64,000 nt of DNA from Dactylosporangium fulvum. GTDB lineage: Bacteria > Actinomycetota > Actinomycetes > Mycobacteriales > Micromonosporaceae. The DNA lies in the NCBI RefSeq assembly GCF_025137375.1, contig NZ_CP073720.1, positions 9,820,501 through 9,884,500 of the forward strand, in the 5' to 3' direction. The notes below the pieces were generated by a model. That model had not been told where the DNA came from. It made no database searches and saw only the letters and a list, made by a program, of their open reading frames with translations. Shown one piece after another: positions 1 to 64,000 of the stretch (positions are counted from its first letter, which is position 1; each line of letters opens with the position of its first letter). The translations under genes and the position numbers were made by a program.

Positions 1-1
1 G

Positions 2-1126
2 CAGTTGCTGCGGGGCGAGTCGCGGGCCGTCGACCTGGCCGGGCTGCTGACCCCGTTCGTGCTCCTGGCGCTGCCGATGCTTGCCGTCACGGCCGCGGCG
101 GCCGTCCTGTTCGAGACGACGCCGGTGTTGCGCGGCGGGTTCGGCAACGTGCTGTGGTGTTTCGTCTGGATGGTGGGTGCGGTCGCCGGTCAGTCGCCGG
201 ACGCGCCGCTGGGCGGGATCGGCATGGCGCACGTGACCGCGTCGATGGCCGCGGACCTGGCGGGCCGCTCCCCCGCACCGGAGGCGCCCGGGCTGGGGCT
301 GATGTTCGTCGACACGCCCCTGCGGACGTTCGAGTGGTCGGGTCTGCCGCTCACAGCGCCGTTCGTCGGCGGCCGGGTGGCCCTGACGGCGCTCGCCGTC
401 GGGCTGGCGCTGCTGCCGGCCCTGTGGTTTCACCGGTTCGACCGGCCGGCAGCGAGCGGCAGGAGCGTCCATAGTGGACCGGAGCCGCGCAGCGTCTATC
501 GTGGGCTGCCGCAAACGGTGCCGTCGCCCGGCGCGACCGGGGTCCGGCTCTTCCAGGGTGAGCTGCGGATCCTGCTGCAGGGCACGCCGTTGTGGTGGTG
601 GCTGGGCGCCGGGCTGCTCGCGGTGGTGAGCCTGGTGGTGCCGCCCGGGCTGATGCTCGCAGCCGTCTGGATCTGGCCGATCCTGCTGTGGTCGCGGCTG
701 GGCACACAGCACACGACGTCGGGTGTGGCCGCGATCCTCGCCGCCTGCCCGGCCACGCGCGGGCGTCTGCTCGCCGAGTGGGCCGCCGGGGTGGCGCTCG
801 CCGCGTTGACGGGTGCCGGCGCGGCGGTGCGGATGGCGGTCATCGGTGACGCGGCGGGCCTGCTGGCCTGGGCGGGCGGCGCGCTGTTCATCCCGGCACT
901 GGCGCTGACACTTGGCACGGTGACCGGTGCGCCGCGGATGTTCCAGGCGGTCTACACCATCTTGTGGTATTTGATGATCAACAACCTGCCGGCGCTGGAC
1001 GTCATGGGTGCCCTCCGCGACCACGGCGAGCCGCGAGGCCCGAGCCCGGTCCTCGTCACCGGGCTTGGCCTCGCGGGCGTCGCCGTGTCGTTCGCCGTGA
1101 CGACACTGCGTCACGCTCGTCGTTAG
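2..1126 (+). CDS. integral membrane protein, probable ABC-type transport permease (5' truncated by window)
   Basis: The frame is open to the first base of the window, so the true start lies upstream and about 374 codons are visible. The protein is dominated by hydrophobic stretches, near residues 14-38, 46-62, 123-146, 193-230, 280-305, 315-332 and 350-370. Two polar segments sit between them, at about 65-120 and 147-190. This layout, with clusters of membrane helices around soluble loops and no ATPase motifs, resembles the membrane half of an exporter whose ATP-binding partner would lie upstream, outside the window. I cannot assign a substrate. Its TAG stop overlaps the stop of a small minus-strand frame by a few bases. 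Confidence is good that it is a real membrane protein and low for the transport role. Confidence 0.6.
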   Translation, partial: QLLRGESRAVDLAGLLTPFVLLALPMLAVTAAAAVLFETTPVLRGGFGNVLWCFVWMVGAVAGQSPDAPLGGIGMAHVTASMAADLAGRSPAPEAPGLGLMFVDTPLRTFEWSGLPLTAPFVGGRVALTALAVGLALLPALWFHRFDRPAASGRSVHSGPEPRSVYRGLPQTVPSPGATGVRLFQGELRILLQGTPLWWWLGAGLLAVVSLVVPPGLMLAAVWIWPILLWSRLGTQHTTSGVAAILAACPATRGRLLAEWAAGVALAALTGAGAAVRMAVIGDAAGLLAWAGGALFIPALALTLGTVTGAPRMFQAVYTILWYLMINNLPALDVMGALRDHGEPRGPSPVLVTGLGLAGVAVSFAVTTLRHARR

Positions 1127-1362
1127 GGTCCGTACCAGACGTGGGTGCCCCGACCGATCGGCGCGGGCGGCGGATAGGTCTGCGTGGTCCGCCAGTTCGC
1201 ATCGAGCGCCCTGACCTCGTCCGCCGCGATCAGGACCGCCGCCGCCGGGACGGTTACACGGATCTCGGGGAATGTCCCCGCCGGCTCACGCGGCGATCGC
1301 CTGGTTCGTCGAGAACACGTTGGTCGGATCGTACGAGCGCTTGACCCGCAGGAGGCGGTCAC
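1123..1362 (-). CDS. small ORF, possible conserved fragment downstream of the FAD oxidoreductase
   Basis: The last 50 or so codons (about 1,123-1,275) read like protein, with the order FPEIRVTVP, then AAAVLIAADEVRALD, then a proline-rich end. The first 25 codons overlap the end of the FAD oxidoreductase gene in another frame and look like a shadow of it. No ribosome binding site decides a start. It could be a short translationally coupled gene or the remnant of a longer one. No function is suggested. Confidence 0.25.
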   Translation of the reverse strand: MTASCGSSARTIRPTCSRRTRRSPREPAGTFPEIRVTVPAAAVLIAADEVRALDANWRTTQTYPPPAPIGRGTHVWYGP

Positions 1363-2677
1363 GGTCGGCCGGGGACCAGTTGGCCAGCAGCGCCTCCGGG
1401 CCGGCGGAGCCGGAGAAGTTCATCAGGCCGCCGGGCACGATGTCGTCGCCGGCGGCGGCCAGCACCGCACCGATGCCGGCGTCCACCGCCGGCCGCAGGT
1501 CGGGCAGGCCGAGGCCGATGGTGAACAGGGAAAACGCGGCGCCTCGGCCGCTGACCGCGTTCGGCACCGCGGCGGGCCGGGAGAAGGCGCCGCCCAGCTG
1601 CCGCAGCTCCACCATGACCAGCGGCAGGTCCACCTGCGGGCCGGCGACGGCGAGAATCCGGTCGATGGTGCCGGCGGAGAGGCCGCCGAGGAGCACCCCG
1701 CCCTCGTGGGAGGGCATCGGGTCGACCGGGTCCTGGTGGACGGCGTCGACGGCCGTGTAGGGCAGCTCGCCGACGCCGTCGATGAGCGCCGGTGCGACGG
1801 CCCGCATCGGGGCGACCAGCCGGGTGCCCTCCTCGGCGCTGCCCTGGTAGGCCACCCGCAGGTGGGCGACGAACGCCCCACGCAGCGGCTCCGGCAGCTG
1901 CGGCAGCGGCGGGAGCCGCAGCAGCGCCACCGACGTGGTCATCTCCTCCGGCAGGCCGGGCGCCCACTGACGGTATGCGTGCAGCACCTCGGCGGCGTGG
2001 GCCGCCGGGAAGTAGATGCCGCCGCCGAAGAAGGCCGGCACCTCGAACAGGCCGAACTCGATCGCGGTGACGATCCCGAAATTGCCCTTGCCGCCGCGCA
2101 CGGCCCAGAAAAGGTCGCTCTCGTGGTCGGCGTCGATGGTGCGCACGGCACCGTCGGCGGTGACGATCTCCACCGATCGGACGTGGTCGGCCGCGAAGCC
2201 GAAACGACGGCCCAGCGGCCCGGTGCCGCCGCCCAGCGTGTAGCCGACGACGCCCACCTGCGACGAGGAGCCGTTGAGGGGCGCCAGGCCGTGCGGCGCG
2301 GCGGCGTTGATCACGCTCGCCCAGCGGACCCCGGCGGCGGCACGAGCGGTCCGCGTGACCAGGTCGACGGTGAGGTCCTGCATGCGGCTCGTCGTGACGA
2401 GGACACAGTCCTCGGCGGGCCGCACGGCGCCGTGGCCGGTCGCCTGCACCGCGACGGCGAGTCCGTGCCGGCCGGCCCAGCGCACGGCCGCGGCGACGTC
2501 ATCGGTGCCGGTCGCGCCGACGATCACCAGCGGCCGGTGCTGCGTCGCCACGTTCCACGTGGCGGCCTCGGCGGCGTAGCCGTCGTCGTCGGGCAGCAGC
2601 ACCGGGCCTTGTACGGCGGCGGCGAGCTCGGGCACGCTCCGCGTGGCGGCGGAGAGGTCGGTCAAGGACATGGTCAT
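1286..2677 (-). CDS. FAD-linked oxidoreductase, berberine bridge enzyme (BBE) type
   Basis: A 463-residue protein with the two parts of BBE-like oxidases. The N-terminal PCMH-type FAD-binding domain spans about residues 40-215; the flavin-binding segment includes VQATGHG near residue 80, and a glycine-rich stretch GYTLGGGTGPLGRRFG lies near 145. The substrate-binding domain follows and ends in the BBE signature YDPTNVFSTNQ at the C terminus. Family members oxidise alcohols, sugars or natural-product intermediates using flavin, often covalently bound, and oxygen. The histidine in ATGHG is placed as expected for covalent flavin attachment. It lies 83 bp downstream of the broken SARP regulator on the same strand, so it may once have been under that regulator's control; that is inference. 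The substrate cannot be told from sequence. Confidence 0.85.
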   Translation of the reverse strand: MTMSLTDLSAATRSVPELAAAVQGPVLLPDDDGYAAEAATWNVATQHRPLVIVGATGTDDVAAAVRWAGRHGLAVAVQATGHGAVRPAEDCVLVTTSRMQDLTVDLVTRTARAAAGVRWASVINAAAPHGLAPLNGSSSQVGVVGYTLGGGTGPLGRRFGFAADHVRSVEIVTADGAVRTIDADHESDLFWAVRGGKGNFGIVTAIEFGLFEVPAFFGGGIYFPAAHAAEVLHAYRQWAPGLPEEMTTSVALLRLPPLPQLPEPLRGAFVAHLRVAYQGSAEEGTRLVAPMRAVAPALIDGVGELPYTAVDAVHQDPVDPMPSHEGGVLLGGLSAGTIDRILAVAGPQVDLPLVMVELRQLGGAFSRPAAVPNAVSGRGAAFSLFTIGLGLPDLRPAVDAGIGAVLAAAGDDIVPGGLMNFSGSAGPEALLANWSPADRDRLLRVKRSYDPTNVFSTNQAIAA

Positions 2678-2759
2678 GAGAAGTCCAATCAGCCGGGCGT
2701 CCCACGGTCCGGGGCGCCGATGGCATCACTGTGCGGGAGTCCGCTTGTGATCCAGTTGG

Positions 2760-3647
2760 TCAGGACTTGAGATCGGCTTGCACATCGACCTGTGCGGCAC
2801 TGGCCGCCACCAGGTGGACGGCGCCGATGCCACGGTGCAGCGCCAGCGCCGTCTCGGCATGGACGGTGGCCGCGGCGGTGTCGCCGATCCGGGCGGCCAG
2901 TTCGGCGAGGACGAAGTGCATGGAGCCCCACGTCGCGCAGGAGCTGCCGAGCGTGGACCACTGGTCGGCGAAGGGCAGGATCTCGCCGTACAACTCCCGT
3001 GGGTCCGGCGTGCCGAGCCTGGCCGCCACCAGGCCCCACTGGAACGCCACGAAGTTCCAGCTCCACAGCATCTCGTGGGCGGAACCCCAGCGGCCGAGCA
3101 GCTCCCGGGCGAGCGGCTCGTCGCCGGACTCACACGCGGCCAGGACCGCGGTCGGGCGCAGCAGCTCCAGCTGCGGCTCGTCGGCGCTGCGGACGAGCTC
3201 GTCGCGCAGGTCGGCGTGGCGGCCCTGGAAGCGCCGGCTGGTGTAGAGCAGCACGAGGCGGATCCACCCCGCGCCCCACAGGCTGGTGTGCTCCTGCAGG
3301 GCGAACGCCTCCTCGACGAGCCGCTCGGCCTCGTCCCAACGACCGTCGAGCATGGTCCGCCCGGCCCGCGCGTAGGCCACCTGGGCGCCGAGGAGCGGGG
3401 TCCGGATCCCTTCCATCAGGCGGCGGGAGCGCGTCAGATCGGCGTCGAACCCGGCGACGTCCCCGGCCGTCATCGCGTTCATCATCCGGTGCAGCCGTGC
3501 GGTCACCTCGATCGTGGGCGGCAGCGGGTCGATGGTGAGCAGCTCGTCGACGATCTCGCGGCGCCGCTGCTCACGCTGCGGAACCCAGGCGACGTTCCAG
3601 TAGTTGTTGAGCGTCCGGACGAGCAGCTCGCGGTCGCCGGTCCGCCG
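2760..3647 (-). pseudogene. 3' fragment of a SARP/AfsR-type regulator (C-terminal TPR-like part), cut off from its start by the mobile element
   Basis: This frame encodes about 295 residues of helical-repeat protein (motifs such as RRTGDRELLVRTLNNY and RWDEAERLVEEAFALQE), the usual C-terminal third of large SARP or LAL-type regulators. It has no start codon of its own. Upstream of 3,647 the frame runs on to a TGA at 3,690-3,692 without ATG, GTG or TTG, and the first credible GTG (3,506) is well inside the conserved helices. The matching N-terminal 833 codons lie on the same strand at 40,677-43,175. Fusing the pieces at the GTGC shared by both ends gives ALA-RRTGD in frame and a protein of about 1,128 residues. 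The gene is therefore split by insertion rather than decayed, and no stop or frameshift is visible inside this piece. Confidence 0.85.
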
Positions 3648-3650
3648 TGC
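3647..3650. other. left attachment site (attL) core of the 37-kb element
   Basis: The SARP reading frame leaves its expected sequence at this GTGC (plus strand, within ccgccGTGCgctc). The same four bases mark the right junction at 40,676-40,679. Four bases is the longest identity I can find at the two junctions, which is short for a tyrosine integrase, so the exact crossover is approximate. Confidence 0.55.
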
Positions 3651-3901
3651 GCTCGGATGATCATCGCCGCGCCAACGACACTTGACCCGTCACCTCTCCA
3701 ATTCCGCGTCCAACCGCCACAGCTGCATCGGGACTCCCCGCTGCCATCGACGGCACCTGCGCGGACGCCCGCTGTTTTTCTGGGCCGTGACCATCCCATT
3801 GCCCGCAATGCTCCACAAGGGACGGCGCGGGACATCACCGATCGTCCCCAAAGGCAGGCTACCCCGAGAATGACCCGTAAGTGATCTTGTGGACCATGTA
3901 C

Positions 3902-3918
3902 CGACAACGTACTTGTCG
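3902..3918. terminator. hairpin downstream of the minus-strand pglX paralogue
   Basis: CGACAA (3,902-3,907) and TTGTCG (3,913-3,918) form a perfect 6-bp inverted repeat around CGTAC. It lies about 53 bp beyond the stop codon of the minus-strand methyltransferase gene and has no T-tract. It could end that transcript or be an arm-type binding site near the element end. Confidence 0.3.
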
Positions 3919-3970
3919 ACACAGACTCGGTCCAAGTCTCGCTTTTCGCGGCCACGTGCCTGGCTCTGGA

Positions 3971-6900
3971 TCAGGTACTTTGCTTCCGGGGACGGCCTCG
4001 TCGGGGTGGCTGAGGGCGCCACCGTGCCAGATCGTCTGTGGTGAGGTGCAGGCGGTTGAGCCAACCGTCGAGCGGTGCTGGAGGCGATGCCGCTGGGCTC
4101 AAGCTGATGGACTGCCCCGTCCACGGCTGGATCTCGCACAGCGCCGCGAGCAGCGCCACCAGGGTTTCTCGGTCGGGGGTTGCCGCGGCGATGTGGCGCT
4201 CGACCAGGTCAGTGAGAACCTGCGCCTGCTCGGCATGGCTCCACCCTGCCCAACCGAGGAGAAGATCCTGCCTCTGCTTCGAAGAGACCGGATACGACAC
4301 GAACCGCTCCTGCGGAACATCGCTCTTGCCGCGTAGCCGCCAGTAGCTGGGCTTGAGGAAGTCGCTTTGAATATATTTGGCAGGCACGGTGATTTCGCCC
4401 CGTATCTGGTTGGCGTGACGATGGTTGCCCGTCGCGCGGGCAGCGTCCTCTAGGCGCTGTAATTCCCATACGGACTCCCAGTCGACCCTCTTCGCAAGTC
4501 CGGATTCCTTGTATCGCAGTGCGGCCACGCAGGGAACGTGTTCGTCGGCGACGAGTTCCTGAAGTACATCGACGAGGTCCCGGTCGGGTGCGTACAACCC
4601 TGCGGCCTCGACCGCAAATGGGTCTGACCGCAGCACGTCGGCCAGCCACCCGACGGTACGAGGCCGGGCACGCGCGCCACTTTGGGGCGAGTCGGGTTGG
4701 GAGATGGCGGATTCGCCCTTGTCCAGTAGCCATTCGCGTAGCGCCTCGGCCTGCATCGAGTCCCAGGGTGCGGTGGTCCACCGGCGCTTGTTTTCGGGCC
4801 GTTCCAGCACGGCAAGACGGGGATCAGCTTCGATGGCATTGATCCGGGCGTTGACTAGTTCTCGGTATTCATCCCGCCAGTGCGCCGGTAGGTCGGTGGT
4901 CGGGTGAGATCCGTGGCGGGCGAACCACTGCGTCGAGTTGTCGGCGGTGGCTGCGACGCCCCGCGCGAGCGCGATCTCAAAGGCCCGTTCCCCCAACTGT
5001 AGTAGCGGAATCAACGAGGGGCTGGCCGCAAGTGCCGAGTCCGGAAGGAGCCCATATCGGTGGTAAACCTCCCAATCCTGCTCCTCGGCGAGCGCAATCA
5101 TTCGAGCCCGAGTCTGCTCCCACTGCTCCCGACCGGCAGCCAGGCGTTCTGCGGTCGGTGCACCGGCGGCGATAACTGCGGCTGGCGTCGACTCGGCTAG
5201 CTGTACGGCCAGATAAGCCAGATCTTCGCCGTACCGGGTGCACCGGTCTGCGGGTAATGGCAGCTCTCGCAACCGAGCCGGGGTGTACTCATAGGTGTCC
5301 TCCCATGGTTCACCTTGAGTGCCGGGAGTTTGGTGGATGCTCGACACCCCCTTGCGATTGCTGACCTGCTTGAGCCAGAAGCAGACCGTCGAGCTGTTGA
5401 GGAGTGCGACCAGGTCGTATAGCTGCTTGGACGGCGTGTCCGGTGCCAGTTCGACCACGGGTGCTGACGGCAATGTGAGATCGGCATCAAGCACGGCGAA
5501 GTGGGGATGGGTGGCTACCCAGGCGAAGGTGATCCGGCGGTGCCGCTGTTCAGGAGCACCGGTCACGCTGTGCCAGTCGTACCAAGCTCTGCCGCCGCTG
5601 ATGAAGGTGCGATCCGAAAAGTACGAGCGGTTGCCAAGCATGGTCCGAAACGGCCAGAGCCGGTGATGATGGCCGGGAACCTCATTGATGTCGATGGTGC
5701 TCAGATTTGTGTGGTAAGGAAAGAAACCTGATTTTGATGGCTTCGCTGTCCAGTCGCGGACATCGGAGCCAGTGAGCACGCCAACTACGTACTCGCTCTC
5801 GACGTTCAGCCTGGACCAGACGCACGGTGGTGCGGTGAAGACATCATCGGCGCCGGTGTTGGCCAGGTACCCGATCCGCGGGGCGAGATTACCCAATTGC
5901 AGCGAACTGGTGATCGATCGCATGACATCGGCCGACCGGTTCGCGGCGAGACTCCAGGGAAACGACCTGAGTGAGTCCCTGGTACGTGCAGTCGACTCGG
6001 TCCATCGATCGGCCCGGCCGGGCCCCCTGGCATGGTCGACGATGGACCGCCACACCAGACCTTGGGACGGATCGGACGGTGCCGCCGGCTCACCGTGGAG
6101 TCCGGCGACTACGAGGATCGAGTCTGAGTCCCGGCCCGGCCGGTTGCGACCAGTGAGAATGAGCGTCGGCGCACCGTGTCCGGGAATGAACGCGCCGGAG
6201 GTGTCCACCACCTGGGTCAGTGTGACCCGCGTGGCAAGGAAGTCCTCGATGAGTCTGCGGCCGAACTCCCGTTTGGTGAAAGAGTTCGAGGTCAGCAGCC
6301 CGACATAGCCAGCCTGCTCGCCGTCTCCAGCGCGGGCCAGCTGGAAGCAGAGCTGGATGAACGGCACCGTCAGGGAGTACTTGCCAGTGCAGGCGTCGTA
6401 GCGCTCCCGGTATCGCGCGTCGAGGACCTTGTCGCGCACGGTTACGTACGGCGGGTTGCCGACCACCACGTGGTACCGACCCGCTTTCAGCAACTCCGGG
6501 TGCTGGTCGAGGTCGTCACCGGATCCCAGCAGGGCATCGCCCGCGGCGACGTGCAGCGGCCAGGGAGTCGTCGGGATCGTGCCGGCCGCAGCACGGGAGG
6601 CGACAAGGAGTCGGAACCGCGTGATCAGGACGGCGTTGCGATTGATATCCACACCGTGGATCGAGGCGAGGGCTCGGCGCACCCGCTCGGCTGCCGGCAT
6701 GCCCGGGGTGATCTCGCTCCAGCGCGCGAGCAGCCGGTGAAAGGCGCCGAGCAGGAACGTTCCGGAGCCGCAGACCGGGTCGAGCACGGTGATCTCGTCG
6801 AGGTCGAAGCGCTCGATGGCTGGTTCGAGGGTGAGGTCCAGGATGAATCGCTCGATGAAGCTAGGTGTCTGGAGTAGGGAGTACCGAGCTCGGGCGCGTT

Positions 6901-7393
6901 CGGACAGGTCCTGGTAGAGCTCTCCCAATAGTTGTGTGCCGAGGGCCGGATCGCTGCAGACATAGCCCGAACTGTTTTGCTGGTCCCAGCGCTGCCAGAA
7001 CGTGGTGAGCCTCTGGGCGGCCCGTTTGGACAGTATCGGGAGGTGCCCTGGCGTGATTGCGGCGGGAGCGACTGCGAGCCCAGCGGCTAGATTCTCGAAC
7101 CGTGACAGCCACCAGTCGCGATCGTCACCGACCGGAGCGGTCGTCGAGATTAGGTCGTTGTCCTCGGCGTACCGGACGCATACGGTACCGAGCACCCAGC
7201 CGGTGACGATCTGGTCGAGCTGGTCCTCGCGCCAGTCGGTCCAACTCGTTGACGTGCGACCCGTCGTCACGGCATCGGTGTACGCGGTCCGAAGCTCTAC
7301 TGGTTCGGCTGGGTCCGCGAACTGGTCATACAGATCGTCACCCAATATCCGGACAAGGTCCTTGATATCGCGCAGGAAGGTGGGCTGGGTCAC
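3971..7393 (-). CDS. pglX: second PglX-type DNA adenine methyltransferase, divergent from the BREX operon
   Basis: A 1,140-residue class I DNA N6-adenine methyltransferase of the PglX family. The SAM-binding motif I (DPVCGSGTF) is near residue 205 and the catalytic motif IV (NPPY) near 313. It is collinear with the 1,167-residue PglX of the operon, sharing for example LLQTP..E.FILD before motif I, and near the C terminus VADEHVP and SDFLK.SYW.LRGK.DVP. The two differ over most of their length, so this is an old paralogue and not a recent duplicate. The gene faces away from pglW with an 87-codon ORF between them. Base composition is lower in GC than its neighbours (35 of 60 in a stretch I counted at 5,341-5,400). 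In Pgl/BREX-2 the methyltransferase modifies DNA; here a second specificity, or a role in a separate restriction function, is inferred. Confidence 0.85.
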   Translation of the reverse strand: MTQPTFLRDIKDLVRILGDDLYDQFADPAEPVELRTAYTDAVTTGRTSTSWTDWREDQLDQIVTGWVLGTVCVRYAEDNDLISTTAPVGDDRDWWLSRFENLAAGLAVAPAAITPGHLPILSKRAAQRLTTFWQRWDQQNSSGYVCSDPALGTQLLGELYQDLSERARARYSLLQTPSFIERFILDLTLEPAIERFDLDEITVLDPVCGSGTFLLGAFHRLLARWSEITPGMPAAERVRRALASIHGVDINRNAVLITRFRLLVASRAAAGTIPTTPWPLHVAAGDALLGSGDDLDQHPELLKAGRYHVVVGNPPYVTVRDKVLDARYRERYDACTGKYSLTVPFIQLCFQLARAGDGEQAGYVGLLTSNSFTKREFGRRLIEDFLATRVTLTQVVDTSGAFIPGHGAPTLILTGRNRPGRDSDSILVVAGLHGEPAAPSDPSQGLVWRSIVDHARGPGRADRWTESTARTRDSLRSFPWSLAANRSADVMRSITSSLQLGNLAPRIGYLANTGADDVFTAPPCVWSRLNVESEYVVGVLTGSDVRDWTAKPSKSGFFPYHTNLSTIDINEVPGHHHRLWPFRTMLGNRSYFSDRTFISGGRAWYDWHSVTGAPEQRHRRITFAWVATHPHFAVLDADLTLPSAPVVELAPDTPSKQLYDLVALLNSSTVCFWLKQVSNRKGVSSIHQTPGTQGEPWEDTYEYTPARLRELPLPADRCTRYGEDLAYLAVQLAESTPAAVIAAGAPTAERLAAGREQWEQTRARMIALAEEQDWEVYHRYGLLPDSALAASPSLIPLLQLGERAFEIALARGVAATADNSTQWFARHGSHPTTDLPAHWRDEYRELVNARINAIEADPRLAVLERPENKRRWTTAPWDSMQAEALREWLLDKGESAISQPDSPQSGARARPRTVGWLADVLRSDPFAVEAAGLYAPDRDLVDVLQELVADEHVPCVAALRYKESGLAKRVDWESVWELQRLEDAARATGNHRHANQIRGEITVPAKYIQSDFLKPSYWRLRGKSDVPQERFVSYPVSSKQRQDLLLGWAGWSHAEQAQVLTDLVERHIAAATPDRETLVALLAALCEIQPWTGQSISLSPAASPPAPLDGWLNRLHLTTDDLARWRPQPPRRGRPRKQST

Positions 7394-7470
7394 GCGAGCT
7401 CCAAAATTATGGTGACGGTGTTAAGCGACTCTCCTGCTACTGTACCTGGCATGAGGACGGGCGGGTTCCG

Positions 7471-7734
7471 ATGAGGGGCATCCACTGGTCACACGCGATC
7501 ATCGGCTCCGGCGGTGTCGGTATGGCCGTGCTGGACCGGCTACCCTGGCCCGCGCTCATCATCGGCGGGCTGGGCATTTTCGCGTATCGCTGCTTGGACC
7601 GGTTTCTGCGGCACCGCGAGCGGATGGCGGAGGTGCAGGTCGAAAGGGAAGCGGTCGCCCGAGGCGATAGCGACCGTATGCCGGAGCTGGTCGCCGCGGT
7701 CAACGCGGGTGCCGTGCCCGTTGTACACAGTTGA
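7471..7734 (+). CDS. 87-residue predicted single-span membrane protein between the divergent pglX paralogue and pglW
   Basis: The protein has one clear hydrophobic segment (WPALIIGGLGIFAY, about residues 26-40). A charged helix follows (RMAEVQVEREAVARGD) that could form a coiled coil on the cytoplasmic side. The ATG at 7,471 overlaps the TGA of an upstream seven-codon frame (7,451-7,474) in an ATGA arrangement, which would allow coupled translation. I do not recognise a family. It reads in the same direction as pglW, 204 bp upstream of it, and may belong to the same transcript. Small membrane proteins recur in defence loci, but no role can be read from this one. Confidence 0.5.
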   Translation: MRGIHWSHAIIGSGGVGMAVLDRLPWPALIIGGLGIFAYRCLDRFLRHRERMAEVQVEREAVARGDSDRMPELVAAVNAGAVPVVHS

Positions 7735-7937
7735 TCTGAAGGCTGGGGGCGCCAGCCGCTGCCAAGAACTATCGGCGTCCGTCCGGTTGAATCGGACAAA
7801 CGGCTCTTACGCGCTGGGTCGAGTGATCGCCACGATGGAGGCGCTCCCTGGCGGATGAGGGAGGGATCGCACTGAGACGCTGATCTGTCGGTGCAGAATG
7901 GGGCCCGTCGTGACTGTAACCAGGCAGGAGGCCGACC

Positions 7938-10900
7938 GTGCGTGAGCATTCACCGCGTTGGGAGCAGATCAACCCCAGCGCGTACACGCACGAGCAGGAC
8001 GGCCTGCGAATCCTCGGCTCCTATCTGCCGGACGCCGACCCGTACCACGTCTGGGCGAACGTCGAGTTCGTCGGCACCGACGGATCCATCAACGAGGTCG
8101 ACGCGCTGGTGCTGGTCCCGAGCGGCCTGTACGTCCTGGAACTGAAGCACTGGCAGGGTGAACTGTCCGGCAGCGGCACGCAGTGGGTCCGCCGGATGCC
8201 GAACGGCCGGCTCATGCCGGAGGACAACCCGTACATCCTGGCGAACCGCAAGGCGAAGCGCCTCGCCGGCCTGATCCGGCACTATGCCCGGCAGCAGGGC
8301 AGAGCCGACCAGACCCCGTACGTCGGCGCGGCGGTCTTCCTGCACGCGGTCGCGCTGCAGGCGAGTCTCGACGAGATCGGCCGGCAGCATGTGTACGGCC
8401 TCGACCAGCATCCGTCCGGCCTCGACAGCATCAAGGATCTCCTGCTCGCCCGGCCCCGCAACCCCGACCATCTCGTCGACCCGGACCGGGGACGGCAGAT
8501 CGTGGAGCTGGTCCGGGGCGCGAAGATCCGTCCGTCGGTCGCCGACCGCAAGGTGGGTCAGCTGCTGCTGCACTCGAAGCCGTTCGCCGAAGGCATCGGC
8601 TGGCAGGATTTCCTCGCCGGGCACGCGCTCGACACGCAGTTGGTGCGCCGGGTCCGCTTCTACCTGACCAGCCGGGCCGCCGACGACGAGATCCCGGTCA
8701 TCCGGCGGGGCGCCGAGCGGGAGTTCCGGCTCCTGCAGGGCATCCACCATCCGGGCATCGCCCGGGCGACCGACCTCGTGGATCACCCGCTCGGGTCAGC
8801 GGTCGTGTTCGACCACGACAAGGGCTCGATCCGGTTCGATCAGTGGCTGACTGAGCACAACGCGCGGCTCCGGCTCGCCCAGCGGCTCCGGCTCGTCCAG
8901 GACCTTGCGGAGATCATCGACTACGCGCACTCCCGCCGCCTCGCCCACCGGGCTCTACATCCGCGGGCCGTGTTCGTCTCCGACCCGGAGGGTCCCCGCC
9001 GTTCGCTGGTCGTGACCGACTGGCAGACCGGCGGCAGGATGGCCGGCGCCACCCAGCTGACCCGGCTCAGCTCATCCACCGACGGCGCTGGGCTGGAGCT
9101 GTTCTTCGACGACGAGGTACGCCGCTACCAGGCACCCGAAGCGGCCATCAGCTCCGCCATCCCGGGCAGCCAACTGGACGTCTTCTCGCTGGGTGCGATC
9201 GCGTACCGGATCTTCGCCGACACTGAGCCGGCAGCGACCGCGGAAGACCTCGTCGCGGCGGTCCACGACAGTGGGCTCGACCTGTCCGCGGCCGCCGACG
9301 GCATGCCCGAGAGCCTGGTGCAGCTCGTGTACGACGCGACCCGCGGCGACCCGGCACAGCGGCTGCGGGATGTCACCGCATTCCGCGCAGGGTTGGAGCG
9401 GGTGTGGGAGGCGATGACCGCACCAGAGCCCGAGCCGGTCGTCGACCCGCTCGGGGCGCACAAGGGCGACGTGCTCGACGGTGATCTGACAGTGGTCCGG
9501 CGGCTCGGCACCGGCGCGACGGCACTGGCGCTGCTAGTCACCGAGCGCACCCCCGACGGGCCACGGGAACTGGTGCTCAAGGTCGCCCGCGACGAGCAGC
9601 ACGCCGAGCGCCTCGGGACCGAGGCCGAGACCCTGGACAAGCTGAAACACTGGCAGGTCGTATCGCTGGTGAAGGGTCCGGTCAACGTCGGCGGTCGCAC
9701 GGCACTGCTGATGGAGAGCGCTGGCGCCCGGACCCTCGCGCAGGAGCTTGAAGGCAACCGCCGGCTGGCGCTTGACCTGCTCGAACGGTACGGCCGGGAC
9801 CTGCTCGACATCGTCGTCTTCCTCGAGGGTCAGGGCATTTGGCACCGCGACATCAAGCCGGCCAACCTGGCGGCCCGGCCACGGCCGAAGGACAAGCAGC
9901 CGCACCTGTGCATCTTCGACTTCTCCCTGGCCAATGCCGCAGCCGACCAGATCCGCGCCGGCACCCCGCCGTACCTCGATCCGTTCCTCGGCCCGCCGCG
10001 CCGGATGCGCTACGACGCCGCGGCGGAACGGTTCTCAGCAGCGGTCACGCTGTACGAGATGGCGACCGGCCAACTGCCGCGCTGGGGAGACAACGCCAAC
10101 CCCGCTGCGATCACCGACGAGGTCGGCCTCGACCCGGCGTCGTTCGACCCGGCGGTCGCCGACCGGCTCGCCGGGTTCTTCGCCAAGGCCCTCGCCCGGG
10201 ACGCCGCCCGCCGGTTCGACACCGCCGAGGACATGTCCGATGCCTGGCGGGTCATCTTCAAAGAGATTCCCAAGTCGGTGCCGGGACTTGTGCCCATCGG
10301 CCCCAGCCCGACGGCACTCACGCCGGAGTCGCTGCTCGACATCACCGGATTGACCGCCCGTGCCCGGTCGGCGCTGGAGCGGCTCGGGGTCCACACGATC
10401 GGGGAACTGCTGGCCTACGAACCCTCCGCGCTCACCCGCGCGCAAGGCGTGCCCGACGCGACCCGCAAAGAGATCCTCGCGCAGGTCCGCGCATTGCAGG
10501 GGCAGGTCACGGTACCGGTGGCGGCGCCGGTCGACGACAAGCCGCTCGCGCACGGCGTGGAGGCCGTCAGCGCCACCCTGCTGCCGAAGGCCACCACTCG
10601 AAACACGAAAGAACGGCACATCCTGGAGGTACTGCTGGGGCAGGCGCCGACCGAGGACGGCACGTTCCTGCGCTGGCCGGCCCAGGCCGAGGCCGCCCGG
10701 GCAACCGGCCAGTCCCAGCCGCAGATCTCCGTCCTACTTCGCAAACAGGCGAAGCTGTGGCTCGACAACCGGGCACTGGAACAGGTACGCGACGAGATCG
10801 TGACCCTGCTTGACGCGCGCGGCGGAGTCATGTCCGCCGAGGAACTCGCCGACGCGCTGATGGCGGCCCGTGGCTCGTACACTGCCGACCCGAAGCGCCT

Positions 10901-12077
10901 GCCGCAGGCGATCGGGCTGGCCCGCGCCGCCGTCGAGGCCGAACTGACCCGCGGTGGCGACGCCCGCCTCGCCATCCAGCGCTTCCGGGGCAGCGACTCG
11001 GTCCTCGTCGGCCGCGAGCCGGACGACCCGAGCGCGACCACCACCGCCTCCGAGCTGCTGGCCTACGCGGTACGGCTGGGCCGGCGTGCCGCCGAACTCG
11101 CCGCACTGGACCCGCTACCGACGCGTCAGCGGGCGCTGGAGGAACTGCGCATCATTCCGGTGCCGGACGGTGCCGCGGCGATCCCGGAGGCGCGGCTGCT
11201 GCAGCTCGCCGCCGCAGCCAGTAACGGCGCAGCGGACGTCAACACGGTCGGCCAGCTGTATCCGGTGGACATGCCGGCCGAACGTGCCCTGCGGCTCGCC
11301 GCGCCCAGCCTCGTCGGCCAGACCCTCGGTCATGAGCGGCTCCAGGACCGGGTCCGGGCCAGGTTCCCGCGCGCACGTCCGCTGCCGCGCCGGCTGGACG
11401 AGGACACCCTCAATGCCTGTGGGGTACCGCTCACCTGGGATCCCGTGCGGCAGGTGTACGCACCGCGCAGCGCCGGCGGCACATACAGCGCCACCCGGGC
11501 CGGCACCTTCCTCGCGGCGCCGCTGACCGGCCCCCGAGACGACGCCGAGGTCGACAACAGGCTGGCGGCAGCCTTGAAAGGCCAAGGCTTCCTGGCCCTG
11601 CTGGCCCCGTTGAAGCGGCTGGTATCGGCACGGCGTGCCCTGCTGACCCGGCTGCACCTCACCGAGTTGGACGTCACCGCCGTGCTGCTCGACGAGTTGC
11701 GCCGGCTGAACTTCGGCTGGGAGGCCGTCGTCGCGGCGGACACCGGCGACCCCGCCGACGTCGAGTTCCGCACCCTGGTCGACCTGGTCAAGCACCACGT
11801 CGTACCGGAGATCGAGAAGGCCCTCGCCACCGACCAGCCGCTACTGATCACGGAGGCGGCGCCGCTCGCCCGGTACGGGCAGCTGCGGGTGCTGCAAGAA
11901 CTGGCCGACCTGAGCCGCCCCCGCCCAGCCGCCCGCCTGCTGCTGGTGCCCGCCCGGAGGCTCGAACCCGCCATGCTCGACACCGCGCAACTGCCGCTGA
12001 CCTCACCGGCCAGCCAGTCTCTCTGGCTGCCGGAAACCTGGATCACCCCCACCGCCGAGAGGACCGCGAACCGATGA
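7938..12077 (+). CDS. pglW: PglW: NERD domain, pseudokinase-like and Ser/Thr kinase domains (BREX type 2)
   Basis: A 1,379-residue multidomain protein. Residues about 15-130 form a NERD (nuclease-related) domain with the typical EVDALVLVPSGLYVLELKHW strand pattern. Residues about 235-500 resemble a protein kinase with broken catalytic motifs: HRALHP near 337 in place of HRDLKP, and TDW in place of DFG. Residues about 515-780 form a second kinase domain with an intact catalytic loop (HRDIKPAN, near 635), DFS for DFG (near 660), and GTPPYLDP in the activation segment. A helix-hairpin-helix or RpoA C-terminal-like segment follows (LLDITGLTARARSALERLG, about 797-855), then a long C-terminal part. 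PglW is the kinase of the Streptomyces phage growth limitation system. The GTG start has a strong AGGAGG about 6 bases upstream. It overlaps pglX by 4 bp and heads the operon. Confidence 0.92.
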   Translation: MREHSPRWEQINPSAYTHEQDGLRILGSYLPDADPYHVWANVEFVGTDGSINEVDALVLVPSGLYVLELKHWQGELSGSGTQWVRRMPNGRLMPEDNPYILANRKAKRLAGLIRHYARQQGRADQTPYVGAAVFLHAVALQASLDEIGRQHVYGLDQHPSGLDSIKDLLLARPRNPDHLVDPDRGRQIVELVRGAKIRPSVADRKVGQLLLHSKPFAEGIGWQDFLAGHALDTQLVRRVRFYLTSRAADDEIPVIRRGAEREFRLLQGIHHPGIARATDLVDHPLGSAVVFDHDKGSIRFDQWLTEHNARLRLAQRLRLVQDLAEIIDYAHSRRLAHRALHPRAVFVSDPEGPRRSLVVTDWQTGGRMAGATQLTRLSSSTDGAGLELFFDDEVRRYQAPEAAISSAIPGSQLDVFSLGAIAYRIFADTEPAATAEDLVAAVHDSGLDLSAAADGMPESLVQLVYDATRGDPAQRLRDVTAFRAGLERVWEAMTAPEPEPVVDPLGAHKGDVLDGDLTVVRRLGTGATALALLVTERTPDGPRELVLKVARDEQHAERLGTEAETLDKLKHWQVVSLVKGPVNVGGRTALLMESAGARTLAQELEGNRRLALDLLERYGRDLLDIVVFLEGQGIWHRDIKPANLAARPRPKDKQPHLCIFDFSLANAAADQIRAGTPPYLDPFLGPPRRMRYDAAAERFSAAVTLYEMATGQLPRWGDNANPAAITDEVGLDPASFDPAVADRLAGFFAKALARDAARRFDTAEDMSDAWRVIFKEIPKSVPGLVPIGPSPTALTPESLLDITGLTARARSALERLGVHTIGELLAYEPSALTRAQGVPDATRKEILAQVRALQGQVTVPVAAPVDDKPLAHGVEAVSATLLPKATTRNTKERHILEVLLGQAPTEDGTFLRWPAQAEAARATGQSQPQISVLLRKQAKLWLDNRALEQVRDEIVTLLDARGGVMSAEELADALMAARGSYTADPKRLPQAIGLARAAVEAELTRGGDARLAIQRFRGSDSVLVGREPDDPSATTTASELLAYAVRLGRRAAELAALDPLPTRQRALEELRIIPVPDGAAAIPEARLLQLAAAASNGAADVNTVGQLYPVDMPAERALRLAAPSLVGQTLGHERLQDRVRARFPRARPLPRRLDEDTLNACGVPLTWDPVRQVYAPRSAGGTYSATRAGTFLAAPLTGPRDDAEVDNRLAAALKGQGFLALLAPLKRLVSARRALLTRLHLTELDVTAVLLDELRRLNFGWEAVVAADTGDPADVEFRTLVDLVKHHVVPEIEKALATDQPLLITEAAPLARYGQLRVLQELADLSRPRPAARLLLVPARRLEPAMLDTAQLPLTSPASQSLWLPETWITPTAERTANR

Positions 12078-15000
12078 TCGAACTGAAGCCGCTGCAGACC
12101 CAGGTCAAACACCTGGTGGACGACCTGCGCGGCCAGGTGACGTCGGACAGCGACCTGCGCTCCCGGCTGCTCAAGGAGCACAGCGAGGCGAAGGGCGCGG
12201 AACGGACCGGCGGCACCTTCGAGACGTGGCTGGAGGACGTCCTCGACCAGGCCGCCGTCGCCTGGGTGCTGGGCTGCGTCTTCGTCCGCTTCTGCGAGGA
12301 CAACCGGCTCGTCGACGGCCTCTGGCTGGGCGGCCCCGAGGCGGACGCCTCGGCCGGACAGGCGATCGAGCAGCGGCAGGCGTACCTCATCCAGAACCCG
12401 ACACACAACGACCGGCACTGGCTGCGCGAGGCGTTCCGGCACCTGCGGGCGCTGCGCGGGACCGCCCAGATCTTTGACGAGCACAACCCGGTGTGGCGCT
12501 TCGACGTCTCCGGCCAAGCGGCGGAGAATCTGTCCGAGTTCTTCCGCCGCGGCCCGGGACTCGCGTCGCTGCGCAGCGACGAACTGGACACCCGGTTCCT
12601 CGGCGACCTCTACCAGGACCTGTCGGCACACGCCAAGGCGACGTACGCGCTGCTGCAGACGCCCCTGTTCGTCGAGGAGTTCATCCTCGACCGCACGTTC
12701 GAGCCCGCGGTCAACGAGTTCGGCCTCGCCGAGACGAAGGTGATCGACCCAACCTGCGGCTCCGGCCACTTCCTCCTCGGCGCCTTCGCACGGCTGCTAC
12801 GCAAATGGCAGGAACGCGAACCGGCGACACCGGTGGAGACCCTGGTAGAGCGGGCACTGGCACAGGTGACCGGCGTGGACCTCAACCCGTTCGCCGTCGC
12901 CATCGCCAGATTCCGGCTCGTCGTGGCCGCGTTGCAGGCGACCGGCCGCCGCAACCTCGCCACGGCATACCCGGTCCGGGTCGCGGCCGGCGACTCACTG
13001 CTCAACTGGGGCGAACGCTCCAGCCACCAAGGCGAGCTCCCGGTCGGCCAGCCGAAGCACGACACCTTCGCGTACTTCAGCGAGGACGCCGACCTGCTCG
13101 CCGAATACCTGTCCCCCGGCCAGTACACGGTCGTAGTCGGCAACCCGCCCTACATCACGGTCAAGGACAAGACCCTCAACGAGCGCTACCGCAGCATGTA
13201 CTCAGCCTGCTCCGGCAAGTACGCGCTGACCGTGCCGTTCGCGCAGCGTTTCTTCGAACTGGCCAAGCGTGGCGACGGCGACGGGGACGGGGCCGGTCAC
13301 GTCGGGCAGATCACGTCGAACTCGTTCATGAAGCGTGAGTTCGGCAAGAACCTCATCAACAAGTTCTTCGCCGGGCAGGTCGACCTGGCGGAGGTCATCG
13401 ACGCCTCTGGTGCCTTCATCCCCGGCCACGGCACGCCGACGGTGATACTGATTGGCCGGAACCGTTACGCCAGCCCGCGCTACAGCGGCCCGATCCGCAC
13501 TGTGCTCGGCATCCGCGGCGAACCAGGCCAGCCCGCCGACCCGGCGAAGGGCCTCGTCTGGACGGCCATCGAACGCCAGATCGATACGGTGGGGGCGGAG
13601 TCCGAGTGGATTAGTGTTGCTAACTTCAGACGCGATCACCTAGCCACGCATCCGTGGAGTCTCAGTGGAGGCGGTGCAAGCGATCTGGTATCGGCCATTG
13701 AGGCGAACCGGACGCAGCGAATGGGTGATCTACTGTTCCGCATCGGATTCTACGGAGTCCTGGGGGCAGACGAGGTCTTTACTGCGCCGTTGCCTGCGTT
13801 TACTCGCAAGCAAGTTGAGCAGGATTACGTTGCGAGGTTGGTTGTTGGCGAGGAGGTTCGCGATTACGGCCTGATCGACGGCGACTACACCTTTCATCCA
13901 TACGACGCCAGCCGCAGCCTTGCGGACGTTACCGAGATGCCCAGCTTTGGTCAATGGCTTTGGCCATTTAGAACTACTCTTGGCAATCGGGCTACCTTTA
14001 CTAAGGGCACCTACTTCTCCGATAAGCGACCTTGGTGGGAATGGCACCAGGTCCCAAAGGATGTTGGTGCTCATGATTGGTCCCTAGCGTTCGGGTTTGT
14101 GGCGACGCATAACCAGTTTGTGCTGGATCGGGGTGGGAAGGTCTTCAAGCAGTCCGCGCCAGTGATCAAGTTGCCGGAGGGAGCGAGTGAGGACGACCAT
14201 CTGGAGTTGCTCGGTGTGCTGAACAGTTCGACCGCCTGTTTCTGGCTCAAGCAGGTCAGCCACGACAAAGGCATCCGAGGTGAAGGTGGCGGATTCACAA
14301 GCGACGACTGGGAACATTTCTACGAATTCACCGGGACTAAACTTCAACAGTTCCCATTGCCTGCGGCACGTCCGTTGGCGTTGAGCCGGGCGTTGGACGG
14401 GTTGGCGCAGAGGCTTGCGGTGGTTGCTCCGGGAGGTGTGGTCGCGGGCGGTGTGCCGACTCGGGAGCGGTTGAAGGTGGCGCAGGTCGAGTGGGTGTCG
14501 GTGCGGCGCGGGATGATCGCGTTGCAGGAGGAGTTGGACTGGCAGGTGTACCGGGCGTACGGACTGCTGGACGAAGACCTGTCCACGAACGACCCGCCCG
14601 AACTGGCGTTGGGCGAGCGGGCGTTCGAGATCGTCCTGGCCCGTAGCAGCGCGAAGACCGAATGGTTTACCCGGCACGGATCAACGCCGATCACCGACCT
14701 GCCGGCACACTGGCCGTCGGAGTACCAAGCGCTGGTCGAACGGCGGATCGCGGTCATCGAGTCGGACCGGAACATCGCCCTCATCGAGCGACCCGAGCAC
14801 AAACGCCGGTGGGCCGGCAAAGGCTGGGACGCCCTGCAGGCCGAGGCGTTGCGCGGTTGGCTGCTGGACCGGCTCGAATCCCCGGAACTGTGGGGCGGTG
14901 CGCCGAAACCGCAGTCGGTCGCGCAACTCGCCGACCGTGTCCGCCACGATGACGACTTCCGGGCCGTGCTGGACCTGTGGGTGGGTTCCGACGCCCACGA

Positions 15001-15577
15001 CCTCGTCAAGACCCTCGGCAAGCTCGTCGCCGACGAGCACGTGCCGTTCCTGCCCGCCGACCGGTACAAGCCTGCCGGCCTGCGCAAACGCATCCAGTGG
15101 GAACGCACCTGGGCATTGCAGCGGCGTGAGGACGCCGGCGAGACGATCAAGGACATTCCGGTGCCGCAAAAATATGCCTCCGCCGACTTCCTCAAAAGCT
15201 CCTACTGGGCCAACCGCGGGAAGCTCGATGTCCCCAAGGAGCGCTTCATCTCGTACCCTCGGACTGCTCTTTCCGGTGATGCCGGTGAACTGCTCGGCTG
15301 GGCGGGCTGGGACCATCTGCAACAGGCGCATGCTCTCGCCGCGTTATATCTTGACCGTAAGACCCGGGCTGCCTGGCCTGAGGAGCGACTGCTGCCCATT
15401 ATCGCCGGCATTGCCGAACTCGAGCCGTGGCTGCATCAGTGGTACGCCGAACCTCGTCCCGGCTACCCGGGCACGCCGGCCAAGTTCTTCTCCGGCCTGA
15501 TCGACACCGAGTTGGCCGCGCTCGGTGCCGACCGGGCGACCCTCACCAAGCTGCGTGGTCTTGAGGAGTTGTCATGA
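12074..15577 (+). CDS. pglX: PglX: BREX type 2 DNA N6-adenine methyltransferase
   Basis: A 1,167-residue methyltransferase with motif I (DPTCGSGHF) near residue 222 and NPPY near 356. It is the modification enzyme of Pgl/BREX-2; in Streptomyces it acts on phage DNA and its activity is tied to PglZ. Residues about 505-755 (13,590-14,340) correspond to the expected target-recognition region. That segment has a clearly lower GC content than the rest of the gene: 32 of 60 bases at 13,981-14,040 against 42 of 60 at 12,841-12,900. This suggests the specificity segment was exchanged by recombination. The gene overlaps pglW and pglY by 4 bp each, so the operon is translationally coupled. No frameshift is seen, and the C-terminal part aligns with the minus-strand paralogue. 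Confidence 0.92.
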   Translation: MIELKPLQTQVKHLVDDLRGQVTSDSDLRSRLLKEHSEAKGAERTGGTFETWLEDVLDQAAVAWVLGCVFVRFCEDNRLVDGLWLGGPEADASAGQAIEQRQAYLIQNPTHNDRHWLREAFRHLRALRGTAQIFDEHNPVWRFDVSGQAAENLSEFFRRGPGLASLRSDELDTRFLGDLYQDLSAHAKATYALLQTPLFVEEFILDRTFEPAVNEFGLAETKVIDPTCGSGHFLLGAFARLLRKWQEREPATPVETLVERALAQVTGVDLNPFAVAIARFRLVVAALQATGRRNLATAYPVRVAAGDSLLNWGERSSHQGELPVGQPKHDTFAYFSEDADLLAEYLSPGQYTVVVGNPPYITVKDKTLNERYRSMYSACSGKYALTVPFAQRFFELAKRGDGDGDGAGHVGQITSNSFMKREFGKNLINKFFAGQVDLAEVIDASGAFIPGHGTPTVILIGRNRYASPRYSGPIRTVLGIRGEPGQPADPAKGLVWTAIERQIDTVGAESEWISVANFRRDHLATHPWSLSGGGASDLVSAIEANRTQRMGDLLFRIGFYGVLGADEVFTAPLPAFTRKQVEQDYVARLVVGEEVRDYGLIDGDYTFHPYDASRSLADVTEMPSFGQWLWPFRTTLGNRATFTKGTYFSDKRPWWEWHQVPKDVGAHDWSLAFGFVATHNQFVLDRGGKVFKQSAPVIKLPEGASEDDHLELLGVLNSSTACFWLKQVSHDKGIRGEGGGFTSDDWEHFYEFTGTKLQQFPLPAARPLALSRALDGLAQRLAVVAPGGVVAGGVPTRERLKVAQVEWVSVRRGMIALQEELDWQVYRAYGLLDEDLSTNDPPELALGERAFEIVLARSSAKTEWFTRHGSTPITDLPAHWPSEYQALVERRIAVIESDRNIALIERPEHKRRWAGKGWDALQAEALRGWLLDRLESPELWGGAPKPQSVAQLADRVRHDDDFRAVLDLWVGSDAHDLVKTLGKLVADEHVPFLPADRYKPAGLRKRIQWERTWALQRREDAGETIKDIPVPQKYASADFLKSSYWANRGKLDVPKERFISYPRTALSGDAGELLGWAGWDHLQQAHALAALYLDRKTRAAWPEERLLPIIAGIAELEPWLHQWYAEPRPGYPGTPAKFFSGLIDTELAALGADRATLTKLRGLEELS
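13590..14340 (+). other. low-GC segment inside pglX, probable target-recognition domain
   Basis: Within pglX the codon use changes abruptly near 13,590 (many A/T-ending codons such as gtt, act, ttt and caa) and returns to the GC-rich pattern near 14,340. The sampled GC is about 53 percent inside against about 70 percent before it. It falls between the catalytic domain and the conserved C-terminal part, where specificity-determining segments of PglX-like enzymes lie. The borders are estimated by eye. Confidence 0.55.
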
Positions 15578-18500
15578 CGTTGCTGCGGGACCTCATCGAG
15601 ATTCCCACGTCAGTCGGGGACGCGGACTTCGTGGTTCGCGCCTCGGAGGGCGCGGACCTGCGCCGGTACGTCGTGACAGACGACCTGCGGCGCAACTTCG
15701 ACGAGGCGCTGTCGATGGTCGGGCACGCGATCACATCGGGCCGGTCGCAGGCGAAGTTCCTGCATGGTTCGTTCGGCTCCGGCAAGTCGCACTTCATGGC
15801 GGTCCTGCGGGAGATCCTGCAGCACAACCCAGAGGCGCGGGCGGTGCGTGGGCTGGCCGAGCCGGTCGCCAAGGCGGACGACAAGTGGCTGCGCGGCAAG
15901 CGGATCCTCAGTCTGACGTTCCACATGCTCGACGCGCAGTCGGTTGAGCAGGCGGTGCTGGAGGGGTACCTGCGGCAGATCACCGCACTGCACCCGGACG
16001 CGCCCGCACCGGCGGTGCACCATTCCGACGCGCTGCTGGCCGACGCGGCGCGGCATCGCGAGGATCTCCGCGACGAGCGGTTCTTCGCCCGGCTGGGTGG
16101 TTCAGGACTCACCCCTGGTACCGGCGGGGGCAGCCTGTCCGCGCAGGTCGCCCGGCAGGCCGGGTGGACCGCGCAGACGTATGAGGCGGCTGCCGCTCAG
16201 CCGCCGGGTACCGAGGAGCGGGACAAGCTGGTCAGTGCGTTGACCGCGGCGTTCTACACGGGTGCGGTGCGCAGTGGGCATTACCTGGACCTCGACACGG
16301 GGCTGGCGGTCATCACCCGGCATGCCAAAGATCTCGGGTACGACGGGATGGTCTTCTTCCTCGACGAGATGATCCTGTGGCTGTCGACGAAGATCGCGGA
16401 CCACACGTTCGTGCAGACCGAGGGTGCGAAGCTCAACAAGCTCGTCGAGTCGTCGGATGCGGCCCGGCCGTTGCCGATCGCGTCGTTCGTGGCGCGGCAG
16501 CGCAACCTGGAGGAGTTCCTCGGTCCGCAGGTCGGCGGCACCGAGCGGGAGGCTCTCGCGCATGTCATGCGTAGCGTGCAGGGCCGGCTGGGCAGCGACA
16601 TCGTGCTCGCCGACACCAACCTGCCGGAGATCACCGAGAAGCGGCTGCTGAAGCCGAAGGACGAGGCCGCGAGACACACCATCGACCAGGCATTCGCCGC
16701 GGTGCGCGGGAACCGGGATGTGTGGGACACGCTGCTGCTCGGCGCGCAGTACGGCGACGCCGGGATCGGCTCGGACGCCGCCGCGTTCCGCAGTCTGTAC
16801 CCGTTCTCGCCGGCGCTGGTCGCCACGCTGGTGGCGTTGTCGCAGGCGTTGCAGCGGCAGCGGACCGCGCTCAAGGTGATGACCGAGTTGCTGGTCGCCC
16901 GCCGGGACACGTTGCAGGTCAACGACCTCATCGGGGTGGCGGCGCTGTTCGAGCCGCTCGTTTTGCACGGTGAGCTGCCGGACCGGCCGCAGCTCAAGCA
17001 GCTGTTCCGGGCGGCCCGCGAGACGTATCTGCACAAGCTGCGCCCGCTGCTGCGCGCGGCGCATGGCATCGAGGAAGAGCAGGCCGCCGGGCATGAGCCG
17101 TTCCTGCTCGACGATCGGCTGGTTAAGACGCTGATGCTGGGCGCGCTGGTGCAGGAGGTGCCGGCCCTGCACAACCTCACCGCGGCGAAGTTGCACGCGT
17201 TGAACTTCGGCTCGATCGACTCGCCGGTCGAAGGGTACGAGAACCAGATCGTCCTGGAGCGGCTACAGCGCCTCAGCGACGACGCAGGCGAGCTGCATCT
17301 CACCGAGGGCCCGGACCCGGTGGTGTCGATCAAGTTGTCGTCGGTCGACTACGACAAGTTGCTCGATCTGGTGCGGGAGAACGAGACTGCCAGCGGTGTG
17401 TTGCAGCAGATGGTGCGTGAGCTGGTCGGTGAGGAGTTCGGCCTGGCCAGCGCTGAGGGGACGCTGGGTGAGTTGCAGCATCCCCGCGACTGGCGCGGCC
17501 GCCGGCACCATGTCCAGGTGCGGTTCGGTAATGTCCGCGACAAGGACACGCTGCCGGAGTCGGCGCTGGTCGCGTCCGGCGAGACGTGGCGTCTCGTCAT
17601 CGACTACCCATTCGATCCTGGCCACCGGCGTAACGAGGACTTCGCGCGGATCGAGACGTTGCCGCGCGGGTCGCGGACGGTGTTCTGGATGCCGTTGTTC
17701 CTCACCGATGAGGTCATGGGCCGGGTGCGGCAATTGGCGAAGGTCAACTATCTGCTCGGCAACACCGGCAGCGGTGACCGGTTGCAGAATCTCGCTGCGG
17801 ACTGGTCGCTCGCCGACCGGCAGCAGGGCAAGATCTACCTGCAGCAGCGTCAGCAGCAGCTTCGTGCGACGTTGCTGAACACGTTGAAGCAGGCGTACGG
17901 CGCGGCGAAACCCCAACCGTCCGATGTGGAGGACGACAGCGTCGGCGTGCTGCACACCCTCGCTGACGGGCTGCACATCGGCGACCCGCGGGGCGGCACG
18001 CTCAAGGCCGCGTTCGAGAACCTGACCGGTGAGCTGCTCGCCTGGGCGTACCCGGGCCGACCCGCGCTGCCGGACGACGAGAAGCCGGTCACCCGCAGCG
18101 AAATGGGCAAGATCCTCAAGTACGCGAAACTGGCGTCTGCCGACCCGACCAAGGGCGCTGCGGTCGACCAACTTGACCGCAAGACGATCCAGCGGGTCTG
18201 CAACCAACTGCGGCTCGGCGAGCTGATCGACCACCGGTATGTGCTGACCACGAGCACCAGCTGGTGGAGCCAGCACCTGCTGCAGGGCGCCGCCCAACAG
18301 GGCTACAAGGACCACTTCCCGGTGCACGTCCTGCGTGACCTGCTCGACAAGCCGGACGCCCGAGGTTTCGACCGTGAGCTGCAGAACCTCATCATCGCCG
18401 TGTTCGCGCTCGATCAGCAGCTCGCCTGGTACCAGGGCAACGTCAAGGTGACGGTCGACGCCGTGCAGGTGAACATCGACCAGTACGAACTGCGGCACCC

Positions 18501-19248
18501 GCCGATGCCCGGTGAGGACGACTGGGCCAGGGCGGTCGAGCGTGGTGGCGCGCTCTTCGGTGAGTCGCTACCGAAGTGGCGTAGCCCGGCGAACCTCGGC
18601 GAACTGGCTGGCGCGCTGAGGCGGGCCGCGCAGCAGCACACGAAGACGGCTGCGGATCTGGTGACCGAGCTGCATACCCGGGCGGGGGTGCTCGGCCTCG
18701 ACGAGCACGCGACGGCGGGCCGGCTGGCCACCGCACGGCGGGTCGTGAGACTGCTGACCGGTGTGGCCGGCGAGCAGGACGACGTGGCGCTGGTCGAGTC
18801 GATCGCCCGCGCGGACGTCGGGGACATCGACGACAAGACAGCATCGGCGGCGTTCGTACAGGCGAGGCAGGTGCTTGCCGAGCTGCGGTCCACGCAATGG
18901 CAGTTGCTCGACGCGATCCGGACGGCGGCTGCGACGAACCCTGACGCGCAGGCGATCATCGACGATCTGCGTGCCGCCGCGAACCACGAGCAACTTGCGA
19001 AGGACCTCGTTCCGGCGCTGCGCAAGGCTGCGGGCCGGTCGGCCGAACTGCTCGCGGCGGTCTCCAAGCCGCTCATCCCACCGCCGGTCGTGGTGCTTCC
19101 GGGCCTCGGTGGCAAGAAACCTGGCGGCACCCCGGCAGTCCCTTCACGAGTGGTCACCGATGTCAGTGGGCTTGCCGAGGTCGAACGGGAGATCCGTGCG
19201 GCGATAGAAGGTGGCGCCCAGGTGCAGATCACCTGGGAGGTGCTGTGA
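15574..19248 (+). CDS. pglY: PglY: large P-loop ATPase (BrxC-like), BREX type 2
   Basis: A 1,224-residue ATPase with a Walker A motif SFGSGKSH near residues 65-72 and a Walker B segment VFFLDEMILWLS near 260. The remainder is helical, with an alanine/leucine-rich C terminus and a proline-rich stretch (LIPPPVVVLPG) before the last 50 residues. PglY is the BREX-2 counterpart of BrxC, an essential ATPase of these systems thought to assemble with the other Pgl/Brx proteins. The start overlaps the pglX stop (ATGA) and the stop overlaps the pglZ start (GTGA). Length and motif order match the family. No abnormal features were seen. Confidence 0.92.
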   Translation: MTLLRDLIEIPTSVGDADFVVRASEGADLRRYVVTDDLRRNFDEALSMVGHAITSGRSQAKFLHGSFGSGKSHFMAVLREILQHNPEARAVRGLAEPVAKADDKWLRGKRILSLTFHMLDAQSVEQAVLEGYLRQITALHPDAPAPAVHHSDALLADAARHREDLRDERFFARLGGSGLTPGTGGGSLSAQVARQAGWTAQTYEAAAAQPPGTEERDKLVSALTAAFYTGAVRSGHYLDLDTGLAVITRHAKDLGYDGMVFFLDEMILWLSTKIADHTFVQTEGAKLNKLVESSDAARPLPIASFVARQRNLEEFLGPQVGGTEREALAHVMRSVQGRLGSDIVLADTNLPEITEKRLLKPKDEAARHTIDQAFAAVRGNRDVWDTLLLGAQYGDAGIGSDAAAFRSLYPFSPALVATLVALSQALQRQRTALKVMTELLVARRDTLQVNDLIGVAALFEPLVLHGELPDRPQLKQLFRAARETYLHKLRPLLRAAHGIEEEQAAGHEPFLLDDRLVKTLMLGALVQEVPALHNLTAAKLHALNFGSIDSPVEGYENQIVLERLQRLSDDAGELHLTEGPDPVVSIKLSSVDYDKLLDLVRENETASGVLQQMVRELVGEEFGLASAEGTLGELQHPRDWRGRRHHVQVRFGNVRDKDTLPESALVASGETWRLVIDYPFDPGHRRNEDFARIETLPRGSRTVFWMPLFLTDEVMGRVRQLAKVNYLLGNTGSGDRLQNLAADWSLADRQQGKIYLQQRQQQLRATLLNTLKQAYGAAKPQPSDVEDDSVGVLHTLADGLHIGDPRGGTLKAAFENLTGELLAWAYPGRPALPDDEKPVTRSEMGKILKYAKLASADPTKGAAVDQLDRKTIQRVCNQLRLGELIDHRYVLTTSTSWWSQHLLQGAAQQGYKDHFPVHVLRDLLDKPDARGFDRELQNLIIAVFALDQQLAWYQGNVKVTVDAVQVNIDQYELRHPPMPGEDDWARAVERGGALFGESLPKWRSPANLGELAGALRRAAQQHTKTAADLVTELHTRAGVLGLDEHATAGRLATARRVVRLLTGVAGEQDDVALVESIARADVGDIDDKTASAAFVQARQVLAELRSTQWQLLDAIRTAAATNPDAQAIIDDLRAAANHEQLAKDLVPALRKAAGRSAELLAAVSKPLIPPPVVVLPGLGGKKPGGTPAVPSRVVTDVSGLAEVEREIRAAIEGGAQVQITWEVL

Positions 19249-21947
19249 CGCCGGTGCAGCCGGCGGCGATCCGCCGCAAGGTCGAGGCCTGGCTCGCCGA
19301 GCCGGACGGCGTCCCCGCCATCGCGCTGCGCGCCACTCCACTGTGGACTGCGGACCCGGTGCTGTCCATCGACGGCACGGCGGTCCGGGTCGTTGCGTGC
19401 CCGACCCCGCTGGCCGCCCGTGCGGCGCTGCGGGACCGCGTCGAAGGTGAGCGGCTGGTACTGCTCACCGAGCTGACCCCCGACGAACTCGGCGACGGCG
19501 TGCTCGCCCACCTGAGCCTGCAGACCGTGCGTAGCGTCGACCCGTGGGACCTGGTCCGCCAGATGTTCGGCGGCGTCAACCTCGACGCTCGACTGGTCCG
19601 GGACGGCCGCTGGGCCGCCGAGGCACTGACCGACCACCGGCCAGCACATGGGTGGCCGGCACCGGCCGGAACCGTCCTCACCCGGGAACACGCGCTGCGG
19701 TCACTCGCCGGTGAGCTGCTCGGCCTCAACCCGAAACAGATCGACAGCGCCGGCCTGCTGCAGTGGAGCACGGACGCCCTGGCGGTGCAGGAGTTCGCCC
19801 ACCTGCCCGCGACAACCGCCGACGGGCTCACGAACTTCCTCGTCGAGATCGCTGGGCTGTCCGCACGACCGATCATGGCCGCGGTCCGCGCCGGGCACGG
19901 CGTCGACGCGATACCCCTAGGCCTGCTGACCGGTGCGCTGTGGGCGCCCGCGTTTAACGCCGAGGTCCCGGTGCAGATCGCGGTGGCCCGGACGAGACTG
20001 GAGCCCCGATTCGGCGGCGACCGGCTGAGCGACGCCTCCGCCGCAGCGTTCCGGGCAGCGGCCGAAGCGTGGCTGGACCGCGCGGTCGATGCCGGGCACC
20101 TCGATGCGGACGCGAGACCCGTGCTGCGGCGGGCGGAGGCCATCGCCGCCGAGATCGACGCCACGTCGCTGCTGGCGGAGAGCGCCGTCCTGCCGACGGG
20201 CTTCACCCAGCGGATGCGTACCTTCGCCGACGCGCTGCGGCTTGCCGTGCCGGCCGGTGGACAGGCTGACCCGGCCGCAGTCGTCAAGGCGCAGCAACTG
20301 CTGGCCCGGTCTGAGGAACACCGGGCCGCCGATCCCGCGGCTCTGGAGACGGCGCGGATGGCCGTACGACTCCTGCGGTGGCTCACCGAGCCGGACCCCA
20401 GCGCCCCATCAACCCTTGCTGAGGCGCTCCACCGCCACGTCCGCGAGGACGGCTGGGTCGACCGGGCCCGGCTCGACATCTTCGCCGGAGACGTCGACCC
20501 GCAACTCGCCCAGGCGTATCAACAGCTCCATCAGGCCGTCCAGGCCCGCCGGTCCCGGCACGACGACCAGTTCGCCGGTCAGCTCGCCCACGCGACCACG
20601 GCGGAATCGGACCCGGGCACCATGCTGCGCGTCGAGGAGGTGCTCGACCGCGTGGTGCAGCCGATCCTGGACCACGGGCAGCGGGTGCTGCTCCTGGTGA
20701 TGGACGGGATGAGCGTCGCGGCAGCGACCGAACTCGCCGAGTCGATCACGAAGTCCGGTTCGTGGCTGGAGCTGACGCCCGCCGGTAGCGCCCGGACCGG
20801 GGTGCTCGCCGCGCTGCCGACGGTGACCGAGGTCAGCCGGTGCAGCCTGCTTAGCGGCCGGATCGCCGTCGGACAGCAGGCGGAGGAACGCAAGGCGTTC
20901 GAGGCGCGGTACCCGTCCGGTGTCCTGCTGCACAAAGGCAACCTCCGTGCCGGCGCGGGTGCGGCGTTCGCGCCGGACGTCGTCGCTGCGCTGCAGTCGC
21001 CGGAGCGGGCGCTGGTCGCGGCCGTCGTCAATACCATCGATGATGCCCTCGACCGCAGCGACCCGGGGACGATCATCTGGGGGCAGGAGACCATCCGCGC
21101 CGTCCGGGACCTGCTCGCACTGGCCCAGGACCGCGTGGTCGTCGTCCTCTCCGACCACGGCCACGTCGTCGACCGCGGCCCGGAAGCGATGCTACGGCCC
21201 AGCCCGAGTAGCGAAAACCGCTGGCGGCCGGCCACCACACCGGCGAGCGACGGCGAGCGGCTCTTCAAGGGCAGCCGGGTGGCGAAGGCCGGGGGCAGCG
21301 TGGTCCTGCCCTGGCGTGAGGAGCTGCGGTACGGTCCGCGGAAGGCCGGCTACCACGGCGGCGCGTCACCCGCCGAGGCGGTGATTCCGCTGCTGGTGTT
21401 CAGCGCCGGCAACGACCAGGCGGTGCCCGGCTGGTCCGGCGCCCCGGTCGCCAGTCCCGAGTGGTGGCGGGAGTCGTTGCAGCAGCCCGGTGCCGCTGTC
21501 CAGACCCCTCGCCCGGCCAAACGCAACGGATCGCGCCGGGCTGCTTCGACGGCGCCGCAGTTCGAAGGCGCATTGTTCGAGGTGGTCGAGCTGCCGGCCC
21601 AGCCACCCGCAGCGCCGCCCGCACCGGCTCCTCAGTCTCCGGCGCTCGTCGATGCGCTGCTAGCCAGTGAGGTGTACGCGCAGCGCCGCGGCACCCGGGC
21701 GCCGCTGCCCGACGAACGGGTCCGGGCGATGCTCACCGCCCTGCTCGCGAACAACGACCGGGTCGCGCGCGACACCCTCGCGGCCCTCGCCGGGATCCCT
21801 GACCACCGGACCGGCCCCACCATCACCGCCCTGCAGAAGTTGTTGCAGGTGGAGGGATACCCGGTGCTCGAGATCGACGCCGACGGCCGGACCGTCGTGC
21901 TCAACCGGGCGCTGCTGATCGAGCAGTTCCACCTGGAGCCGTCGTGA
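19245..21947 (+). CDS. pglZ: PglZ: alkaline phosphatase-superfamily protein, BREX type 2
   Basis: A 900-residue protein with the metal-site motifs of the alkaline phosphatase superfamily: LLLVMDGMSVA near residue 483 (first metal-binding Asp) and VVLSDHGHVVDRG near 633 (Asp-His pair). An alanine/proline-rich linker lies near 770-790, and a short C-terminal winged-helix-like segment follows (residues about 810-900, ending VLNRALLIEQFHLEPS). PglZ is the hallmark protein of all BREX types and in Streptomyces Pgl counteracts the toxicity of PglX. GTG start with 4-bp overlaps on both sides. All recognisable metal-site motifs are present, so it is probably active. Confidence 0.92.
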   Translation: MTPVQPAAIRRKVEAWLAEPDGVPAIALRATPLWTADPVLSIDGTAVRVVACPTPLAARAALRDRVEGERLVLLTELTPDELGDGVLAHLSLQTVRSVDPWDLVRQMFGGVNLDARLVRDGRWAAEALTDHRPAHGWPAPAGTVLTREHALRSLAGELLGLNPKQIDSAGLLQWSTDALAVQEFAHLPATTADGLTNFLVEIAGLSARPIMAAVRAGHGVDAIPLGLLTGALWAPAFNAEVPVQIAVARTRLEPRFGGDRLSDASAAAFRAAAEAWLDRAVDAGHLDADARPVLRRAEAIAAEIDATSLLAESAVLPTGFTQRMRTFADALRLAVPAGGQADPAAVVKAQQLLARSEEHRAADPAALETARMAVRLLRWLTEPDPSAPSTLAEALHRHVREDGWVDRARLDIFAGDVDPQLAQAYQQLHQAVQARRSRHDDQFAGQLAHATTAESDPGTMLRVEEVLDRVVQPILDHGQRVLLLVMDGMSVAAATELAESITKSGSWLELTPAGSARTGVLAALPTVTEVSRCSLLSGRIAVGQQAEERKAFEARYPSGVLLHKGNLRAGAGAAFAPDVVAALQSPERALVAAVVNTIDDALDRSDPGTIIWGQETIRAVRDLLALAQDRVVVVLSDHGHVVDRGPEAMLRPSPSSENRWRPATTPASDGERLFKGSRVAKAGGSVVLPWREELRYGPRKAGYHGGASPAEAVIPLLVFSAGNDQAVPGWSGAPVASPEWWRESLQQPGAAVQTPRPAKRNGSRRAASTAPQFEGALFEVVELPAQPPAAPPAPAPQSPALVDALLASEVYAQRRGTRAPLPDERVRAMLTALLANNDRVARDTLAALAGIPDHRTGPTITALQKLLQVEGYPVLEIDADGRTVVLNRALLIEQFHLEPS

Positions 21948-23245
21948 CACCGGACATCTCGGCCCGGCGGCGGCGTGACGTCATCGACGCGTTGCGCCGC
22001 GGTGCCGTACCGATGAACGGCCTGGACGTCCTCGCGGTCGGCCTGGACCGGTTCACGGCCGCGACCGACGACGATCTCGACCGGGTCACCGGTGGCGGCA
22101 GCGTCTTCAAAGCCGTCCGGGGCGAGTACGGCGCGGGCAAGACGTTCTTCACCCGCTGGCTCGCCGAACGCGCCAAGCGACGCGGTCTCGCCGCCGCCGA
22201 GGTCCAGGTGTCTGAGACCGAGACGCCGCTGCATCGCATGGAGACCGTGTACCGGCGGCTCGTCGAGCGGCTCGGCACCGAACAGTTCGTGCCCAGCGCG
22301 ATCCGGCCGATCCTCGACGGCTGGATCTTCACCCTCGAAGAGGACGTCCTCGGCACCGGTGAGGTCACCGAAGACGACGCCGAGGCGCTCGACCGGGCCG
22401 TCGGCGACCTGATGGAACGCCGCCTGGCGGAGATTTCCCGCAGCGCACCCGGTTTCGCCGCCGCACTCCGCGCCTACCGGACCACAGCAGCGGCCGGTGA
22501 CCACGCGACCGCGGAGGGCCTCGCCGCCTGGATCGGTGGGCAGCCGCACGTGGCCGCCGCGGTCCGGCGGGTCGCCGGGGTCAAGGGCGACCTCGACCAC
22601 TTCCAGGCGCTCAACTTCCTCCAGGGACTCCTCACGGTCCTGCGCGACAGCGGCCACCCTGGGCTCCTGCTGGTCCTCGACGAGGTCGAGACCCTGCAAC
22701 GGGTCCGCTCCGACGCCCGGGACAAGGCCCTCAACGCCCTGCGCCAACTCGTCGACGAGGTCCACGCCGGACGCTTCCCCGGCCTGTACCTCGTCATCAC
22801 CGGCACCCCCGCCTTCTTCGACGGGCCGCAAGGCGTGCAGCGCCTCGCGCCCCTCGCGCAGCGGCTGGCGACGGACTTCGGACCCGACGCACGCTGGGAC
22901 AACCCCCGCGCCGTCCAGGTCCGCCTGCCCGGGTTCACCATCGACACGCTGACCGAACTGGGCATCAGAGTCCGGGACCTGTACGGCAGCAGCGAGGTCT
23001 CCGCGCGGGTCGACGACGCGTACATCGGTGAACTGGCCCGTGCCGTCACCGGCCGGCTCGGCGGGCAGGTCGGTGTGGCACCGCGGATCTACCTCAAGAA
23101 GCTCATCGCCGACGTCTTCGACCGGGTCGACCAGTTCCCCGACTTCGACCCCAGGCTGCACTACGGGCCGACGCTGCGCTCCGACGAGCTCACCGACGTC
23201 GAACGCAACGCCGCCTCAGCCGACGAGATCGACCTGCCGATGTGA
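21944..23245 (+). CDS. brxD: BrxD: ATP-binding protein of BREX type 2
   Basis: A 433-residue P-loop ATPase. Walker A is GEYGAGKT near residues 59-66 and Walker B is LLLVLDEVETLQR near 242. Its arrangement (short N terminus, P-loop, long middle, Walker B, a GTP-AFF sensor-like segment TGTPAFFDGPQGV near 285, then a helical C terminus) matches BrxD, one of the two ATPases that distinguish type 2 from other BREX types. It overlaps pglZ and brxHI by 4 bp. It was probably acquired and expressed with them as one unit. Confidence 0.88.
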   Translation: MTPDISARRRRDVIDALRRGAVPMNGLDVLAVGLDRFTAATDDDLDRVTGGGSVFKAVRGEYGAGKTFFTRWLAERAKRRGLAAAEVQVSETETPLHRMETVYRRLVERLGTEQFVPSAIRPILDGWIFTLEEDVLGTGEVTEDDAEALDRAVGDLMERRLAEISRSAPGFAAALRAYRTTAAAGDHATAEGLAAWIGGQPHVAAAVRRVAGVKGDLDHFQALNFLQGLLTVLRDSGHPGLLLVLDEVETLQRVRSDARDKALNALRQLVDEVHAGRFPGLYLVITGTPAFFDGPQGVQRLAPLAQRLATDFGPDARWDNPRAVQVRLPGFTIDTLTELGIRVRDLYGSSEVSARVDDAYIGELARAVTGRLGGQVGVAPRIYLKKLIADVFDRVDQFPDFDPRLHYGPTLRSDELTDVERNAASADEIDLPM

Positions 23246-25359
23246 GCACCGACGCCGGCCTCGACCCGATCGTGGTCCACCACATCGTCAACACCCTCGG
23301 ATGGCGCGACCTCCGCCCCCTGCAACGAGCGGCGGCCGAGCCGCTCCTCGCCGGGCACGACGCGCTCCTGCTCGCCCCGACCGCCGGCGGCAAGACCGAA
23401 GCGGCGATGTTCCCGATCCTGTCCCGTATGGCGGCGGAGGACTGGTCCGGCACATCGGTGCTGTACCTGTGCCCGCTCAAAGCACTACTGAACAACCTCC
23501 ACCCCCGGCTGGAGCGCTACGCCTCATGGCTCGGCCGTCGCGTCGCGCTCTGGCACGGCGATGTCGGCGCGAGTCAACGCCGCAACGTGCTCTGGCAGCG
23601 GCCGGACATCGTGCTCACCACCCCCGAGTCCCTCGAATCCATGCTGGTCAGCGTTCACGTCGACCACCGCCAGTTCTTCGCCGGTCTGCGCGCGATCGTC
23701 GTGGACGAGGTACACGCCTTCGCCGGTGACGACCGTGGCTGGCACCTGCTCGCTGTACTTGAGCGGCTCACCACCATCGTCGGCCGGCCACTGCAGCGGG
23801 TCGGCCTCTCCGCCACCGTCGGCAACCCGGACCAGCTCCTGCACTGGCTCCAAGGACCATCAGCCGGCCAACGGCAGGCGAAGGTCGTTGCACCGGACCT
23901 CACCCCGACCCGCAACCCCGCCCTCGGTCCGCCTCCGGGTGAGATCGAACTGGACTACGTCGGTTCGGTCGCCAACGCGGCAACCGTCATCGCCTCGCTG
24001 CACGCCGGCGAGAAACGGCTGGTGTTCTGCGAATCACGGCAGACCGTCGAAGAGCTCGGCGCGCTGCTACGGGCCAAGGGCGTGACGACGTTCCTCTCCC
24101 ACGCGTCGCTGTCGGTCGACGAGCGGCGCCGCGCCGAGCAGGCGTTCGCCGAGGCCCGCGACTGCGTCATCGTGTCGACCAGCACCCTCGAGCTCGGCAT
24201 CGACGTCGGCGACCTCGACCGGGTCATCCAGATTGAGAGCCCTGCCACGGTCGCGTCGTTCCTCCAGCGCCTCGGACGCACGGGACGCCGCGCCGACACC
24301 GTGCGCAACTGTCTCTTCCTGACCACCCGCGGCGAATCGCTGCTGTCCGCGGCGGCCCTGCTGCACCTCTGGGGCAGTCACTGGGTGGAGCCGATCACCG
24401 CACCGGCGGAACCGCGCCACATCGTCGCGCAGCAGATCCTTGCCCTGTGCCTGCAGGAAGGCCGGATCGGCGATCAGACCTGGCCGCAGTGGTGGAACGG
24501 CCTGGACCCGTTCCGTGCCGGCGGATACGTCATCGTGCGGCACCTCGTCGAGCACGGGTACCTCGACAGCGACGGCGGCATGCTGTTCATCGGCCCCGAA
24601 GCGGAGAAGCGTTTCGGGCGGCGTCACTTCATGGACCTGACCGCCGTCTTCACTGGCCCGCCCGAGTTCACGGTGTTGACCGGCCGCACCGAGGTGGGCC
24701 GGATCGACCCGAGCCTGCTGACCGAAGAGGCGCCTGGCGAACGACGGCTCCTGCTCAGCGGACGCAGCTGGCATGTCACGTACGTCGACTGGCGCCGCCG
24801 GCGGTGCTTCGTCGAACCGGCCGACGGCGGCGGACGGGCCCGCTGGCTCAACCAGGGCTGGGCCGGACAGAGCTACGAGTTGACCCGCGCCACACGGGAA
24901 GTCCTGCTCGGGGCCGACCCACCGGTAAAACTGACCCGGCGCGCGACCGACCGCCTCGCCCAGGAACGCGACGAACTGAGCAGCCTGATCCACCCGGGCG
25001 GCAACACCATCGTCCGCGACGAGAAGGGCGACCTGAGATGGTGGACCTGGGCCGGCTTCCGGGCCAACGCAACCCTCGCAGCCACCCTCAGCGAGGTCAC
25101 CGACCCCATGCACCGCTTCGACGACTACCAGATCCGGCTCCGCGAAGACCTGACGCCGTCTACGTGGCGCGAGCTGACCGCTGACGCCACCACCCGACTG
25201 TGCCTACCGGAACCCAGCGAGAAGGCCCTACGGGGCTTGAAGTTCAGCGAGGCGCTCCCACCTCGGCTGGCGGTCGCGACACTCGCCGCACGAATCGCCG
25301 ATCTTGCTGGCGCCGCCGCGGTCCTGGCCGAACCGGTCCGATTCGTGTCGGTGCTGTAG
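23242..25359 (+). CDS. brxHI: BrxHI: DEAD/DEAH-box helicase of BREX type 2
   Basis: A 705-residue superfamily 2 helicase with clear motifs: Walker A PTAGGKTEA near residue 47, DEVH (VVDEVHAF) near 154, SAT (GLSATVGN) near 190, and motif VI QRLGRTGRR near 341. A C-terminal region of about 300 residues resembles Lhr-type helicases. It is the last gene of the BREX-2 operon and starts within the brxD stop. The next gene is on the opposite strand and converges, with its stop 20 bp away, so the operon ends here although I see no obvious terminator hairpin. Confidence 0.9.
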   Translation: MSTDAGLDPIVVHHIVNTLGWRDLRPLQRAAAEPLLAGHDALLLAPTAGGKTEAAMFPILSRMAAEDWSGTSVLYLCPLKALLNNLHPRLERYASWLGRRVALWHGDVGASQRRNVLWQRPDIVLTTPESLESMLVSVHVDHRQFFAGLRAIVVDEVHAFAGDDRGWHLLAVLERLTTIVGRPLQRVGLSATVGNPDQLLHWLQGPSAGQRQAKVVAPDLTPTRNPALGPPPGEIELDYVGSVANAATVIASLHAGEKRLVFCESRQTVEELGALLRAKGVTTFLSHASLSVDERRRAEQAFAEARDCVIVSTSTLELGIDVGDLDRVIQIESPATVASFLQRLGRTGRRADTVRNCLFLTTRGESLLSAAALLHLWGSHWVEPITAPAEPRHIVAQQILALCLQEGRIGDQTWPQWWNGLDPFRAGGYVIVRHLVEHGYLDSDGGMLFIGPEAEKRFGRRHFMDLTAVFTGPPEFTVLTGRTEVGRIDPSLLTEEAPGERRLLLSGRSWHVTYVDWRRRRCFVEPADGGGRARWLNQGWAGQSYELTRATREVLLGADPPVKLTRRATDRLAQERDELSSLIHPGGNTIVRDEKGDLRWWTWAGFRANATLAATLSEVTDPMHRFDDYQIRLREDLTPSTWRELTADATTRLCLPEPSEKALRGLKFSEALPPRLAVATLAARIADLAGAAAVLAEPVRFVSVL

Positions 25360-25379
25360 CCGCACGCTCAGCGCCGGTT

Positions 25380-25958
25380 TCACCAGGCCGGAAATGTGTT
25401 CTTCCATGGGTGTCCGGGCGGCAGGCCAACGCGGGTGTCCAAGGCGAGGTCGCGAAGTGACTCAGCCAACAGCACTGGAGCGGCGAATGCAGGCTGATCG
25501 AGCAAATCCCATCGATCTTCGTATGGCGCCCAGACGCTGACGTTCACGCGGGCACGATCGACCGGTGTGTTCCTGATCCCAGGGGCCACGCTCGGATCGG
25601 TCAACCAGTCCTGATGGACGATCCAGGCGGCCGCACCCACATGATCACGCGGCACGATAAAGGTCCGAGGCGCTTGCCAAGCATTCTCCTCCGGCAAGAT
25701 CACAAATGCGAACCACTCCCGCTCCGACAGCGCGATCTGCTGTGCCTTCGCGCCGACGAGCCAGTTCGTGCCGGAACCACGGCTGTTGGCAGTCTTGACC
25801 TGCACCTCGATCATGCGGCGTGGCTCGTGTGCCTGCACGGCAAGGACATCAGTTCGTTCGAGCCCGTCTCTGGTCAGCGCCGCCGCCCAGCCACGGCGGG
25901 CGAGGACGGAGCACACCCAGTGTTCACCGGCAGATTTCGTCATCTGATTGTCGGCCAC
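25380..25958 (-). CDS. PD-(D/E)XK-like protein (possible nuclease effector)
   Basis: The conserved part starts with TKSAGEHWVCSVLARRGW and continues with RTDVLAVQAHEPRRMIEVQVK, a D-x(n)-E-x-K pattern (D near residue 31, EVQVK near 50 from the GTG at 25,958) typical of PD-(D/E)XK nuclease folds. The family is often named only as hypothetical or compared with DUF4365. The start is uncertain: GTG 25,958, ATG 25,943 and ATG 25,994 are all in frame and none has a strong ribosome binding site. It lies just downstream of another PD-(D/E)XK-like gene (26,030-26,677) on the same strand and probably shares its transcript. It converges with brxHI. Confidence 0.6.
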   Translation of the reverse strand: MADNQMTKSAGEHWVCSVLARRGWAAALTRDGLERTDVLAVQAHEPRRMIEVQVKTANSRGSGTNWLVGAKAQQIALSEREWFAFVILPEENAWQAPRTFIVPRDHVGAAAWIVHQDWLTDPSVAPGIRNTPVDRARVNVSVWAPYEDRWDLLDQPAFAAPVLLAESLRDLALDTRVGLPPGHPWKNTFPAW

Positions 25959-26029
25959 TCGGCCACCATGCCACCTCTGGGGCGCCGATGACATCCGTGA
26001 TGGCCGTAGCCGAACATCTCGGTGGGGCC

Positions 26030-26677
26030 CTACGTCACGGCTGCCCCGGACGCAGCGATGCTCGCGGCGAGCCACTGGAACTCCCCGTTCCTGCCGGGCA
26101 AGTTCGAATAGTCGTTCCAGCGCAAGGTGTAACTGCCAGCCAGGATCCTTTCGTTCGGAGCGAAGAAATCTGGTTCAATGCCCCACCGCAGTGCCCCAGC
26201 GAGCGTCCCACCTTCGTGGATGCGGAACTGTCCATCGCGGGTCTGCCGTCCGGACGGCGCCTTCCACAACGACCGGTCGTTCGTCAGCATGATCGCCAAG
26301 CCTGTCATGGCACCATGCCGCCCGCAGAACCGTTCGAGTCGGGCGATGTCATTGACGAATCCGTGCCGTGCCAGGTCGGTAGCGGCGTGCCCGCGGATCT
26401 CGAAATGCTCCTCGGTCGAGGGCTCAGACCCTTCCCACGCCGCGGTGAAGTACTTGAGTTCGATGGCCGTCGTCCCGTGTGCTCCGAAGCAAAGCACGTC
26501 CAGATACTCGTTGCTCCCCTGGCGAACCTCCAGCCGAACGTTTACCAACGGGTCAAGTTGATGCACTGCCCAGGCGAACGCGTGCTGGAAGTCCGCTTCC
26601 GAATGGAAGACCGGCCGAACCCGCTGCAGCTCAGTCATGATCGTAGGCAGGTCGACCGTTCCAGCCACCATCGTCAT
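26030..26677 (-). CDS. PD-(D/E)XK-like protein of unknown role, defence-island type
   Basis: A 215-residue protein with an N-terminal helix carrying FHSEADFQHAFAWAV and then YLDVLCFGAHGTTAIELKYF, which fits the E ... D ... E-x-K active site of PD-(D/E)XK nucleases (Glu near 28, Asp near 60, ELK near 73). A further helical segment with RLERFCGRHG follows. The pattern suggests a DNA-cleaving or DNA-binding fold but does not show a target. It is followed by a second PD-(D/E)XK-like gene. It is separated from the HerA-type ATPase gene by 176 bp containing a strong hairpin, so the two nuclease-like genes may form their own transcription unit. Confidence 0.6.
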   Translation of the reverse strand: MTMVAGTVDLPTIMTELQRVRPVFHSEADFQHAFAWAVHQLDPLVNVRLEVRQGSNEYLDVLCFGAHGTTAIELKYFTAAWEGSEPSTEEHFEIRGHAATDLARHGFVNDIARLERFCGRHGAMTGLAIMLTNDRSLWKAPSGRQTRDGQFRIHEGGTLAGALRWGIEPDFFAPNERILAGSYTLRWNDYSNLPGRNGEFQWLAASIAASGAAVT

Positions 26678-26716
26678 CCGAACATCCTGCGGAACGTATA
26701 GGCGGTATGACAGACA

Positions 26717-26749
26717 CTGAACGGCCGCGATTTCAGCGCGGCCGGTCAG
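26717..26749. terminator. strong hairpin between the HerA-type ATPase gene and the nuclease-like pair
   Basis: CGGCCGCG (26,722-26,729) pairs perfectly with CGCGGCCG (26,737-26,744) around a 7-nt loop. CTGA/TCAG extends the stem beyond one mismatch. There is no T-tract, as is common for actinobacterial terminators. It lies about 105 bp after the ATPase stop codon. Confidence 0.5.
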
Positions 26750-26853
26750 TCAAGTCCGGACGCCGGTGAGTTGCATGAGCCGAGCGCACATTCCGGATGC
26801 CGCCATAGGCATTTCGCTGCTCGGTATTGAGCGTCCCGAGGCGGTGTGATCCG

Positions 26854-29800
26854 TCACCGCCGTGCTCGTTGCAGGACCTCCTCCTCGGACAGCGCGTCGC
26901 GGTGGTGGCTAAGGCACCAGGGCACCTCTATCTTGCTGAACGAGGTGCCTTCGGTGGCGCCGAAGAAGACACCGGGTTCGAGCCGGGAGATGTTGTCGAA
27001 GGTGCTACCCCTGGCGGCGGCCATCTGATCGGCGGCGGCCTTCTGCACCGGCGCGGTCAACTTCCCGATGAACTGGCTGGTGGTGTTGCCGGGGACGCTG
27101 TTGTGCAGGCCTTTAGGCATCTGCGTGGCGAGCAGCATGCCCAGCCCGTACTTGCGGACCTGCGCGATCAGCGTCTTAGTGATCTCACCACTCGGAGTCG
27201 AGCCGGTGGCCGGAACGAAGATCTGCGCCTCGTCCAGCACCAAGAGGCCGCCGAGCGGTCGGTCGTGCACCGGGTTCGCCTTGAAGTGGCTGAACAATGC
27301 TGCCTCCAAGCGGCTGACGAAGTCTGGCCGCTGTGGCTGGGGGACACCGATGAGGTTGATCACTGAGATCCGTGCAGTCTTCCCGGGCGACGCCGTCAGG
27401 AGCACGGCGGGATCGACGTGTGTGCCCGATTCGTCGAGCAGAGGGTCGGTGTCTCTTGCGGCGTCCAGCGTGGCTGCCATGTTCTTGGCCAGCCGGCTCC
27501 GGTCCGGGCTGTCGGCGACACCGTCGGGTGGCTCGTTCAACACGTCCAGCAGGTCGTCGAGCGTCCGGCCTCCAGTCTTCGCGTAGTACTCGAGGGCACG
27601 GTTGAGGATCGACCGCTGTTGGGTTCTCCGCTGAGGTCCTCCGGTCACTCCGGCGAGCGTTTCTAGCGAAGCGACCGTGGTCTTGATCAGCCGGCTGAGC
27701 TCGTCCAGGTTGCCGAGCGACGGACTGAAGTCGGGCAGCGGGTGAAAGGTCAGCGGCCGACCGTTCCGGAGGCCCGGCGTCCAGACGACGACCTCGGTCT
27801 CGGAGAAGTAGCGTCGCGCATCGCGTTCCTGCGCCTCACCCCACCCCTTCGGCGGCGTAGGCCAAGGGTCGCCGAGCGTGGCGAGATCGTCGTTCGGGTC
27901 GACCACGACGACTGAGACCCCGTGCAGGGTGCACTGCTCGATGAGATGTCGGACCAGGACGGTCTTGCCCGACCCGGTGCTGCCGATGACGATCGCGTGC
28001 TTCCGCAGCGTCTCGAGTGGGATCGTGAACGGGCGACGGCCGCGCTGCGTTTCCCCGACGATGACCGCGTCGTGGCCCGTTATGGCCGGTCCGGCGGAGT
28101 CGTCACGCTGGCCAGAGGTCTCGCGGACGCCCGCCAGGGCGATCCGGAAGATTTCCAGCCGGCTGGCCGGCTTCTGCTCCCGTAACCATTGGTGCAGCCC
28201 CTGCGGCCGGCGCTCGAAAAGCACCCGTAGCGCGGCGAGCGTGCGCAGATCGGATACGGTCACTGGGAGAGCCTCGCCGCCACGACGCTCGAACTCGGCT
28301 TTCAACTCCTCGGTCACGCGGCCATGCGGAAATCCGCTGTTGCGCAGGACGAAGAGGCGACGACTCGGCATTCCCTCGGCCAGTCCGGCGGCGGTCATAG
28401 CTCGCTTCAACTGAGTCTGAAAGCTCGTGTGATGCGTCGCAGCGATGGCCCGGAACGACCAGTGGACCTCTTGCTCGGTCCTCTCGTCGATCGTAAGGCG
28501 AAGCCTCGCGTGCAACTCCGCTGATGTGCCGAAGTCTTCCTCGACGGCGAACCGGTGTGGGCTGCCTCCCAGCTCCAGCACCAGGCTGCGCAGTCCGGCG
28601 GACAGCAGCTTCGGCATGGCGTCGTTCTGGACTCGCTCCAGCAAGGGCTGGTCGTCGGTAGTCTCCCGAAGCTGCTCGAAGATGGCGGTGAGGTCGCTCG
28701 TGGCGTCCGGAGCAGTTGTCGGCGGCGGGAACGGTGGGGCGGACTCGGCCAGAGCGGTCATTTCCACAACGCGCCGGTTCTCGATGCATCCCGTGATGTG
28801 GTCGTTGACGCGGATCAGCAGCTGGCGTGCGGTGTAACGCTCGCGTACCTGGTCGAGTGCCGTTCTCGTGATCGGCCAGGTGGGGTAGCGAGGGGTGAAT
28901 CTTCGGGACGCGTACCCAGGCGCGAACCGACTGCTCACGATGGCGGTCGCTGTCTTCAGGTCGGGGATCGCGCCGAGTTCGGGCAGCAGCTCAAAGCGGT
29001 CCCGGGAGGAGAGCAGTGTGGAGCGCGCGATCATCTCCCAGGTGTCGGTCTGGCAGGCGACGACGATGAGCGTGCGACGGCTCTCGTCACGCAGTTCCAT
29101 CAGCGTGGTAGCAATGTCGTCGCGCATGCGGCGCGCGGTCGAGGACTCACGGGCGCTGGTCCGCGAGCCCAGGGTGACCGTCGACTCATGAGCCAGCGAG
29201 TCGAGCTGATCGAAGGCGAAGACGATGGGACCGGCCAGCGCGAGAAGGTGGGTTAGGTCACGCAGGACTAACTGGCACGCGCGCGGACCGCCGATGCCCC
29301 ACTCTGCACGTTGCGCGTCGTGTGCCTCCGGCCGGATGAGAAAGCTATGTCCGATCTGGACGGCTGGGCCGGTGGAGGCGAGCAGGACGAGGGCTCGGGC
29401 GGTGTCCGATGCCGCGATGCCGACCTCGAGATCGAGCGAGCGAAGCCCGGCCAGAAACTCCTCGAGTCGCTCCAGGGTCAGCTTGGCCCGCCCGCTGATC
29501 GCGGCACGGGTCGCTGGACCTAGACCCGCAGAATCGGCGATGACCGCCAGCAGGCGGGAGAGCTGACTCATCCCACCGGACGATTGGCGGAGCAGTCCGC
29601 TACAGGTGTCACCGACCGCGCTCTCCCAGGCCGACGTGCCGGCGACCGGCTTTAGCAGAAAGAAGTAGCCGTTCTGTGCCTGGACCCTTTCCCGGACCCA
29701 GCTGAGCAGATGGGTCTTGCCGGAACCCCGCTCACCCAGGACAACCGCGGTGACCGGCCGCCGTCCCTGGGAAAGCCTGTCGATCGACTTGCTGAGCCGA

Positions 29801-29919
29801 CGGGTCACCTCCGCGTGCAGGCTGTCGACGTGGTAACCGGGAAGAGCCCATATTTCGTCCCTAGTCGGTGCCCATTCCGAGATGTCCAGCGCCTCCAGAA
29901 CTTCGAGCTCTGTGCTCAT
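26854..29919 (-). CDS. fusion protein: N-terminal AAA/STAND-like ATPase plus C-terminal HerA/VirD4-like ATPase
   Basis: A 1,021-residue protein with two complete P-loop modules. The first has Walker A GERGSGKTHLLSW near residue 62 and a Walker B-like IVFAFDQLDSLAHE near 233. The second has Walker A IGSTGSGKTVLVRH near 644 and Walker B GGLLVLDEAQIFVP near 890. After that come LLATQMPKGLHN and ATP-sensing segments typical of HerA, VirD4 and DUF87 proteins, which are ring ATPases that pump or unwind DNA. The N-terminal half resembles regulatory AAA-type ATPases used as sensors. It overlaps the upstream winged-helix-like gene by 4 bp. HerA-type ATPases in defence islands usually work with a nuclease, and three nuclease-like genes flank it here. 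I know no described system with exactly this fusion and these partners, but I could not search. Confidence 0.75.
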   Translation of the reverse strand: MSTELEVLEALDISEWAPTRDEIWALPGYHVDSLHAEVTRRLSKSIDRLSQGRRPVTAVVLGERGSGKTHLLSWVRERVQAQNGYFFLLKPVAGTSAWESAVGDTCSGLLRQSSGGMSQLSRLLAVIADSAGLGPATRAAISGRAKLTLERLEEFLAGLRSLDLEVGIAASDTARALVLLASTGPAVQIGHSFLIRPEAHDAQRAEWGIGGPRACQLVLRDLTHLLALAGPIVFAFDQLDSLAHESTVTLGSRTSARESSTARRMRDDIATTLMELRDESRRTLIVVACQTDTWEMIARSTLLSSRDRFELLPELGAIPDLKTATAIVSSRFAPGYASRRFTPRYPTWPITRTALDQVRERYTARQLLIRVNDHITGCIENRRVVEMTALAESAPPFPPPTTAPDATSDLTAIFEQLRETTDDQPLLERVQNDAMPKLLSAGLRSLVLELGGSPHRFAVEEDFGTSAELHARLRLTIDERTEQEVHWSFRAIAATHHTSFQTQLKRAMTAAGLAEGMPSRRLFVLRNSGFPHGRVTEELKAEFERRGGEALPVTVSDLRTLAALRVLFERRPQGLHQWLREQKPASRLEIFRIALAGVRETSGQRDDSAGPAITGHDAVIVGETQRGRRPFTIPLETLRKHAIVIGSTGSGKTVLVRHLIEQCTLHGVSVVVVDPNDDLATLGDPWPTPPKGWGEAQERDARRYFSETEVVVWTPGLRNGRPLTFHPLPDFSPSLGNLDELSRLIKTTVASLETLAGVTGGPQRRTQQRSILNRALEYYAKTGGRTLDDLLDVLNEPPDGVADSPDRSRLAKNMAATLDAARDTDPLLDESGTHVDPAVLLTASPGKTARISVINLIGVPQPQRPDFVSRLEAALFSHFKANPVHDRPLGGLLVLDEAQIFVPATGSTPSGEITKTLIAQVRKYGLGMLLATQMPKGLHNSVPGNTTSQFIGKLTAPVQKAAADQMAAARGSTFDNISRLEPGVFFGATEGTSFSKIEVPWCLSHHRDALSEEEVLQRARR

Positions 29920-30512
29920 GCCGATGTGATCTTCAGCAGATGGCGCGGTTCGCTGCCGATCAGGACGGCAGCCCGCTCGTCCTTAGGTGTGAGTTTCCGT
30001 TGGTCCAGTTCGGCCTTCAGGTGAACGTCTGGCTGCTCGACCATCCGGTCTAGCTCGGCGGCGAGATCCACGTCATCGTCTAGCCATTCGCGCACGTCGG
30101 CGAGGCGGACGTACTGGCCCTTGCGCCGGACGGTCAGTTCGTCGTAGACGGACCTGATCCACGACTCTGGATCGGGCTGGAACAGGTCCTCGAGCTGCTG
30201 TTCCGTACGGACGAGGTAAGTGCCCAATCCACCTAGAACCGCGTAGAACGGCCCTGCCGGGAACTTCGTGTCCGCGGGCCGGCCTGCCGACATCGCCGTC
30301 AAGCACCAGTCCCGGCCTGCCTTCGTGATTGCGTGCACGGTGGTCGTTCCCCGCTTGGTGCTCTCCAGATAGCCCTTAAGTCGACGTTTGTTGCCCGCGT
30401 CGATCTCTAGCCCGGCGATGCTGCGCAACTCGCGGTTGCTCGCCGGTCGGGCGACGGCGAGCAGCGCGAAGAGCGTAATTTGATCCCGATTCGTCAATTC
30501 GTCGACGGTCAT
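29916..30512 (-). CDS. winged-helix-like protein of unknown function, partner of the HerA-type ATPase
   Basis: A 198-residue protein whose N terminus (TNRDQITLFALLAVARPASNRELRSIAG) looks like a winged-helix DNA-binding unit. A central globular part follows, with an acidic C-terminal half. The ATG at 30,512 is chosen because an AGGAGG lies 6 bases upstream; the longer frame to 30,749 overlaps the previous gene and looks non-coding. The stop overlaps the ATPase start by 4 bp, so the two proteins are probably made in balance and may form a complex. I do not recognise a family. Confidence 0.65.
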   Translation of the reverse strand: MTVDELTNRDQITLFALLAVARPASNRELRSIAGLEIDAGNKRRLKGYLESTKRGTTTVHAITKAGRDWCLTAMSAGRPADTKFPAGPFYAVLGGLGTYLVRTEQQLEDLFQPDPESWIRSVYDELTVRRKGQYVRLADVREWLDDDVDLAAELDRMVEQPDVHLKAELDQRKLTPKDERAAVLIGSEPRHLLKITSA

Positions 30513-30538
30513 GTCGAGCCTCCTGAGCGGTAGCGGAA

Positions 30539-31621
30539 TCAGTCGATGACGTCGAAGCCGCGGTCGGGTACCAGTTCGACCCGGCCGGTGGAGCTGGACA
30601 GCTCGCCGGAGACCCGGACGGCGAGCTGACGGTGGTGCACCGCGATTGCCCGGTCGTAGGCTGCCTGGTTGGGCAGGCGAACCCAGACCTTGCGCCGGCG
30701 AACCGGCCCGGTGCCGGTGTGGAACTCGCCGCGCACGCTGATACGCCACTGTTCGTCGCGGGTGGCGCCATGGTGAAGCGTCTCGATCGGGCCGGCGATG
30801 GTTGCTGCACCGGAGGCATCGAGGGTGCGGAGCTGGTCGGCGGCCTCGCGGAGCAGCACGCCCGCGCCCGCCGGGAAACGATGGCTACTCCTGTTGGACT
30901 CGGTAGGCACTGCGCGGCCCCAGCGGAAACCGATCTCGAACGGCGCCCCGTGGTCGATGCCACCTAGGTCGCTCAGCGCCGTGCAGAGATTCGCAGACAG
31001 ACCGGCCGTCACGATCTGGTCCTCGAAGGCCGACAGCTGGCCCGTCGAGACGGCCTCCCCGGCCGCAGTGATCGCCTCGTGGATCTGCCCAGTGACGGTG
31101 CGGCCGGTTACACCTCCCGGCAGCGAGGTGCGGGCGGACAAGCGCACCTCGAGCACATAGCTGCCGGCGCGGGTCGGTCCCATCTCGGCGGCCCGGAGCA
31201 GATCCGCCACCACGTTGGGCGGGCGGCCGGCGAACGTGAAATGCGGGCCCTGAACCACCGTGCGAGTAGCGATCGCCAGGACATCGCGTACCCCTTGGAC
31301 GGCGCGGTAGCCCTCGGCAACGGACGTGTAGCCCGGGTCCCGGTCGGCGGGGAAGGTCTGAAAAAGCTGGGTGTCAGCGTCCGGCCGGGCGATCTCCGCC
31401 GCGATCTCCGGGACCGGACGGTCCTCCAAGGTGGCCAGGCAACGCAGAATCTCGTTGATCCGGGCCCGGGCGTCGCCGAAGCCTTCGTGGGCGGGAACCA
31501 GGACCTCGTAGTCGTCCGGATGGTTCCACACGCCGACGCCATGCCAGTCGCGCGGCGCGCGCAGCCAGCCGGTCTCAGCCAGGTAGGACGCGATGTCATC
31601 GACGCGCAGCGCGGTTGTCAT
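30539..31621 (-). CDS. conserved-looking protein of unknown function in the HerA-ATPase operon
   Basis: A 360-residue soluble protein, apparently mixed alpha/beta, rich in Arg, Ala and acidic residues, without signal peptide or membrane segments. Notable stretches are ETGWLRAPRDWHGVGVWNHP near the N terminus and RRKVWVRLPNQAAYDRAI near residue 310. I see no catalytic motif that I can name. It lies 6 bp downstream of the DUF4365-type gene and 26 bp upstream of the winged-helix-like gene, so it is part of the same operon. It may be a structural or sensor subunit; that is inference from position only. Confidence 0.6.
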   Translation of the reverse strand: MTTALRVDDIASYLAETGWLRAPRDWHGVGVWNHPDDYEVLVPAHEGFGDARARINEILRCLATLEDRPVPEIAAEIARPDADTQLFQTFPADRDPGYTSVAEGYRAVQGVRDVLAIATRTVVQGPHFTFAGRPPNVVADLLRAAEMGPTRAGSYVLEVRLSARTSLPGGVTGRTVTGQIHEAITAAGEAVSTGQLSAFEDQIVTAGLSANLCTALSDLGGIDHGAPFEIGFRWGRAVPTESNRSSHRFPAGAGVLLREAADQLRTLDASGAATIAGPIETLHHGATRDEQWRISVRGEFHTGTGPVRRRKVWVRLPNQAAYDRAIAVHHRQLAVRVSGELSSSTGRVELVPDRGFDVID

Positions 31622-31627
31622 GCCGGG

Positions 31628-32131
31628 CTACCACGCGGTCCGGGACTCGGTCAGTCTACGCAGCTCCTGGGCGGTGAGAACGTTGACCGTCGGCACGCTA
31701 ACCGGCCGGCTGCGTTCACGGTCGGGCTCGGCGACTGGCGTTTCAGATCGGAGCGAGACGTAGTAGCCGAGGTGCCGCAGCAGAACGCCCTCTGAGCGGA
31801 AGGCTGCGTACTCGAGCGGATCTGACGGCACGCAGATGAGGAATAGGTAGCGCGGCACACTGAAGTTCGGCCCGGCGAGTTTGTTGAATTGCCACTCGTT
31901 CAAGCCGCGATAATGTAGCCTGCCCGACGACTCGGTGGGCTTCGACCAGGTTTTCACCTGTGCTTCGATCATGGGCGACTGGACGTGGCCGTACCGACCC
32001 GTCGCACGGAACCCCAAATCGACGCCATCTGAATCGTTGTCCTGAGTGAGGACCACCAACCCGGCCGCCGAGGCGAGCACCCGAACGTAGTCCTCGCCGA
32101 ACTTTCCCTGATGCTGTTTCGCGTCCAGCAT
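31628..32131 (-). CDS. DUF4365-type protein, PD-(D/E)XK-like, first gene of the HerA-ATPase operon
   Basis: A 167-residue protein with the DUF4365 pattern: GKFGEDYVRVLASAAGL at the N terminus, DNDSDGVDLGF near residue 33, and IEAQVKTWSK near 56, which together give the Asp and Q-x-K residues of a PD-(D/E)XK-like site. Proteins of this type recur beside defence ATPases and are suspected nucleases. The ATG at 32,131 has a GGAGGGG about 5 bases upstream. Only 6 bp separate it from the next gene. It opens the four-gene operon ending in the HerA-type fusion protein. If active, it is a candidate effector. Confidence 0.7.
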   Translation of the reverse strand: MLDAKQHQGKFGEDYVRVLASAAGLVVLTQDNDSDGVDLGFRATGRYGHVQSPMIEAQVKTWSKPTESSGRLHYRGLNEWQFNKLAGPNFSVPRYLFLICVPSDPLEYAAFRSEGVLLRHLGYYVSLRSETPVAEPDRERSRPVSVPTVNVLTAQELRRLTESRTAW

Positions 32132-33211
32132 CGACCCCTCCGCAGGTGACCCCTCAACAAGCGGTAGTCGGAAGCTTACGCCGGGTATTGGCCGCTGTCA
32201 GTAGCTGAAAGTCGTACGCAGGGCGCCTATCCGGCTCTGGTGGTCTTGCTGGCAGCCTGATATAGACCGTCACCGCTTCCTTGGGTACCTCCGCGTGGCG
32301 ACGCCAGATGAGGCACCAAGTAGCGGATCTCAGCACGCAGCCGGTCTTGGCGGCGGTCACGCGCTGCGCGTGATTGCGCCGGGCGACGTCGATCGTGTTT
32401 CCGTGAGGCCGCCCGCGCCGCGGGAGCCGGGTCAAGCCTGCGCCGCCTGCTGCTACGCCGATGCCGATGCCCTCGGCCGCGTCCCGTCGACCCACGTCCA
32501 GACGTCACGTATCCAGACAAGGTCAGCTCGGTGTTCAAGAAGCACGGCCACCGTGCGTTATTGAGACTCCGACATGCCTCGACATCGATTGGATTCGGCG
32601 GGTTGCCGGGAATGGTGGGCCGACCATTACCCGGAGGTCTGCAGATTCAGCACCACCTCACCGAACTGCAGGGGGTCAAGGAGTACGGCACACGAATGGT
32701 GGTGCGGTATCCACACCTGCCGACGAGCTGGGGGCGCCAATTTTGCTCACGAAACAGCGGCAATTCCACGGATCGCACGGCTGCCGTTCGCGACGGCGAA
32801 ATTCCATATCAACGCTACGAATGCGCGGGACACGCTGTTGCTCGTCAACAACTCAGCGGAATTAGGAAACCGTTGCTCTATCCCCTGAGCTACGAGGGCG
32901 CGATGAGCAGTGTACCGACGCCCACGCTGACCTGCGTCGGCATATCCCGCCCTACGGTGACCCCGGCGCGTTCGGGCTGGTGAGACCGGCCACCGATCAC
33001 CCAATCGGCGTTTGCGACCGACGTGGTCCGCCCGGTATGCCGGGTTGGCCCGCCGTGACCCTGGCTCGTCCGCTCCGCCGAGCACTCGCCGAGACGCCTG
33101 CGGAGGTGGCAGCTCGAGCACCGTCATGCCATGTGCCCTCGCACCGGACGAGGAGGCACTCAATTGTTCGCCACCTTCGGCCTTAGGTTGTGACCGATCA
33201 GCCGCAGCATA
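32132..33211. other. 1.08-kb stretch without a convincing gene
   Basis: Frames here (for example the 224-codon minus frame at 32,747-33,421 and several plus frames around 32.3-33.0 kb) have erratic composition and no plausible starts. The only recognisable object is a 38-nt tRNA half at 32,862-32,899. The stretch separates the HerA-type cluster from the plasmid-like module and looks like a scar between formerly separate elements. Confidence 0.6.
32862..32899 (-). tRNA. 5' half of a tRNA-Arg(CCU) gene, ending after the anticodon loop (fragment)
   Basis: On the minus strand the sequence begins GCCCTCG (acceptor arm), then TA, a D arm GCTC...GAGC, then A, an anticodon-stem strand ACGGT and a loop TTCCTAA with anticodon CCT. 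The next bases (TTCCG) do not pair with the stem strand, and no 3' half follows. Tyrosine integrases often recombine in anticodon loops, so this looks like an old attachment-site remnant. It cannot be a functional tRNA. Confidence 0.65.
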
Positions 33212-34165
33212 ATGACGACCATGAATGAGAGTCTGGCTGAGACAGAATTCCACCGCCGGGTCCAGGCTGCCGCAATCGCATACGACGTGCCGCAACAGCA
33301 GGCAGACGAGTTGGCCATGACTATCGGGAAGCTGCCCGGCTGGCAACAGGCCCCGTACGTCGCCGCGTGGACACACGCGACGGTCCTGTCCCTTATCGAA
33401 CGGCATGCAGGCTGCCAGCAATTGGGCTGTCCTGTCTGCGCGGACCTCACCGACATCATTGCGATGCTGCTCGCCTCAGACGCGCTTCGCCTCACCGAAG
33501 CGCTCGGACCCAACAGTGCTTTCGCCCATGACCCTCAGGCGCTGGACCGGGCGAGTCGGGCAGCTCCAAATGCATCGGGAGCGTCGACTGCTGGCGAGTC
33601 GGCTTCCAGCGTCGCAGTGCCACCCCAGAGGGCTACGGACGAGACTGCGGACGTTCGGTCGTCACGCCGTCAACCGACGGTCTCGGCCGATGGCGCTCGG
33701 CAGCCGCACGGCGACGGCGGACTCCGCCTGCCCGACGCCACATCTGCCCGCCGTTTGGCGCCGGCGACGCTGGCACTGCTCGGCGTTTTGACGCTGGTCG
33801 TCGTGGCATCGGCATCACTGACAGCCGGCTTTCAGGCGTGGCAGGCGCTCCCGGCACTCGGAGCGGAGTCCGCGGCTGGCCGCGGGGTAATGGCCGGTCT
33901 CATCGCGTTGCTGCCGGTGACCGCCGTCGGATGGGCGTTCGCGCCTTGGCGCGAGCGGCGGCGTTGGCAGCGGTTTATCGCACTCGGCGCAGCCGGTCTG
34001 ACGCTGGCGCTCGACTTTGCGGCGTGGGTCGTTTTCGCGAGTGCCGAGCAGTTGCCGTACCCCTGGTTCGCGGCTGCCATGTTCACCTTTGTGCACGCCG
34101 CCGGCCCGTTGACGCTGATCATGTTCCTTCAAGGGTGGGCAAGCAGGGCTGACAAGTCTGAATGA
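33212..34165 (+). CDS. membrane protein with soluble N-terminal domain, unknown function
   Basis: A 317-residue protein. Residues about 1-100 form a soluble helical domain with a CQQLGCPVC cysteine pair (near residues 68-76) that might bind metal. A low-complexity Ser/Ala/Arg linker spans about 110-180. Four hydrophobic segments follow in the C-terminal third (about 184-206, 224-243, 261-282, 290-308). Two start codons are possible, ATG 33,212 and ATG 33,221. It lies at the left edge of the plasmid-like module of the element. I do not recognise the family. Confidence 0.55.
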   Translation: MTTMNESLAETEFHRRVQAAAIAYDVPQQQADELAMTIGKLPGWQQAPYVAAWTHATVLSLIERHAGCQQLGCPVCADLTDIIAMLLASDALRLTEALGPNSAFAHDPQALDRASRAAPNASGASTAGESASSVAVPPQRATDETADVRSSRRQPTVSADGARQPHGDGGLRLPDATSARRLAPATLALLGVLTLVVVASASLTAGFQAWQALPALGAESAAGRGVMAGLIALLPVTAVGWAFAPWRERRRWQRFIALGAAGLTLALDFAAWVVFASAEQLPYPWFAAAMFTFVHAAGPLTLIMFLQGWASRADKSE

Positions 34166-34211
34166 CGGCCGGACGAGTGGCGGGCGTTCCCGGAACCGTC
34201 CGGCGCAGAAT

Positions 34212-34715
34212 TCAGCTTGCCGGATGAGACCGTAGGTATTCGGCGAGCGCTGCGCGCATGACATCGCTCGGCGTGGTGTCGTGGCCGCGAGCTTTGCTGG
34301 CCTTCACAAAGTCGTCAAGCTCCGCATTGAGCGTTACTGACAACCGGAAACGGCGCACTGGTGAGGCCTGACCCGGCTCATTCTGTGCATCGAGCGCCGG
34401 CCTGCCAGCGCGAGCGGCGCGCAACAGCGCCCGTCCGCTCTCGGCGGCCGCAGGGCCCGACTCCACCGTTGCGTCTGCATCAATCGTGGCCGTTTCGGCC
34501 CATCGTGCCGCTGCCTCGTAGTCGTCGGCCGTCGGCACCTGCTCGTCCGCCACTCGGGCGGCTTGCAGCAAGGCGCGCCCGCTGGCAGCGGCAATCTCGT
34601 CTCGCTCCACGGTGGGATCGTCCGGATCGAAGGTGGCGTTCTCCGCCCATCGCGCCGCTGCTTCGTAGTCGTCGATCGGCAGGGGAGTGCCAGCCGTATG
34701 CGGCTCGGAGGTCAT
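34212..34715 (-). CDS. antitoxin-like ribbon-helix-helix protein with an internal duplication
   Basis: A 167-residue protein. The C-terminal 45 residues (RRFRLSVTLNAELDDFVKAS and following) form a ribbon-helix-helix DNA-binding domain typical of antitoxins. The N-terminal part contains two similar units of about 47 residues, each with DDYEAAARWAE.AT and SGRALL.AAR, so a segment was duplicated in tandem. It follows the toxin-like gene with a 4-bp overlap on the same strand. Antitoxins of this kind repress their own promoter; the inverted repeat at 34,995-35,024 is the likely operator. Toxin-first order is seen in BrnT/BrnA-like pairs, but I cannot confirm that family. Confidence 0.6.
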   Translation of the reverse strand: MTSEPHTAGTPLPIDDYEAAARWAENATFDPDDPTVERDEIAAASGRALLQAARVADEQVPTADDYEAAARWAETATIDADATVESGPAAAESGRALLRAARAGRPALDAQNEPGQASPVRRFRLSVTLNAELDDFVKASKARGHDTTPSDVMRAALAEYLRSHPAS

Positions 34716-34987
34716 CGATAACTCCTTCCGATCAGGTTGAGACTGCGCTCCTGGGCCTCCATGACATGGAAGACCGTGACCGTGCTTCCCCGAACTTCAA
34801 GGAAGACCTCGAGCAACCTGTGATCCGCGAGGCTACGTGGACCGACGAACAGATGGGGTCGAATATTGGCCGGAGGCTGAGGATCCGTGAAGTGCTGGAC
34901 GTGTCCCACCGCGTTCTCGATGGCGTACACCGCCTCGTCCTCGGTAAAGCCGTGCTTCCTTGCACTTTCGGTGAACCGGACCGGCAT
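34712..34987 (-). CDS. RelE/BrnT-like toxin of a type II toxin-antitoxin pair
   Basis: A 91-residue protein starting MPVRFTESARKHGFTEDEAV. A central HLFVGPRSLADHRLLEVFLE and a C-terminal VTVFHVMEAQERS resemble the beta-sheet core of small RelE/BrnT-like or DUF4258 toxins. The ATG at 34,987 is preferred to the upstream start at 35,005 because the latter lies inside a perfect inverted repeat that looks like the operator. It overlaps the antitoxin gene by 4 bp. Such toxins usually cleave RNA; the exact target is not visible. Confidence 0.6.
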   Translation of the reverse strand: MPVRFTESARKHGFTEDEAVYAIENAVGHVQHFTDPQPPANIRPHLFVGPRSLADHRLLEVFLEVRGSTVTVFHVMEAQERSLNLIGRSYR

Positions 34988-34994
34988 GTCAATA

Positions 34995-35024
34995 CTGTAG
35001 CACAAAATTATTTATGTGCTACAG
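34995..35024. promoter_or_regulatory. inverted repeat, probable operator between divergent toxin-antitoxin genes
   Basis: CTGTAGCACA (34,995-35,004) and TGTGCTACAG (35,015-35,024) form a perfect 10-bp inverted repeat around a 10-nt AT-only centre. It lies between the minus-strand toxin (start 34,987) and a plus-strand XRE-like gene (start 35,099). AT richness is unusual for this genome and fits a promoter with an overlapping operator. Confidence 0.6.
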
Positions 35025-35098
35025 AGGGGGCCATATGATGTTGTGTGGAGAGATGGTCGGCGTTTGCCCTGTACTCGAACGCAACAGATGGGAGCCTT

Positions 35099-35383
35099 AT
35101 GACCGAGTTCCACGACTGGGACGGCATCCGTGCCGAGCTCGACGACGGAGACAGTGACGCGCTGGCTGCCGAGAGGGCACGGACCGAGGCGTGGGTCAGC
35201 GCCTTCCACCTCGCCGAGGGCCGCAAGCGCATCGGACTCACGCAGTGCCAGCAGATGGGGGCATCGGTCAACCGCGCGGAGCGGTTGCGCGACCTGCAGG
35301 CCGCAAATGACCGCCGGCTCGCGGAGCGGGATGTCCATGCCGAGGACCTTCCGGACCTCATTGGTGAGGCCTGCAAGAAGTGA
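35099..35383 (+). CDS. truncated XRE/HigA-like antitoxin remnant
   Basis: A 94-residue protein. The N terminus ([20 protein letters not shown], then [17 protein letters not shown]) is that of an XRE-type antitoxin up to the first helix of the helix-turn-helix. The expected second and recognition helices are then missing, and an unrelated sequence with [17 protein letters not shown] follows. It probably arose by deletion or fusion and may be non-functional as a repressor. The ATG has GGGAG 6 bases upstream. It overlaps the next gene (GTGA). Confidence 0.5.
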
Positions 35384-35595
35384 TCGCGGTCAAGAAGCTC
35401 ATCGATGCCGTCTCGGATGCGCTGGCGGAGGTGAACGCCCTGCTAGGGACCAGAACGCAGAAGGACGCCATCAACACCGCGCTGCGTGAGGTGGCAGCTG
35501 TCCAACGCCGGGCCAAGGCCCTGGATGAGCTGACTGAGATCGCCGCTACCGGAGCGTTCGACCATCTGCTGGATAAGGGCAAACGCCGGCCGTGA
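35380..35595 (+). CDS. VapB-like antitoxin without a VapC toxin
   Basis: A 71-residue protein. [18 protein letters not shown], then [20 protein letters not shown], is the standard helical core and toxin-contacting tail of VapB antitoxins. The usual N-terminal beta strand is replaced by a different sequence. No PIN-domain VapC gene follows; the next gene is on the other strand. It is therefore an orphan, or the remnant of a lost toxin-antitoxin pair. Confidence 0.6.
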
Positions 35596-35632
35596 GCACG
35601 GATGTACCGACACTTGGGTGCGTCGACGCGAG

Positions 35633-35968
35633 CTACTCGGGCAGTTCGCCTGTGGTGTTTGCTGCTCGCAGGCCGTCACACGGGATGAGACGCGGTGGCA
35701 CGCCGGGGATCGCTGCGTGGCGGCGGCTGCCGCAGAGGGCGCAGCGCTGGTCGGATTCGAGGGTCCACGCGAGGAAGCGTCGGTAAAGCGCTGCCGGGTC
35801 GGTGTCGTCCAGCTCTCCTTGAGCGATGGCCATGAGCTTGGCCATGGTTTGGCGGAGCATGGCCAAGTCGCTATTCCGCAGGATCCGCTGCGCCTCGGTG
35901 CACGGCCAGGGGAGTCCGTCGGCGGTGCAGGTCCAGGACGGGCGGATGACCCGGTGGGCGGCGCTCAC
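35633..35968 (-). CDS. small conserved protein of actinobacterial integrative elements
   Basis: A 111-residue protein beginning VSAAHRVIRPSWTCTADGLPWPC, with a CALCGS pair near residue 85. Proteins starting in this way are common next to XRE regulators in actinobacterial integrative elements and are often misnamed flavin reductase. The cysteines may bind zinc. The GTG at 35,968 overlaps the stop of the XRE gene, so the two are coupled. The longer frame to 36,487 is rejected because its first half is the shadow of the XRE gene. Function unknown. Confidence 0.6.
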   Translation of the reverse strand: MSAAHRVIRPSWTCTADGLPWPCTEAQRILRNSDLAMLRQTMAKLMAIAQGELDDTDPAALYRRFLAWTLESDQRCALCGSRRHAAIPGVPPRLIPCDGLRAANTTGELPE

Positions 35969-36261
35969 CGTCGGTTCCCGGCGTGCCGTCGTTTCCGGTC
36001 GGCAGCTGCGGTACGGCGCAGCACGGCCATGGGGAGATCGAGTGAGTCGGCGATGACGGGCAGCAGCGGTGCCGTCGGGATGCGCAGGCCGCGCTCGTAC
36101 CGTGAGATCTCGTGGCGGGTGAAGGTCGGGCGACCCGACCTGGCGCACAGCTGGTCGGCCAGATCGCCTTGGGTCATGCCGAGCTGGTGCCTGCGGTGGG
36201 TGATCAGCTGGCCGAAGCTGCCCGCGGTCGCGGGGCCGCGGCGTGGCGGTACGTCTGACAT
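35965..36261 (-). CDS. XRE-family transcriptional regulator
   Basis: A 98-residue DNA-binding protein with a complete helix-turn-helix: LITHRRHQLGMTQGDLADQL, then TFTRHEISRYERGLR. It has a GGGAGGA ribosome binding site 5 bases before its ATG. It is the typical small regulator of actinobacterial integrative elements and probably represses the element's own genes. The large repeat region starts about 110 bp upstream of it, so the TGACA repeats are candidate binding sites. Confidence 0.75.
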   Translation of the reverse strand: MSDVPPRRGPATAGSFGQLITHRRHQLGMTQGDLADQLCARSGRPTFTRHEISRYERGLRIPTAPLLPVIADSLDLPMAVLRRTAAADRKRRHAGNRR

Positions 36262-36369
36262 GAGTCCTCCCTGCCGGTGGATTCCGGGACGGCTGGACGT
36301 CGATGAACGCTCGCCTTTGCCGAGGAGTCAAGTCGTCGCTGTCGATGGACATGATTCGGGCGGCAGTCG

Positions 36370-36788
36370 TGACACCGCCGCCGACCGGGGGACCGGCGTG
36401 GCACGCAGTGGTTGTGACATGCGGCGTGGACAGTGCTATGACATCGTCGCTGGCGTGTGACGCTGCAGCTGGCGGCGATCGTGTCATCGGCAGGTGACAG
36501 CAGGCGTGGCGACTGTGACAGCGGGGCGTGTCACGCCTGAGCTCGCAACGGTGTCAATCGATGATCTTCGTTGACATTTCGGCGTGTCGTGGCTGGCATT
36601 GTCACCGCGGGTGTGGCCTGTCATCAAGGTCAAGTAGTTCCTCACCTGGTGTTTGACATGTCATCACGTCGAGATGGCAACATGTCACGTTGATCCACGG
36701 CGCGTTGTGTGCGACTGGATTGACATGCGAGTGACGTCCGGTGGTACGCCGTGGCGGATGTCCATGACATCGACGTATGTCGTTGACA
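36370..36788. repeat. array of 17 TGACA/TGTCA pentamers in both orientations
   Basis: TGACA occurs at 36370, 36415, 36439, 36495, 36516, 36572, 36654, 36721, 36765 and 36784. TGTCA occurs at 36482, 36529, 36552, 36600, 36619, 36659 and 36683. By chance about one would be expected in 420 bp. Many are extended to TGACAT or TGTCAT. Spacing is irregular. No gene lies here. It resembles a multi-site protein-binding region such as an origin, a transfer site or a regulator array. Confidence 0.7.
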
Positions 36789-36824
36789 TGGCGGACGGTG
36801 TTGACGCCGCGTGTGGACCAACCG

Positions 36825-37023
36825 CTCACAACCGCTCACAGTGACCGGTTCCGCTGTGAGTGGCTCGCCGCCCTGCGCTCACAGCGCAGGTCCTGTGCCG
36901 TAGCACGTGACGCTCACAGAGAGCCCTACCCCGCGCTCACAGCGACTCACAGCGCACTCACAAAACCGGCCCGGGCGCCGTGTGAGCGGCTGTGAGTGGT
37001 GGGGGCGTTCGCCAGCGCTCACA
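36825..37023. repeat. array of 11 CTCACA/TGTGAG hexamers (iteron-like)
   Basis: CTCACA occurs at 36825, 36835, 36878, 36913, 36936, 36946, 36957 and 37018. TGTGAG occurs at 36855, 36981 and 36991. Most copies read gcgCTCACAgc. Some are spaced 10 or 11 bp apart, one helical turn, so a protein could bind on one face. This second array follows directly after the TGACA array and precedes the replication-relaxation-like genes. It may be an origin or a transfer locus. Confidence 0.7.
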
Positions 37024-37294
37024 ACGGCGGATAGGAGGGCGCAGGGCTCGACGGCTGGTGGTGGGCCGATCGAGCAAGCGCCATCGCCGTCTGCCAGACG
37101 CCGCGAGGTCGGTAGCGCTTTGCCGTCTGTGCTGGCGTCCTTGTTGACCGCCGTCATGGCGTCCGTCTTGATCCGGACCCCGCAACGGACGTCGCCGGCC
37201 GCTGTCCCTGCAGCACGTGCCCCGTCCGGTCGTTCGGGCGGCGGCTCAGAGACACGCTGCGTTCTCTTCCCCCGTACCAGATGAAAGGAAAACC

Positions 37295-38119
37295 GTGCCT
37301 GATCAGGTCTTGCGGGTGCAATCGGTCCTGACTGCCCGCGACCATCAACTCCTCGACTGGCTCTTCGACCATGGGGTTCTGACGACTGGGCAGATCGCTG
37401 AGGCGCTGTTCCCGTCGCTGGACTTCGCGCAGCATCGCCTGCAGCGGCTCATTGCGCTGAAGGTGGTGGACCGGTTCCGGCCGTTCCGGGCCGAGGGCGG
37501 TTCGTATCCGTTCCACTACGTCATCGATCAGCTCGGCGCCGAGGTTGTCGCGGCACAACGCGACGAGTCGGTGCCCAGACCTGGGTACGCGAAGGCGATC
37601 CGGCGCCGTTGGACCGCTTCGCGGATCCTGCAGCATCGCCTTGGGGTGAACGGCTTTTTCACCCAGCTCGCCGGGCATTCCGCGCACGAGTTGCAGCGGT
37701 GGTGGTCCGAGTCGCGGTGCAGCGTGCCGGGTGCGTTCGCCGGGCCGGGCGATCGGGTGGAGCTCATCACGCAGACCCTCATCCGCCCGGACGGGCACGG
37801 TGTCTGGTCCGGTGTGCCGTTCTTCCTCGAGTACGACACCGGCGGCGAACCCCTCACTGAGCTGCTGCGCAAGCTCGCTGGGTACGCCCGGTTCACAGCG
37901 CTCGGCGGGCCGGCGTGGCCGGTTCTGCTGTGGCTGCACTCGCCGGATCGTGAACACCATCTGCATCAGCGGCTCGCCGATCTCGGCCCGCTCGGGACGC
38001 CGGTCGCCACTGCTGCCCGCGTTCCAGGAGTCCACGCCGCCACCGGGCCCTGGTGGTTGCACGGCCTCCCCGGACCACTCGCCCTTGCTGACCTGCCTAT
38101 CGGAGGCATACGACCGTGA
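37295..38119 (+). CDS. replication-relaxation-like winged-helix protein
   Basis: A 274-residue protein. The N terminus (LTARDHQLLDWLFDHGVLTT, then GQIAEALF and AQHRLQRLIALKVVDRF) is a winged helix of the replication-relaxation type found in plasmids and integrative elements of Gram-positive bacteria. The C-terminal part contains FFLEYDTGGEPLTELLRKL, which recalls the endonuclease-like core of such proteins. The GTG at 37,295 is chosen because GAAAGGA lies about 6 bases upstream. It overlaps the next gene, a shorter relative, by 4 bp. It sits immediately downstream of the repeat arrays, which makes binding there plausible. Confidence 0.65.
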   Translation: MPDQVLRVQSVLTARDHQLLDWLFDHGVLTTGQIAEALFPSLDFAQHRLQRLIALKVVDRFRPFRAEGGSYPFHYVIDQLGAEVVAAQRDESVPRPGYAKAIRRRWTASRILQHRLGVNGFFTQLAGHSAHELQRWWSESRCSVPGAFAGPGDRVELITQTLIRPDGHGVWSGVPFFLEYDTGGEPLTELLRKLAGYARFTALGGPAWPVLLWLHSPDREHHLHQRLADLGPLGTPVATAARVPGVHAATGPWWLHGLPGPLALADLPIGGIRP

Positions 38120-38817
38120 AGACCACATTCTCTCTCACCGACCTGTGCGGCCTCATGCCGCGCGACCGCTGGGCCATCGACATGCTCGCCGAGCACCAGG
38201 CCCTCACCACCGAGCAGTTCACCGCGCTTGGCTACGACTCCGCGTCGGTTGCTGCTGGTCGACGGCTGCGTACCCTGGCCCGCCTCGGCTGGCTCGTCCG
38301 CGTCGACTCGGCCTGGCTCCCGGGCTCGTTCGGCGTCCAGCTGCGCCGACCCGTTTCTGGCGAGCCGGATCTGACCACCAACCAGTTCTTCGTCGACCTG
38401 GCCGCCCATGCCCGTACACAGGCCGGCACCGACCTTCGGGCCTGGCGATCCGTACCCGCTCCGTACTGCGAGTACCTGCACAACGGCAAGCGCATCGGGT
38501 TCTGGTATCAGCGCGACCCCGGCGGACCGCCGTTGCGCTGGCTGCGCCGGTACCGCTCCCTCGCCGTCGACACCGGTGTCAGCCTGCTGCTCGTCACCAC
38601 CGACGACCCGGACCGCCTCGGGCGCCAGTCGGGAGGGCTGACCATTGCGGCCAGTCGCCCCGGTGAGCTCGTGTGGCGTGTCCGCGGTGAACGCCTTGCC
38701 TTGCACGAGCTCCCCGCGGCGGAGCAGCTCGATCCGTCGGTGCGCCCGATCTACGACCCGCAGCGGCCGTACGACGAGGCCGTCGCCGACGGCGTGTACT
38801 CCTATGTCCGCGCGTAG
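38116..38817 (+). CDS. second replication-relaxation-like winged-helix protein
   Basis: A 233-residue protein whose N terminus (MPRDRWAIDMLAEHQALTTE, then QFTALGY and GRRLRTLARLGWLVRV) is a winged helix similar to that of the preceding protein. The C-terminal half is different (FWYQRDPGGPPLRWLRRYR). It is coupled to its neighbour by a GTGA overlap, and the next gene starts 14 bp before its end. The pair may act as a heteromer on the element's origin or transfer site. Confidence 0.6.
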   Translation: MKTTFSLTDLCGLMPRDRWAIDMLAEHQALTTEQFTALGYDSASVAAGRRLRTLARLGWLVRVDSAWLPGSFGVQLRRPVSGEPDLTTNQFFVDLAAHARTQAGTDLRAWRSVPAPYCEYLHNGKRIGFWYQRDPGGPPLRWLRRYRSLAVDTGVSLLLVTTDDPDRLGRQSGGLTIAASRPGELVWRVRGERLALHELPAAEQLDPSVRPIYDPQRPYDEAVADGVYSYVRA

Positions 38818-39016
38818 CGCCTGGACTCCCGAGCGGCTCCGGGCGCTCGGTCCGACCACCGATCTCGCCACCGCTGCGGAGATCCTCGGCGTCTCGCGGT
38901 CCGCCGCGTACAAGTTCGCCCGCCGTGGCGCGTTCCCGGTGCCGCTGCTCAAGGTCGGCGCTGTCTATCGGGTACCGACCGTGCCGTTGCTCGCCGCCAT
39001 CCACCTCGACGCGTAA
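38804..39016 (+). CDS. excisionase-like helix-turn-helix protein
   Basis: A 70-residue protein. DLATAAEILGVSRSAAYKFA, then FPVPLLKVGAVYRVPT, is the MerR/excisionase-type fold that binds DNA near attachment sites. It lies directly before the integrase on the same strand, the normal place for a recombination directionality factor. The ATG at 38,804 lies within the end of the preceding gene. It probably steers the integrase toward excision, which here would restore the SARP regulator gene. Confidence 0.75.
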   Translation: MSARSAWTPERLRALGPTTDLATAAEILGVSRSAAYKFARRGAFPVPLLKVGAVYRVPTVPLLAAIHLDA

Positions 39017-39120
39017 GGGAATCGTCGGCGCTCGCCCGTCACGACTTGAACGTGCTGGCGAGGCGAGCGTCGATGGTCCGACAAACCGTTGCCCACCCTG
39101 ATCGGAGCACACCACCGACC

Positions 39121-40578
39121 ATGGCAGAAGGAAGCATCTTCAAACGCTGCGGCTGCCGCGACCCGCAGACCGACAAGCCGTACGGCACCCACTGCCCCCA
39201 ACTGCGCCGCCCGAACCGCTCCTGGAACCCGCAGCACGGCCACTGGGCGTACCAACTCGAACTCCCACCCACCGCCGATGGACAACGCCGCCTGCTGCGC
39301 CGCGCCGGCATCGCCACCCGCCAGCAGGCCGTCGCCGAACGCGACCACGCCCGCGCGCTGCTGGGCCTGGCTGGCCGCGACCGCCGCCGCCAGATCGAAA
39401 TCGGCGACGTCATCCAGAACGCGGTACGCCACCGCCTCCCGTTCCCCGACGTCGACCGCGTCCGCCAACGCCTGCGCGGCGACGGACCGCTCGGCGACAT
39501 GCCCACCGTCGGCGAGTACCTCACCACCTGGCTCGAGCACCTCGCGGCCGACATCAACACCATCCACGGCTACGAGTCCATCGTCCGTGTCCATCTCATC
39601 CCGTACCTCGGCGACGTACCCCTCGACAAGCTGCGCACCAGCCACCTGCGGGCGATGTTCGTGGCCATGGAACGCCGCAATGCCGAGATCCGTGAACTGA
39701 AGGCCAGCCCTGACCCGGCGATCCGAAGGACCGTCGCTCGAATCCGCCCTACCGGGCCGGTCACCCGTCACCACATCCGGGCCGTACTGCGGAAGGCGAT
39801 CAACGACGCCCTTGCCGACGAACTCATCGTCGGCTCCAACCCCGCCATGCTCGTCAAGACACCCGCCGACCGCGCCCTGCCGATCGTGTGGGAAGCCGAA
39901 CGCGTCGAACGGTGGCAGATCACCGGCGAGGTCCCCGGGCCGGTCATGGTCTGGACCGCCGAGCAGGTCGCCACGTTCCTCGACTACGTAGCCGACCACG
40001 ATGCAGTGATCCACCCGATGCTGCACCTGATGGCGTACCGCGGACTGCGCCGAGGCGAAACCGTCGGACTGCGAGACACCGAAGCGCGACTCGCCAAGCG
40101 GGAACTGACCGTCAACAACCAGATCGCGATCATGGGTCATCGGACCATCCAGAAAGCGCCGAAGAGCCGTGCCGGGAACCGGGACATCGCCCTCGACGCC
40201 GACACCGTCCGAGTGCTCACGGCGTACAAGGCGCGCCGCGCGACATGGCGACTCGCCGTTGGGGAGGCGTGGCCGGACACCGGGCTGTTCTTCGTCCGGC
40301 CCGACGGGCAGCCATGGCATCCGAATGCGTTCAGTGCGCGGTTCCGCCTGCTGGCACGGAAGGCGGGGATGCCGCCGGTACGGCTGCATGATCTACGACA
40401 CTCGGCGGCGACCATCGCACTGGACGCGGGAATCGACATCAAGGTCGTGTCCGAGCAGCTTGGCCACTCGACCACCACCTTGACACGGGATACGTACCAA
40501 AGCGTCACTAAGCAGATGCACCAGGACGCGGCCGACGCGGTGGCCGCCAGAATCGCCGGCAGAACTGCCAGTTCGTAA
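39121..40578 (+). CDS. tyrosine site-specific recombinase (integrase) of the element
   Basis: A 485-residue integrase. The N-terminal arm-binding region begins MAEGSIFKRCGCRDP. A SAM-like core-binding domain (PTVGEYLTTWLEHLAADINT) is followed by the catalytic domain, with Arg310 (YRGLRRGE), HxxR 423-426 (HDLRHSA), His449 (LGHS) and the nucleophile Tyr459 (DTYQSV). All catalytic residues are present. The ATG at 39,121 is chosen because residues encoded upstream look non-coding. The gene ends 98 bp before the right junction, as expected when attP lies beside int. Its target here is a protein-coding gene, not a tRNA gene. Confidence 0.9.
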   Translation: MAEGSIFKRCGCRDPQTDKPYGTHCPQLRRPNRSWNPQHGHWAYQLELPPTADGQRRLLRRAGIATRQQAVAERDHARALLGLAGRDRRRQIEIGDVIQNAVRHRLPFPDVDRVRQRLRGDGPLGDMPTVGEYLTTWLEHLAADINTIHGYESIVRVHLIPYLGDVPLDKLRTSHLRAMFVAMERRNAEIRELKASPDPAIRRTVARIRPTGPVTRHHIRAVLRKAINDALADELIVGSNPAMLVKTPADRALPIVWEAERVERWQITGEVPGPVMVWTAEQVATFLDYVADHDAVIHPMLHLMAYRGLRRGETVGLRDTEARLAKRELTVNNQIAIMGHRTIQKAPKSRAGNRDIALDADTVRVLTAYKARRATWRLAVGEAWPDTGLFFVRPDGQPWHPNAFSARFRLLARKAGMPPVRLHDLRHSAATIALDAGIDIKVVSEQLGHSTTTLTRDTYQSVTKQMHQDAADAVAARIAGRTASS

Positions 40579-40670
40579 ACGGAAGATTGGTGCTTCTAAT
40601 CCCCGGCGAATCGTTGCGGACCACGACTGGGTCTGGCGTAGGTTCTGTGGCCTAAATGCCGTTGACGTGC

Positions 40671-43175
40671 TTATTGTGCCAGCGCGACCGCCTCCTCCGC
40701 GTGCGCCTCGCCGTCGGGGCGCTCCGGGCTGTGGTACAGCTCGACGGCGAGCGTGCCCTGCAGCACCGCCCGGCGGTGCAGGTCGGCGGGGTCCAGGCGG
40801 CTCAGCTGGTCGCGCAGGATGCCGACCATGCGCTCGTCCGCGACGAGGTACGGCCGCCAGGCCCACAGCGTCACCCCGCCGAACAGCGTCGCCGCGTCCA
40901 CCGCCAGCTCGTCGTCGCCGAGCTGCGTGGCGAGCGTCAGCGCCTCGTCGAGCACGACCCGCGTGCCGGCCACGTCACCGGCGGCCCGGCGCGCGACGCC
41001 CAGTTGGACGAGCAGGCGGCACCGGTCGGCGGCGGCACCCGGCCGGGTCGGGTCGAGGGCACCGAGCGCGGATTCGAGGTAGCGGGCGGCCTGGTCGTAC
41101 GCCAGCTGCGCCATCGCCAGCTCGGCGGCCCGGCGCGCGTAGCGCACCGCACGGTCCGCGACACCCAGCGGCGCGGCCATCGTGAAGTGGTGCACGAGCA
41201 GGTTGAGCTGGTCGGGGTCGTCGGGGCGGTCGAAGGACTCGATCGCCTCACCCACCCGCTTGTGCAGCCTGGCCCGCTGCAGGCGGCTCAGCCCGCCGTA
41301 CACGGTGTCGCGCACGATCGCGTGCGCGAAGCGGTAGTCCCAGCTGCCCGGCACCTCGGTGAGCAGGCCGGCGACGACGGCCGGCTCCAGCGCCGACATC
41401 ACGTCCTCGTTCTCCCGGCCGGTGCTCGCCTCCAGCAGGAGCAGGCCCACGTCGCGGCCGATGACCGCGGCGGTGTGCAGCATCGTCCGGGTCTCGTCGG
41501 GCAGGCGGGACACCCGGCGCGAGATGACGTCGCGGACGCTCTCGGGCACACCCGTCTCGGCGACGGCCTGCGCGCTGCCCCAGCCGCCGGGGTGCTCGCT
41601 GGCCAGCAGGCGCAGCAGCTCCTTGAGGTAGAACGGGTTGCCGCCGGTGCGCTCCAGCAGGGCCAGCACCACCTCGGAGCGCGGCTCGCCACCGGCGCCC
41701 GCGAGGTAGTCGGCGATGTCGGCGGCGGTGAACGAGCCGAGCCGCAGCCGCTCGGCGCCGCGCTCGTTGGCGAGCAGCGCGAGCGTCTCGCGCAGCGCCG
41801 GGTCGGCGTCGGGGGCCTCCGGCCGCAGCGTCGCGATCAGCAGGATCGGCACCCGGTGCAGCATCGGCGCGAGGTGTGCGAGGAGCTGCAGCGAGGAGGC
41901 GTCGGCGACGTGCAGGTCGTCGACGACGATCAACAGGGGACGCTCGGCGGCGGCCTCCCGCAGGGTCTCGGCCACGGCCTCGTGCAGGTGGAACAGGGCG
42001 GTGTCCGGATCCTCCCGGCGCCAAGGGCTCTCACCGCGGCCCGCCAGCACGTCGAGCAGGTGCTGCCGGTGCCCGGTCTCCGGCAGTGCCCGCAGGACCT
42101 GCGCCCATGGCCAGAAGGCCGGTGTGGCGCTGGCCTCGACGCACCGGCTCCAGGCGGTCGCGAGCCCCTTCGCGCCGGCCGTCGCGGCGGCCCACTCGGC
42201 CAGCAGCGTCTTGCCGAGGCCGGCCTCCCCGACGACGAGCACGACACCGCCCTGGCCGTGGCCCGCCTGGTCGACCCGGTCCGTGATGAGCCCCTCCTCG
42301 CCCAACCGGCCGACGAGGGACGGCGCCCCGGCGGCGGGCTGCCGGCGCGGCCCGTCGTACGGCGGTGGCGCAACGGCGGCCGGCACGTGTGGCAGCCCCG
42401 GCCCGAGCGCCGGGTCGTGGCGCAGGATCGCCATCTCCAGGGCCTGCAGTTCCGGCCCGGGCGGCAGGCCCAGTTCCTCGTCGAGCACCGTCCGGGCGCG
42501 GCGGAACGCGGCCAGCGCGTCGGCCTGGCGCCCCTCGCGGTACAGCGCGAGCATCAGCTGGCCCCATGACCGCTCCCGGAACGGGTGCCGGTCGAGCAGG
42601 CTCTGCGCGGCCGTCACCGCGGCGGCGTTGCGCCCGGTGGCGAGCTGTACCTCCACCAGTTCCTCGACGGCGCTGTCGTACAGCTCACCGAACTGGGTCG
42701 CGACCGCCGTGGCGAACTCCTCGTCGGCGAAGTCGGCCAGCGGCGCGCCCCGCCACTCGGACAGCGCGGCGGTGAGCGCCCGCTCGGCCTCGTCGAACGC
42801 GCCCGTGCCGAGGTGCCTGCGGGCCGCCTCGACGCCGCGGCTGAAGCGGACCGAGTCGACCTGGTCGCCGTCGATCGCGAGCAGGTATCCGGGATCGCGG
42901 GTCACCAGCACCGCGGGCGGGGTCCGGGGCGGCCGGTCCGGCTCGAGGACCCGGCGCAGCTGGGAGATGTACGCCTGGAGGGTGCCGGTCGCGCTCGACG
43001 GCACCTCACCGGCCCACAGCCCGTGGACGATCCGGTCCAGCGACACGACCCGGCCGGGCTCCAGCAGCAGGAGGGCGAGCACGGCACGCTGCTTCCGGGC
43101 GCCGAGGTCCAGGGTCGTTCCACTCGGCGTCCGTATCTCGAGCGGTCCGAGAATCCGGAAGTCGAGCCGCGTCAC
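40671..43175 (-). pseudogene. 5' part of a SARP/AfsR-type regulator, cut short by the mobile element
   Basis: This frame of 834 codons starts with an OmpR-type winged helix (LGPLEIRTPSGTTLDLGARK, about residues 1-95). A BTAD helical domain follows (about 100-250), then an ATPase with Walker A GEAGLGKTLL near 316 and Walker B LLIVVDDLHVADASSL near 425, then the beginning of TPR-like repeats. It stops at a TAA supplied by the element, one codon after EEAVALA. The missing about 295 residues are at 2,760-3,647. Such regulators control secondary metabolite clusters. The truncated product still has DNA-binding and ATPase parts and could be active, inactive or constitutive, so silence is not proven. 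Confidence 0.85.
40676..40679. other. right attachment site (attR) core of the 37-kb element
   Basis: GTGC within attGTGCcagcg. To its right the SARP frame reads as expected on the minus strand; to its left the frame hits a TAA after one codon (Gln). It is the partner of the site at 3,647-3,650. Confidence 0.55.
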
Positions 43176-43239
43176 GCGGTCACGATAACGGCTGTTCAGG
43201 ACCCGGAGAACGGCATTGGCTGTCGGATTCCGGGCGTTG

Positions 43240-43721
43240 TCAGGAGATCGAGTCGCGGTAGAGCAGGGCGGCCTGGACGCGGTTGGCGCAGTCGAGCTTG
43301 GTGAGGATGCGGCTGACGTACGTCTTGATGCTGGTCTCGCTCATCCGCAGCGCTGTGCCGATCTCGGCGTTGGAGCGACCCTCCGCGACCAGGCGCAGCA
43401 CGTCGGCCTCGCGTGGGGCCAGGCGAACCCGGCGGCGCCGAGGCGCAGGGCACGGACCACGTTCGGCTCGGCGCCGAACGACGTGAGGATGACCGTGCGC
43501 AGCTCAGGCCGTACGACTTGAAGGTCTTGAAGGGTCTTCAGACCGTCCCGCCGGGGCATCCGGACGTCGAGCAGGGCCACGTCGGCCCGGTCCGCCAGCG
43601 CGACCGCCTCGTCCCCGTCCGCAGCCTCCGCGACCACCTCGATGTCGCCGGCGGACTCCAGGACCGTCCGGATCCCGGCGCGGATGAGCGGCTCGTCGTC
43701 GGCCACGAGCACGCGGATCAT
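43240..43721 (-). pseudogene. broken NarL-type response regulator: receiver and HTH out of frame
   Basis: The receiver domain reads from ATG 43,721 (MIRVLVADDEPLIRAGIRTV, phospho-acceptor in VALLDVRMP) to LRLGAAGF near 43,440. A LuxR-type helix-turn-helix (LAPREADVLRLVAEGRSNAE, ending LLYRDSIS, stop at 43,240) follows in a different frame. The usual linker of roughly 40-45 residues between them is absent. A deletion removed the linker and shifted the frame, leaving a receiver that ends in unrelated residues. This is not explained by a single sequencing error. Confidence 0.75.
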
Positions 43722-43919
43722 CGTGCGCCCACCATGAACACGGCCGGCAGAACGACGAACATCAGCGCCGCGGTGGCGAGCTCGACCCGGGAGCTGCCAC
43801 GCGTCGCGGTCGGCAGGGTCGCGGTGACCGTCCAGCGGTCGCCGTCGCCGCCGTACGTGAGGCGGCCGCCCGCCTCCGTGACCCGCTCGGCGAGGCCGGC
43901 CGGATCGGGAACCCTCTTC
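43718..43919 (-). pseudogene. C-terminal remnant of a sensor histidine kinase
   Basis: A frame of about 66 codons reads LAERVTEAGGRLTYGGDGD, then WTVTATLPT, like the end of a NarL-type kinase. A hydrophobic tail follows. Its TGA overlaps the ATG of the broken response regulator, the normal kinase-regulator arrangement. The rest of the kinase is missing; the DeoR gene ends exactly where it should continue. Together with the regulator this is a decayed two-component pair. Confidence 0.5.
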
Positions 43920-44691
43920 AGTCGGTGACCACCACCTCGACGCCTGCGTCGCGGATCGCGGCCACCCCGGCGGGGTCGGCCGTCGCGTCGGTCACCAGCG
44001 TGGCGACGTCGGTGATCGGGCAGATGGCGGCCAGGCAGTTGCGGCCGATCTTCGAGCCGTCGGCGACCACCAGCACCCGGTCGGCGCGGCGGATCATCGT
44101 GGCGTTGGTGTGGGCCTCGATCTCGTCGTGGGTGGTCAGGCCGCCCCGGGCCGAGACACCGTCCGCGCCGACGACCGCAACCTGCATGTTCAGGCCGGTC
44201 AGCGTGTGGTCGGCGATCGGGCCGACGAGTTCGTAGGACTGGGTGCGGGTGACGCCACCGGTCATGATCAGCTTCAGTCTGGGACGCAGCGCCAGTTCGG
44301 CGGCGATGTTCACGGCGTTGGTCACCACGGTCAGGTCGACCCGTTCGGCGAGCAGGCGGGCCAACAGGTGGGTCGTGGTGCCGCCGGTCATTCCGAGGGT
44401 CAGCGGCCCCTTGGGCAGCAGCGCCGCGGCCTTGCGGGCGATCGCGGTCTTCGCCTCACGGTGGTGGCCCACGCGGTAGCGCACGGGAAGCTCGGACGAA
44501 GCGTCGAGGGCCACCGCACCACCGTGGGTGCGGGACAGCAGCTTCTGGTCCTCGAGGGCTTGCAGATCGCGACGGATGGTGGCGGCGGACACCCCGAACT
44601 CACGCGCGAGCTCCCCGGCGTCGATGGTGCCGTCGCCCGACACCCGTTCCAGGATGGCCGACACCCGGTCGGCCCGGCGGCGGGAGCCCAC
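43918..44691 (-). CDS. DeoR-family transcriptional repressor
   Basis: A 257-residue regulator. The N-terminal DeoR helix-turn-helix is IDAGELAREFGVSAATIRRD. The sugar-phosphate-binding domain has LGMTGGTTTHLLARLL near residue 98 and VGADGVSARGGLTT near 170, then ADGSKIGRN near 212. It is divergent from the sugar-phosphate operon starting at 45,001, across about 310 bp that contains a palindrome. It most probably represses that operon and releases it when a phosphorylated sugar binds. GTG start. An alternative upstream Ala/Pro-rich frame (44,694-44,951) is not convincing. Confidence 0.85.
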   Translation of the reverse strand: MGSRRRADRVSAILERVSGDGTIDAGELAREFGVSAATIRRDLQALEDQKLLSRTHGGAVALDASSELPVRYRVGHHREAKTAIARKAAALLPKGPLTLGMTGGTTTHLLARLLAERVDLTVVTNAVNIAAELALRPRLKLIMTGGVTRTQSYELVGPIADHTLTGLNMQVAVVGADGVSARGGLTTHDEIEAHTNATMIRRADRVLVVADGSKIGRNCLAAICPITDVATLVTDATADPAGVAAIRDAGVEVVVTD

Positions 44692-45000
44692 CGTTACACC
44701 GCCCCACCTTCGGCCCCTGCCTCGGACCCATCCCCGGACCCAGCGGCGGTCGGGGCAACGGCCGAGACGACAATCCGGGCAGCCCGGCCAGCGCCAGTAG
44801 CGGTCGGCGCGGGCACAGGCACAGGCACAGGCGGCGCAGGAACAGCGGCAGACGGCACGAGCACGGCGGCAGGCGGCGCAGGCGCGGACGCGGCAGGCAG
44901 CGCAGGCGCCCGGTCGCGGAATCGCTCAAACGCGCATTCTGGAATGCTCACTTGGACAACTTATCTTGTGTCTGCTGCGTGAACGCGCGATGGTGGCCGC
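44692..45000. other. divergent regulatory region, DeoR gene to sugar-phosphate operon
   Basis: Most of this stretch is low-complexity sequence made of GGCACA and GGCGCA-like units. The end near the operon contains a palindrome at 44,935-44,948. No convincing gene is present. Confidence 0.5.
44935..44948. promoter_or_regulatory. palindrome, candidate DeoR operator
   Basis: GCATTC-TG-GAATGC is a perfect inverted repeat about 53 bp before the SIS isomerase start. AT-rich sequence (acaacttatcttgt) follows it and may hold the -10 region. Its position fits an operator of the divergently encoded DeoR repressor. Confidence 0.45.
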
Positions 45001-45873
45001 ATGGCGGATACCTCCCGGGAGATCGAAAGTCAGCCCGACGTCTGGCGGCAAGGCATCGCCCTTGCGGACGTGGGCCGCGCTGCCCTCGCCGCGCCCGGTG
45101 AGCGGATGCTGGTGCTCGGCTGCGGCACGTCGTGGTTCATGGCGCAGTGCGTCGCCGAGCTGCGTGAGGCGGCGGGGCTCGGGGAGACCGACGCCGTCTG
45201 CGCCTCCGAGTTCGTCCCCCGGCGCCGCTACGACCGGGTCGTCGCGCTCACCCGGTCGGGCACGTCCACCGAGGTGCTCGACGCCCTCCAGCGGGTCGAC
45301 GCCTACAAGGTCGCCGTCACGGCGGTGGCCGGGCAGCCGGTCGACGACCTGGTCGACGAGCGCATCCTGCTCGACTTCGCCGACGAGCGCAGCGTCGTGC
45401 AGACCCGCTTCCCGACGACGCTGCTGGCGATGGTCCGGGCGGGCTTCGGCGCGGACCTCGGCCACCTCGTCGCCGACGGTGAGGCCGCGCTGCGGGCACC
45501 ACTGCCGACCGACCCCGCCGGGATCGAACACCTGGTGTTCCTCGGCACCGGCTGGACCGTCGGCCTGGCACACGAGGCCGCGCTGAAGGTTCGCGAGGCG
45601 GCGCAGGCCTGGTCAGAGTCGTACCCGGCGATGGACTACCGCCACGGCCCGGTCGCCGTCGCCGGCACGAAGAGCCTCGTGTGGTCGTTCGGCGGCACCC
45701 CGGCGGAGCTCGACGACACGGTGCGCGGTGCCGGGGCCACTCCCTACCGCGACGACCGTGACCCGCTGGCGCAGCTCGTCCTGGCCCAGCGCTTCGCCGT
45801 GGCGCTCGCCGCGCACAAGGGTCTCGACCCGGACCGGCCGCGCCTGCTGACGCGCTCCGTCATCCTGCGCTGA
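45001..45873 (+). CDS. agaS: SIS-domain sugar-phosphate isomerase/deaminase (AgaS-like)
   Basis: A 290-residue protein with two SIS domains. The first has MLVLGCGTSWFMAQ near residue 36 and VALTRSGTSTEVLDAL near 81. The second has LVFLGTGWTVGLAHEAALKV near 180 and the active-site region MDYRHGP near 213. The SGTSTEV and RHGP elements are typical of amino-sugar phosphate isomerases and deaminases such as AgaS, and of the GlmS isomerase half. It is first in an operon with a PfkB kinase and a class II aldolase. It probably converts an amino-sugar phosphate such as galactosamine-6-phosphate to tagatose-6-phosphate in the cytoplasm; the substrate is inferred from context. Confidence 0.75.
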   Translation: MADTSREIESQPDVWRQGIALADVGRAALAAPGERMLVLGCGTSWFMAQCVAELREAAGLGETDAVCASEFVPRRRYDRVVALTRSGTSTEVLDALQRVDAYKVAVTAVAGQPVDDLVDERILLDFADERSVVQTRFPTTLLAMVRAGFGADLGHLVADGEAALRAPLPTDPAGIEHLVFLGTGWTVGLAHEAALKVREAAQAWSESYPAMDYRHGPVAVAGTKSLVWSFGGTPAELDDTVRGAGATPYRDDRDPLAQLVLAQRFAVALAAHKGLDPDRPRLLTRSVILR

Positions 45874-45887
45874 AGCCGCCGACGACC

Positions 45888-46757
45888 ATGATCGTGACGG
45901 TGACGCTCAACCCGGCGCTGGACCTGACGTACACCGTCGATGAGCTCGTCCGGCACGCCACCCACCGGGTCGGCGTGGTCGCGGAGCACGCCGGCGGCAA
46001 GGGCCTCAACGTCGCGAACGTGCTGCACGCGCTCGGTGAGCCGGTGCTCGCCACCGGGTTGCTCGGCGGCCGGACGGGCACCCACGTCCGCGCCCTCGTG
46101 GACGCGGCCGGGCTGGCCGGCTCCTTCGTCACCATCGGCGGTGAGACCCGCCGCACGGTCACCGTCGTGGACCGTGCGGACGCGACCGGGCTGTGGGAGC
46201 CCGGCCCGACGGTCACGAGCGCGGAGTGGGCCGCGTTTGCCGAGCATTACGAGTCGCTCATGGCCGGCGCGAGCGTCGTGGTGCTCAGCGGCTCGCTCCC
46301 GCAGGGCCTGCGCCCCGACACCTACGCCGTGCTGATCGCCGCGGCGAAGCGCCACGGTGTGCGGACGGTGCTGGACACCAGCGGGGAGGCGCTGGTGCAC
46401 GGCGCCGCGGCCGCGCCGGACGTGGTGAAACCCAACGCCGAGGAGGCGCGGGCGATCGGGCGCACCGGCACGCTCGTCGTCTCACGTGGGCGGGAAGGGC
46501 TCATCGCGTACACCGGGGAAGGCACCTTCGAGGCCGCCGCGCCGGAGATCGTCGAGGGCAACCCGACCGGAGCCGGCGACGCGTGCGCCGCCGCGATCGC
46601 CCGCGGGCTGCGGGACGGCACACCCTGGCCGGCCCTGCTCGCCGACGCCGCCGCGCTGGCCGCCGCGGCTGTCGCCGCACCGGTGGCCGGCGCCGTCGAC
46701 CTGGACGAGTACGACCGCCTGAGGAGACGAGGACCGCATGTTCAGCCCGACCGGTGA
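45888..46757 (+). CDS. PfkB-family kinase (1-phosphofructokinase / tagatose-6-phosphate kinase type)
   Basis: A 289-residue kinase. It starts MIVTVTLNPALDLTY, as in the 1-phosphofructokinase/LacC group, has HAGGKGLNVANVLHALG near residue 34 (substrate-binding, PfkB signature 1) and NPTGAGDACAAAIA near 225 (signature 2 with the catalytic Asp). It would phosphorylate tagatose-6-phosphate or fructose-1-phosphate to the bisphosphate used by the aldolase encoded next. The gene lies 14 bp after the SIS isomerase gene and overlaps the aldolase gene by 20 bp, which indicates coupled translation. It lacks a linked transport gene. Confidence 0.85.
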   Translation: MIVTVTLNPALDLTYTVDELVRHATHRVGVVAEHAGGKGLNVANVLHALGEPVLATGLLGGRTGTHVRALVDAAGLAGSFVTIGGETRRTVTVVDRADATGLWEPGPTVTSAEWAAFAEHYESLMAGASVVVLSGSLPQGLRPDTYAVLIAAAKRHGVRTVLDTSGEALVHGAAAAPDVVKPNAEEARAIGRTGTLVVSRGREGLIAYTGEGTFEAAAPEIVEGNPTGAGDACAAAIARGLRDGTPWPALLADAAALAAAAVAAPVAGAVDLDEYDRLRRRGPHVQPDR

Positions 46758-47571
46758 GATCGTCGCCGACGCGCAGCGCCGCGGAGTGGGGGCGGGCGCT
46801 TTCAACGTGATCACCGTCGAGCACGCCGAGGCGATCGTCACCGGCGCCGAGGCGGCCGGCTGCCCGGTCATCCTCCAGATCAGCGAAAACGCGGTCCGCT
46901 TCCACCACGGCCGGCTCGGGCCGATCGCGGCCGCCGCCCGCAGCGTTGCCGAGCTGTCGTCGGTGCCGGTGGGCCTGCATCTCGACCACGTCGAGAGCGA
47001 CGAACTGTTCGACCAGGCGGCGGCCAACGGGTTCGGCTCGGTGATGTACGACGCCTCAAAACTGTCCTATGTGGACAACGTGCGGGCGACGGCGGACGCG
47101 GTGCGGCGCGGGCACGCACAGGGGCTGTGGGTGGAGAGCGAACTCGGCGAGGTGGGCGGCAAGGACGGCGCCCACGCGCCGGGCGCGCGGACCGATCCGG
47201 GCGAGGCCTCGGCGTACGTGGCGGAGACGGGGGTCGACGCCCTGGCGGTCGCCGTCGGGTCCTCCCACGCGATGACCACCCGCGACGCGCAGCTCGACCA
47301 CGATCTCGTGCGGGCGCTCGCCGCAGCCGTCGACGTGCCGCTCGTGCTGCACGGCTCGTCCGGCGTCGGCGACGACGAATTGCGCAAGGCGGTGACAAAC
47401 GGCCTGGTGAAGATCAATATCGGAACGGCGCTCAACGTCGCCTTCACCAATGCGATCCGCCGGGAAATACAGATCCAGAGCTCGGTCGACCCGCGGAAAT
47501 ATCTCCAGCCGGCGCGGGCGGAGATGGCCGCGGCGGTGACCCAGGCATTGCGGGTAGTGACCCTCCTTTAG
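46738..47571 (+). CDS. class II (zinc) sugar-bisphosphate aldolase
   Basis: A 277-residue aldolase of the fructose/tagatose-bisphosphate type. Visible motifs are GAFNVITVEHAEAIV near residue 20, HLDHVES with zinc-binding His near 81-84, WVESELGEVGGKD near 134, the zinc histidine in VGSSHAMTT, and VLHGSSGVGDDELRKAV with another zinc histidine, followed by KINIGTALN. It would split the bisphosphate produced by the PfkB kinase into triose phosphates. With the isomerase, kinase and DeoR repressor it forms a short amino-sugar or galactitol-type catabolic operon. Confidence 0.87.
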   Translation: MFSPTGEIVADAQRRGVGAGAFNVITVEHAEAIVTGAEAAGCPVILQISENAVRFHHGRLGPIAAAARSVAELSSVPVGLHLDHVESDELFDQAAANGFGSVMYDASKLSYVDNVRATADAVRRGHAQGLWVESELGEVGGKDGAHAPGARTDPGEASAYVAETGVDALAVAVGSSHAMTTRDAQLDHDLVRALAAAVDVPLVLHGSSGVGDDELRKAVTNGLVKINIGTALNVAFTNAIRREIQIQSSVDPRKYLQPARAEMAAAVTQALRVVTLL

Positions 47572-47612
47572 CCCACCTTTACGTTCCACTTAGATCTCCC
47601 CGGAACGCTTGA

Positions 47613-47624
47613 GAGAGCGCTCTC
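47613..47624. promoter_or_regulatory. LacI-family type operator upstream of the secreted CBM protein
   Basis: GAGAGCGCTCTC is a perfect 12-bp palindrome with the central CG typical of operators for LacI/CebR-type sugar repressors in actinomycetes. It lies about 65 bp before the start of the CBM6-DUF1996 gene. No LacI gene is in the window, so the regulator is encoded elsewhere. Confidence 0.55.
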
Positions 47625-47688
47625 CGGAGCCGTACGGTCAGGCCGCTTCCCCGCGATGCCACTGACCAGCGCCTCTGGAGGGCTCATC

Positions 47689-49194
47689 ATGCCGACCGAC
47701 CCGCGGCATCATCCGTATCCGACGACAACCCCGCCGCGCCGCTCGCCGAAGCGCCGCCGCGCGCTCATGGCCCTGCTCACGGTGCCGGTGGCCGGCGCGA
47801 TCGCCACCACCGTCATCGTCAGCACCACCGCCGGCGCCGAGCAGACCGACACCGCCGGGCTGATCCAGGCCGAGGCGTGGAGTGCGCAGTCCGGCGCCCG
47901 CACCGAGAACACCGGCGACACCGGCGGCGGCAAAAACGTCGGCTGGCTCGCCAACGGTGACTGGATGCGGTACGACGGCGTCGACCTCGGCTCCACCGGC
48001 GCGCTGGCGGCCAGCATCCGCGTCGCCGCCGCGAGCCGAGCGGGCGGCACCGTCGAACTGCGCGCCGGGACCCAGACCGGTGAGGTGCTCGCGACCTTCG
48101 CGGTGGGCCACACCGGCAGCTGGCAGACCTGGGTCACCAAGACCGAGCTCAGCAACACCGGACTGACCGGCAAGCAGACCGTGTTCCTGCTGCTCAAGAG
48201 CAACCAGGCGAGCGACTTCATCAACGTCAACTGGTTCCAGCTCAAGCGGACCCCGACCGCGACGATCCCCGGCTCGCCGGCTCCGTCGACGAAGCCGCCC
48301 ACGGGCGCGCCGACCAGCGCACCGCCCGGAGGCGGCAGCACCACCGGCTGGCCGACCGTCGACCCGGCCAAGCAGGCCGCCGACACCGCCGCCTTCTTCG
48401 CCCGCAAGCCGCGACCGATCACGAACAACCCGGTGAAGGTGCCGGAGTTCAACGCCCAGTGCACGGTGAGTCACCACGGCAGCGACGACCCGATCGTCTT
48501 CCCGGGCCTGGCCGGCGCCTCGCACAACCACACGTTCATCGGCAACAAGACCACCGACGCCAACTCCACCACCGAGTCGCTGTTCGCGGGCACGACCACG
48601 TGCAACCCGGCGGACGACCACTCGGCGTACTGGATCCCGACGCTCTACCAGAACGGCCAGGTCGTCGACCCGAAGGGCGTCACCGTCTACTACGGCTCCC
48701 GGCTGAAGGACCCGAGCAAGACCCAGCCGTTCCCGCTCGGCCTGCGCATGATCGTCGGTGACGCGAAGACCCAGACCGACACGCCGGACAAGCAGGGCAA
48801 CCACTTCTGGTGCGCCGGCATCGGCGGCTCGACCGGCCGGACCGCGAACGGCGAGTACCCGGTGTGCGCGAAGACCGCGGAACTCGTCCGGCAGATCACC
48901 TTCCCGGACTGCTGGGACGGCGTGCACCTGGACAGCCCGGACCACAAGGCGCACATGGCCTGGGGCGACCACACCGGGTCCTGCCCGAAGACGCACCCGG
49001 TGCCGATCCCGTCGGTCTCGTTTGTCATCGCGTACCCGCTGAGCACGAACACGGAGGGCATCTCGCTCGCCTCCGGAACGGGCTACTCCATGCACGCGGA
49101 CTTCTGGAACGCGTGGAAGCCCGAGGCCCTGGCCCAGCGGGTCCGGGACTGCCTCAACCAGGGCTACAAGTGCAACTCGGCAGGCAACTTCTGA
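47689..49194 (+). CDS. secreted protein: CBM6-like carbohydrate-binding module plus DUF1996 domain
   Basis: About 501 residues from the ATG at 47,689, chosen because GGAGGG lies just upstream; ATG 47,656 is an alternative. A signal-like hydrophobic segment (ALMALLTVPVAGAIATTVIV) follows basic residues. A CBM6-like beta module (IQAEAWSAQSG, then GGKNVGWLANGDWMRYDGVD, ending FINVNWFQL) is joined by a Pro/Thr/Ser linker to a DUF1996 domain (ASHNHTFIG, then LPxxYxNG-like YWIPTLYQNG, FPDCWDG, SPDHKAHMAW). DUF1996 proteins are secreted and of uncertain activity, suspected to act on polysaccharides or fungal-type walls. A LacI-type operator upstream suggests sugar control, and a strong terminator follows. 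Confidence 0.85.
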   Translation: MPTDPRHHPYPTTTPPRRSPKRRRALMALLTVPVAGAIATTVIVSTTAGAEQTDTAGLIQAEAWSAQSGARTENTGDTGGGKNVGWLANGDWMRYDGVDLGSTGALAASIRVAAASRAGGTVELRAGTQTGEVLATFAVGHTGSWQTWVTKTELSNTGLTGKQTVFLLLKSNQASDFINVNWFQLKRTPTATIPGSPAPSTKPPTGAPTSAPPGGGSTTGWPTVDPAKQAADTAAFFARKPRPITNNPVKVPEFNAQCTVSHHGSDDPIVFPGLAGASHNHTFIGNKTTDANSTTESLFAGTTTCNPADDHSAYWIPTLYQNGQVVDPKGVTVYYGSRLKDPSKTQPFPLGLRMIVGDAKTQTDTPDKQGNHFWCAGIGGSTGRTANGEYPVCAKTAELVRQITFPDCWDGVHLDSPDHKAHMAWGDHTGSCPKTHPVPIPSVSFVIAYPLSTNTEGISLASGTGYSMHADFWNAWKPEALAQRVRDCLNQGYKCNSAGNF

Positions 49195-49213
49195 CAGCTT
49201 CACCCACAGGACA

Positions 49214-49247
49214 GGAAAGGCCACCCGCCGCCACGGGTGGCCTTTCC
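49214..49247 (+). terminator. strong intrinsic terminator after the CBM6-DUF1996 gene
   Basis: GGAAAGGCCACCCG (49,214-49,227) pairs perfectly with CGGGTGGCCTTTCC (49,234-49,247), a 14-bp stem with a 6-nt loop, 20 bp after the stop. A short CCTTTCCCGTT stretch follows. Confidence 0.85.
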
Positions 49248-49294
49248 CGTTAGCCGCAAGGCCGAGCCACCCCGAAAGCTGTCACGGTGGAGGC

Positions 49295-49651
49295 ATGGCG
49301 ATCCGCTGCGTCATCGTCGACGACTCCGAACGCTTCCGCACCAGCGCACGACGGCTCCTCACGACGCAGGGCATCTCCGTGGTCGCCGATGCGTGCGACA
49401 GCGGTCAGGCGCTGCAGGCCGTCGAAGAACAAGATCCAGATGTCGTACTGGTTGACGTCGGCCTCGGCAGGGAGAGCGGTTTCGACCTCGCGGCCCGCAT
49501 CGAGTCGACCGCGGTGATCATGATTTCCAGCCTGGCGCCGGACGACATCCTCGAACTGGTGGGGCACAGCCGCGCGATCGGCTTCCTGCCCAAGGACCAG
49601 CTCTCCGGGTGCGCGATCACCCAAATGCTCAAGCAGCCTCAAGAAATGTGA
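49295..49651 (+). CDS. stand-alone receiver-domain protein
   Basis: A 118-residue protein consisting of one CheY-like receiver: acidic pair in CVIVDDSERFR (Asp9, Asp10), phospho-acceptor in VVLVDVGLG near residue 50, Ser in MISS near 76 and Lys in FLPKDQL near 98. It lacks a DNA-binding output domain, so it would act by protein contact or as a phosphate sink. Its 3' end overlaps the convergent response regulator gene by 23 bp. The neighbouring sensor kinase is a likely partner; this is inferred from position. Confidence 0.8.
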   Translation: MAIRCVIVDDSERFRTSARRLLTTQGISVVADACDSGQALQAVEEQDPDVVLVDVGLGRESGFDLAARIESTAVIMISSLAPDDILELVGHSRAIGFLPKDQLSGCAITQMLKQPQEM

Positions 49652-50336
49652 GGACGGCGAGCACCCGGCGGTGGGTGTCGTCGGTCTCGGGCAGGTCCAG
49701 CTTGGTGAGGATCGAGCGGACGTGCTTCTCCACGGTGCCCTCGGTGACCCACAGCTCCTTGGCGACACCCGCGTTGGACCGGCCCTCGGCCATCAGCGCC
49801 AGCACCTCACGCTCGCGCGGGCTGAGCACGCCGAGCGGGTCGCGGCGGCGGTGCGCGGCGACGAGTTCCTGGACCACGGCGGGATCGACCACGGTCCCGC
49901 CGTCGTGGACGCGGTGCAGTGTCTCGAGGAAATCTTCGACGTCGGTGACCCGGGTCTTGAGCAGGTAACCGATGCGCTCGCCACTGGCGAGCAACTCGAT
50001 GGCGTGCTCGACCTCGACGAACGCGGAGAGCACGAGCAGCGCCACCCGGGGGAACCGCAGCCGGATCTCACGGGACGCGGCGAGGCCCTCGGTGGTGTGT
50101 GTGGGCGGCATCCGGATGTCGACGATCGCCAGATCCGGTTCGGTCTTCTCGACGAGCTCCAGCAGATGGTTCCCGTCGTCAGCCAGGCCGGCCACGGTGA
50201 ACCCGTGCCGGTCGAGCAGGCTCGCAAGCCCTTCGCGCAGCAGAACGTCATCGTCGGCGATCACCACTCGAAGCGGGTCCGCCGTCCCCTCGAATGTCAT
50301 CAAATCCAACATAACCCCGCGATCGCGGGTAGACAC
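49629..50336 (-). CDS. NarL/FixJ-type response regulator
   Basis: A 235-residue regulator with a receiver (VVIADDDVLLREGLASLLDR, acceptor in LAIVDIRMPP near residue 72) and a C-terminal LuxR helix-turn-helix (LSPREREVLALMAEGRSNAG, then VTEGTVEKHVRSILTKL). The start is uncertain: ATG 50,336, 50,312 or 50,300. The last two leave more room for a promoter between it and the divergent kinase gene at 50,342. It probably receives phosphate from that kinase. Confidence 0.85.
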   Translation of the reverse strand: MSTRDRGVMLDLMTFEGTADPLRVVIADDDVLLREGLASLLDRHGFTVAGLADDGNHLLELVEKTEPDLAIVDIRMPPTHTTEGLAASREIRLRFPRVALLVLSAFVEVEHAIELLASGERIGYLLKTRVTDVEDFLETLHRVHDGGTVVDPAVVQELVAAHRRRDPLGVLSPREREVLALMAEGRSNAGVAKELWVTEGTVEKHVRSILTKLDLPETDDTHRRVLAVLTFLEAA

Positions 50337-50341
50337 CCCTC

Positions 50342-52249
50342 ATGCGCGGAGGGTTGACCGTCCGTCTCGGGGTGGTCTGCGCGGTGTTCACACTCATGAT
50401 CAGTACCGCGTTCGCCGCGATCCTCTTCTCGGTCTACCAGCTGCGCAGTTCCGTTCTCGTCGTCACCCAGGCCGAGCGGGCCGTGTCGGCGGCCAACACC
50501 CTCGAGCGCCTCGTCCTCGACGTGGAAGCGGGCCGACGCGGATTCGCCCTCACCCACGACCGGTCACTGCTGCAGCCGTGGATCCGCGCCCAGCAACAGA
50601 TCCCCTTGCGGCAGCAGGAACTGGCCACGGCCGTGAGCGGCAACCCGGCACAGGCGGCCCGGGTGGCGCAGCTCAACAACAACATCACCGCCTACCTCAA
50701 CAACTACGCCGACCCGGCGATCGCGAAGGACGGCACCGACCCGACCAACGTCGACCCGCAGTCCATCGCCGACGGCCAGCGCCAGATCGCCGCGCTGCGC
50801 AACGAGTTCGACCAGTTCACGGTGGTCCAGCGGGCGACCGTCGACGACATGCGCAACGAGGCGACCCAGGCCGGGCGGCAGGCGGTCCTCGCCGGGGTCG
50901 GCGGGTTCGTCGTGGCGCTGCTCGCGGTCGCGCTACTCACCCGCTCGCTGGCCGTCATGGTCGTACGCCCGCTGCACCGGCTCGTCGCCGCCGCCGACAA
51001 GGTCGCGAGCGGCGACCTCGGCGTGCGGATCGAAACCGACGGTCCCGTCGAGGTGGGCAGGATGCAGCGCACGTTCAACTCGATGGTCGACGCGCTGGAG
51101 CGCAGCCGGATGACACTGAGCACGGTGGCGGCCGAGCAGGCGGCGTTGCGCCGGGTGGCGACCGTCGCCGCGCGCGGCAGGCCGCCGGAAGAGGTGTTCA
51201 GCACGGTGACCGCGGAGGCGGGCAAGCTGTTCGGGGCCGACGCCGCCGTCCTGCTCCGCTTCGAAGCCGACGGCGGCGGCACCATCGTGGCGAGTTGGAG
51301 CTACGACCCGACGCACCGGATCCAGCTCGGCAAGGTACCGCTCAAGGAGACCGGCATCGCCGGGCGGGTGCTGCAATCCGGCCGGCCGATCCGCATGGAA
51401 GGGGCCGAGAGCGCCGACTTCCTGGCCCACGAGTTCGGCGACACCTCGATCCGGTCGGCGATCTGTGCGCCGGTCCTCGTCGCGGGCAAGACCTGGGGAG
51501 CGCTCAAGGCGCTCTCCACGTGTTCCGAGGCCCTGGCGGAGCAGGACGCCGGGCGCGCCGCCGAGTTCACCGACCTGGTGGCGAGCGCGATCGCCAACTC
51601 GCAGGCCCGCGCCGACCTGACCGCGTCGCGGGCCCGGGTCGTCGCGGCGACCGACGAGAGCCGCCGGCGGATCGAGCGCGACCTGCACGACGGCACGCAG
51701 CAGCGGCTGATCGTGCTGCTCCTGGCGCTGCGCGCGACCGAGACGCAGGCAACCGACGGCCTGCAGGCGCGTCTCCACTCGATCGGCAGCGACCTGTCGG
51801 ACGCGATCGACGAGTTGCGCGAACTGGCTCGCGGCATCCATCCCTCGATCCTTTCGGAAGGCGGCCTGGGCCCGGCGATCAAGTCGCTGGGCCGCCGCTC
51901 ACCCATCCCGGTGGAGGTCCGGCTGGATCTGCCGGACCGGCTGGAGACCAAGGTGGAGATCGGGGTGTACTACGTGGTGGCCGAAGCGCTGACCAACGCC
52001 GTCCGGCACGCTCGGGCCACGCTCATCTGCGTAGTAGCGTCGATCGTCGACGGGCGGCTGGAACTGTCGATCGAGGACGACGGCGTCGGCGGCGCCGACC
52101 CGAGGACCGGCACCGGCCTGGTCGGCCTCGGCGACCGGGTCGCCGCGCTCGGTGGCGCCATGCACATCGCCAGCCGGCCGGGAACCGGCACCAAGCTGGA
52201 CATCACCGTGCCGCTGCCGGCCATCGCCCAGGGGGGTGACACGCGATGA
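50342..52249 (+). CDS. sensor histidine kinase with CHASE3, HAMP and GAF domains (NarL-type)
   Basis: A 635-residue membrane kinase. A first membrane helix (about 8-30) is followed by a CHASE3-like extracellular domain (VLDVEAGRRGFALTHD near 58). A second helix (about 182-202) leads to a HAMP linker (PLHRLVAAADKVASGDLGVR), then a GAF domain (about 280-425), a HisKA_3 dimerisation helix with phospho-acceptor His in RRIERDLHDGTQQRL near 447, and a HATPase domain (EALTNAVRHA, DDGVGGADP, GTGLVGLGDRV). It is divergent from the NarL-type response regulator and next to the receiver-only protein, which together form a likely signalling set. The signal is unknown; GAF and CHASE3 suggest both internal and external inputs. 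Confidence 0.87.
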   Translation: MRGGLTVRLGVVCAVFTLMISTAFAAILFSVYQLRSSVLVVTQAERAVSAANTLERLVLDVEAGRRGFALTHDRSLLQPWIRAQQQIPLRQQELATAVSGNPAQAARVAQLNNNITAYLNNYADPAIAKDGTDPTNVDPQSIADGQRQIAALRNEFDQFTVVQRATVDDMRNEATQAGRQAVLAGVGGFVVALLAVALLTRSLAVMVVRPLHRLVAAADKVASGDLGVRIETDGPVEVGRMQRTFNSMVDALERSRMTLSTVAAEQAALRRVATVAARGRPPEEVFSTVTAEAGKLFGADAAVLLRFEADGGGTIVASWSYDPTHRIQLGKVPLKETGIAGRVLQSGRPIRMEGAESADFLAHEFGDTSIRSAICAPVLVAGKTWGALKALSTCSEALAEQDAGRAAEFTDLVASAIANSQARADLTASRARVVAATDESRRRIERDLHDGTQQRLIVLLLALRATETQATDGLQARLHSIGSDLSDAIDELRELARGIHPSILSEGGLGPAIKSLGRRSPIPVEVRLDLPDRLETKVEIGVYYVVAEALTNAVRHARATLICVVASIVDGRLELSIEDDGVGGADPRTGTGLVGLGDRVAALGGAMHIASRPGTGTKLDITVPLPAIAQGGDTR

Positions 52250-52276
52250 GACGGTGATGGAGGCCAGCCGGTATCG

Positions 52277-52369
52277 GGGGGTGCGGAAACCCGCAGCAGG
52301 GGAATCCCGCTGGCGCCGAGGTTGCGGGTTCTCCCACGAGCAAACGTGGACTAAGACATCCGCACCCCC
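52277..52369 (+). ncRNA. compact structured RNA candidate upstream of a small ORF
   Basis: Nested perfect helices are visible. P1 is GGGGGTGCGGA (52,277-52,287) with TCCGCACCCCC (52,359-52,369). P2 is AACCCGCA (52,288-52,295) with TGCGGGTT (52,323-52,330), directly stacked on P1. An inner hairpin capped by GAAT is formed by GC and GGG with CCC and GC (52,296-52,310). P3 is CCACG/CGTGG (52,334-52,349) with loop AGCAAA. The junction ACTAAGACA lies between P3 and the end of P1. Such a closed, stacked multi-helix fold in 93 nt is not expected by chance. It starts 28 nt after the kinase stop codon and ends 18 nt before the ATG of an 86-codon ORF, so it may be a cis-regulator or a separate RNA. I cannot name its class. 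Confidence 0.6.
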
Positions 52370-52387
52370 ATGAACAGGTGATCCACC

Positions 52388-52648
52388 ATGACGACTTGCC
52401 CGGTTGACCCGGTGCTGAGCATGGCACTGTTCGTCTCCGACACCCCGAAGACCCGCGACCTCGACGACGCCACGGTCCGCGCGACCGTGGACAGCACGCT
52501 CGCCCGGCTCGGCGCTGATGAGTGCTACGCCCGAGCGGCGGAAGTGTTCGGCGATCGTCCAGACGTCGCGCTCGATCGTATCCAGTGGGCGCGTGACCTG
52601 TGCGCCCGAGCGCTGACGCGTTCGCTCAGTGGCGCAGCTGATCGATGA
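52388..52648 (+). CDS. small protein of unknown function downstream of the structured RNA
   Basis: An 86-residue, mostly helical acidic protein (DDATVRATVDSTLARLGADE, then CYARAAEVFGDRPDVALDRI). It has no membrane segment and no family I recognise. The ATG at 52,388 has only a weak AGGTG upstream. Its end overlaps the convergent MarR gene by 23 bp. Its interest lies in the structured RNA in its leader. Confidence 0.5.
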   Translation: MTTCPVDPVLSMALFVSDTPKTRDLDDATVRATVDSTLARLGADECYARAAEVFGDRPDVALDRIQWARDLCARALTRSLSGAADR

Positions 52649-53045
52649 TCCTCACCAGCTGTGCCAGGTCCCCCGAAGCGAGCGTCAGTAGGGACGGGGG
52701 CGGCTCGTTAAGAATGCCCTCCGCACGAGCCGCCGCCGCCCGCCCCTCCTCCGTCGCCGTCACGACCTTGGCGCGCCGGTCCGCAGGGTGCGGCGCACGC
52801 CGTACCAACCCTCGCTGTTCAAGATCGTCGACCACGATGGTCGTGTAAGGCGCGTCGGTCTGCAGGTGCGCGGTCAGCCCGCGCATCGTCAGCGGCTCGT
52901 CGGCGATCCGGCACAGGGCCTTGACCCGGACGAAGCTCATGTCCAGCGCCTCACACACCTCTTTGCGGCGGTCGTGCTGCTCGAGCACCAGCGCGCGCAT
53001 CTCGCGCCACGCTCGCGCCGCCGCCGTCTCCGCCGCCTCAGGCAT
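52626..53045 (-). CDS. MarR-family transcriptional regulator
   Basis: A 139-residue regulator with the MarR winged helix: FVRVKALCRIADEPLTMRGL, then TIVVDDLEQRGLVRRAPHPA and DRRAKVVTATEEG. The ATG at 53,045 is chosen because residues encoded further upstream are the shadow of the efflux gene. It overlaps the end of the DHA2 efflux gene by 8 bp and is cotranscribed with it. It probably represses the pair and responds to a drug or phenolic ligand. Confidence 0.85.
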   Translation of the reverse strand: MPEAAETAAARAWREMRALVLEQHDRRKEVCEALDMSFVRVKALCRIADEPLTMRGLTAHLQTDAPYTTIVVDDLEQRGLVRRAPHPADRRAKVVTATEEGRAAAARAEGILNEPPPSLLTLASGDLAQLVRIIDQLRH

Positions 53046-54426
53046 CAACCAGCTCCGCCTCGGGTTGCCGCTCCAGGACCCGCCGTCCGGTGGTGAGCGT
53101 ACCGATACAGAGCACCGCGACACCGCACCCCGCCACGATCCACCAGGCCGCATGGCTGGCCGAGACGAACCCGTCCGCCAGCGGGGCACCGTGCAGCCCG
53201 GCCGCCACGACCGCGCCGAGAACCGCGACCCCGAGCGCGGCACCGAACTGCCGGCTCGTCGAGGCGAACGCGGCCGCGACACCCGCCTGCGCCGTCGGCA
53301 ACCCGGAGACCGCCGTGACGGTGATCGGCGGGTTGACCATCGCGAAGCCTATGCCGAACACGACATACGCGGCGAGCAGCCAGGCCAGCGGCGTGTGCTC
53401 GTCGAGCCGGGTCAGCAGGAGGCCGCTGAGGCCGATGCCGACACCGCCGAACAGTAGCGACGGGCGCGGCCCGCGGGCGCCGACCAGCCGCCCGGACAGC
53501 GGCCCCAGAATCACCGTGATCGCCGCGATCGGCAGCGTGAGCAGGCCCGCGTGCAGCGGTGTGTAGCCGCGCACCTCCTGCAGGTAGATCGTGTTGAGCA
53601 GCAGGAACCCGGCAAGCGAGCTGAAGGCGGCGACCGCGATCAGCGTGGCGCCGGCGAACGGCGGGCTGCGGAACAGCTTCAGGTCAACCAGCGGCTCGTG
53701 CCGCCGCGGCTCCACGATCAGCAGCGCGGCCAGCGCGACCACGGCGACGACCCCCGCCACGATCGAGGTCTCGATGATGGCGTACGTCGCGCTCGCCATC
53801 AGCGCCAGCACGATGACCTGGCCGGGCAGGTCGACGCGGCGCGGCCGCGGCGCCCTCGACTCGGGCACGAACAGGGCCGTCAGGATGATCGCCGCCACGC
53901 CGATCGGCACGTTGAGCCAGAAGATGGTCCGCCAGCCCACGCTCTCCACAAGCAGCCCGCCGACGACCGGCCCGAGCGCCATGCTGATCCCGACGACCCC
54001 CGCCCACACGCCGATGGCCTGCGCCCGCTCGCGCCGGTCGGTGAAGACGTTGGTGATGATCGACATCGCGACCGGGTTGAGCATCGAGCCGCCGATGGCT
54101 TGGAGCACGCGGAACGCGACGAGCCAGCCCAGTGACGGGGCGAGCCCGCACAGCAGTGAGCCGATCACAAAAACGGCGAGCCCGGTCTGGAACGTGCGCC
54201 GCCGCCCGATCCGGTCGGCGGTCGAGCCGGCCATGAGCAGCAGGCTGGCGAGGACGAGTGAGTACGCGTCGATCGTCCACTGCACGCCCGCCAGCGACGC
54301 GTCGAGGTCGCTGCGGATGGCCGGGACGGCGATGTTGACGATCGTGTTGTCCAGCCCGACGATCAGCAGGCTCATGCAGCAGATGCCGAGGATGAGCAGC
54401 CTGCGACGTCGTGCTTGTAGTGGCAT
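53038..54426 (-). CDS. MFS drug exporter, DHA2 (14-TM) type
   Basis: A 462-residue transporter. It starts with a basic N terminus, then LLILGICCMSLLIVGLDNTI, a first helix with the DHA2 motif LDNTIVNIAVPAI. Motif A is DRIGRRR near residue 70 and motif C-like glycines lie in GISMALGPVVGGLL near 145. About 14 hydrophobic segments can be counted. Such pumps export drugs by proton exchange. The MarR gene follows in the same operon, which is a common self-regulated efflux arrangement. The substrate is unknown. Confidence 0.88.
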   Translation of the reverse strand: MPLQARRRRLLILGICCMSLLIVGLDNTIVNIAVPAIRSDLDASLAGVQWTIDAYSLVLASLLLMAGSTADRIGRRRTFQTGLAVFVIGSLLCGLAPSLGWLVAFRVLQAIGGSMLNPVAMSIITNVFTDRRERAQAIGVWAGVVGISMALGPVVGGLLVESVGWRTIFWLNVPIGVAAIILTALFVPESRAPRPRRVDLPGQVIVLALMASATYAIIETSIVAGVVAVVALAALLIVEPRRHEPLVDLKLFRSPPFAGATLIAVAAFSSLAGFLLLNTIYLQEVRGYTPLHAGLLTLPIAAITVILGPLSGRLVGARGPRPSLLFGGVGIGLSGLLLTRLDEHTPLAWLLAAYVVFGIGFAMVNPPITVTAVSGLPTAQAGVAAAFASTSRQFGAALGVAVLGAVVAAGLHGAPLADGFVSASHAAWWIVAGCGVAVLCIGTLTTGRRVLERQPEAELVDA

Positions 54427-54482
54427 AACTATTATGTTTGTACAAGTAACTTGTCGTCGCCACGTGATGCGCCGCAGATCAC

Positions 54483-55040
54483 TCAGTTCCGCGGCGGCTG
54501 CCCGACCTGATTCCGCGCCGAGTCGGTGATCGTGGTCGCGGTGCCGATCGGCAAGCGGTTGGTGGCGGCTACGGCGGTGCAGTCTCCGTGGAGCGCGCCG
54601 GCAAAGGCCGTTGCCACCGAATCCGCCCCCGGCGCGGCGGGGTCACCGTTGAGCCCTGCCTGCTGGGAGGTGGCGGCGGTGCGGTTGTCGGCGGACCTGA
54701 TCACCGCGAACCCGCCACCCCCGACGACGAGGGCCGCCACCGCCGCGACGATGGCGGTCTTGACCTTCAACGACTCGGGGACGGGCCTGGCGTTCCTCCG
54801 GTCCGGCCTTCCCCAGGGCCGTTTCCCCCAGGGCTATCTTCCCCAGGGCCGTCCTCCCTCAGAGCTACCTTCCCCAGGGCCGTCTTCCCTAAGGCCGCCT
54901 CACTCAGGACTACCTTCCCCGAGGCCGCCTCCCCAAGGCCGCCTCCCCCAGGGCCGTCTTCCCCAAGGCGGCGCCTTTCCGGGGCGGCGCCTTTCCGGGG
55001 TTGCCTGGACGGGGGCGGCGGGCCGCTCGGTGTTGCTCAT
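54483..55040 (-). pseudogene. broken gene for a membrane-anchored protein with PWGR-repeat N terminus
   Basis: From ATG 55,040 the frame reads MSNTERPAAPVQATPERR, then repeats PWGRRPWGRRPWGGG. It reaches a TGA, continues in the same frame through diverged repeats to a TAG, and then reads PWGKRPWGRPDRRNARPVPE followed by a membrane helix (TAIVAAVAALVVGGGGFAVI) and an extracellular tail ending near 54,483. Frame continuity across two stops shows one original gene whose 15-bp repeat tract decayed. The last 95 codons could be translated separately from a TTG at 54,770. The extracellular part is short, so the C terminus may also be lost. Confidence 0.55.
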
Positions 55041-55181
55041 GGCGTCGCTTCTGTGCTGCCCGGCGGCCCGCTTGCGGGGAACCGCTTGCCGACAACGGTC
55101 GCGGCCGTTCCTGGCACCCCGGTCCGGGCCGCCTTGGCAACCACCTGTGAGCCCGCGGCACCCCCGCACCGGGCCGGACCG

Positions 55182-56195
55182 CTACACCGGGGACAGTTCG
55201 GGCGCCTCGACCCGGACCGCCCGGCGCGACTTGCGCAGGCCGGCGGCGCTCACCAGGATCAGCCCCAGCACCGCCCAGCCGAGCAGCACCAGCAGGTGCG
55301 GCGTCGCCCCGCCGCCATCGAAGAACGCCACACTGCGCAGCAGCGATCCGGCCGCGCCCGGCGGCAGGTACTGCCCCAGGGCGCCCCAGCCGGCCGGCAG
55401 CATCTCCGGCGCGCTCGCCAGCCCGGACAGCGGGTTGCCGAGCAGCATCATGACGGCCGCACCCAGGCCCAGGCCTGCGGTACCGAAGAGCGACTCGAGA
55501 CCGAGAATGGTCAGGGCCGTCGCCGCGATCGACAGGGCCACCACACCGCTGTTCACCCAGTAGTCGCCTTCGATCGAGCCGAGCCAGAACTGCAGGATGG
55601 CGACGAGGGCGAAGCCACCCGTGACCGCGAAGGCGAGCGCGCCGGTGACCCGTCGGGCGGTGCCGGCGATGAGGTTCGTCAGCAGCCCGGCGGCGACAAT
55701 GCCGCCCAGCACGAGGGGCAGTGCCCCGGCGGCGAGACCGGCACCGCGCGGGTCGCCGGCGGGTAGCGGCACGAGGTCACGCACGGCGACGGCCGTCTCG
55801 CCCAGGTTCAACCCCTGCGCGACCTGCTGGAGTGCCTGCGCGACGGCCGGGCTCGCCGCCGAGGCGATGATCAGCTGAGGCCGGCCGGTGGAGAGGTCGA
55901 TCGCGCCGTACACCTCCCGATCGCGGATCAACCGCTCGGCGGCTGCGGTGTCGGAGACCTGGACCAGGTCGAACGCGCCGGGCCGCCGCGTCTCCAGTTG
56001 CTGGGTGACCTGCGCGACCGCCTGCGGCGGGCCCGCGACGGCGAGCGGGATGTCGTGCACGGTGGAACGGGTGGCGGGCCACGCGAAAGCGATCATGATG
56101 ACGCCGAGGAGCGCGGTCAGAAGGAGCACGATCGCGCCGACGCGAGGCCATGGCGACCGGGCGTCTTGCCCGGATGCGGTGTGCTGTGCGGCCAT
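55182..56195 (-). CDS. membrane protein of the YhgE/ABC-2 permease type
   Basis: About 337 residues from the ATG at 56,195 (MAAQHTASGQDARSPWPR). One N-terminal helix (VGAIVLLLTALLGVIMIAFA) is followed by an extracellular domain of about 120 residues (IPLAVAGPPQAVAQ, then LIRDREVYGAIDLSTGRPQL), and then five or six helices in the C-terminal half. This layout is that of YhgE/Pip or ABC-2 permease-like proteins. Two TetR-type operator sequences lie just upstream, so it is probably repressed by a TetR regulator, but no TetR gene is adjacent. Its transport partner is not visible. Confidence 0.65.
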   Translation of the reverse strand: MAAQHTASGQDARSPWPRVGAIVLLLTALLGVIMIAFAWPATRSTVHDIPLAVAGPPQAVAQVTQQLETRRPGAFDLVQVSDTAAAERLIRDREVYGAIDLSTGRPQLIIASAASPAVAQALQQVAQGLNLGETAVAVRDLVPLPAGDPRGAGLAAGALPLVLGGIVAAGLLTNLIAGTARRVTGALAFAVTGGFALVAILQFWLGSIEGDYWVNSGVVALSIAATALTILGLESLFGTAGLGLGAAVMMLLGNPLSGLASAPEMLPAGWGALGQYLPPGAAGSLLRSVAFFDGGGATPHLLVLLGWAVLGLILVSAAGLRKSRRAVRVEAPELSPV

Positions 56196-56213
56196 CGGAA
56201 GTCTCCCTAAAAA

Positions 56214-56278
56214 GAACGTTCGTTCGTTCACTTTTGAGCATGGCCACCACCGCCGAGGCAGTCAAGAACGAACGTTCG
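56214..56278. promoter_or_regulatory. pair of TetR-type operators upstream of the YhgE/ABC-2-like gene
   Basis: GAACGTTCGTTCGTTC (56,214-56,229) and GAACGAACGTTCG (56,266-56,278, containing the palindrome CGAACGTTCG at 56,269-56,278) are classical GAAC/GTTC-type TetR sites, about 50 bp apart. They precede the start at 56,195 on the minus strand. The cognate repressor is not encoded nearby. Confidence 0.6.
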
Positions 56279-56376
56279 CTTTTCGTCGTGACGCCCACGA
56301 CACGCCTTGGCGAATGGGCGCAGCAAGCACCACGGGCGGGGCCGAACCTGCTGCCTACGGAGCGGGGAGCCAGCAC

Positions 56377-56480
56377 GACGGACACAGGCACAACCGGCGC
56401 AGGCATGACAGACGCGGGCACAACCGGCGCAGGCATGACAGACGCGGGCATGACAGACGCGGGCATGACAGACGCAGAGG
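56377..56480. repeat. 15-bp tandem repeat (about seven units)
   Basis: Two related unit types alternate: ACAACCGGCGCAGGC and GACAGACGCGGGCAT-like. The unit length of 15 keeps one frame open (MTDAG repeats on the plus strand), but no start or domain supports coding. Confidence 0.6.
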
Positions 56481-56736
56481 GCGGGTGGGCCGGGCCGCGG
56501 CGGGGCGGACGCGGAGGCCGACCACAACTGCGGCCAGCCCCAGCCGCCGTGCTCGGTGATCGTGAACATCTCGCGATCACGGGCGCGGCGGTTGAGCCCG
56601 GCCGGGTGGTGCGGCTGCGGTCGTAGATCAAAGGAAACTTCGGGTTGCCTGGACAGCCAGATGTTTCCGATGATCAAGCAATCCGGGTCAGGTCAGGCAC
56701 GGAGCACGGCCGCACCGCACGACGGGGCCACGGACG

Positions 56737-56814
56737 CCGCGAACCGGCACCGCGAACCGGCACCGCGAACCGGCACCGCGAACCGGCACTGCGGTCCGGC
56801 ACCGCGAACCGGCA
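56737..56814. repeat. 13-bp tandem repeat, six units
   Basis: CCGCGAACCGGCA is repeated at 56737, 56750, 56763, 56776 and 56802, with one variant copy (CTGCGGTCCGGCA) at 56789. The unit length of 13 breaks any reading frame, so it is non-coding minisatellite DNA. Confidence 0.85.
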
Positions 56815-56938
56815 CGGCTGGGTGCACGGCCCGGCACCGCTTGACCAACACCCTTCACAGATCGCGGACGTTCCGATGGCCTGGGACCCACTGAAACGTC
56901 CGTGATCATGGAGCTTGGCTGCCTCGAGCGGCCACGGG

Positions 56939-58966
56939 CTACACCGTCGCCGGCAGTGGGGCCTCCACCGTTGCCGAGGGGAGGGTGAAGACGAAGCGGG
57001 AGCCGCCGGCCTCGTTGTCCGTGGCCATGATCGTGCCGCCGTGGCGCTCCACTATTCGCTTGCAGATCGCCAAACCTAACCCCGTGCCGGCGTAGCCCGA
57101 CGAGCGGTGTGCCCGGTGGAAGTTGGTGAAGATGGCGTCGTGGTGGCCGGGTGGAATGCCGATCCCATTGTCGGCGATCTCCACCCGCACAATGCCCGCC
57201 GCATCGTACTCCGACGATATCGTGATCCGCGGGATCACTCCCGGCGCCGTGTACTTCACCGCGTTGCCGATCAGGTTGTCGAACAGCTGGCGGAGCAGCA
57301 CCGGGTCGGCGCGCACGTCGAAGAGGCGGCCGATCGTGAACTGCGGTGGCGGGGTGCCGGCCGCGGCGGCCAGGTCGCCGCGCGCGGTGGTGACGTCGAC
57401 GACCAGGTCGCGCAACACCACTTCTACCGGTGCGATCGTCGCGTTGCGGGCCGTCGTGTAGGCGAGCAGGTCGTTGATGAGGTGCCGCATCCGGGCCGAG
57501 GCGCGGTTGATGCGGCTCAGGCTGTCCTCGGCCTCGCGCACCGCCGGGTGGTCGGGCATCAACCGCAGCGCGTCGTCGAGGGTCTCGGCCCAGCCGTCGA
57601 TCGTGGTCAGCGGGTTGAGCAGGTCGTGCGCGACCACGCCGGCGAAGGAGGACAGCTCGTCGCGGTGCCGCCGCTCTGCCGTGACGTCGTGGAAGACCAC
57701 CACGGCGCCGCCCTCGTCGTCCGGGCCGGCGGCCGGCAGCGCGGTCGCGCTCACGCTGACGACGCGCCCTTCCGGGACGCCCGGGTTGCGCACCAGCATC
57801 TCGCGGTTGCGCACGGCGTGGCCGGCGAGCGCCTGGTGGTGCGCCATCTCCTCGGGTGGCAGCGGGGTGCCGTCGGGATGGAAGAGCCCGTACCGGTCGG
57901 GCGCGGCGACGTGGTCGTTCTCGCTGGTCACCCCGCCCAGCAGGGCCGCGGCGGCGGGGTTGCGCATGATCCAGCGGCCGTCAGCTCGTACGACCGCCAA
58001 ACCGTCACTCATCGAATCCACGATCGTCGTCAACAGGCGGGCCTGGGCCGCGGCCGCCTTCCCGGCCGCCGTCAGCTGCTCGAGGAGGGCGGCGCGTTCG
58101 TCGCGGCCGAGTGCGATGGACAGCCCGACGATCGCGACCATGCCGACAAACGCCTGGGCGACCAGCGCCCGGGTCGGGTGCGCGGTGATCCCGGCGAACG
58201 GGCCCTCGCCGTGCAGGGTGAACAGGATCGCCAGGGTGCCCAGGCAGAGGTCGTGGAAGACGACGAAGGTGGTGTGTAGCCGCAGCGCGGCCCAGACCGT
58301 GACCGCCAGCAGCGGGAACGCCAGTGGAAGGCCGTGGTTGAGGGCGAACCCGACGATGTACGCGGTGACCGAGCAGACGATGAGCGCCGCGTACTCGACG
58401 ATCCGCAGCGGGCCGGCGAGGTGGAACCGCCAGCCGGTGGCGAGGTGGTGGCCGAGGCGCATCCCGGCGACGCTGATGAGCAGGATGCTCACCGCGTTGC
58501 GAGTGAACCAGACGGCGGCCTCACTCCACGCCACGTGCCCGGTGCTGAACCACACCGCGGTCGGACCGATCATCGTGCTCGTCGCGGCGGCGACCCCCGC
58601 GGCCACCAGGAGTCGCCACAGGTCGACGGAGCGGGAGAACTGCTCCTCGCCACCGGCGCCCCACAGGTGCGGGCAGAGCCGGCGGAAGACGGCCAGGAAG
58701 ACGTAGACCTGTGCCAGGTTCGCGACGACGAAGCAGCAGGCGAGGGCGAGCGGCGCACCGGTCGCGGTGTTGACGGCGACGGTGATCACGGTCAGGACGA
58801 TCGGGTCGGCCCACCGCAGGCGCCGCCCGCGCTGGGCGGAGAACCAGAGCACCGACACGCCGGCGGCCGGCCAGACCAGGCTCAGGCTGGTGCCGTCCAT
58901 GATCGTCAGGCGGCCCGCGAGGGTCGCCGCCAGGTACAGCAGAGCCCACGCAGCGGTCCGGATCAT
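56939..58966 (-). CDS. MASE1-PAS sensor histidine kinase
   Basis: A 675-residue kinase. The N-terminal 300 residues hold about eight to ten membrane helices with the MASE1-type SLSLVWPAAGVSVLWF near residue 28. A PAS domain follows (LTTIVDSMSDGLAVVRADGR near 310), then a HisKA helix with the phospho-acceptor His in FAGVVAHDLLNPLTTI near 445 and a HATPase domain (DNLIGNAVKYTAPG, VEIADNGIGIPPGH, GYAGTGLGLAICKRIVERHG). Start and stop are clear, and the start overlaps the end of the receiver gene by 4 bp. MASE1 proteins sense unknown membrane signals. The co-encoded receiver is the likely target. Confidence 0.87.
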   Translation of the reverse strand: MIRTAAWALLYLAATLAGRLTIMDGTSLSLVWPAAGVSVLWFSAQRGRRLRWADPIVLTVITVAVNTATGAPLALACCFVVANLAQVYVFLAVFRRLCPHLWGAGGEEQFSRSVDLWRLLVAAGVAAATSTMIGPTAVWFSTGHVAWSEAAVWFTRNAVSILLISVAGMRLGHHLATGWRFHLAGPLRIVEYAALIVCSVTAYIVGFALNHGLPLAFPLLAVTVWAALRLHTTFVVFHDLCLGTLAILFTLHGEGPFAGITAHPTRALVAQAFVGMVAIVGLSIALGRDERAALLEQLTAAGKAAAAQARLLTTIVDSMSDGLAVVRADGRWIMRNPAAAALLGGVTSENDHVAAPDRYGLFHPDGTPLPPEEMAHHQALAGHAVRNREMLVRNPGVPEGRVVSVSATALPAAGPDDEGGAVVVFHDVTAERRHRDELSSFAGVVAHDLLNPLTTIDGWAETLDDALRLMPDHPAVREAEDSLSRINRASARMRHLINDLLAYTTARNATIAPVEVVLRDLVVDVTTARGDLAAAAGTPPPQFTIGRLFDVRADPVLLRQLFDNLIGNAVKYTAPGVIPRITISSEYDAAGIVRVEIADNGIGIPPGHHDAIFTNFHRAHRSSGYAGTGLGLAICKRIVERHGGTIMATDNEAGGSRFVFTLPSATVEAPLPATV

Positions 58967-59328
58967 GTGCTGCTCCGCATGGTCCGCTCCAGCCCGGACC
59001 GCAGCGACTCGGCCGTGAACGGTTTCCGCACGTAGAGCGCGCCGGTCTCCGCGACGCGCACGACCACGTCGCCGCCCCAGAGGACCGTGAGGAACATGGC
59101 CGGCAGGTCGGGACGGTGTCGCCGCAGGCGTTGCAGCAGCTCGATCCCGTCCATGCCGGGCATGTCGACGTCCAGGATCACGGCGTCGGGCAGCCCGTGC
59201 CGGGCAACGGCGGCGAGCGCGGTGACGCCGTTTTCGGCGGCGAGCACGTCGTGCCCGTCGGCCCGCAGGCGCTTGACGATCAGGTCACGGACGTCCTGCT
59301 CGTCATCCACCACGAGTAACCGGGCCAT
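58963..59328 (-). CDS. single-domain response regulator (receiver)
   Basis: A 121-residue receiver: LLVVDDEQDVRDLIVKRL (acidic pair), acceptor Asp in AVILDVDMPGMDG near residue 51, Thr in FLTVLWGG near 80 and Lys in YVRKPFTAESL near 101. The ATG at 59,328 is preferred, with GGGAGG 7 bases upstream. There is no output domain. It overlaps the MASE1 kinase gene (ATGA), which marks them as a two-component pair. Confidence 0.85.
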   Translation of the reverse strand: MARLLVVDDEQDVRDLIVKRLRADGHDVLAAENGVTALAAVARHGLPDAVILDVDMPGMDGIELLQRLRRHRPDLPAMFLTVLWGGDVVVRVAETGALYVRKPFTAESLRSGLERTMRSST

Positions 59329-59378
59329 GTGCGCCTCCCGCCTTCCCCGACATCCCATCGGCAGGCGGGAGGCGCGTT

Positions 59379-60656
59379 TTACCGCTTCGCGGGCATGACG
59401 TCCTCGAGGTGGCGGCCGTTGACGGCGGTCCGGCGGCCGGCGTCGGCCTCACGCTTCCAGGTGCGGACGTAGTTCGAGGCGGTGAGGCGCTCGACGTCGT
59501 CGAGGTCGAGCAGGTCGCCGACAAACGTGGTGAGTGCGACCACGTCACGCTGGTCGCCGGCGGGGATGTGCTCGTGCAGGATCTGGTACACCTGGCTGCG
59601 CAGCGACCCCTCCCGCACCAGCGGTGTCGGGCTGAGCGTCGGCTCCTCGGCGATCTCCGCGGTCGTCTGCCGGGTCCGCGGCTTGCGGGGCGGCGGCAGG
59701 ATGCCCTCGATCTCCCCGCGCAGCTCACCGAGCGGCGAGAACGATGGTGCCTGCGCGGATGCCGGGCTCTGCTCCGTCGCCGGCTCCGGGGCCGGCTCGT
59801 TCTTCGGCGGCTCGGGCAGCGCGAGCTGCTCCTGGGTGTCGATCACCGGCAGCGGCTCGGGCTCAGGCTTGGCCGGAGCCGGCAGGGCACCGTTCGGCGC
59901 GAGACGCGCCGGGGCGAGGTCGGCCGCGATGAGGGCGGTCAGTCCGTCGTAGTCGGCGCCGTCGGCGAGGCGGTGGGCGATCTCGTCGAGGTCGTAGACG
60001 GCGACGGCGATGTCGGCGGTGGTGGGGTCGACCGCGGCGCGGATCTTGCGGTGCAGGACCTTCGAGATGGCGGAGGTGCGCAGTTCCTTGCGCTTTTCGG
60101 CGCGGGCGGCCGAGAGGGAGCCGTAGAGCCCCAGGGACGGGTCGGCCTTGGCGAGGTTCTTCGCCCGCAGCGTCATCCACGGGTGGCGCACCCAGTGCCC
60201 GACGACCTCGTAGGCCGGTGTGGTGGGCGGCAGGTCACCCTTGGCGCGCAGCCGGTCACGGCGCTGGTTCTCGGTGTGCATGAGCCAGACGAGGTAACCG
60301 AGCGCGGACATGCCGGCGAAGAAGCCGGCCAGGAGTTTGTTGTCGTGGGCCATCCAGTTGAACGCCACCGCGAACGCGGCGATGATCGCGGACAGGAACC
60401 GTGAGGCGGTCGCCCGCTCACCCAACCGGCGCCGCACGTCGGCGTTGGCGAGCACGACGATGCCGCCCAGCTCGAGCGCGCCGACCGCGGGGATCGCCCA
60501 GATCAGCGGGATACCGAGGGCCTCGACGGCGCCGGAGACCTGCCCGGCCAGGGCGACCAGCAGGACCACGACGTAGAACAGCTGACGCATGTAGGACGTG
60601 CGCCGGACCGTGCGTTGCAGGTCGGCATCGAGTTGTCCAATGCCCGGCGTTGTCAC
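59379..60656 (-). CDS. plasmid-type membrane protein (DUF2637/Spd-like) with long soluble tail
   Basis: A 425-residue protein. Four hydrophobic segments (about residues 25-45, 48-70, 86-102, 108-126) are followed by a helical region (PSLGLYGSLSAARAEKRKEL), a Pro/Glu/Ala-rich linker (about 262-312) and a C-terminal helical domain with a possible winged helix (SLRSQVYQILHEHIPAGDQR). Similar four-helix proteins with soluble tails occur on actinobacterial plasmids and conjugative elements, near transfer or spread genes. It is coupled by a 4-bp overlap to a ribbon-helix-helix-like gene. It lies outside the 37-kb element, so it may be a remnant of another plasmid or a domesticated pair. Confidence 0.5.
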   Translation of the reverse strand: MTTPGIGQLDADLQRTVRRTSYMRQLFYVVVLLVALAGQVSGAVEALGIPLIWAIPAVGALELGGIVVLANADVRRRLGERATASRFLSAIIAAFAVAFNWMAHDNKLLAGFFAGMSALGYLVWLMHTENQRRDRLRAKGDLPPTTPAYEVVGHWVRHPWMTLRAKNLAKADPSLGLYGSLSAARAEKRKELRTSAISKVLHRKIRAAVDPTTADIAVAVYDLDEIAHRLADGADYDGLTALIAADLAPARLAPNGALPAPAKPEPEPLPVIDTQEQLALPEPPKNEPAPEPATEQSPASAQAPSFSPLGELRGEIEGILPPPRKPRTRQTTAEIAEEPTLSPTPLVREGSLRSQVYQILHEHIPAGDQRDVVALTTFVGDLLDLDDVERLTASNYVRTWKREADAGRRTAVNGRHLEDVMPAKR

Positions 60657-60940
60657 CGGCTTCTCCCGTCATCCATGGCAGGCAACGGATAACCCCGTGC
60701 CGCGAGGAACTCGGCCAGCGCCAGGTCCACCGAGCTCTGCACGGTGGTGTTGTGTTCGACGACGAACCGCTGCAGGGTCTGCTCGATCTCGACCCGCACG
60801 CGGGTGTTGAGCTGGACCCGCTCGAACCGCGGCCGCTGCGGTGGCATCGCCACCGCCTTGTCAGTCGAATCCAACACCATCTCGTCTTTCGCCCGGCCGG
60901 ACATCATCACCGATCGCTGTTGATCACTATCGCTAGCCAC
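60653..60940 (-). CDS. small ribbon-helix-helix-like protein
   Basis: A 95-residue protein with a disordered N terminus and a C-terminal RVQLNTRVRVEIEQTLQRFV, then VQSSVDLALAEFLAARGYPL, which fits a ribbon-helix-helix DNA-binding fold of the ParG or plasmid-repressor kind. It precedes and overlaps the DUF2637-like gene. Start ATG at 60,940; ATG at 60,907 or 60,904 is also possible. It may repress its own operon. Confidence 0.55.
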   Translation of the reverse strand: MASDSDQQRSVMMSGRAKDEMVLDSTDKAVAMPPQRPRFERVQLNTRVRVEIEQTLQRFVVEHNTTVQSSVDLALAEFLAARGYPLPAMDDGRSR

Positions 60941-61152
60941 TTGCTAGCCGGGACGCTAGCAAAGCATCCGCCGACGACCGAATCAGACACGCCGCGCCGG
61001 CGCGGCCGCCGTCACCCTGGGTGCACACCCCCTGCCGACGCGTCCAGACAGCGTCGATCAGGTGTCTCGCGACACCCCGACCACCCCTCTCGGGGTCCGC
61101 TCGGGGTTGCTCCCTGATGTGCGCTTTATACGCTCGGCCATACCTTCGTCGC

Positions 61153-61737
61153 GTGGCCTTTCTCGAAGCGGTACCGGTGCCCCTGGTGGGCCTCGCGCTC
61201 GGCCTGGTCATGCTCCTCGACACCGTGCCGATCCTCGGCATCCTCATCCCGGCGGACGTCGCCATCCTCACCACGTCGGGCGTGACCGACCCGTTCAGCA
61301 GCCTCGGCTGGATCATCGCCGGCTGCCTGACCGGCTGGTCCCTGAGCTTCCTCGCCGGCCGGTTCCTCGGCGAGCACCTCCGGTCGAGCCGTTTCGGCGA
61401 CTGGATCGGCGCGGAGCGCTGGGCCACCGCCGACCGGGTGGTCCGCGAGGGCGGCAGCCGCATCCTGGTGACGGCGCCGTTCCTGCCGTTCGTCAACACG
61501 CTGGTGCCGCTGGTCGCGGGCGGGCTCCGGATGCCGTACGGCCGATTCCTGCGCAACGCCGCCATCGGTTCGGCACTGTGGGGAGGCCTCTACGTCGGCC
61601 TGGGCGAGCTCGCACAGCAGATCTCCGGGCTGCTGCCGACGGGAGACCTGACGATGGTCGTCACCGTCGCGCTCGGTCTCACGTTCGGCTGGGTGGCGCT
61701 CAAGGGCACCCGCCGGCTCGCTACCGTGCGTGATTAG
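61153..61737 (+). CDS. DedA-family (SNARE-associated) membrane protein
   Basis: A 194-residue protein from GTG 61,153. DedA features are seen: LLDTVPILGILIPADVAIL near residue 22, a re-entrant segment FLAGRFLGEHLRSSRFGDW near 72, and PFLPFVNTLVPLVAGGLRMP near 115 with Arg in the F.R...G motif, then a final helix. DedA proteins are flippases or exporters of lipid-linked or phosphate compounds. The upstream frame to 61,021 looks unreal; an ATG at 61,117 is an alternative. TATACG at 61,132-61,137 could be a -10 element, making a short leader. Confidence 0.75.
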   Translation: MAFLEAVPVPLVGLALGLVMLLDTVPILGILIPADVAILTTSGVTDPFSSLGWIIAGCLTGWSLSFLAGRFLGEHLRSSRFGDWIGAERWATADRVVREGGSRILVTAPFLPFVNTLVPLVAGGLRMPYGRFLRNAAIGSALWGGLYVGLGELAQQISGLLPTGDLTMVVTVALGLTFGWVALKGTRRLATVRD

Positions 61738-61828
61738 TCGTACGCGTTCTCGGTCCTGCGCGATCAGGCGACCGTTCGGTAATCTGGCGACGGATTCGCC
61801 TGGCGGCGCCCCTCGGCGCCAGCGAATC

Positions 61829-61955
61829 CGCCGCCGAGTCGGTCTCGACCGAGCCGGGGAACCAACCGAAGTCCCGGGGTGAATCCGCACTGCGGTAGGG
61901 GTCACTGTTCCGTCCCGAACCCGTCAGCTAACTCGGTAGGCGGCGCACGAAGGGA
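61829..61955 (+). promoter_or_regulatory. c-di-AMP (ydaO-yuaA) riboswitch
   Basis: The leader carries the conserved elements of this class in order: CCGGGGAACCA, GGGGTGAATCC, GGTAGGGG, CCCGAACCCGTCAGCTAAC, GGTAGGCG and AAGGGAAAG. The terminal stem is formed by GCCGCCGAGT near 61,829 with ACTCGG and GGCGGC near 61,932-61,945. It ends about 7 nt before the GTG start of a secreted wall-hydrolase-like protein. In actinobacteria this class usually turns such genes off when c-di-AMP is high. Confidence 0.9.
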
Positions 61956-61961
61956 AAGATC

Positions 61962-62978
61962 GTGGTCAATGTGAGACGCCGCGTTGTAGTGCTGCTGATC
62001 GCCGTGCTTGCCACCGTGGGTGCCTGGGCCGTGCCCGCATCCGGCGCGCCGGGCGACCCGACGGCCCCGCCGGACGAGGGCTCGGCCAACATGACGCTCG
62101 GCGAGACCCTGGACAAGGCCAACCGGGAGTGGCTCGACGCCCAGGCGGTGCTCGACGCCTCGAAGAAGAAACAGGCCGAGCTCAACGAGCAGGTCGTCGC
62201 GATGCAGAAGGCGATGGAGCCGGTCCGCGCGAGCGTCAACGTCATCGCCGCCGCGGCGTATCGCACCGGCGGCCTGCGGACGACCGCGGCACTCATCACC
62301 ACCGACGGGCCGGAGCAACTCCTGGACCGCATGCTGATGGTGAACACGATCGCGCGGTACAACGACCGGCAGATCGCCCAGCTGACCCGGCTCGAGGCGG
62401 AGCTCAACGTGTCGAAGAAGGCCATCGACGACGAGGTCGCCAAGCAGCAGGCCCAGACCGACATCATGGGCAAGAAGAAGCAGGACGCGGAGAAGGCGCT
62501 CGTCAAGATGGGCGGGAAGGCCAACGGATACGTCAACGTGAACTCCCCGCTGGCGAATCCGGCCCCGCGCAACGCCGACGGTTCGTGGCCGAAGGAGAAT
62601 TGCATCATCGACGACCCGACGACGTCGGGCTGCATCACGCCGCGGATGATCCACGCGGTCAAGGAAGCACGGAACGCGGGATTCACCCGCTACTATTCGT
62701 GCTTCCGGCCGTCGGGGCCGTATGAACATCCCAAGGGCCGCGCGTGCGACTTCGCCGCGCAGAGCAGCGGATTCGGCGGCGTGGCCACCGGGGGCGACAA
62801 GACCTACGGCGGCAATCTGGCCGCATTCTTCGTCCGCAACGCCAGCGCCCTGGGTGTCCTCTACGTCATCTGGTTCCGCCAGGTGTGGACCCCGGCGGCG
62901 GGCTGGCACTCCTACAGCGGCGGTAACGGCGACCCGTCGAGCGACCACACCAACCACGTGCATCTGTCGGTCTACTGA
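61962..62978 (+). CDS. secreted coiled-coil protein with C-terminal M15-like/peptidoglycan-hydrolase-type domain
   Basis: A 338-residue protein. A signal peptide (VVVLLIAVLATVGAWAVPAS, cleavage near AGA) is followed by a coiled coil (about 45-185) like those of NlpC/P60 and RipA-type hydrolases, then a globular domain (about 200-338) containing YYSCFRPSGPYEHPKGRACD and SSDHTNHVHLSVY. The H...D...H-x-H arrangement resembles a zinc-binding M15-type peptidase fold. It is under a c-di-AMP riboswitch, which in this phylum controls cell-wall remodelling genes such as resuscitation factors. The enzyme activity is inferred. Confidence 0.8.
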   Translation: MVNVRRRVVVLLIAVLATVGAWAVPASGAPGDPTAPPDEGSANMTLGETLDKANREWLDAQAVLDASKKKQAELNEQVVAMQKAMEPVRASVNVIAAAAYRTGGLRTTAALITTDGPEQLLDRMLMVNTIARYNDRQIAQLTRLEAELNVSKKAIDDEVAKQQAQTDIMGKKKQDAEKALVKMGGKANGYVNVNSPLANPAPRNADGSWPKENCIIDDPTTSGCITPRMIHAVKEARNAGFTRYYSCFRPSGPYEHPKGRACDFAAQSSGFGGVATGGDKTYGGNLAAFFVRNASALGVLYVIWFRQVWTPAAGWHSYSGGNGDPSSDHTNHVHLSVY

Positions 62979-63008
62979 GCGGTCGCTCGACGGGATCGGC
63001 CGGACCGC

Positions 63009-64000
63009 TCACGGGCGGCGGCGGGACCAGCCGAACGGGTCCTCCGCCAGGCCACGCTGGATGCCGACGATCGCATCGCGGATGGTCGACGTCACCGGGC
63101 CCTCGGTGGCGCCCGCGATCGTGAACTCGCCGTCCTTCGTCCGCGCCGTGCCGATCGACGTGATGACCACACCCGTGCCGCAGGCGAACGTCTCGCGCAG
63201 CTTGCCCGACTCCGCGTCGGCCCGCCACTCCGCCTGCGAGTAGGGGCGCTCGGCCACGCCGTAGCCGAGGTGCTCGGCCAGCCGGAGCACCGAGTCGCGG
63301 GTCACGCCCGGAAGGATGGAGCCGTTCAGCGGGGGTGTGACGAGCAGCGGCACGCCCCCGTCGTCGTAGACGAAGAAGAGGTTCATGCTGCCCGACTCCT
63401 CGATCCAGCGCTTCTCCACCGCGTCGAGGAACACCACCTGGTCGCAGCCCGCCTCCTGGGCCTGCGCCTGGGCGAGCAGGCTGGCCGCGTAGTTGGCCGC
63501 CGTCTTCACCGCGCCGGTGCCGCCGGGCGCGGCCCGCGAGTAGTCCTCCGACACCCACACCGTCACGGGCTTGGCGCCGCCGGCGAAGTAGGAGCCGGCC
63601 GGCGAGGCGATGACGGCGAACAGGTACTCCGACGACGGGCGGACACCGAGGAACGGGTCGGTCGCGATCATGAACGGGCGCAGGTAGAGGCTCTGGCCCG
63701 GGCGGGTCGGCACCCAGTCGCGGTCGGCGTCGACCAGCGTCCAGACGGCGCGCAGGAACAGTTCCTCCGGCAGCTCCGGCATCGCCAGGCGCACCGCGGT
63801 CGCGTTGAGGCGGCGCGCGTTGGCCTCCGGGCGGAAGAGCGCCACGCCACCGTCGGGCATCGCGTATGCCTTCAGGCCCTCGAAGATCTCCTGCCCGTAG
63901 TGCAGGGCCGCGGTGGCCGGCGACAGCGACAGCGGGCCGAAGGGCACCAATCGGGCGTCGTACCATCCTTTGGTATCGGCATACCGGATGGTGACCATGT
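63009..64000 (-). CDS. ilvE: branched-chain amino acid aminotransferase (start outside the window)
   Basis: A class IV PLP-dependent aminotransferase, 329 residues visible. Motifs: GLKAYAMPDGGVALFRPE near residue 41, RPFMIATDPFLGV near 105, the PLP-lysine region TGAVKTAANYA near 166, EESGSMNLFFVY near 200 and the glycine-rich LNGSILPGVTRDSVL. These are typical of IlvE, which makes or degrades leucine, isoleucine and valine with glutamate. The frame stays open to the window end and full-length enzymes have about 30-40 more residues, so the start lies outside. Confidence 0.9.
   Translation of the reverse strand, partial: MVTIRYADTKGWYDARLVPFGPLSLSPATAALHYGQEIFEGLKAYAMPDGGVALFRPEANARRLNATAVRLAMPELPEELFLRAVWTLVDADRDWVPTRPGQSLYLRPFMIATDPFLGVRPSSEYLFAVIASPAGSYFAGGAKPVTVWVSEDYSRAAPGGTGAVKTAANYAASLLAQAQAQEAGCDQVVFLDAVEKRWIEESGSMNLFFVYDDGGVPLLVTPPLNGSILPGVTRDSVLRLAEHLGYGVAERPYSQAEWRADAESGKLRETFACGTGVVITSIGTARTKDGEFTIAGATEGPVTSTIRDAIVGIQRGLAEDPFGWSRRRP

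Follow-up and report, generated by a model that had tools for sequence, protein, structure and literature searches.

Adjacent repeat arrays with conserved cores beside the relaxase operon of a putative mobilizable element in Dactylosporangium fulvum: a candidate promoter/operator possibly answering to a helper-encoded sigma factor

The DNA analysed here (the window, 64,000 nucleotides) is part of the 10.5-Mb chromosome of Dactylosporangium fulvum and contains two short-repeat arrays lying side by side. They are bordered by an XRE-family regulator gene on the left and by a Replic_Relax gene on the right, just as the earlier note had placed them (Table 1). To the right of the arrays, the relaxase, a second PF13814 protein, an excisionase-like protein (xis) and the integrase are all encoded in one direction. 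Among named relatives, Dactylosporangium aurantiacum is the closest at this locus, with a relaxase that is 92% identical.

Table 1. Features of the element in the window (positions are those of the 64,000-nucleotide stretch)
Feature	Position	Strand	Remarks
BREX type 2 (Pgl) operon, probable cargo	7795..25359	+	displaced relative to the integrase in D. aurantiacum
XRE-family regulator	35965..36261	-	98 aa; in L003 a homologue adjoins a like array
TGACA/TGTCA array	36370..36788	.	17 copies, both orientations, uneven spacing; comparable arrays at sister and ICE loci
Core within the TGACA array (consensus by eye, approximately YCATCGAYNNNNGTCGYTGACATS)	36767..36790	+	21/24 letters match the sister-locus seed
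CTCACA/TGTGAG array	36825..37023	.	11 copies, some spaced 10-11 bp
Core of the CTCACA array, TGTGAG - GTTCGCCA - CTCACA - CGGATAG	36991..37045	+	GTTCG at 37007; proposed as promoter/operator of the relaxase operon to its right
Replic_Relax (PF13814, MOBC-type relaxase)	37295..38119	+	N-terminal winged helix; invariant D166, E179, D181, E185, K193 C-terminally
Second Replic_Relax-like protein (weaker PF13814)	38116..38817	+	233 aa, E 6e-9
Excisionase-like HTH protein (xis)	~38840..39016	+	read from the frame; homologues adjoin integrases; function by resemblance and position
Tyrosine integrase	39046..40578	+	Phage_integrase 6e-18

The relaxase matched the PF13814 model with 163.9 bits (curated cut-off, 25.3), and its five C-terminal residues listed in Table 1 were invariant in 37 aligned sequences. 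This family is equated with the MobC relaxases in the part of PMC5357655 that treats them, and an excerpt of a review describes MobC relaxases as PD-(D/E)XK-like (PMC5714925). According to fold search, the N-terminus is a winged helix resembling MarR, TubR and AspA, which bears out the earlier suggestion that a winged-helix protein is encoded next to the arrays. The fold-search matches listed for the relaxase, most of which cover the winged helix, include no relaxase or restriction-enzyme chain, which does not count against a nuclease fold of the C-terminal domain. Just three plasmid records matched the relaxase, at 35-36% identity, no plasmid relative of the whole region was found at E 1e-5, and the 51-bp core region compared with plasmids gave one partial, chance-like match within a Klebsiella gene.

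The possession of its own integrase and relaxase, both recognized by Pfam, and of an excisionase recognized by resemblance and position fits an integrative mobilizable element (IME). Among the ORFs scanned in the window there was no T4SS set, the one HerA/TrwB-like ATPase (26854-29919) aside, and no VirD4 match next to the relaxase, while the single FtsK/SpoIIIE match remained below the cut-off (23.0 vs 24 bits) and fell in that HerA-like ATPase. The latter, a protein of 1021 aa with a HerA/TrwB-like domain and an N-terminal AAA_16 domain, has small uncharacterised neighbours and may be a defence or a DNA-translocation protein. A search for attL/attR direct repeats bounding the window element gave no convincing repeat. 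The BREX type 2 (Pgl) set spans 3971-25359 and comprises PglX, PglW, a second PglX, BrxC/PglY, PglZ, BrxD and BrxHI. On the D. aurantiacum contig, the BREX DNA starts 645 bp past the end of the integrase match, whereas in the window (7795-25349) it lies to the left of the arrays and hence across the integrase; nothing on that contig matches the PglX gene at 3971-7393. A swap of this sort is expected if one element is circularly permuted, so the BREX genes are probably cargo of the same element as the arrays. The window also carries a c-di-AMP riboswitch on the plus strand (Rfam RF00379, 80 bits, 61822-61957) and, outside the element, tandem repeats of 15/30/44 bp and 13 bp (54806-54969 and 56737-56815).

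Recounting reproduced both copy numbers given in the earlier note. Within the 64-kb window, 17 of the 60 TGACA/TGTCA copies start at 36370-36784 and 11 of the 20 CTCACA/TGTGAG copies at 36825-37018. A first-order Markov model drawn from the whole window predicted a mean of 0.58 (maximum 6 in 2000 draws) for the former and 0.09 (maximum 2 in 2000 draws) for the latter, and under the composition of the arrays themselves the means were 2.6 (maximum 9) and 0.28 (maximum 4), thus both arrays are far above chance, as had been claimed. The spacing of 10-11 bp was likewise seen between several CTCACA copies (36825/36835, 36936/36946/36957 and 36981/36991). That no gene lies under the arrays is likely: mechanically called ORFs do overlap them, and the claim stands on the maintenance of the arrays as repeats at sister loci.

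The D. fulvum genome contains a second copy of the module (L003), with XRE, TGACA array, CTCACA array, relaxase, xis and int; its TGACA array is split by a transposase gene with DDE_3 and HTH_32 domains (L003:10128-11240), which we take to be of the IS630 type. The third PF13814 gene of this genome (L016) is devoid of such arrays. Relaxase searches found 67 named loci, and in the 65 where the upstream region was examined (L059 and L085 were excluded for too little upstream DNA) both arrays occurred in four, all from Dactylosporangium (L020, L022, L026 and L030). Conservation in sister elements, the lack of which the earlier note had named among the refuting outcomes, was accordingly observed. 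The remaining named loci had other repeat letters or nothing up to 2.6 kb upstream of the relaxase. The absence of arrays near these relaxases is weak evidence, because complete ICEs place the relaxase about 7 kb from the nearer core (see below). In many Micromonospora loci of a different relaxase group (L052-L082), CGGTCC/GACCGC repeats, as many as 19 copies in L057, are densely arrayed upstream of the relaxase together with CTGTCA repeats.

Inside each array there is a conserved core, which goes beyond what had been described. Alignment of the sister arrays revealed a conserved segment of 34 bp (37001-37034) where the CTCACA array ends on the right, and this was also present in Actinoplanes and Micromonospora loci. 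The window core reached a matrix score of 50.7, while the best score across 26 coreless loci was -3.9. A mismatch-tolerant scan, from which low-scoring matches judged to be due to chance were dropped, left 38 cores. With a degenerate pattern the core was detected in 93 of 354 Micromonosporaceae genomes, and the same pattern read backward gave 0 in every row among the matches listed. In a draw of 396 genomes from the phylum, it was present in the window's own genome alone and in none of the 394 outside the family. The layout over 106 distinct cores was a hexamer at -16, GTTCG at 0, a hexamer of opposite sense at +11, CGGTTT or CGGATA at +22 and GGGTG near +30, where any position that the search pattern itself prescribes is circular evidence in this set, although these positions were already invariant in the 38 kept cores. 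The GTTCG is thus flanked by inverted hexamers. Scanning the window region for the sigma-70 consensus gave no match. The relaxase of the window starts 288 nt past GTTCG, which means a long leader; folding of the leaders downstream of the cores was close to the control (median z -0.33 and -0.18, respectively) and the conservation of leader hairpins was not significant.

To see what the cores face, 40 loci around cores were taken (a few duplicate named loci) and the ORFs of 46 loci were clustered. Among the matches listed, cores are mostly paired at a distance of 0.3 to 12.5 kb, the left one on the minus and the right one on the plus strand, hence they point outward. The 45 loci contain 88 distinct cores. 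For 77 of them a gene could be assigned in the 2.5 kb downstream, in all 77 cases on the same strand and in none on the opposite one (a tie within 150 nt was counted as same), and 11 have no assigned gene. The genes faced are the relaxase, the integrase, the T4SS operon or a methylase operon. Twenty loci were taken as complete ICEs because they contain TrbL-like, PrgI, methylase and cluster-13 genes, and 18 of these also the clusters of the VirB4-like and the coupling protein (the sequence of some loci stops early). In the ICE loci, one core is directed toward the T4SS operon and the other toward cluster 13 (a gene of unknown function) and an N6/N4 DNA methylase, sometimes with xis and int beyond. 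In L154, L156, L163 and L166 the T4SS operon ends with the relaxase, which is there about 7 kb away from the nearer core. The IME-like loci either have xis-int and the relaxase on opposite sides or have all of them co-directional, as in the window. By inspection, one core usually accompanies a single co-directional operon and two cores accompany divergent operons, the exceptions being the co-directional loci with two cores (L151, L160, L179, L182 and L183) and L030 with two tandem cores. Of 33 cores on the methylase side, 25 have an ATG-type start 71-74 nt past GTTCG, and the two sides' cores diverge downstream of about +34. As judged from these comparisons, the position of the cores, the same-strand genes, the recurrent start distance and the divergence of the two sides are promoter-like behaviour. 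Integrase arm sites were considered as well and set aside, since the distance between arrays and integrase gene is about 2 kb in the window and several kb in some ICE loci.

A further gene linked to the cores encodes a protein of roughly 300 residues (cluster 4), which was found in 27 of the 46 loci, including all 20 ICE loci, where it is placed between the cores; in L182 the gene lies outside its cores. Two of its 21 collected sequences (set A3) were left out, the frameshifted L153 and the divergent L179, giving a set of 19 (A4). The predicted model had a pLDDT of 79.7 and a pTM of 0.55. All Foldseek matches listed name sigma factors or RNA polymerase complexes, the best being 6jbq (E. coli sigmaE, probability 1.00, E 4e-3), and none reached E<=0.001. 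VIA comparison gave an rmsd of 2.1 over 90 residues with 4x8k (Z 8.2) and 3.5 over 108 residues with 6omf (Z 9.7), the best Z being 10.0, where values below about 13 can reflect the common arrangement in helical proteins. None of the Pfam sigma models passed the cut-off: the 19 A4 members gave no match, and in set A6 Sigma70_r2 was matched by 2 of 14 members (best E 0.024). Among PDB sequences the matches were chance-like only. Taken at the level of the predicted structure, the matches listed are strongly suggestive of, though below the level that would establish, a sigma-factor fold with regions 2 and 4. In the window genome (G000) the sigma-like protein had no match at 1e-10. Split or frameshifted sigma-like genes occur in the mobilizable-type loci L153, L162, L169 and L182, as if these had decayed from ICEs, and some other genome matches also contain stop codons.

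The sigma family reaches beyond Micromonosporaceae, with matches in 35 of 296 genomes of the class (two of these in the family). In a prospective test of 20 sigma loci from outside the family, no outward pair exceeded 29.2, the 95% point of a cross-locus null with a mean of 19.8 and a maximum of 36.6 (n 100; best same-locus direct-orientation control, 23.2). L234 scored 28.0 and the others <=20.5, and the test was counted as negative. By eye, L234 (G756:C48) shows an outward inverted pair, below that 95% point, the ends of which run on as GGGGTGTCGGC and GGGGTGCGGGA and in this resemble the two sides of type-1 elements.

Presence of the core largely goes with that of the sigma-like gene. Strong sigma matches (E<=1e-75) and cores occurred together in 66 genomes, sigma alone in 17, core alone in 27 and neither in 244, which corresponds to an odds ratio of 35 for genomes that are not independent and for a threshold that, like the type-2 core pattern below, was chosen after inspection of the data. 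Among the 17 strong-sigma genomes without a pattern core, 13 had divergent cores flanking the sigma gene (nine on both sides, four on one) and four had none. Of the 27 core-only genomes, 11, including that of the window, were without any sigma match and 16 had a weak one; they may harbour satellites without the matching ICE, but it is just as possible that the core functions in the absence of this sigma. The sigma-like protein has a paralogue (40% identity across 213 residues), and 17 of the 19 loci with it contain cores of another type (type 2), which read GTTCGATC-N3-CTGACA or CTGTCA, form outward pairs in nine loci and have the start about 69-70 nt on by eye; this pattern, derived from the same 19 loci, gave no match in 1.85 Mb of other loci.

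The two cores of a locus also resemble each other. The 23 within-locus pairs were 0.811 identical compared with 0.722 after shuffling, and none of 2000 shuffles reached the observed value (maximum 0.775). The letters of the upstream repeats go with those of the core: repeats were TGTGAG at 36 of 36 CACACA cores; at CTGACA cores they were TGTCAG in 27, TGTGAG in two and a tie in six cases; and at the 35 CTCACA cores TGTGAG in 23, TGTCAG in seven and a tie in five. In L195 (CTGCCA) and L204 (CTGTCC) the same unusual letters appear in both cores and in the array. Comparison of the loci thus shows that core letters vary jointly with the partner core, the array hexamer and the sigma clade, and it is likewise comparison that shows the arrays, the cores, their pairing and their orientation.

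From this pattern we infer promoter activity of the cores, their recognition by the sigma-like protein, a repressor role for the hexamers and dependence on a helper. The CTCACA array with its core is probably a sigma-dependent promoter/operator of the relaxase-second Replic_Relax-xis-int operon, and the window element may await the sigma of a helper ICE. The whole core class would then be promoters read by a divergent, element-encoded sigma factor, with GTTCGCC as putative -35 and CGGATAG/CGGTTT as putative -10 boxes (assigned by eye). In the complete Micromonosporaceae ICEs, a TGACA array usually adjoins the sigma-like gene, which is placed between two outward cores; one of these would drive the T4SS operon and the other the methylase operon with xis-int beyond. 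The hexamers upstream of and within the core (CTCACA here) may be sites of a cooperatively bound regulator, which is more likely a repressor because one hexamer falls between the putative -35 and -10. The TGACA array would be a second regulatory or DNA-processing site. On balance, we regard the window element, with its XRE, arrays, PF13814 relaxase, xis, integrase and probably BREX genes, as a likely mobilizable relative of the ICEs without a sigma gene. Since that gene is absent there and none was detected in the genome, the element may answer to the sigma of an incoming helper ICE, which would switch on its excision and relaxase genes. The earlier view of two separate regulatory arrays tied to transfer genes was upheld, while the origin reading was not retained for the CTCACA array and its core, the position, orientation and pairing of which, together with the linked sigma-like gene, point to a promoter/operator.

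The best-surviving alternative, which we consider unlikely on the whole but worth keeping in view, leaves the CTCACA core as a promoter and makes the TGACA array with its own core an oriT or partition site. TGACA/TGTCA clusters (at least 7 copies per 450 bp, counted over the whole locus and with CTGACA copies included) occur in 43 of 45 core loci, and a separate TGACA core, sought with a seed from L003, outscored all shuffled sequences (best, 16) in 20 of 38 loci. Across loci the copies are of mixed orientation and without fixed spacing, and the array, directly upstream of the sigma gene in several ICE loci (e.g. L155 and L156), is kept in sigma-less IMEs. However, by sequence such a site is inseparable from an operator of the sigma gene, L195 and L204 have just three and two TGACA copies between their cores, and clusters of 7-8 copies also lie upstream of several coreless relaxase loci. 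It is possible that the TGACA array is an operator for the sigma gene or a site of the relaxase.

Less probable is that the entire region is an oriT, where the MOBC-type relaxase binds the short repeats via its winged helix and nicks in or near the core. The assignment of PF13814 to MobC in the cited part of PMC5357655, the relaxase gene adjoining the arrays, the likeness of its winged helix to the centromere binders TubR and AspA, the inverted hexamers around GTTCG and the presence of the relaxase family in ICE as well as IME loci, which would be needed of a TGACA binder, are in accord with this. Yet there are two outward cores per ICE, one of them immediately before the methylase operon, the relaxase is remote from the nearer core in the four ICE loci where it was seen, and the cores lie upstream of same-strand genes and follow the sigma clade in type.

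We also think it improbable that the arrays are a local operator of the XRE repressor only, with no sigma acting in trans. The XRE gene does abut the TGACA array in the window, L003, L020, L022, L026 and L030, but its orientation to the array differs (window and L020 vs L003, L022, L026 and L030), no homologue of it was found in the array loci of other genera, and L040 has an XRE gene without such arrays. Homologues of the window XRE were found in Dactylosporangium loci only while TGACA clusters are nearly general in core loci, thus XRE cannot be the general TGACA binder, and this part of the earlier proposal on binding proteins was rejected. Least probable of all is an iteron origin for replication of the excised element, which would suit repeats spaced by 10-11 bp upstream of a gene named for replication and the ICEBs1 relaxase reported to start replication of the excised element too (an excerpt of PMC5357655), but is disfavoured by the uneven, mixed TGACA copies, by cores tied to operon starts and by the lack of a recognised replication initiator among the ORFs scanned.

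Judged from titles and abstract starts among the matches listed, the open-access literature searched showed no description of an ICE sigma factor or a core of this kind. The pAD1 plasmid reportedly has a MOBC relaxase, TraX, acting with oriT2, an oriT with short repeats. The window shares the MOBC relaxase and the short repeats with it, but the position of the window core fits promoters better. AICEs have the module order rep-xis-int, and the window module is of a like type. FtsK-type actinobacterial AICEs, as outlined in part of PMC3218068, are similarly integrated actinomycete elements, whereas the ORFs scanned in the window include no FtsK/TraB above the cut-off and the related ICEs are of T4SS type with PF13814. 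Class 8 of the streptococcal IMEs, in the passages of PMC5357655 that present it, has the same compact relaxase-excisionase-integrase order and a PF13814/MobC relaxase, but a serine integrase and VirD4 in place of the tyrosine integrase and repeat arrays of the window. The closest logic that we found in print is that of SGI1 (an excerpt of PMC4605294), a mobilizable island with a xis promoter that reads AcaCD, the master activator of the helper IncA/C plasmid, so that excision follows helper entry. Control of excision by a helper would be common to both, although the SGI1 helper uses a FlhDC-type activator and for the window we propose an element-specific sigma with hexamer arrays.

The locus thus belongs to an ordinary class, the control region of a mobile element, and the proposed mechanism is unusual in that an element sigma has a private promoter pair and sigma-less satellites keep the promoter. 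Tentatively, and with rather less assurance than for the promoter itself, we suggest that each ICE of this actinomycete family has a diverging sigma of its own and a private regulon of two promoters, that the joint change of sigma, core and hexamer makes these orthogonal channels, and that sigma-less islands, here with BREX cargo, keep the promoter and eavesdrop on the matching ICE. If this is right, it would be a sigma-based counterpart to the listening strategy of SGI1/AcaCD, and the vaguely named replication-relaxation genes would become parts of a testable transfer system. The diverging sigma/promoter sets would be a natural orthogonal collection for genetic tools in antibiotic-producing actinomycetes, and the cores would provide a sequence signature by which helper ICEs may be found and paired with their satellites across Micromonosporaceae.
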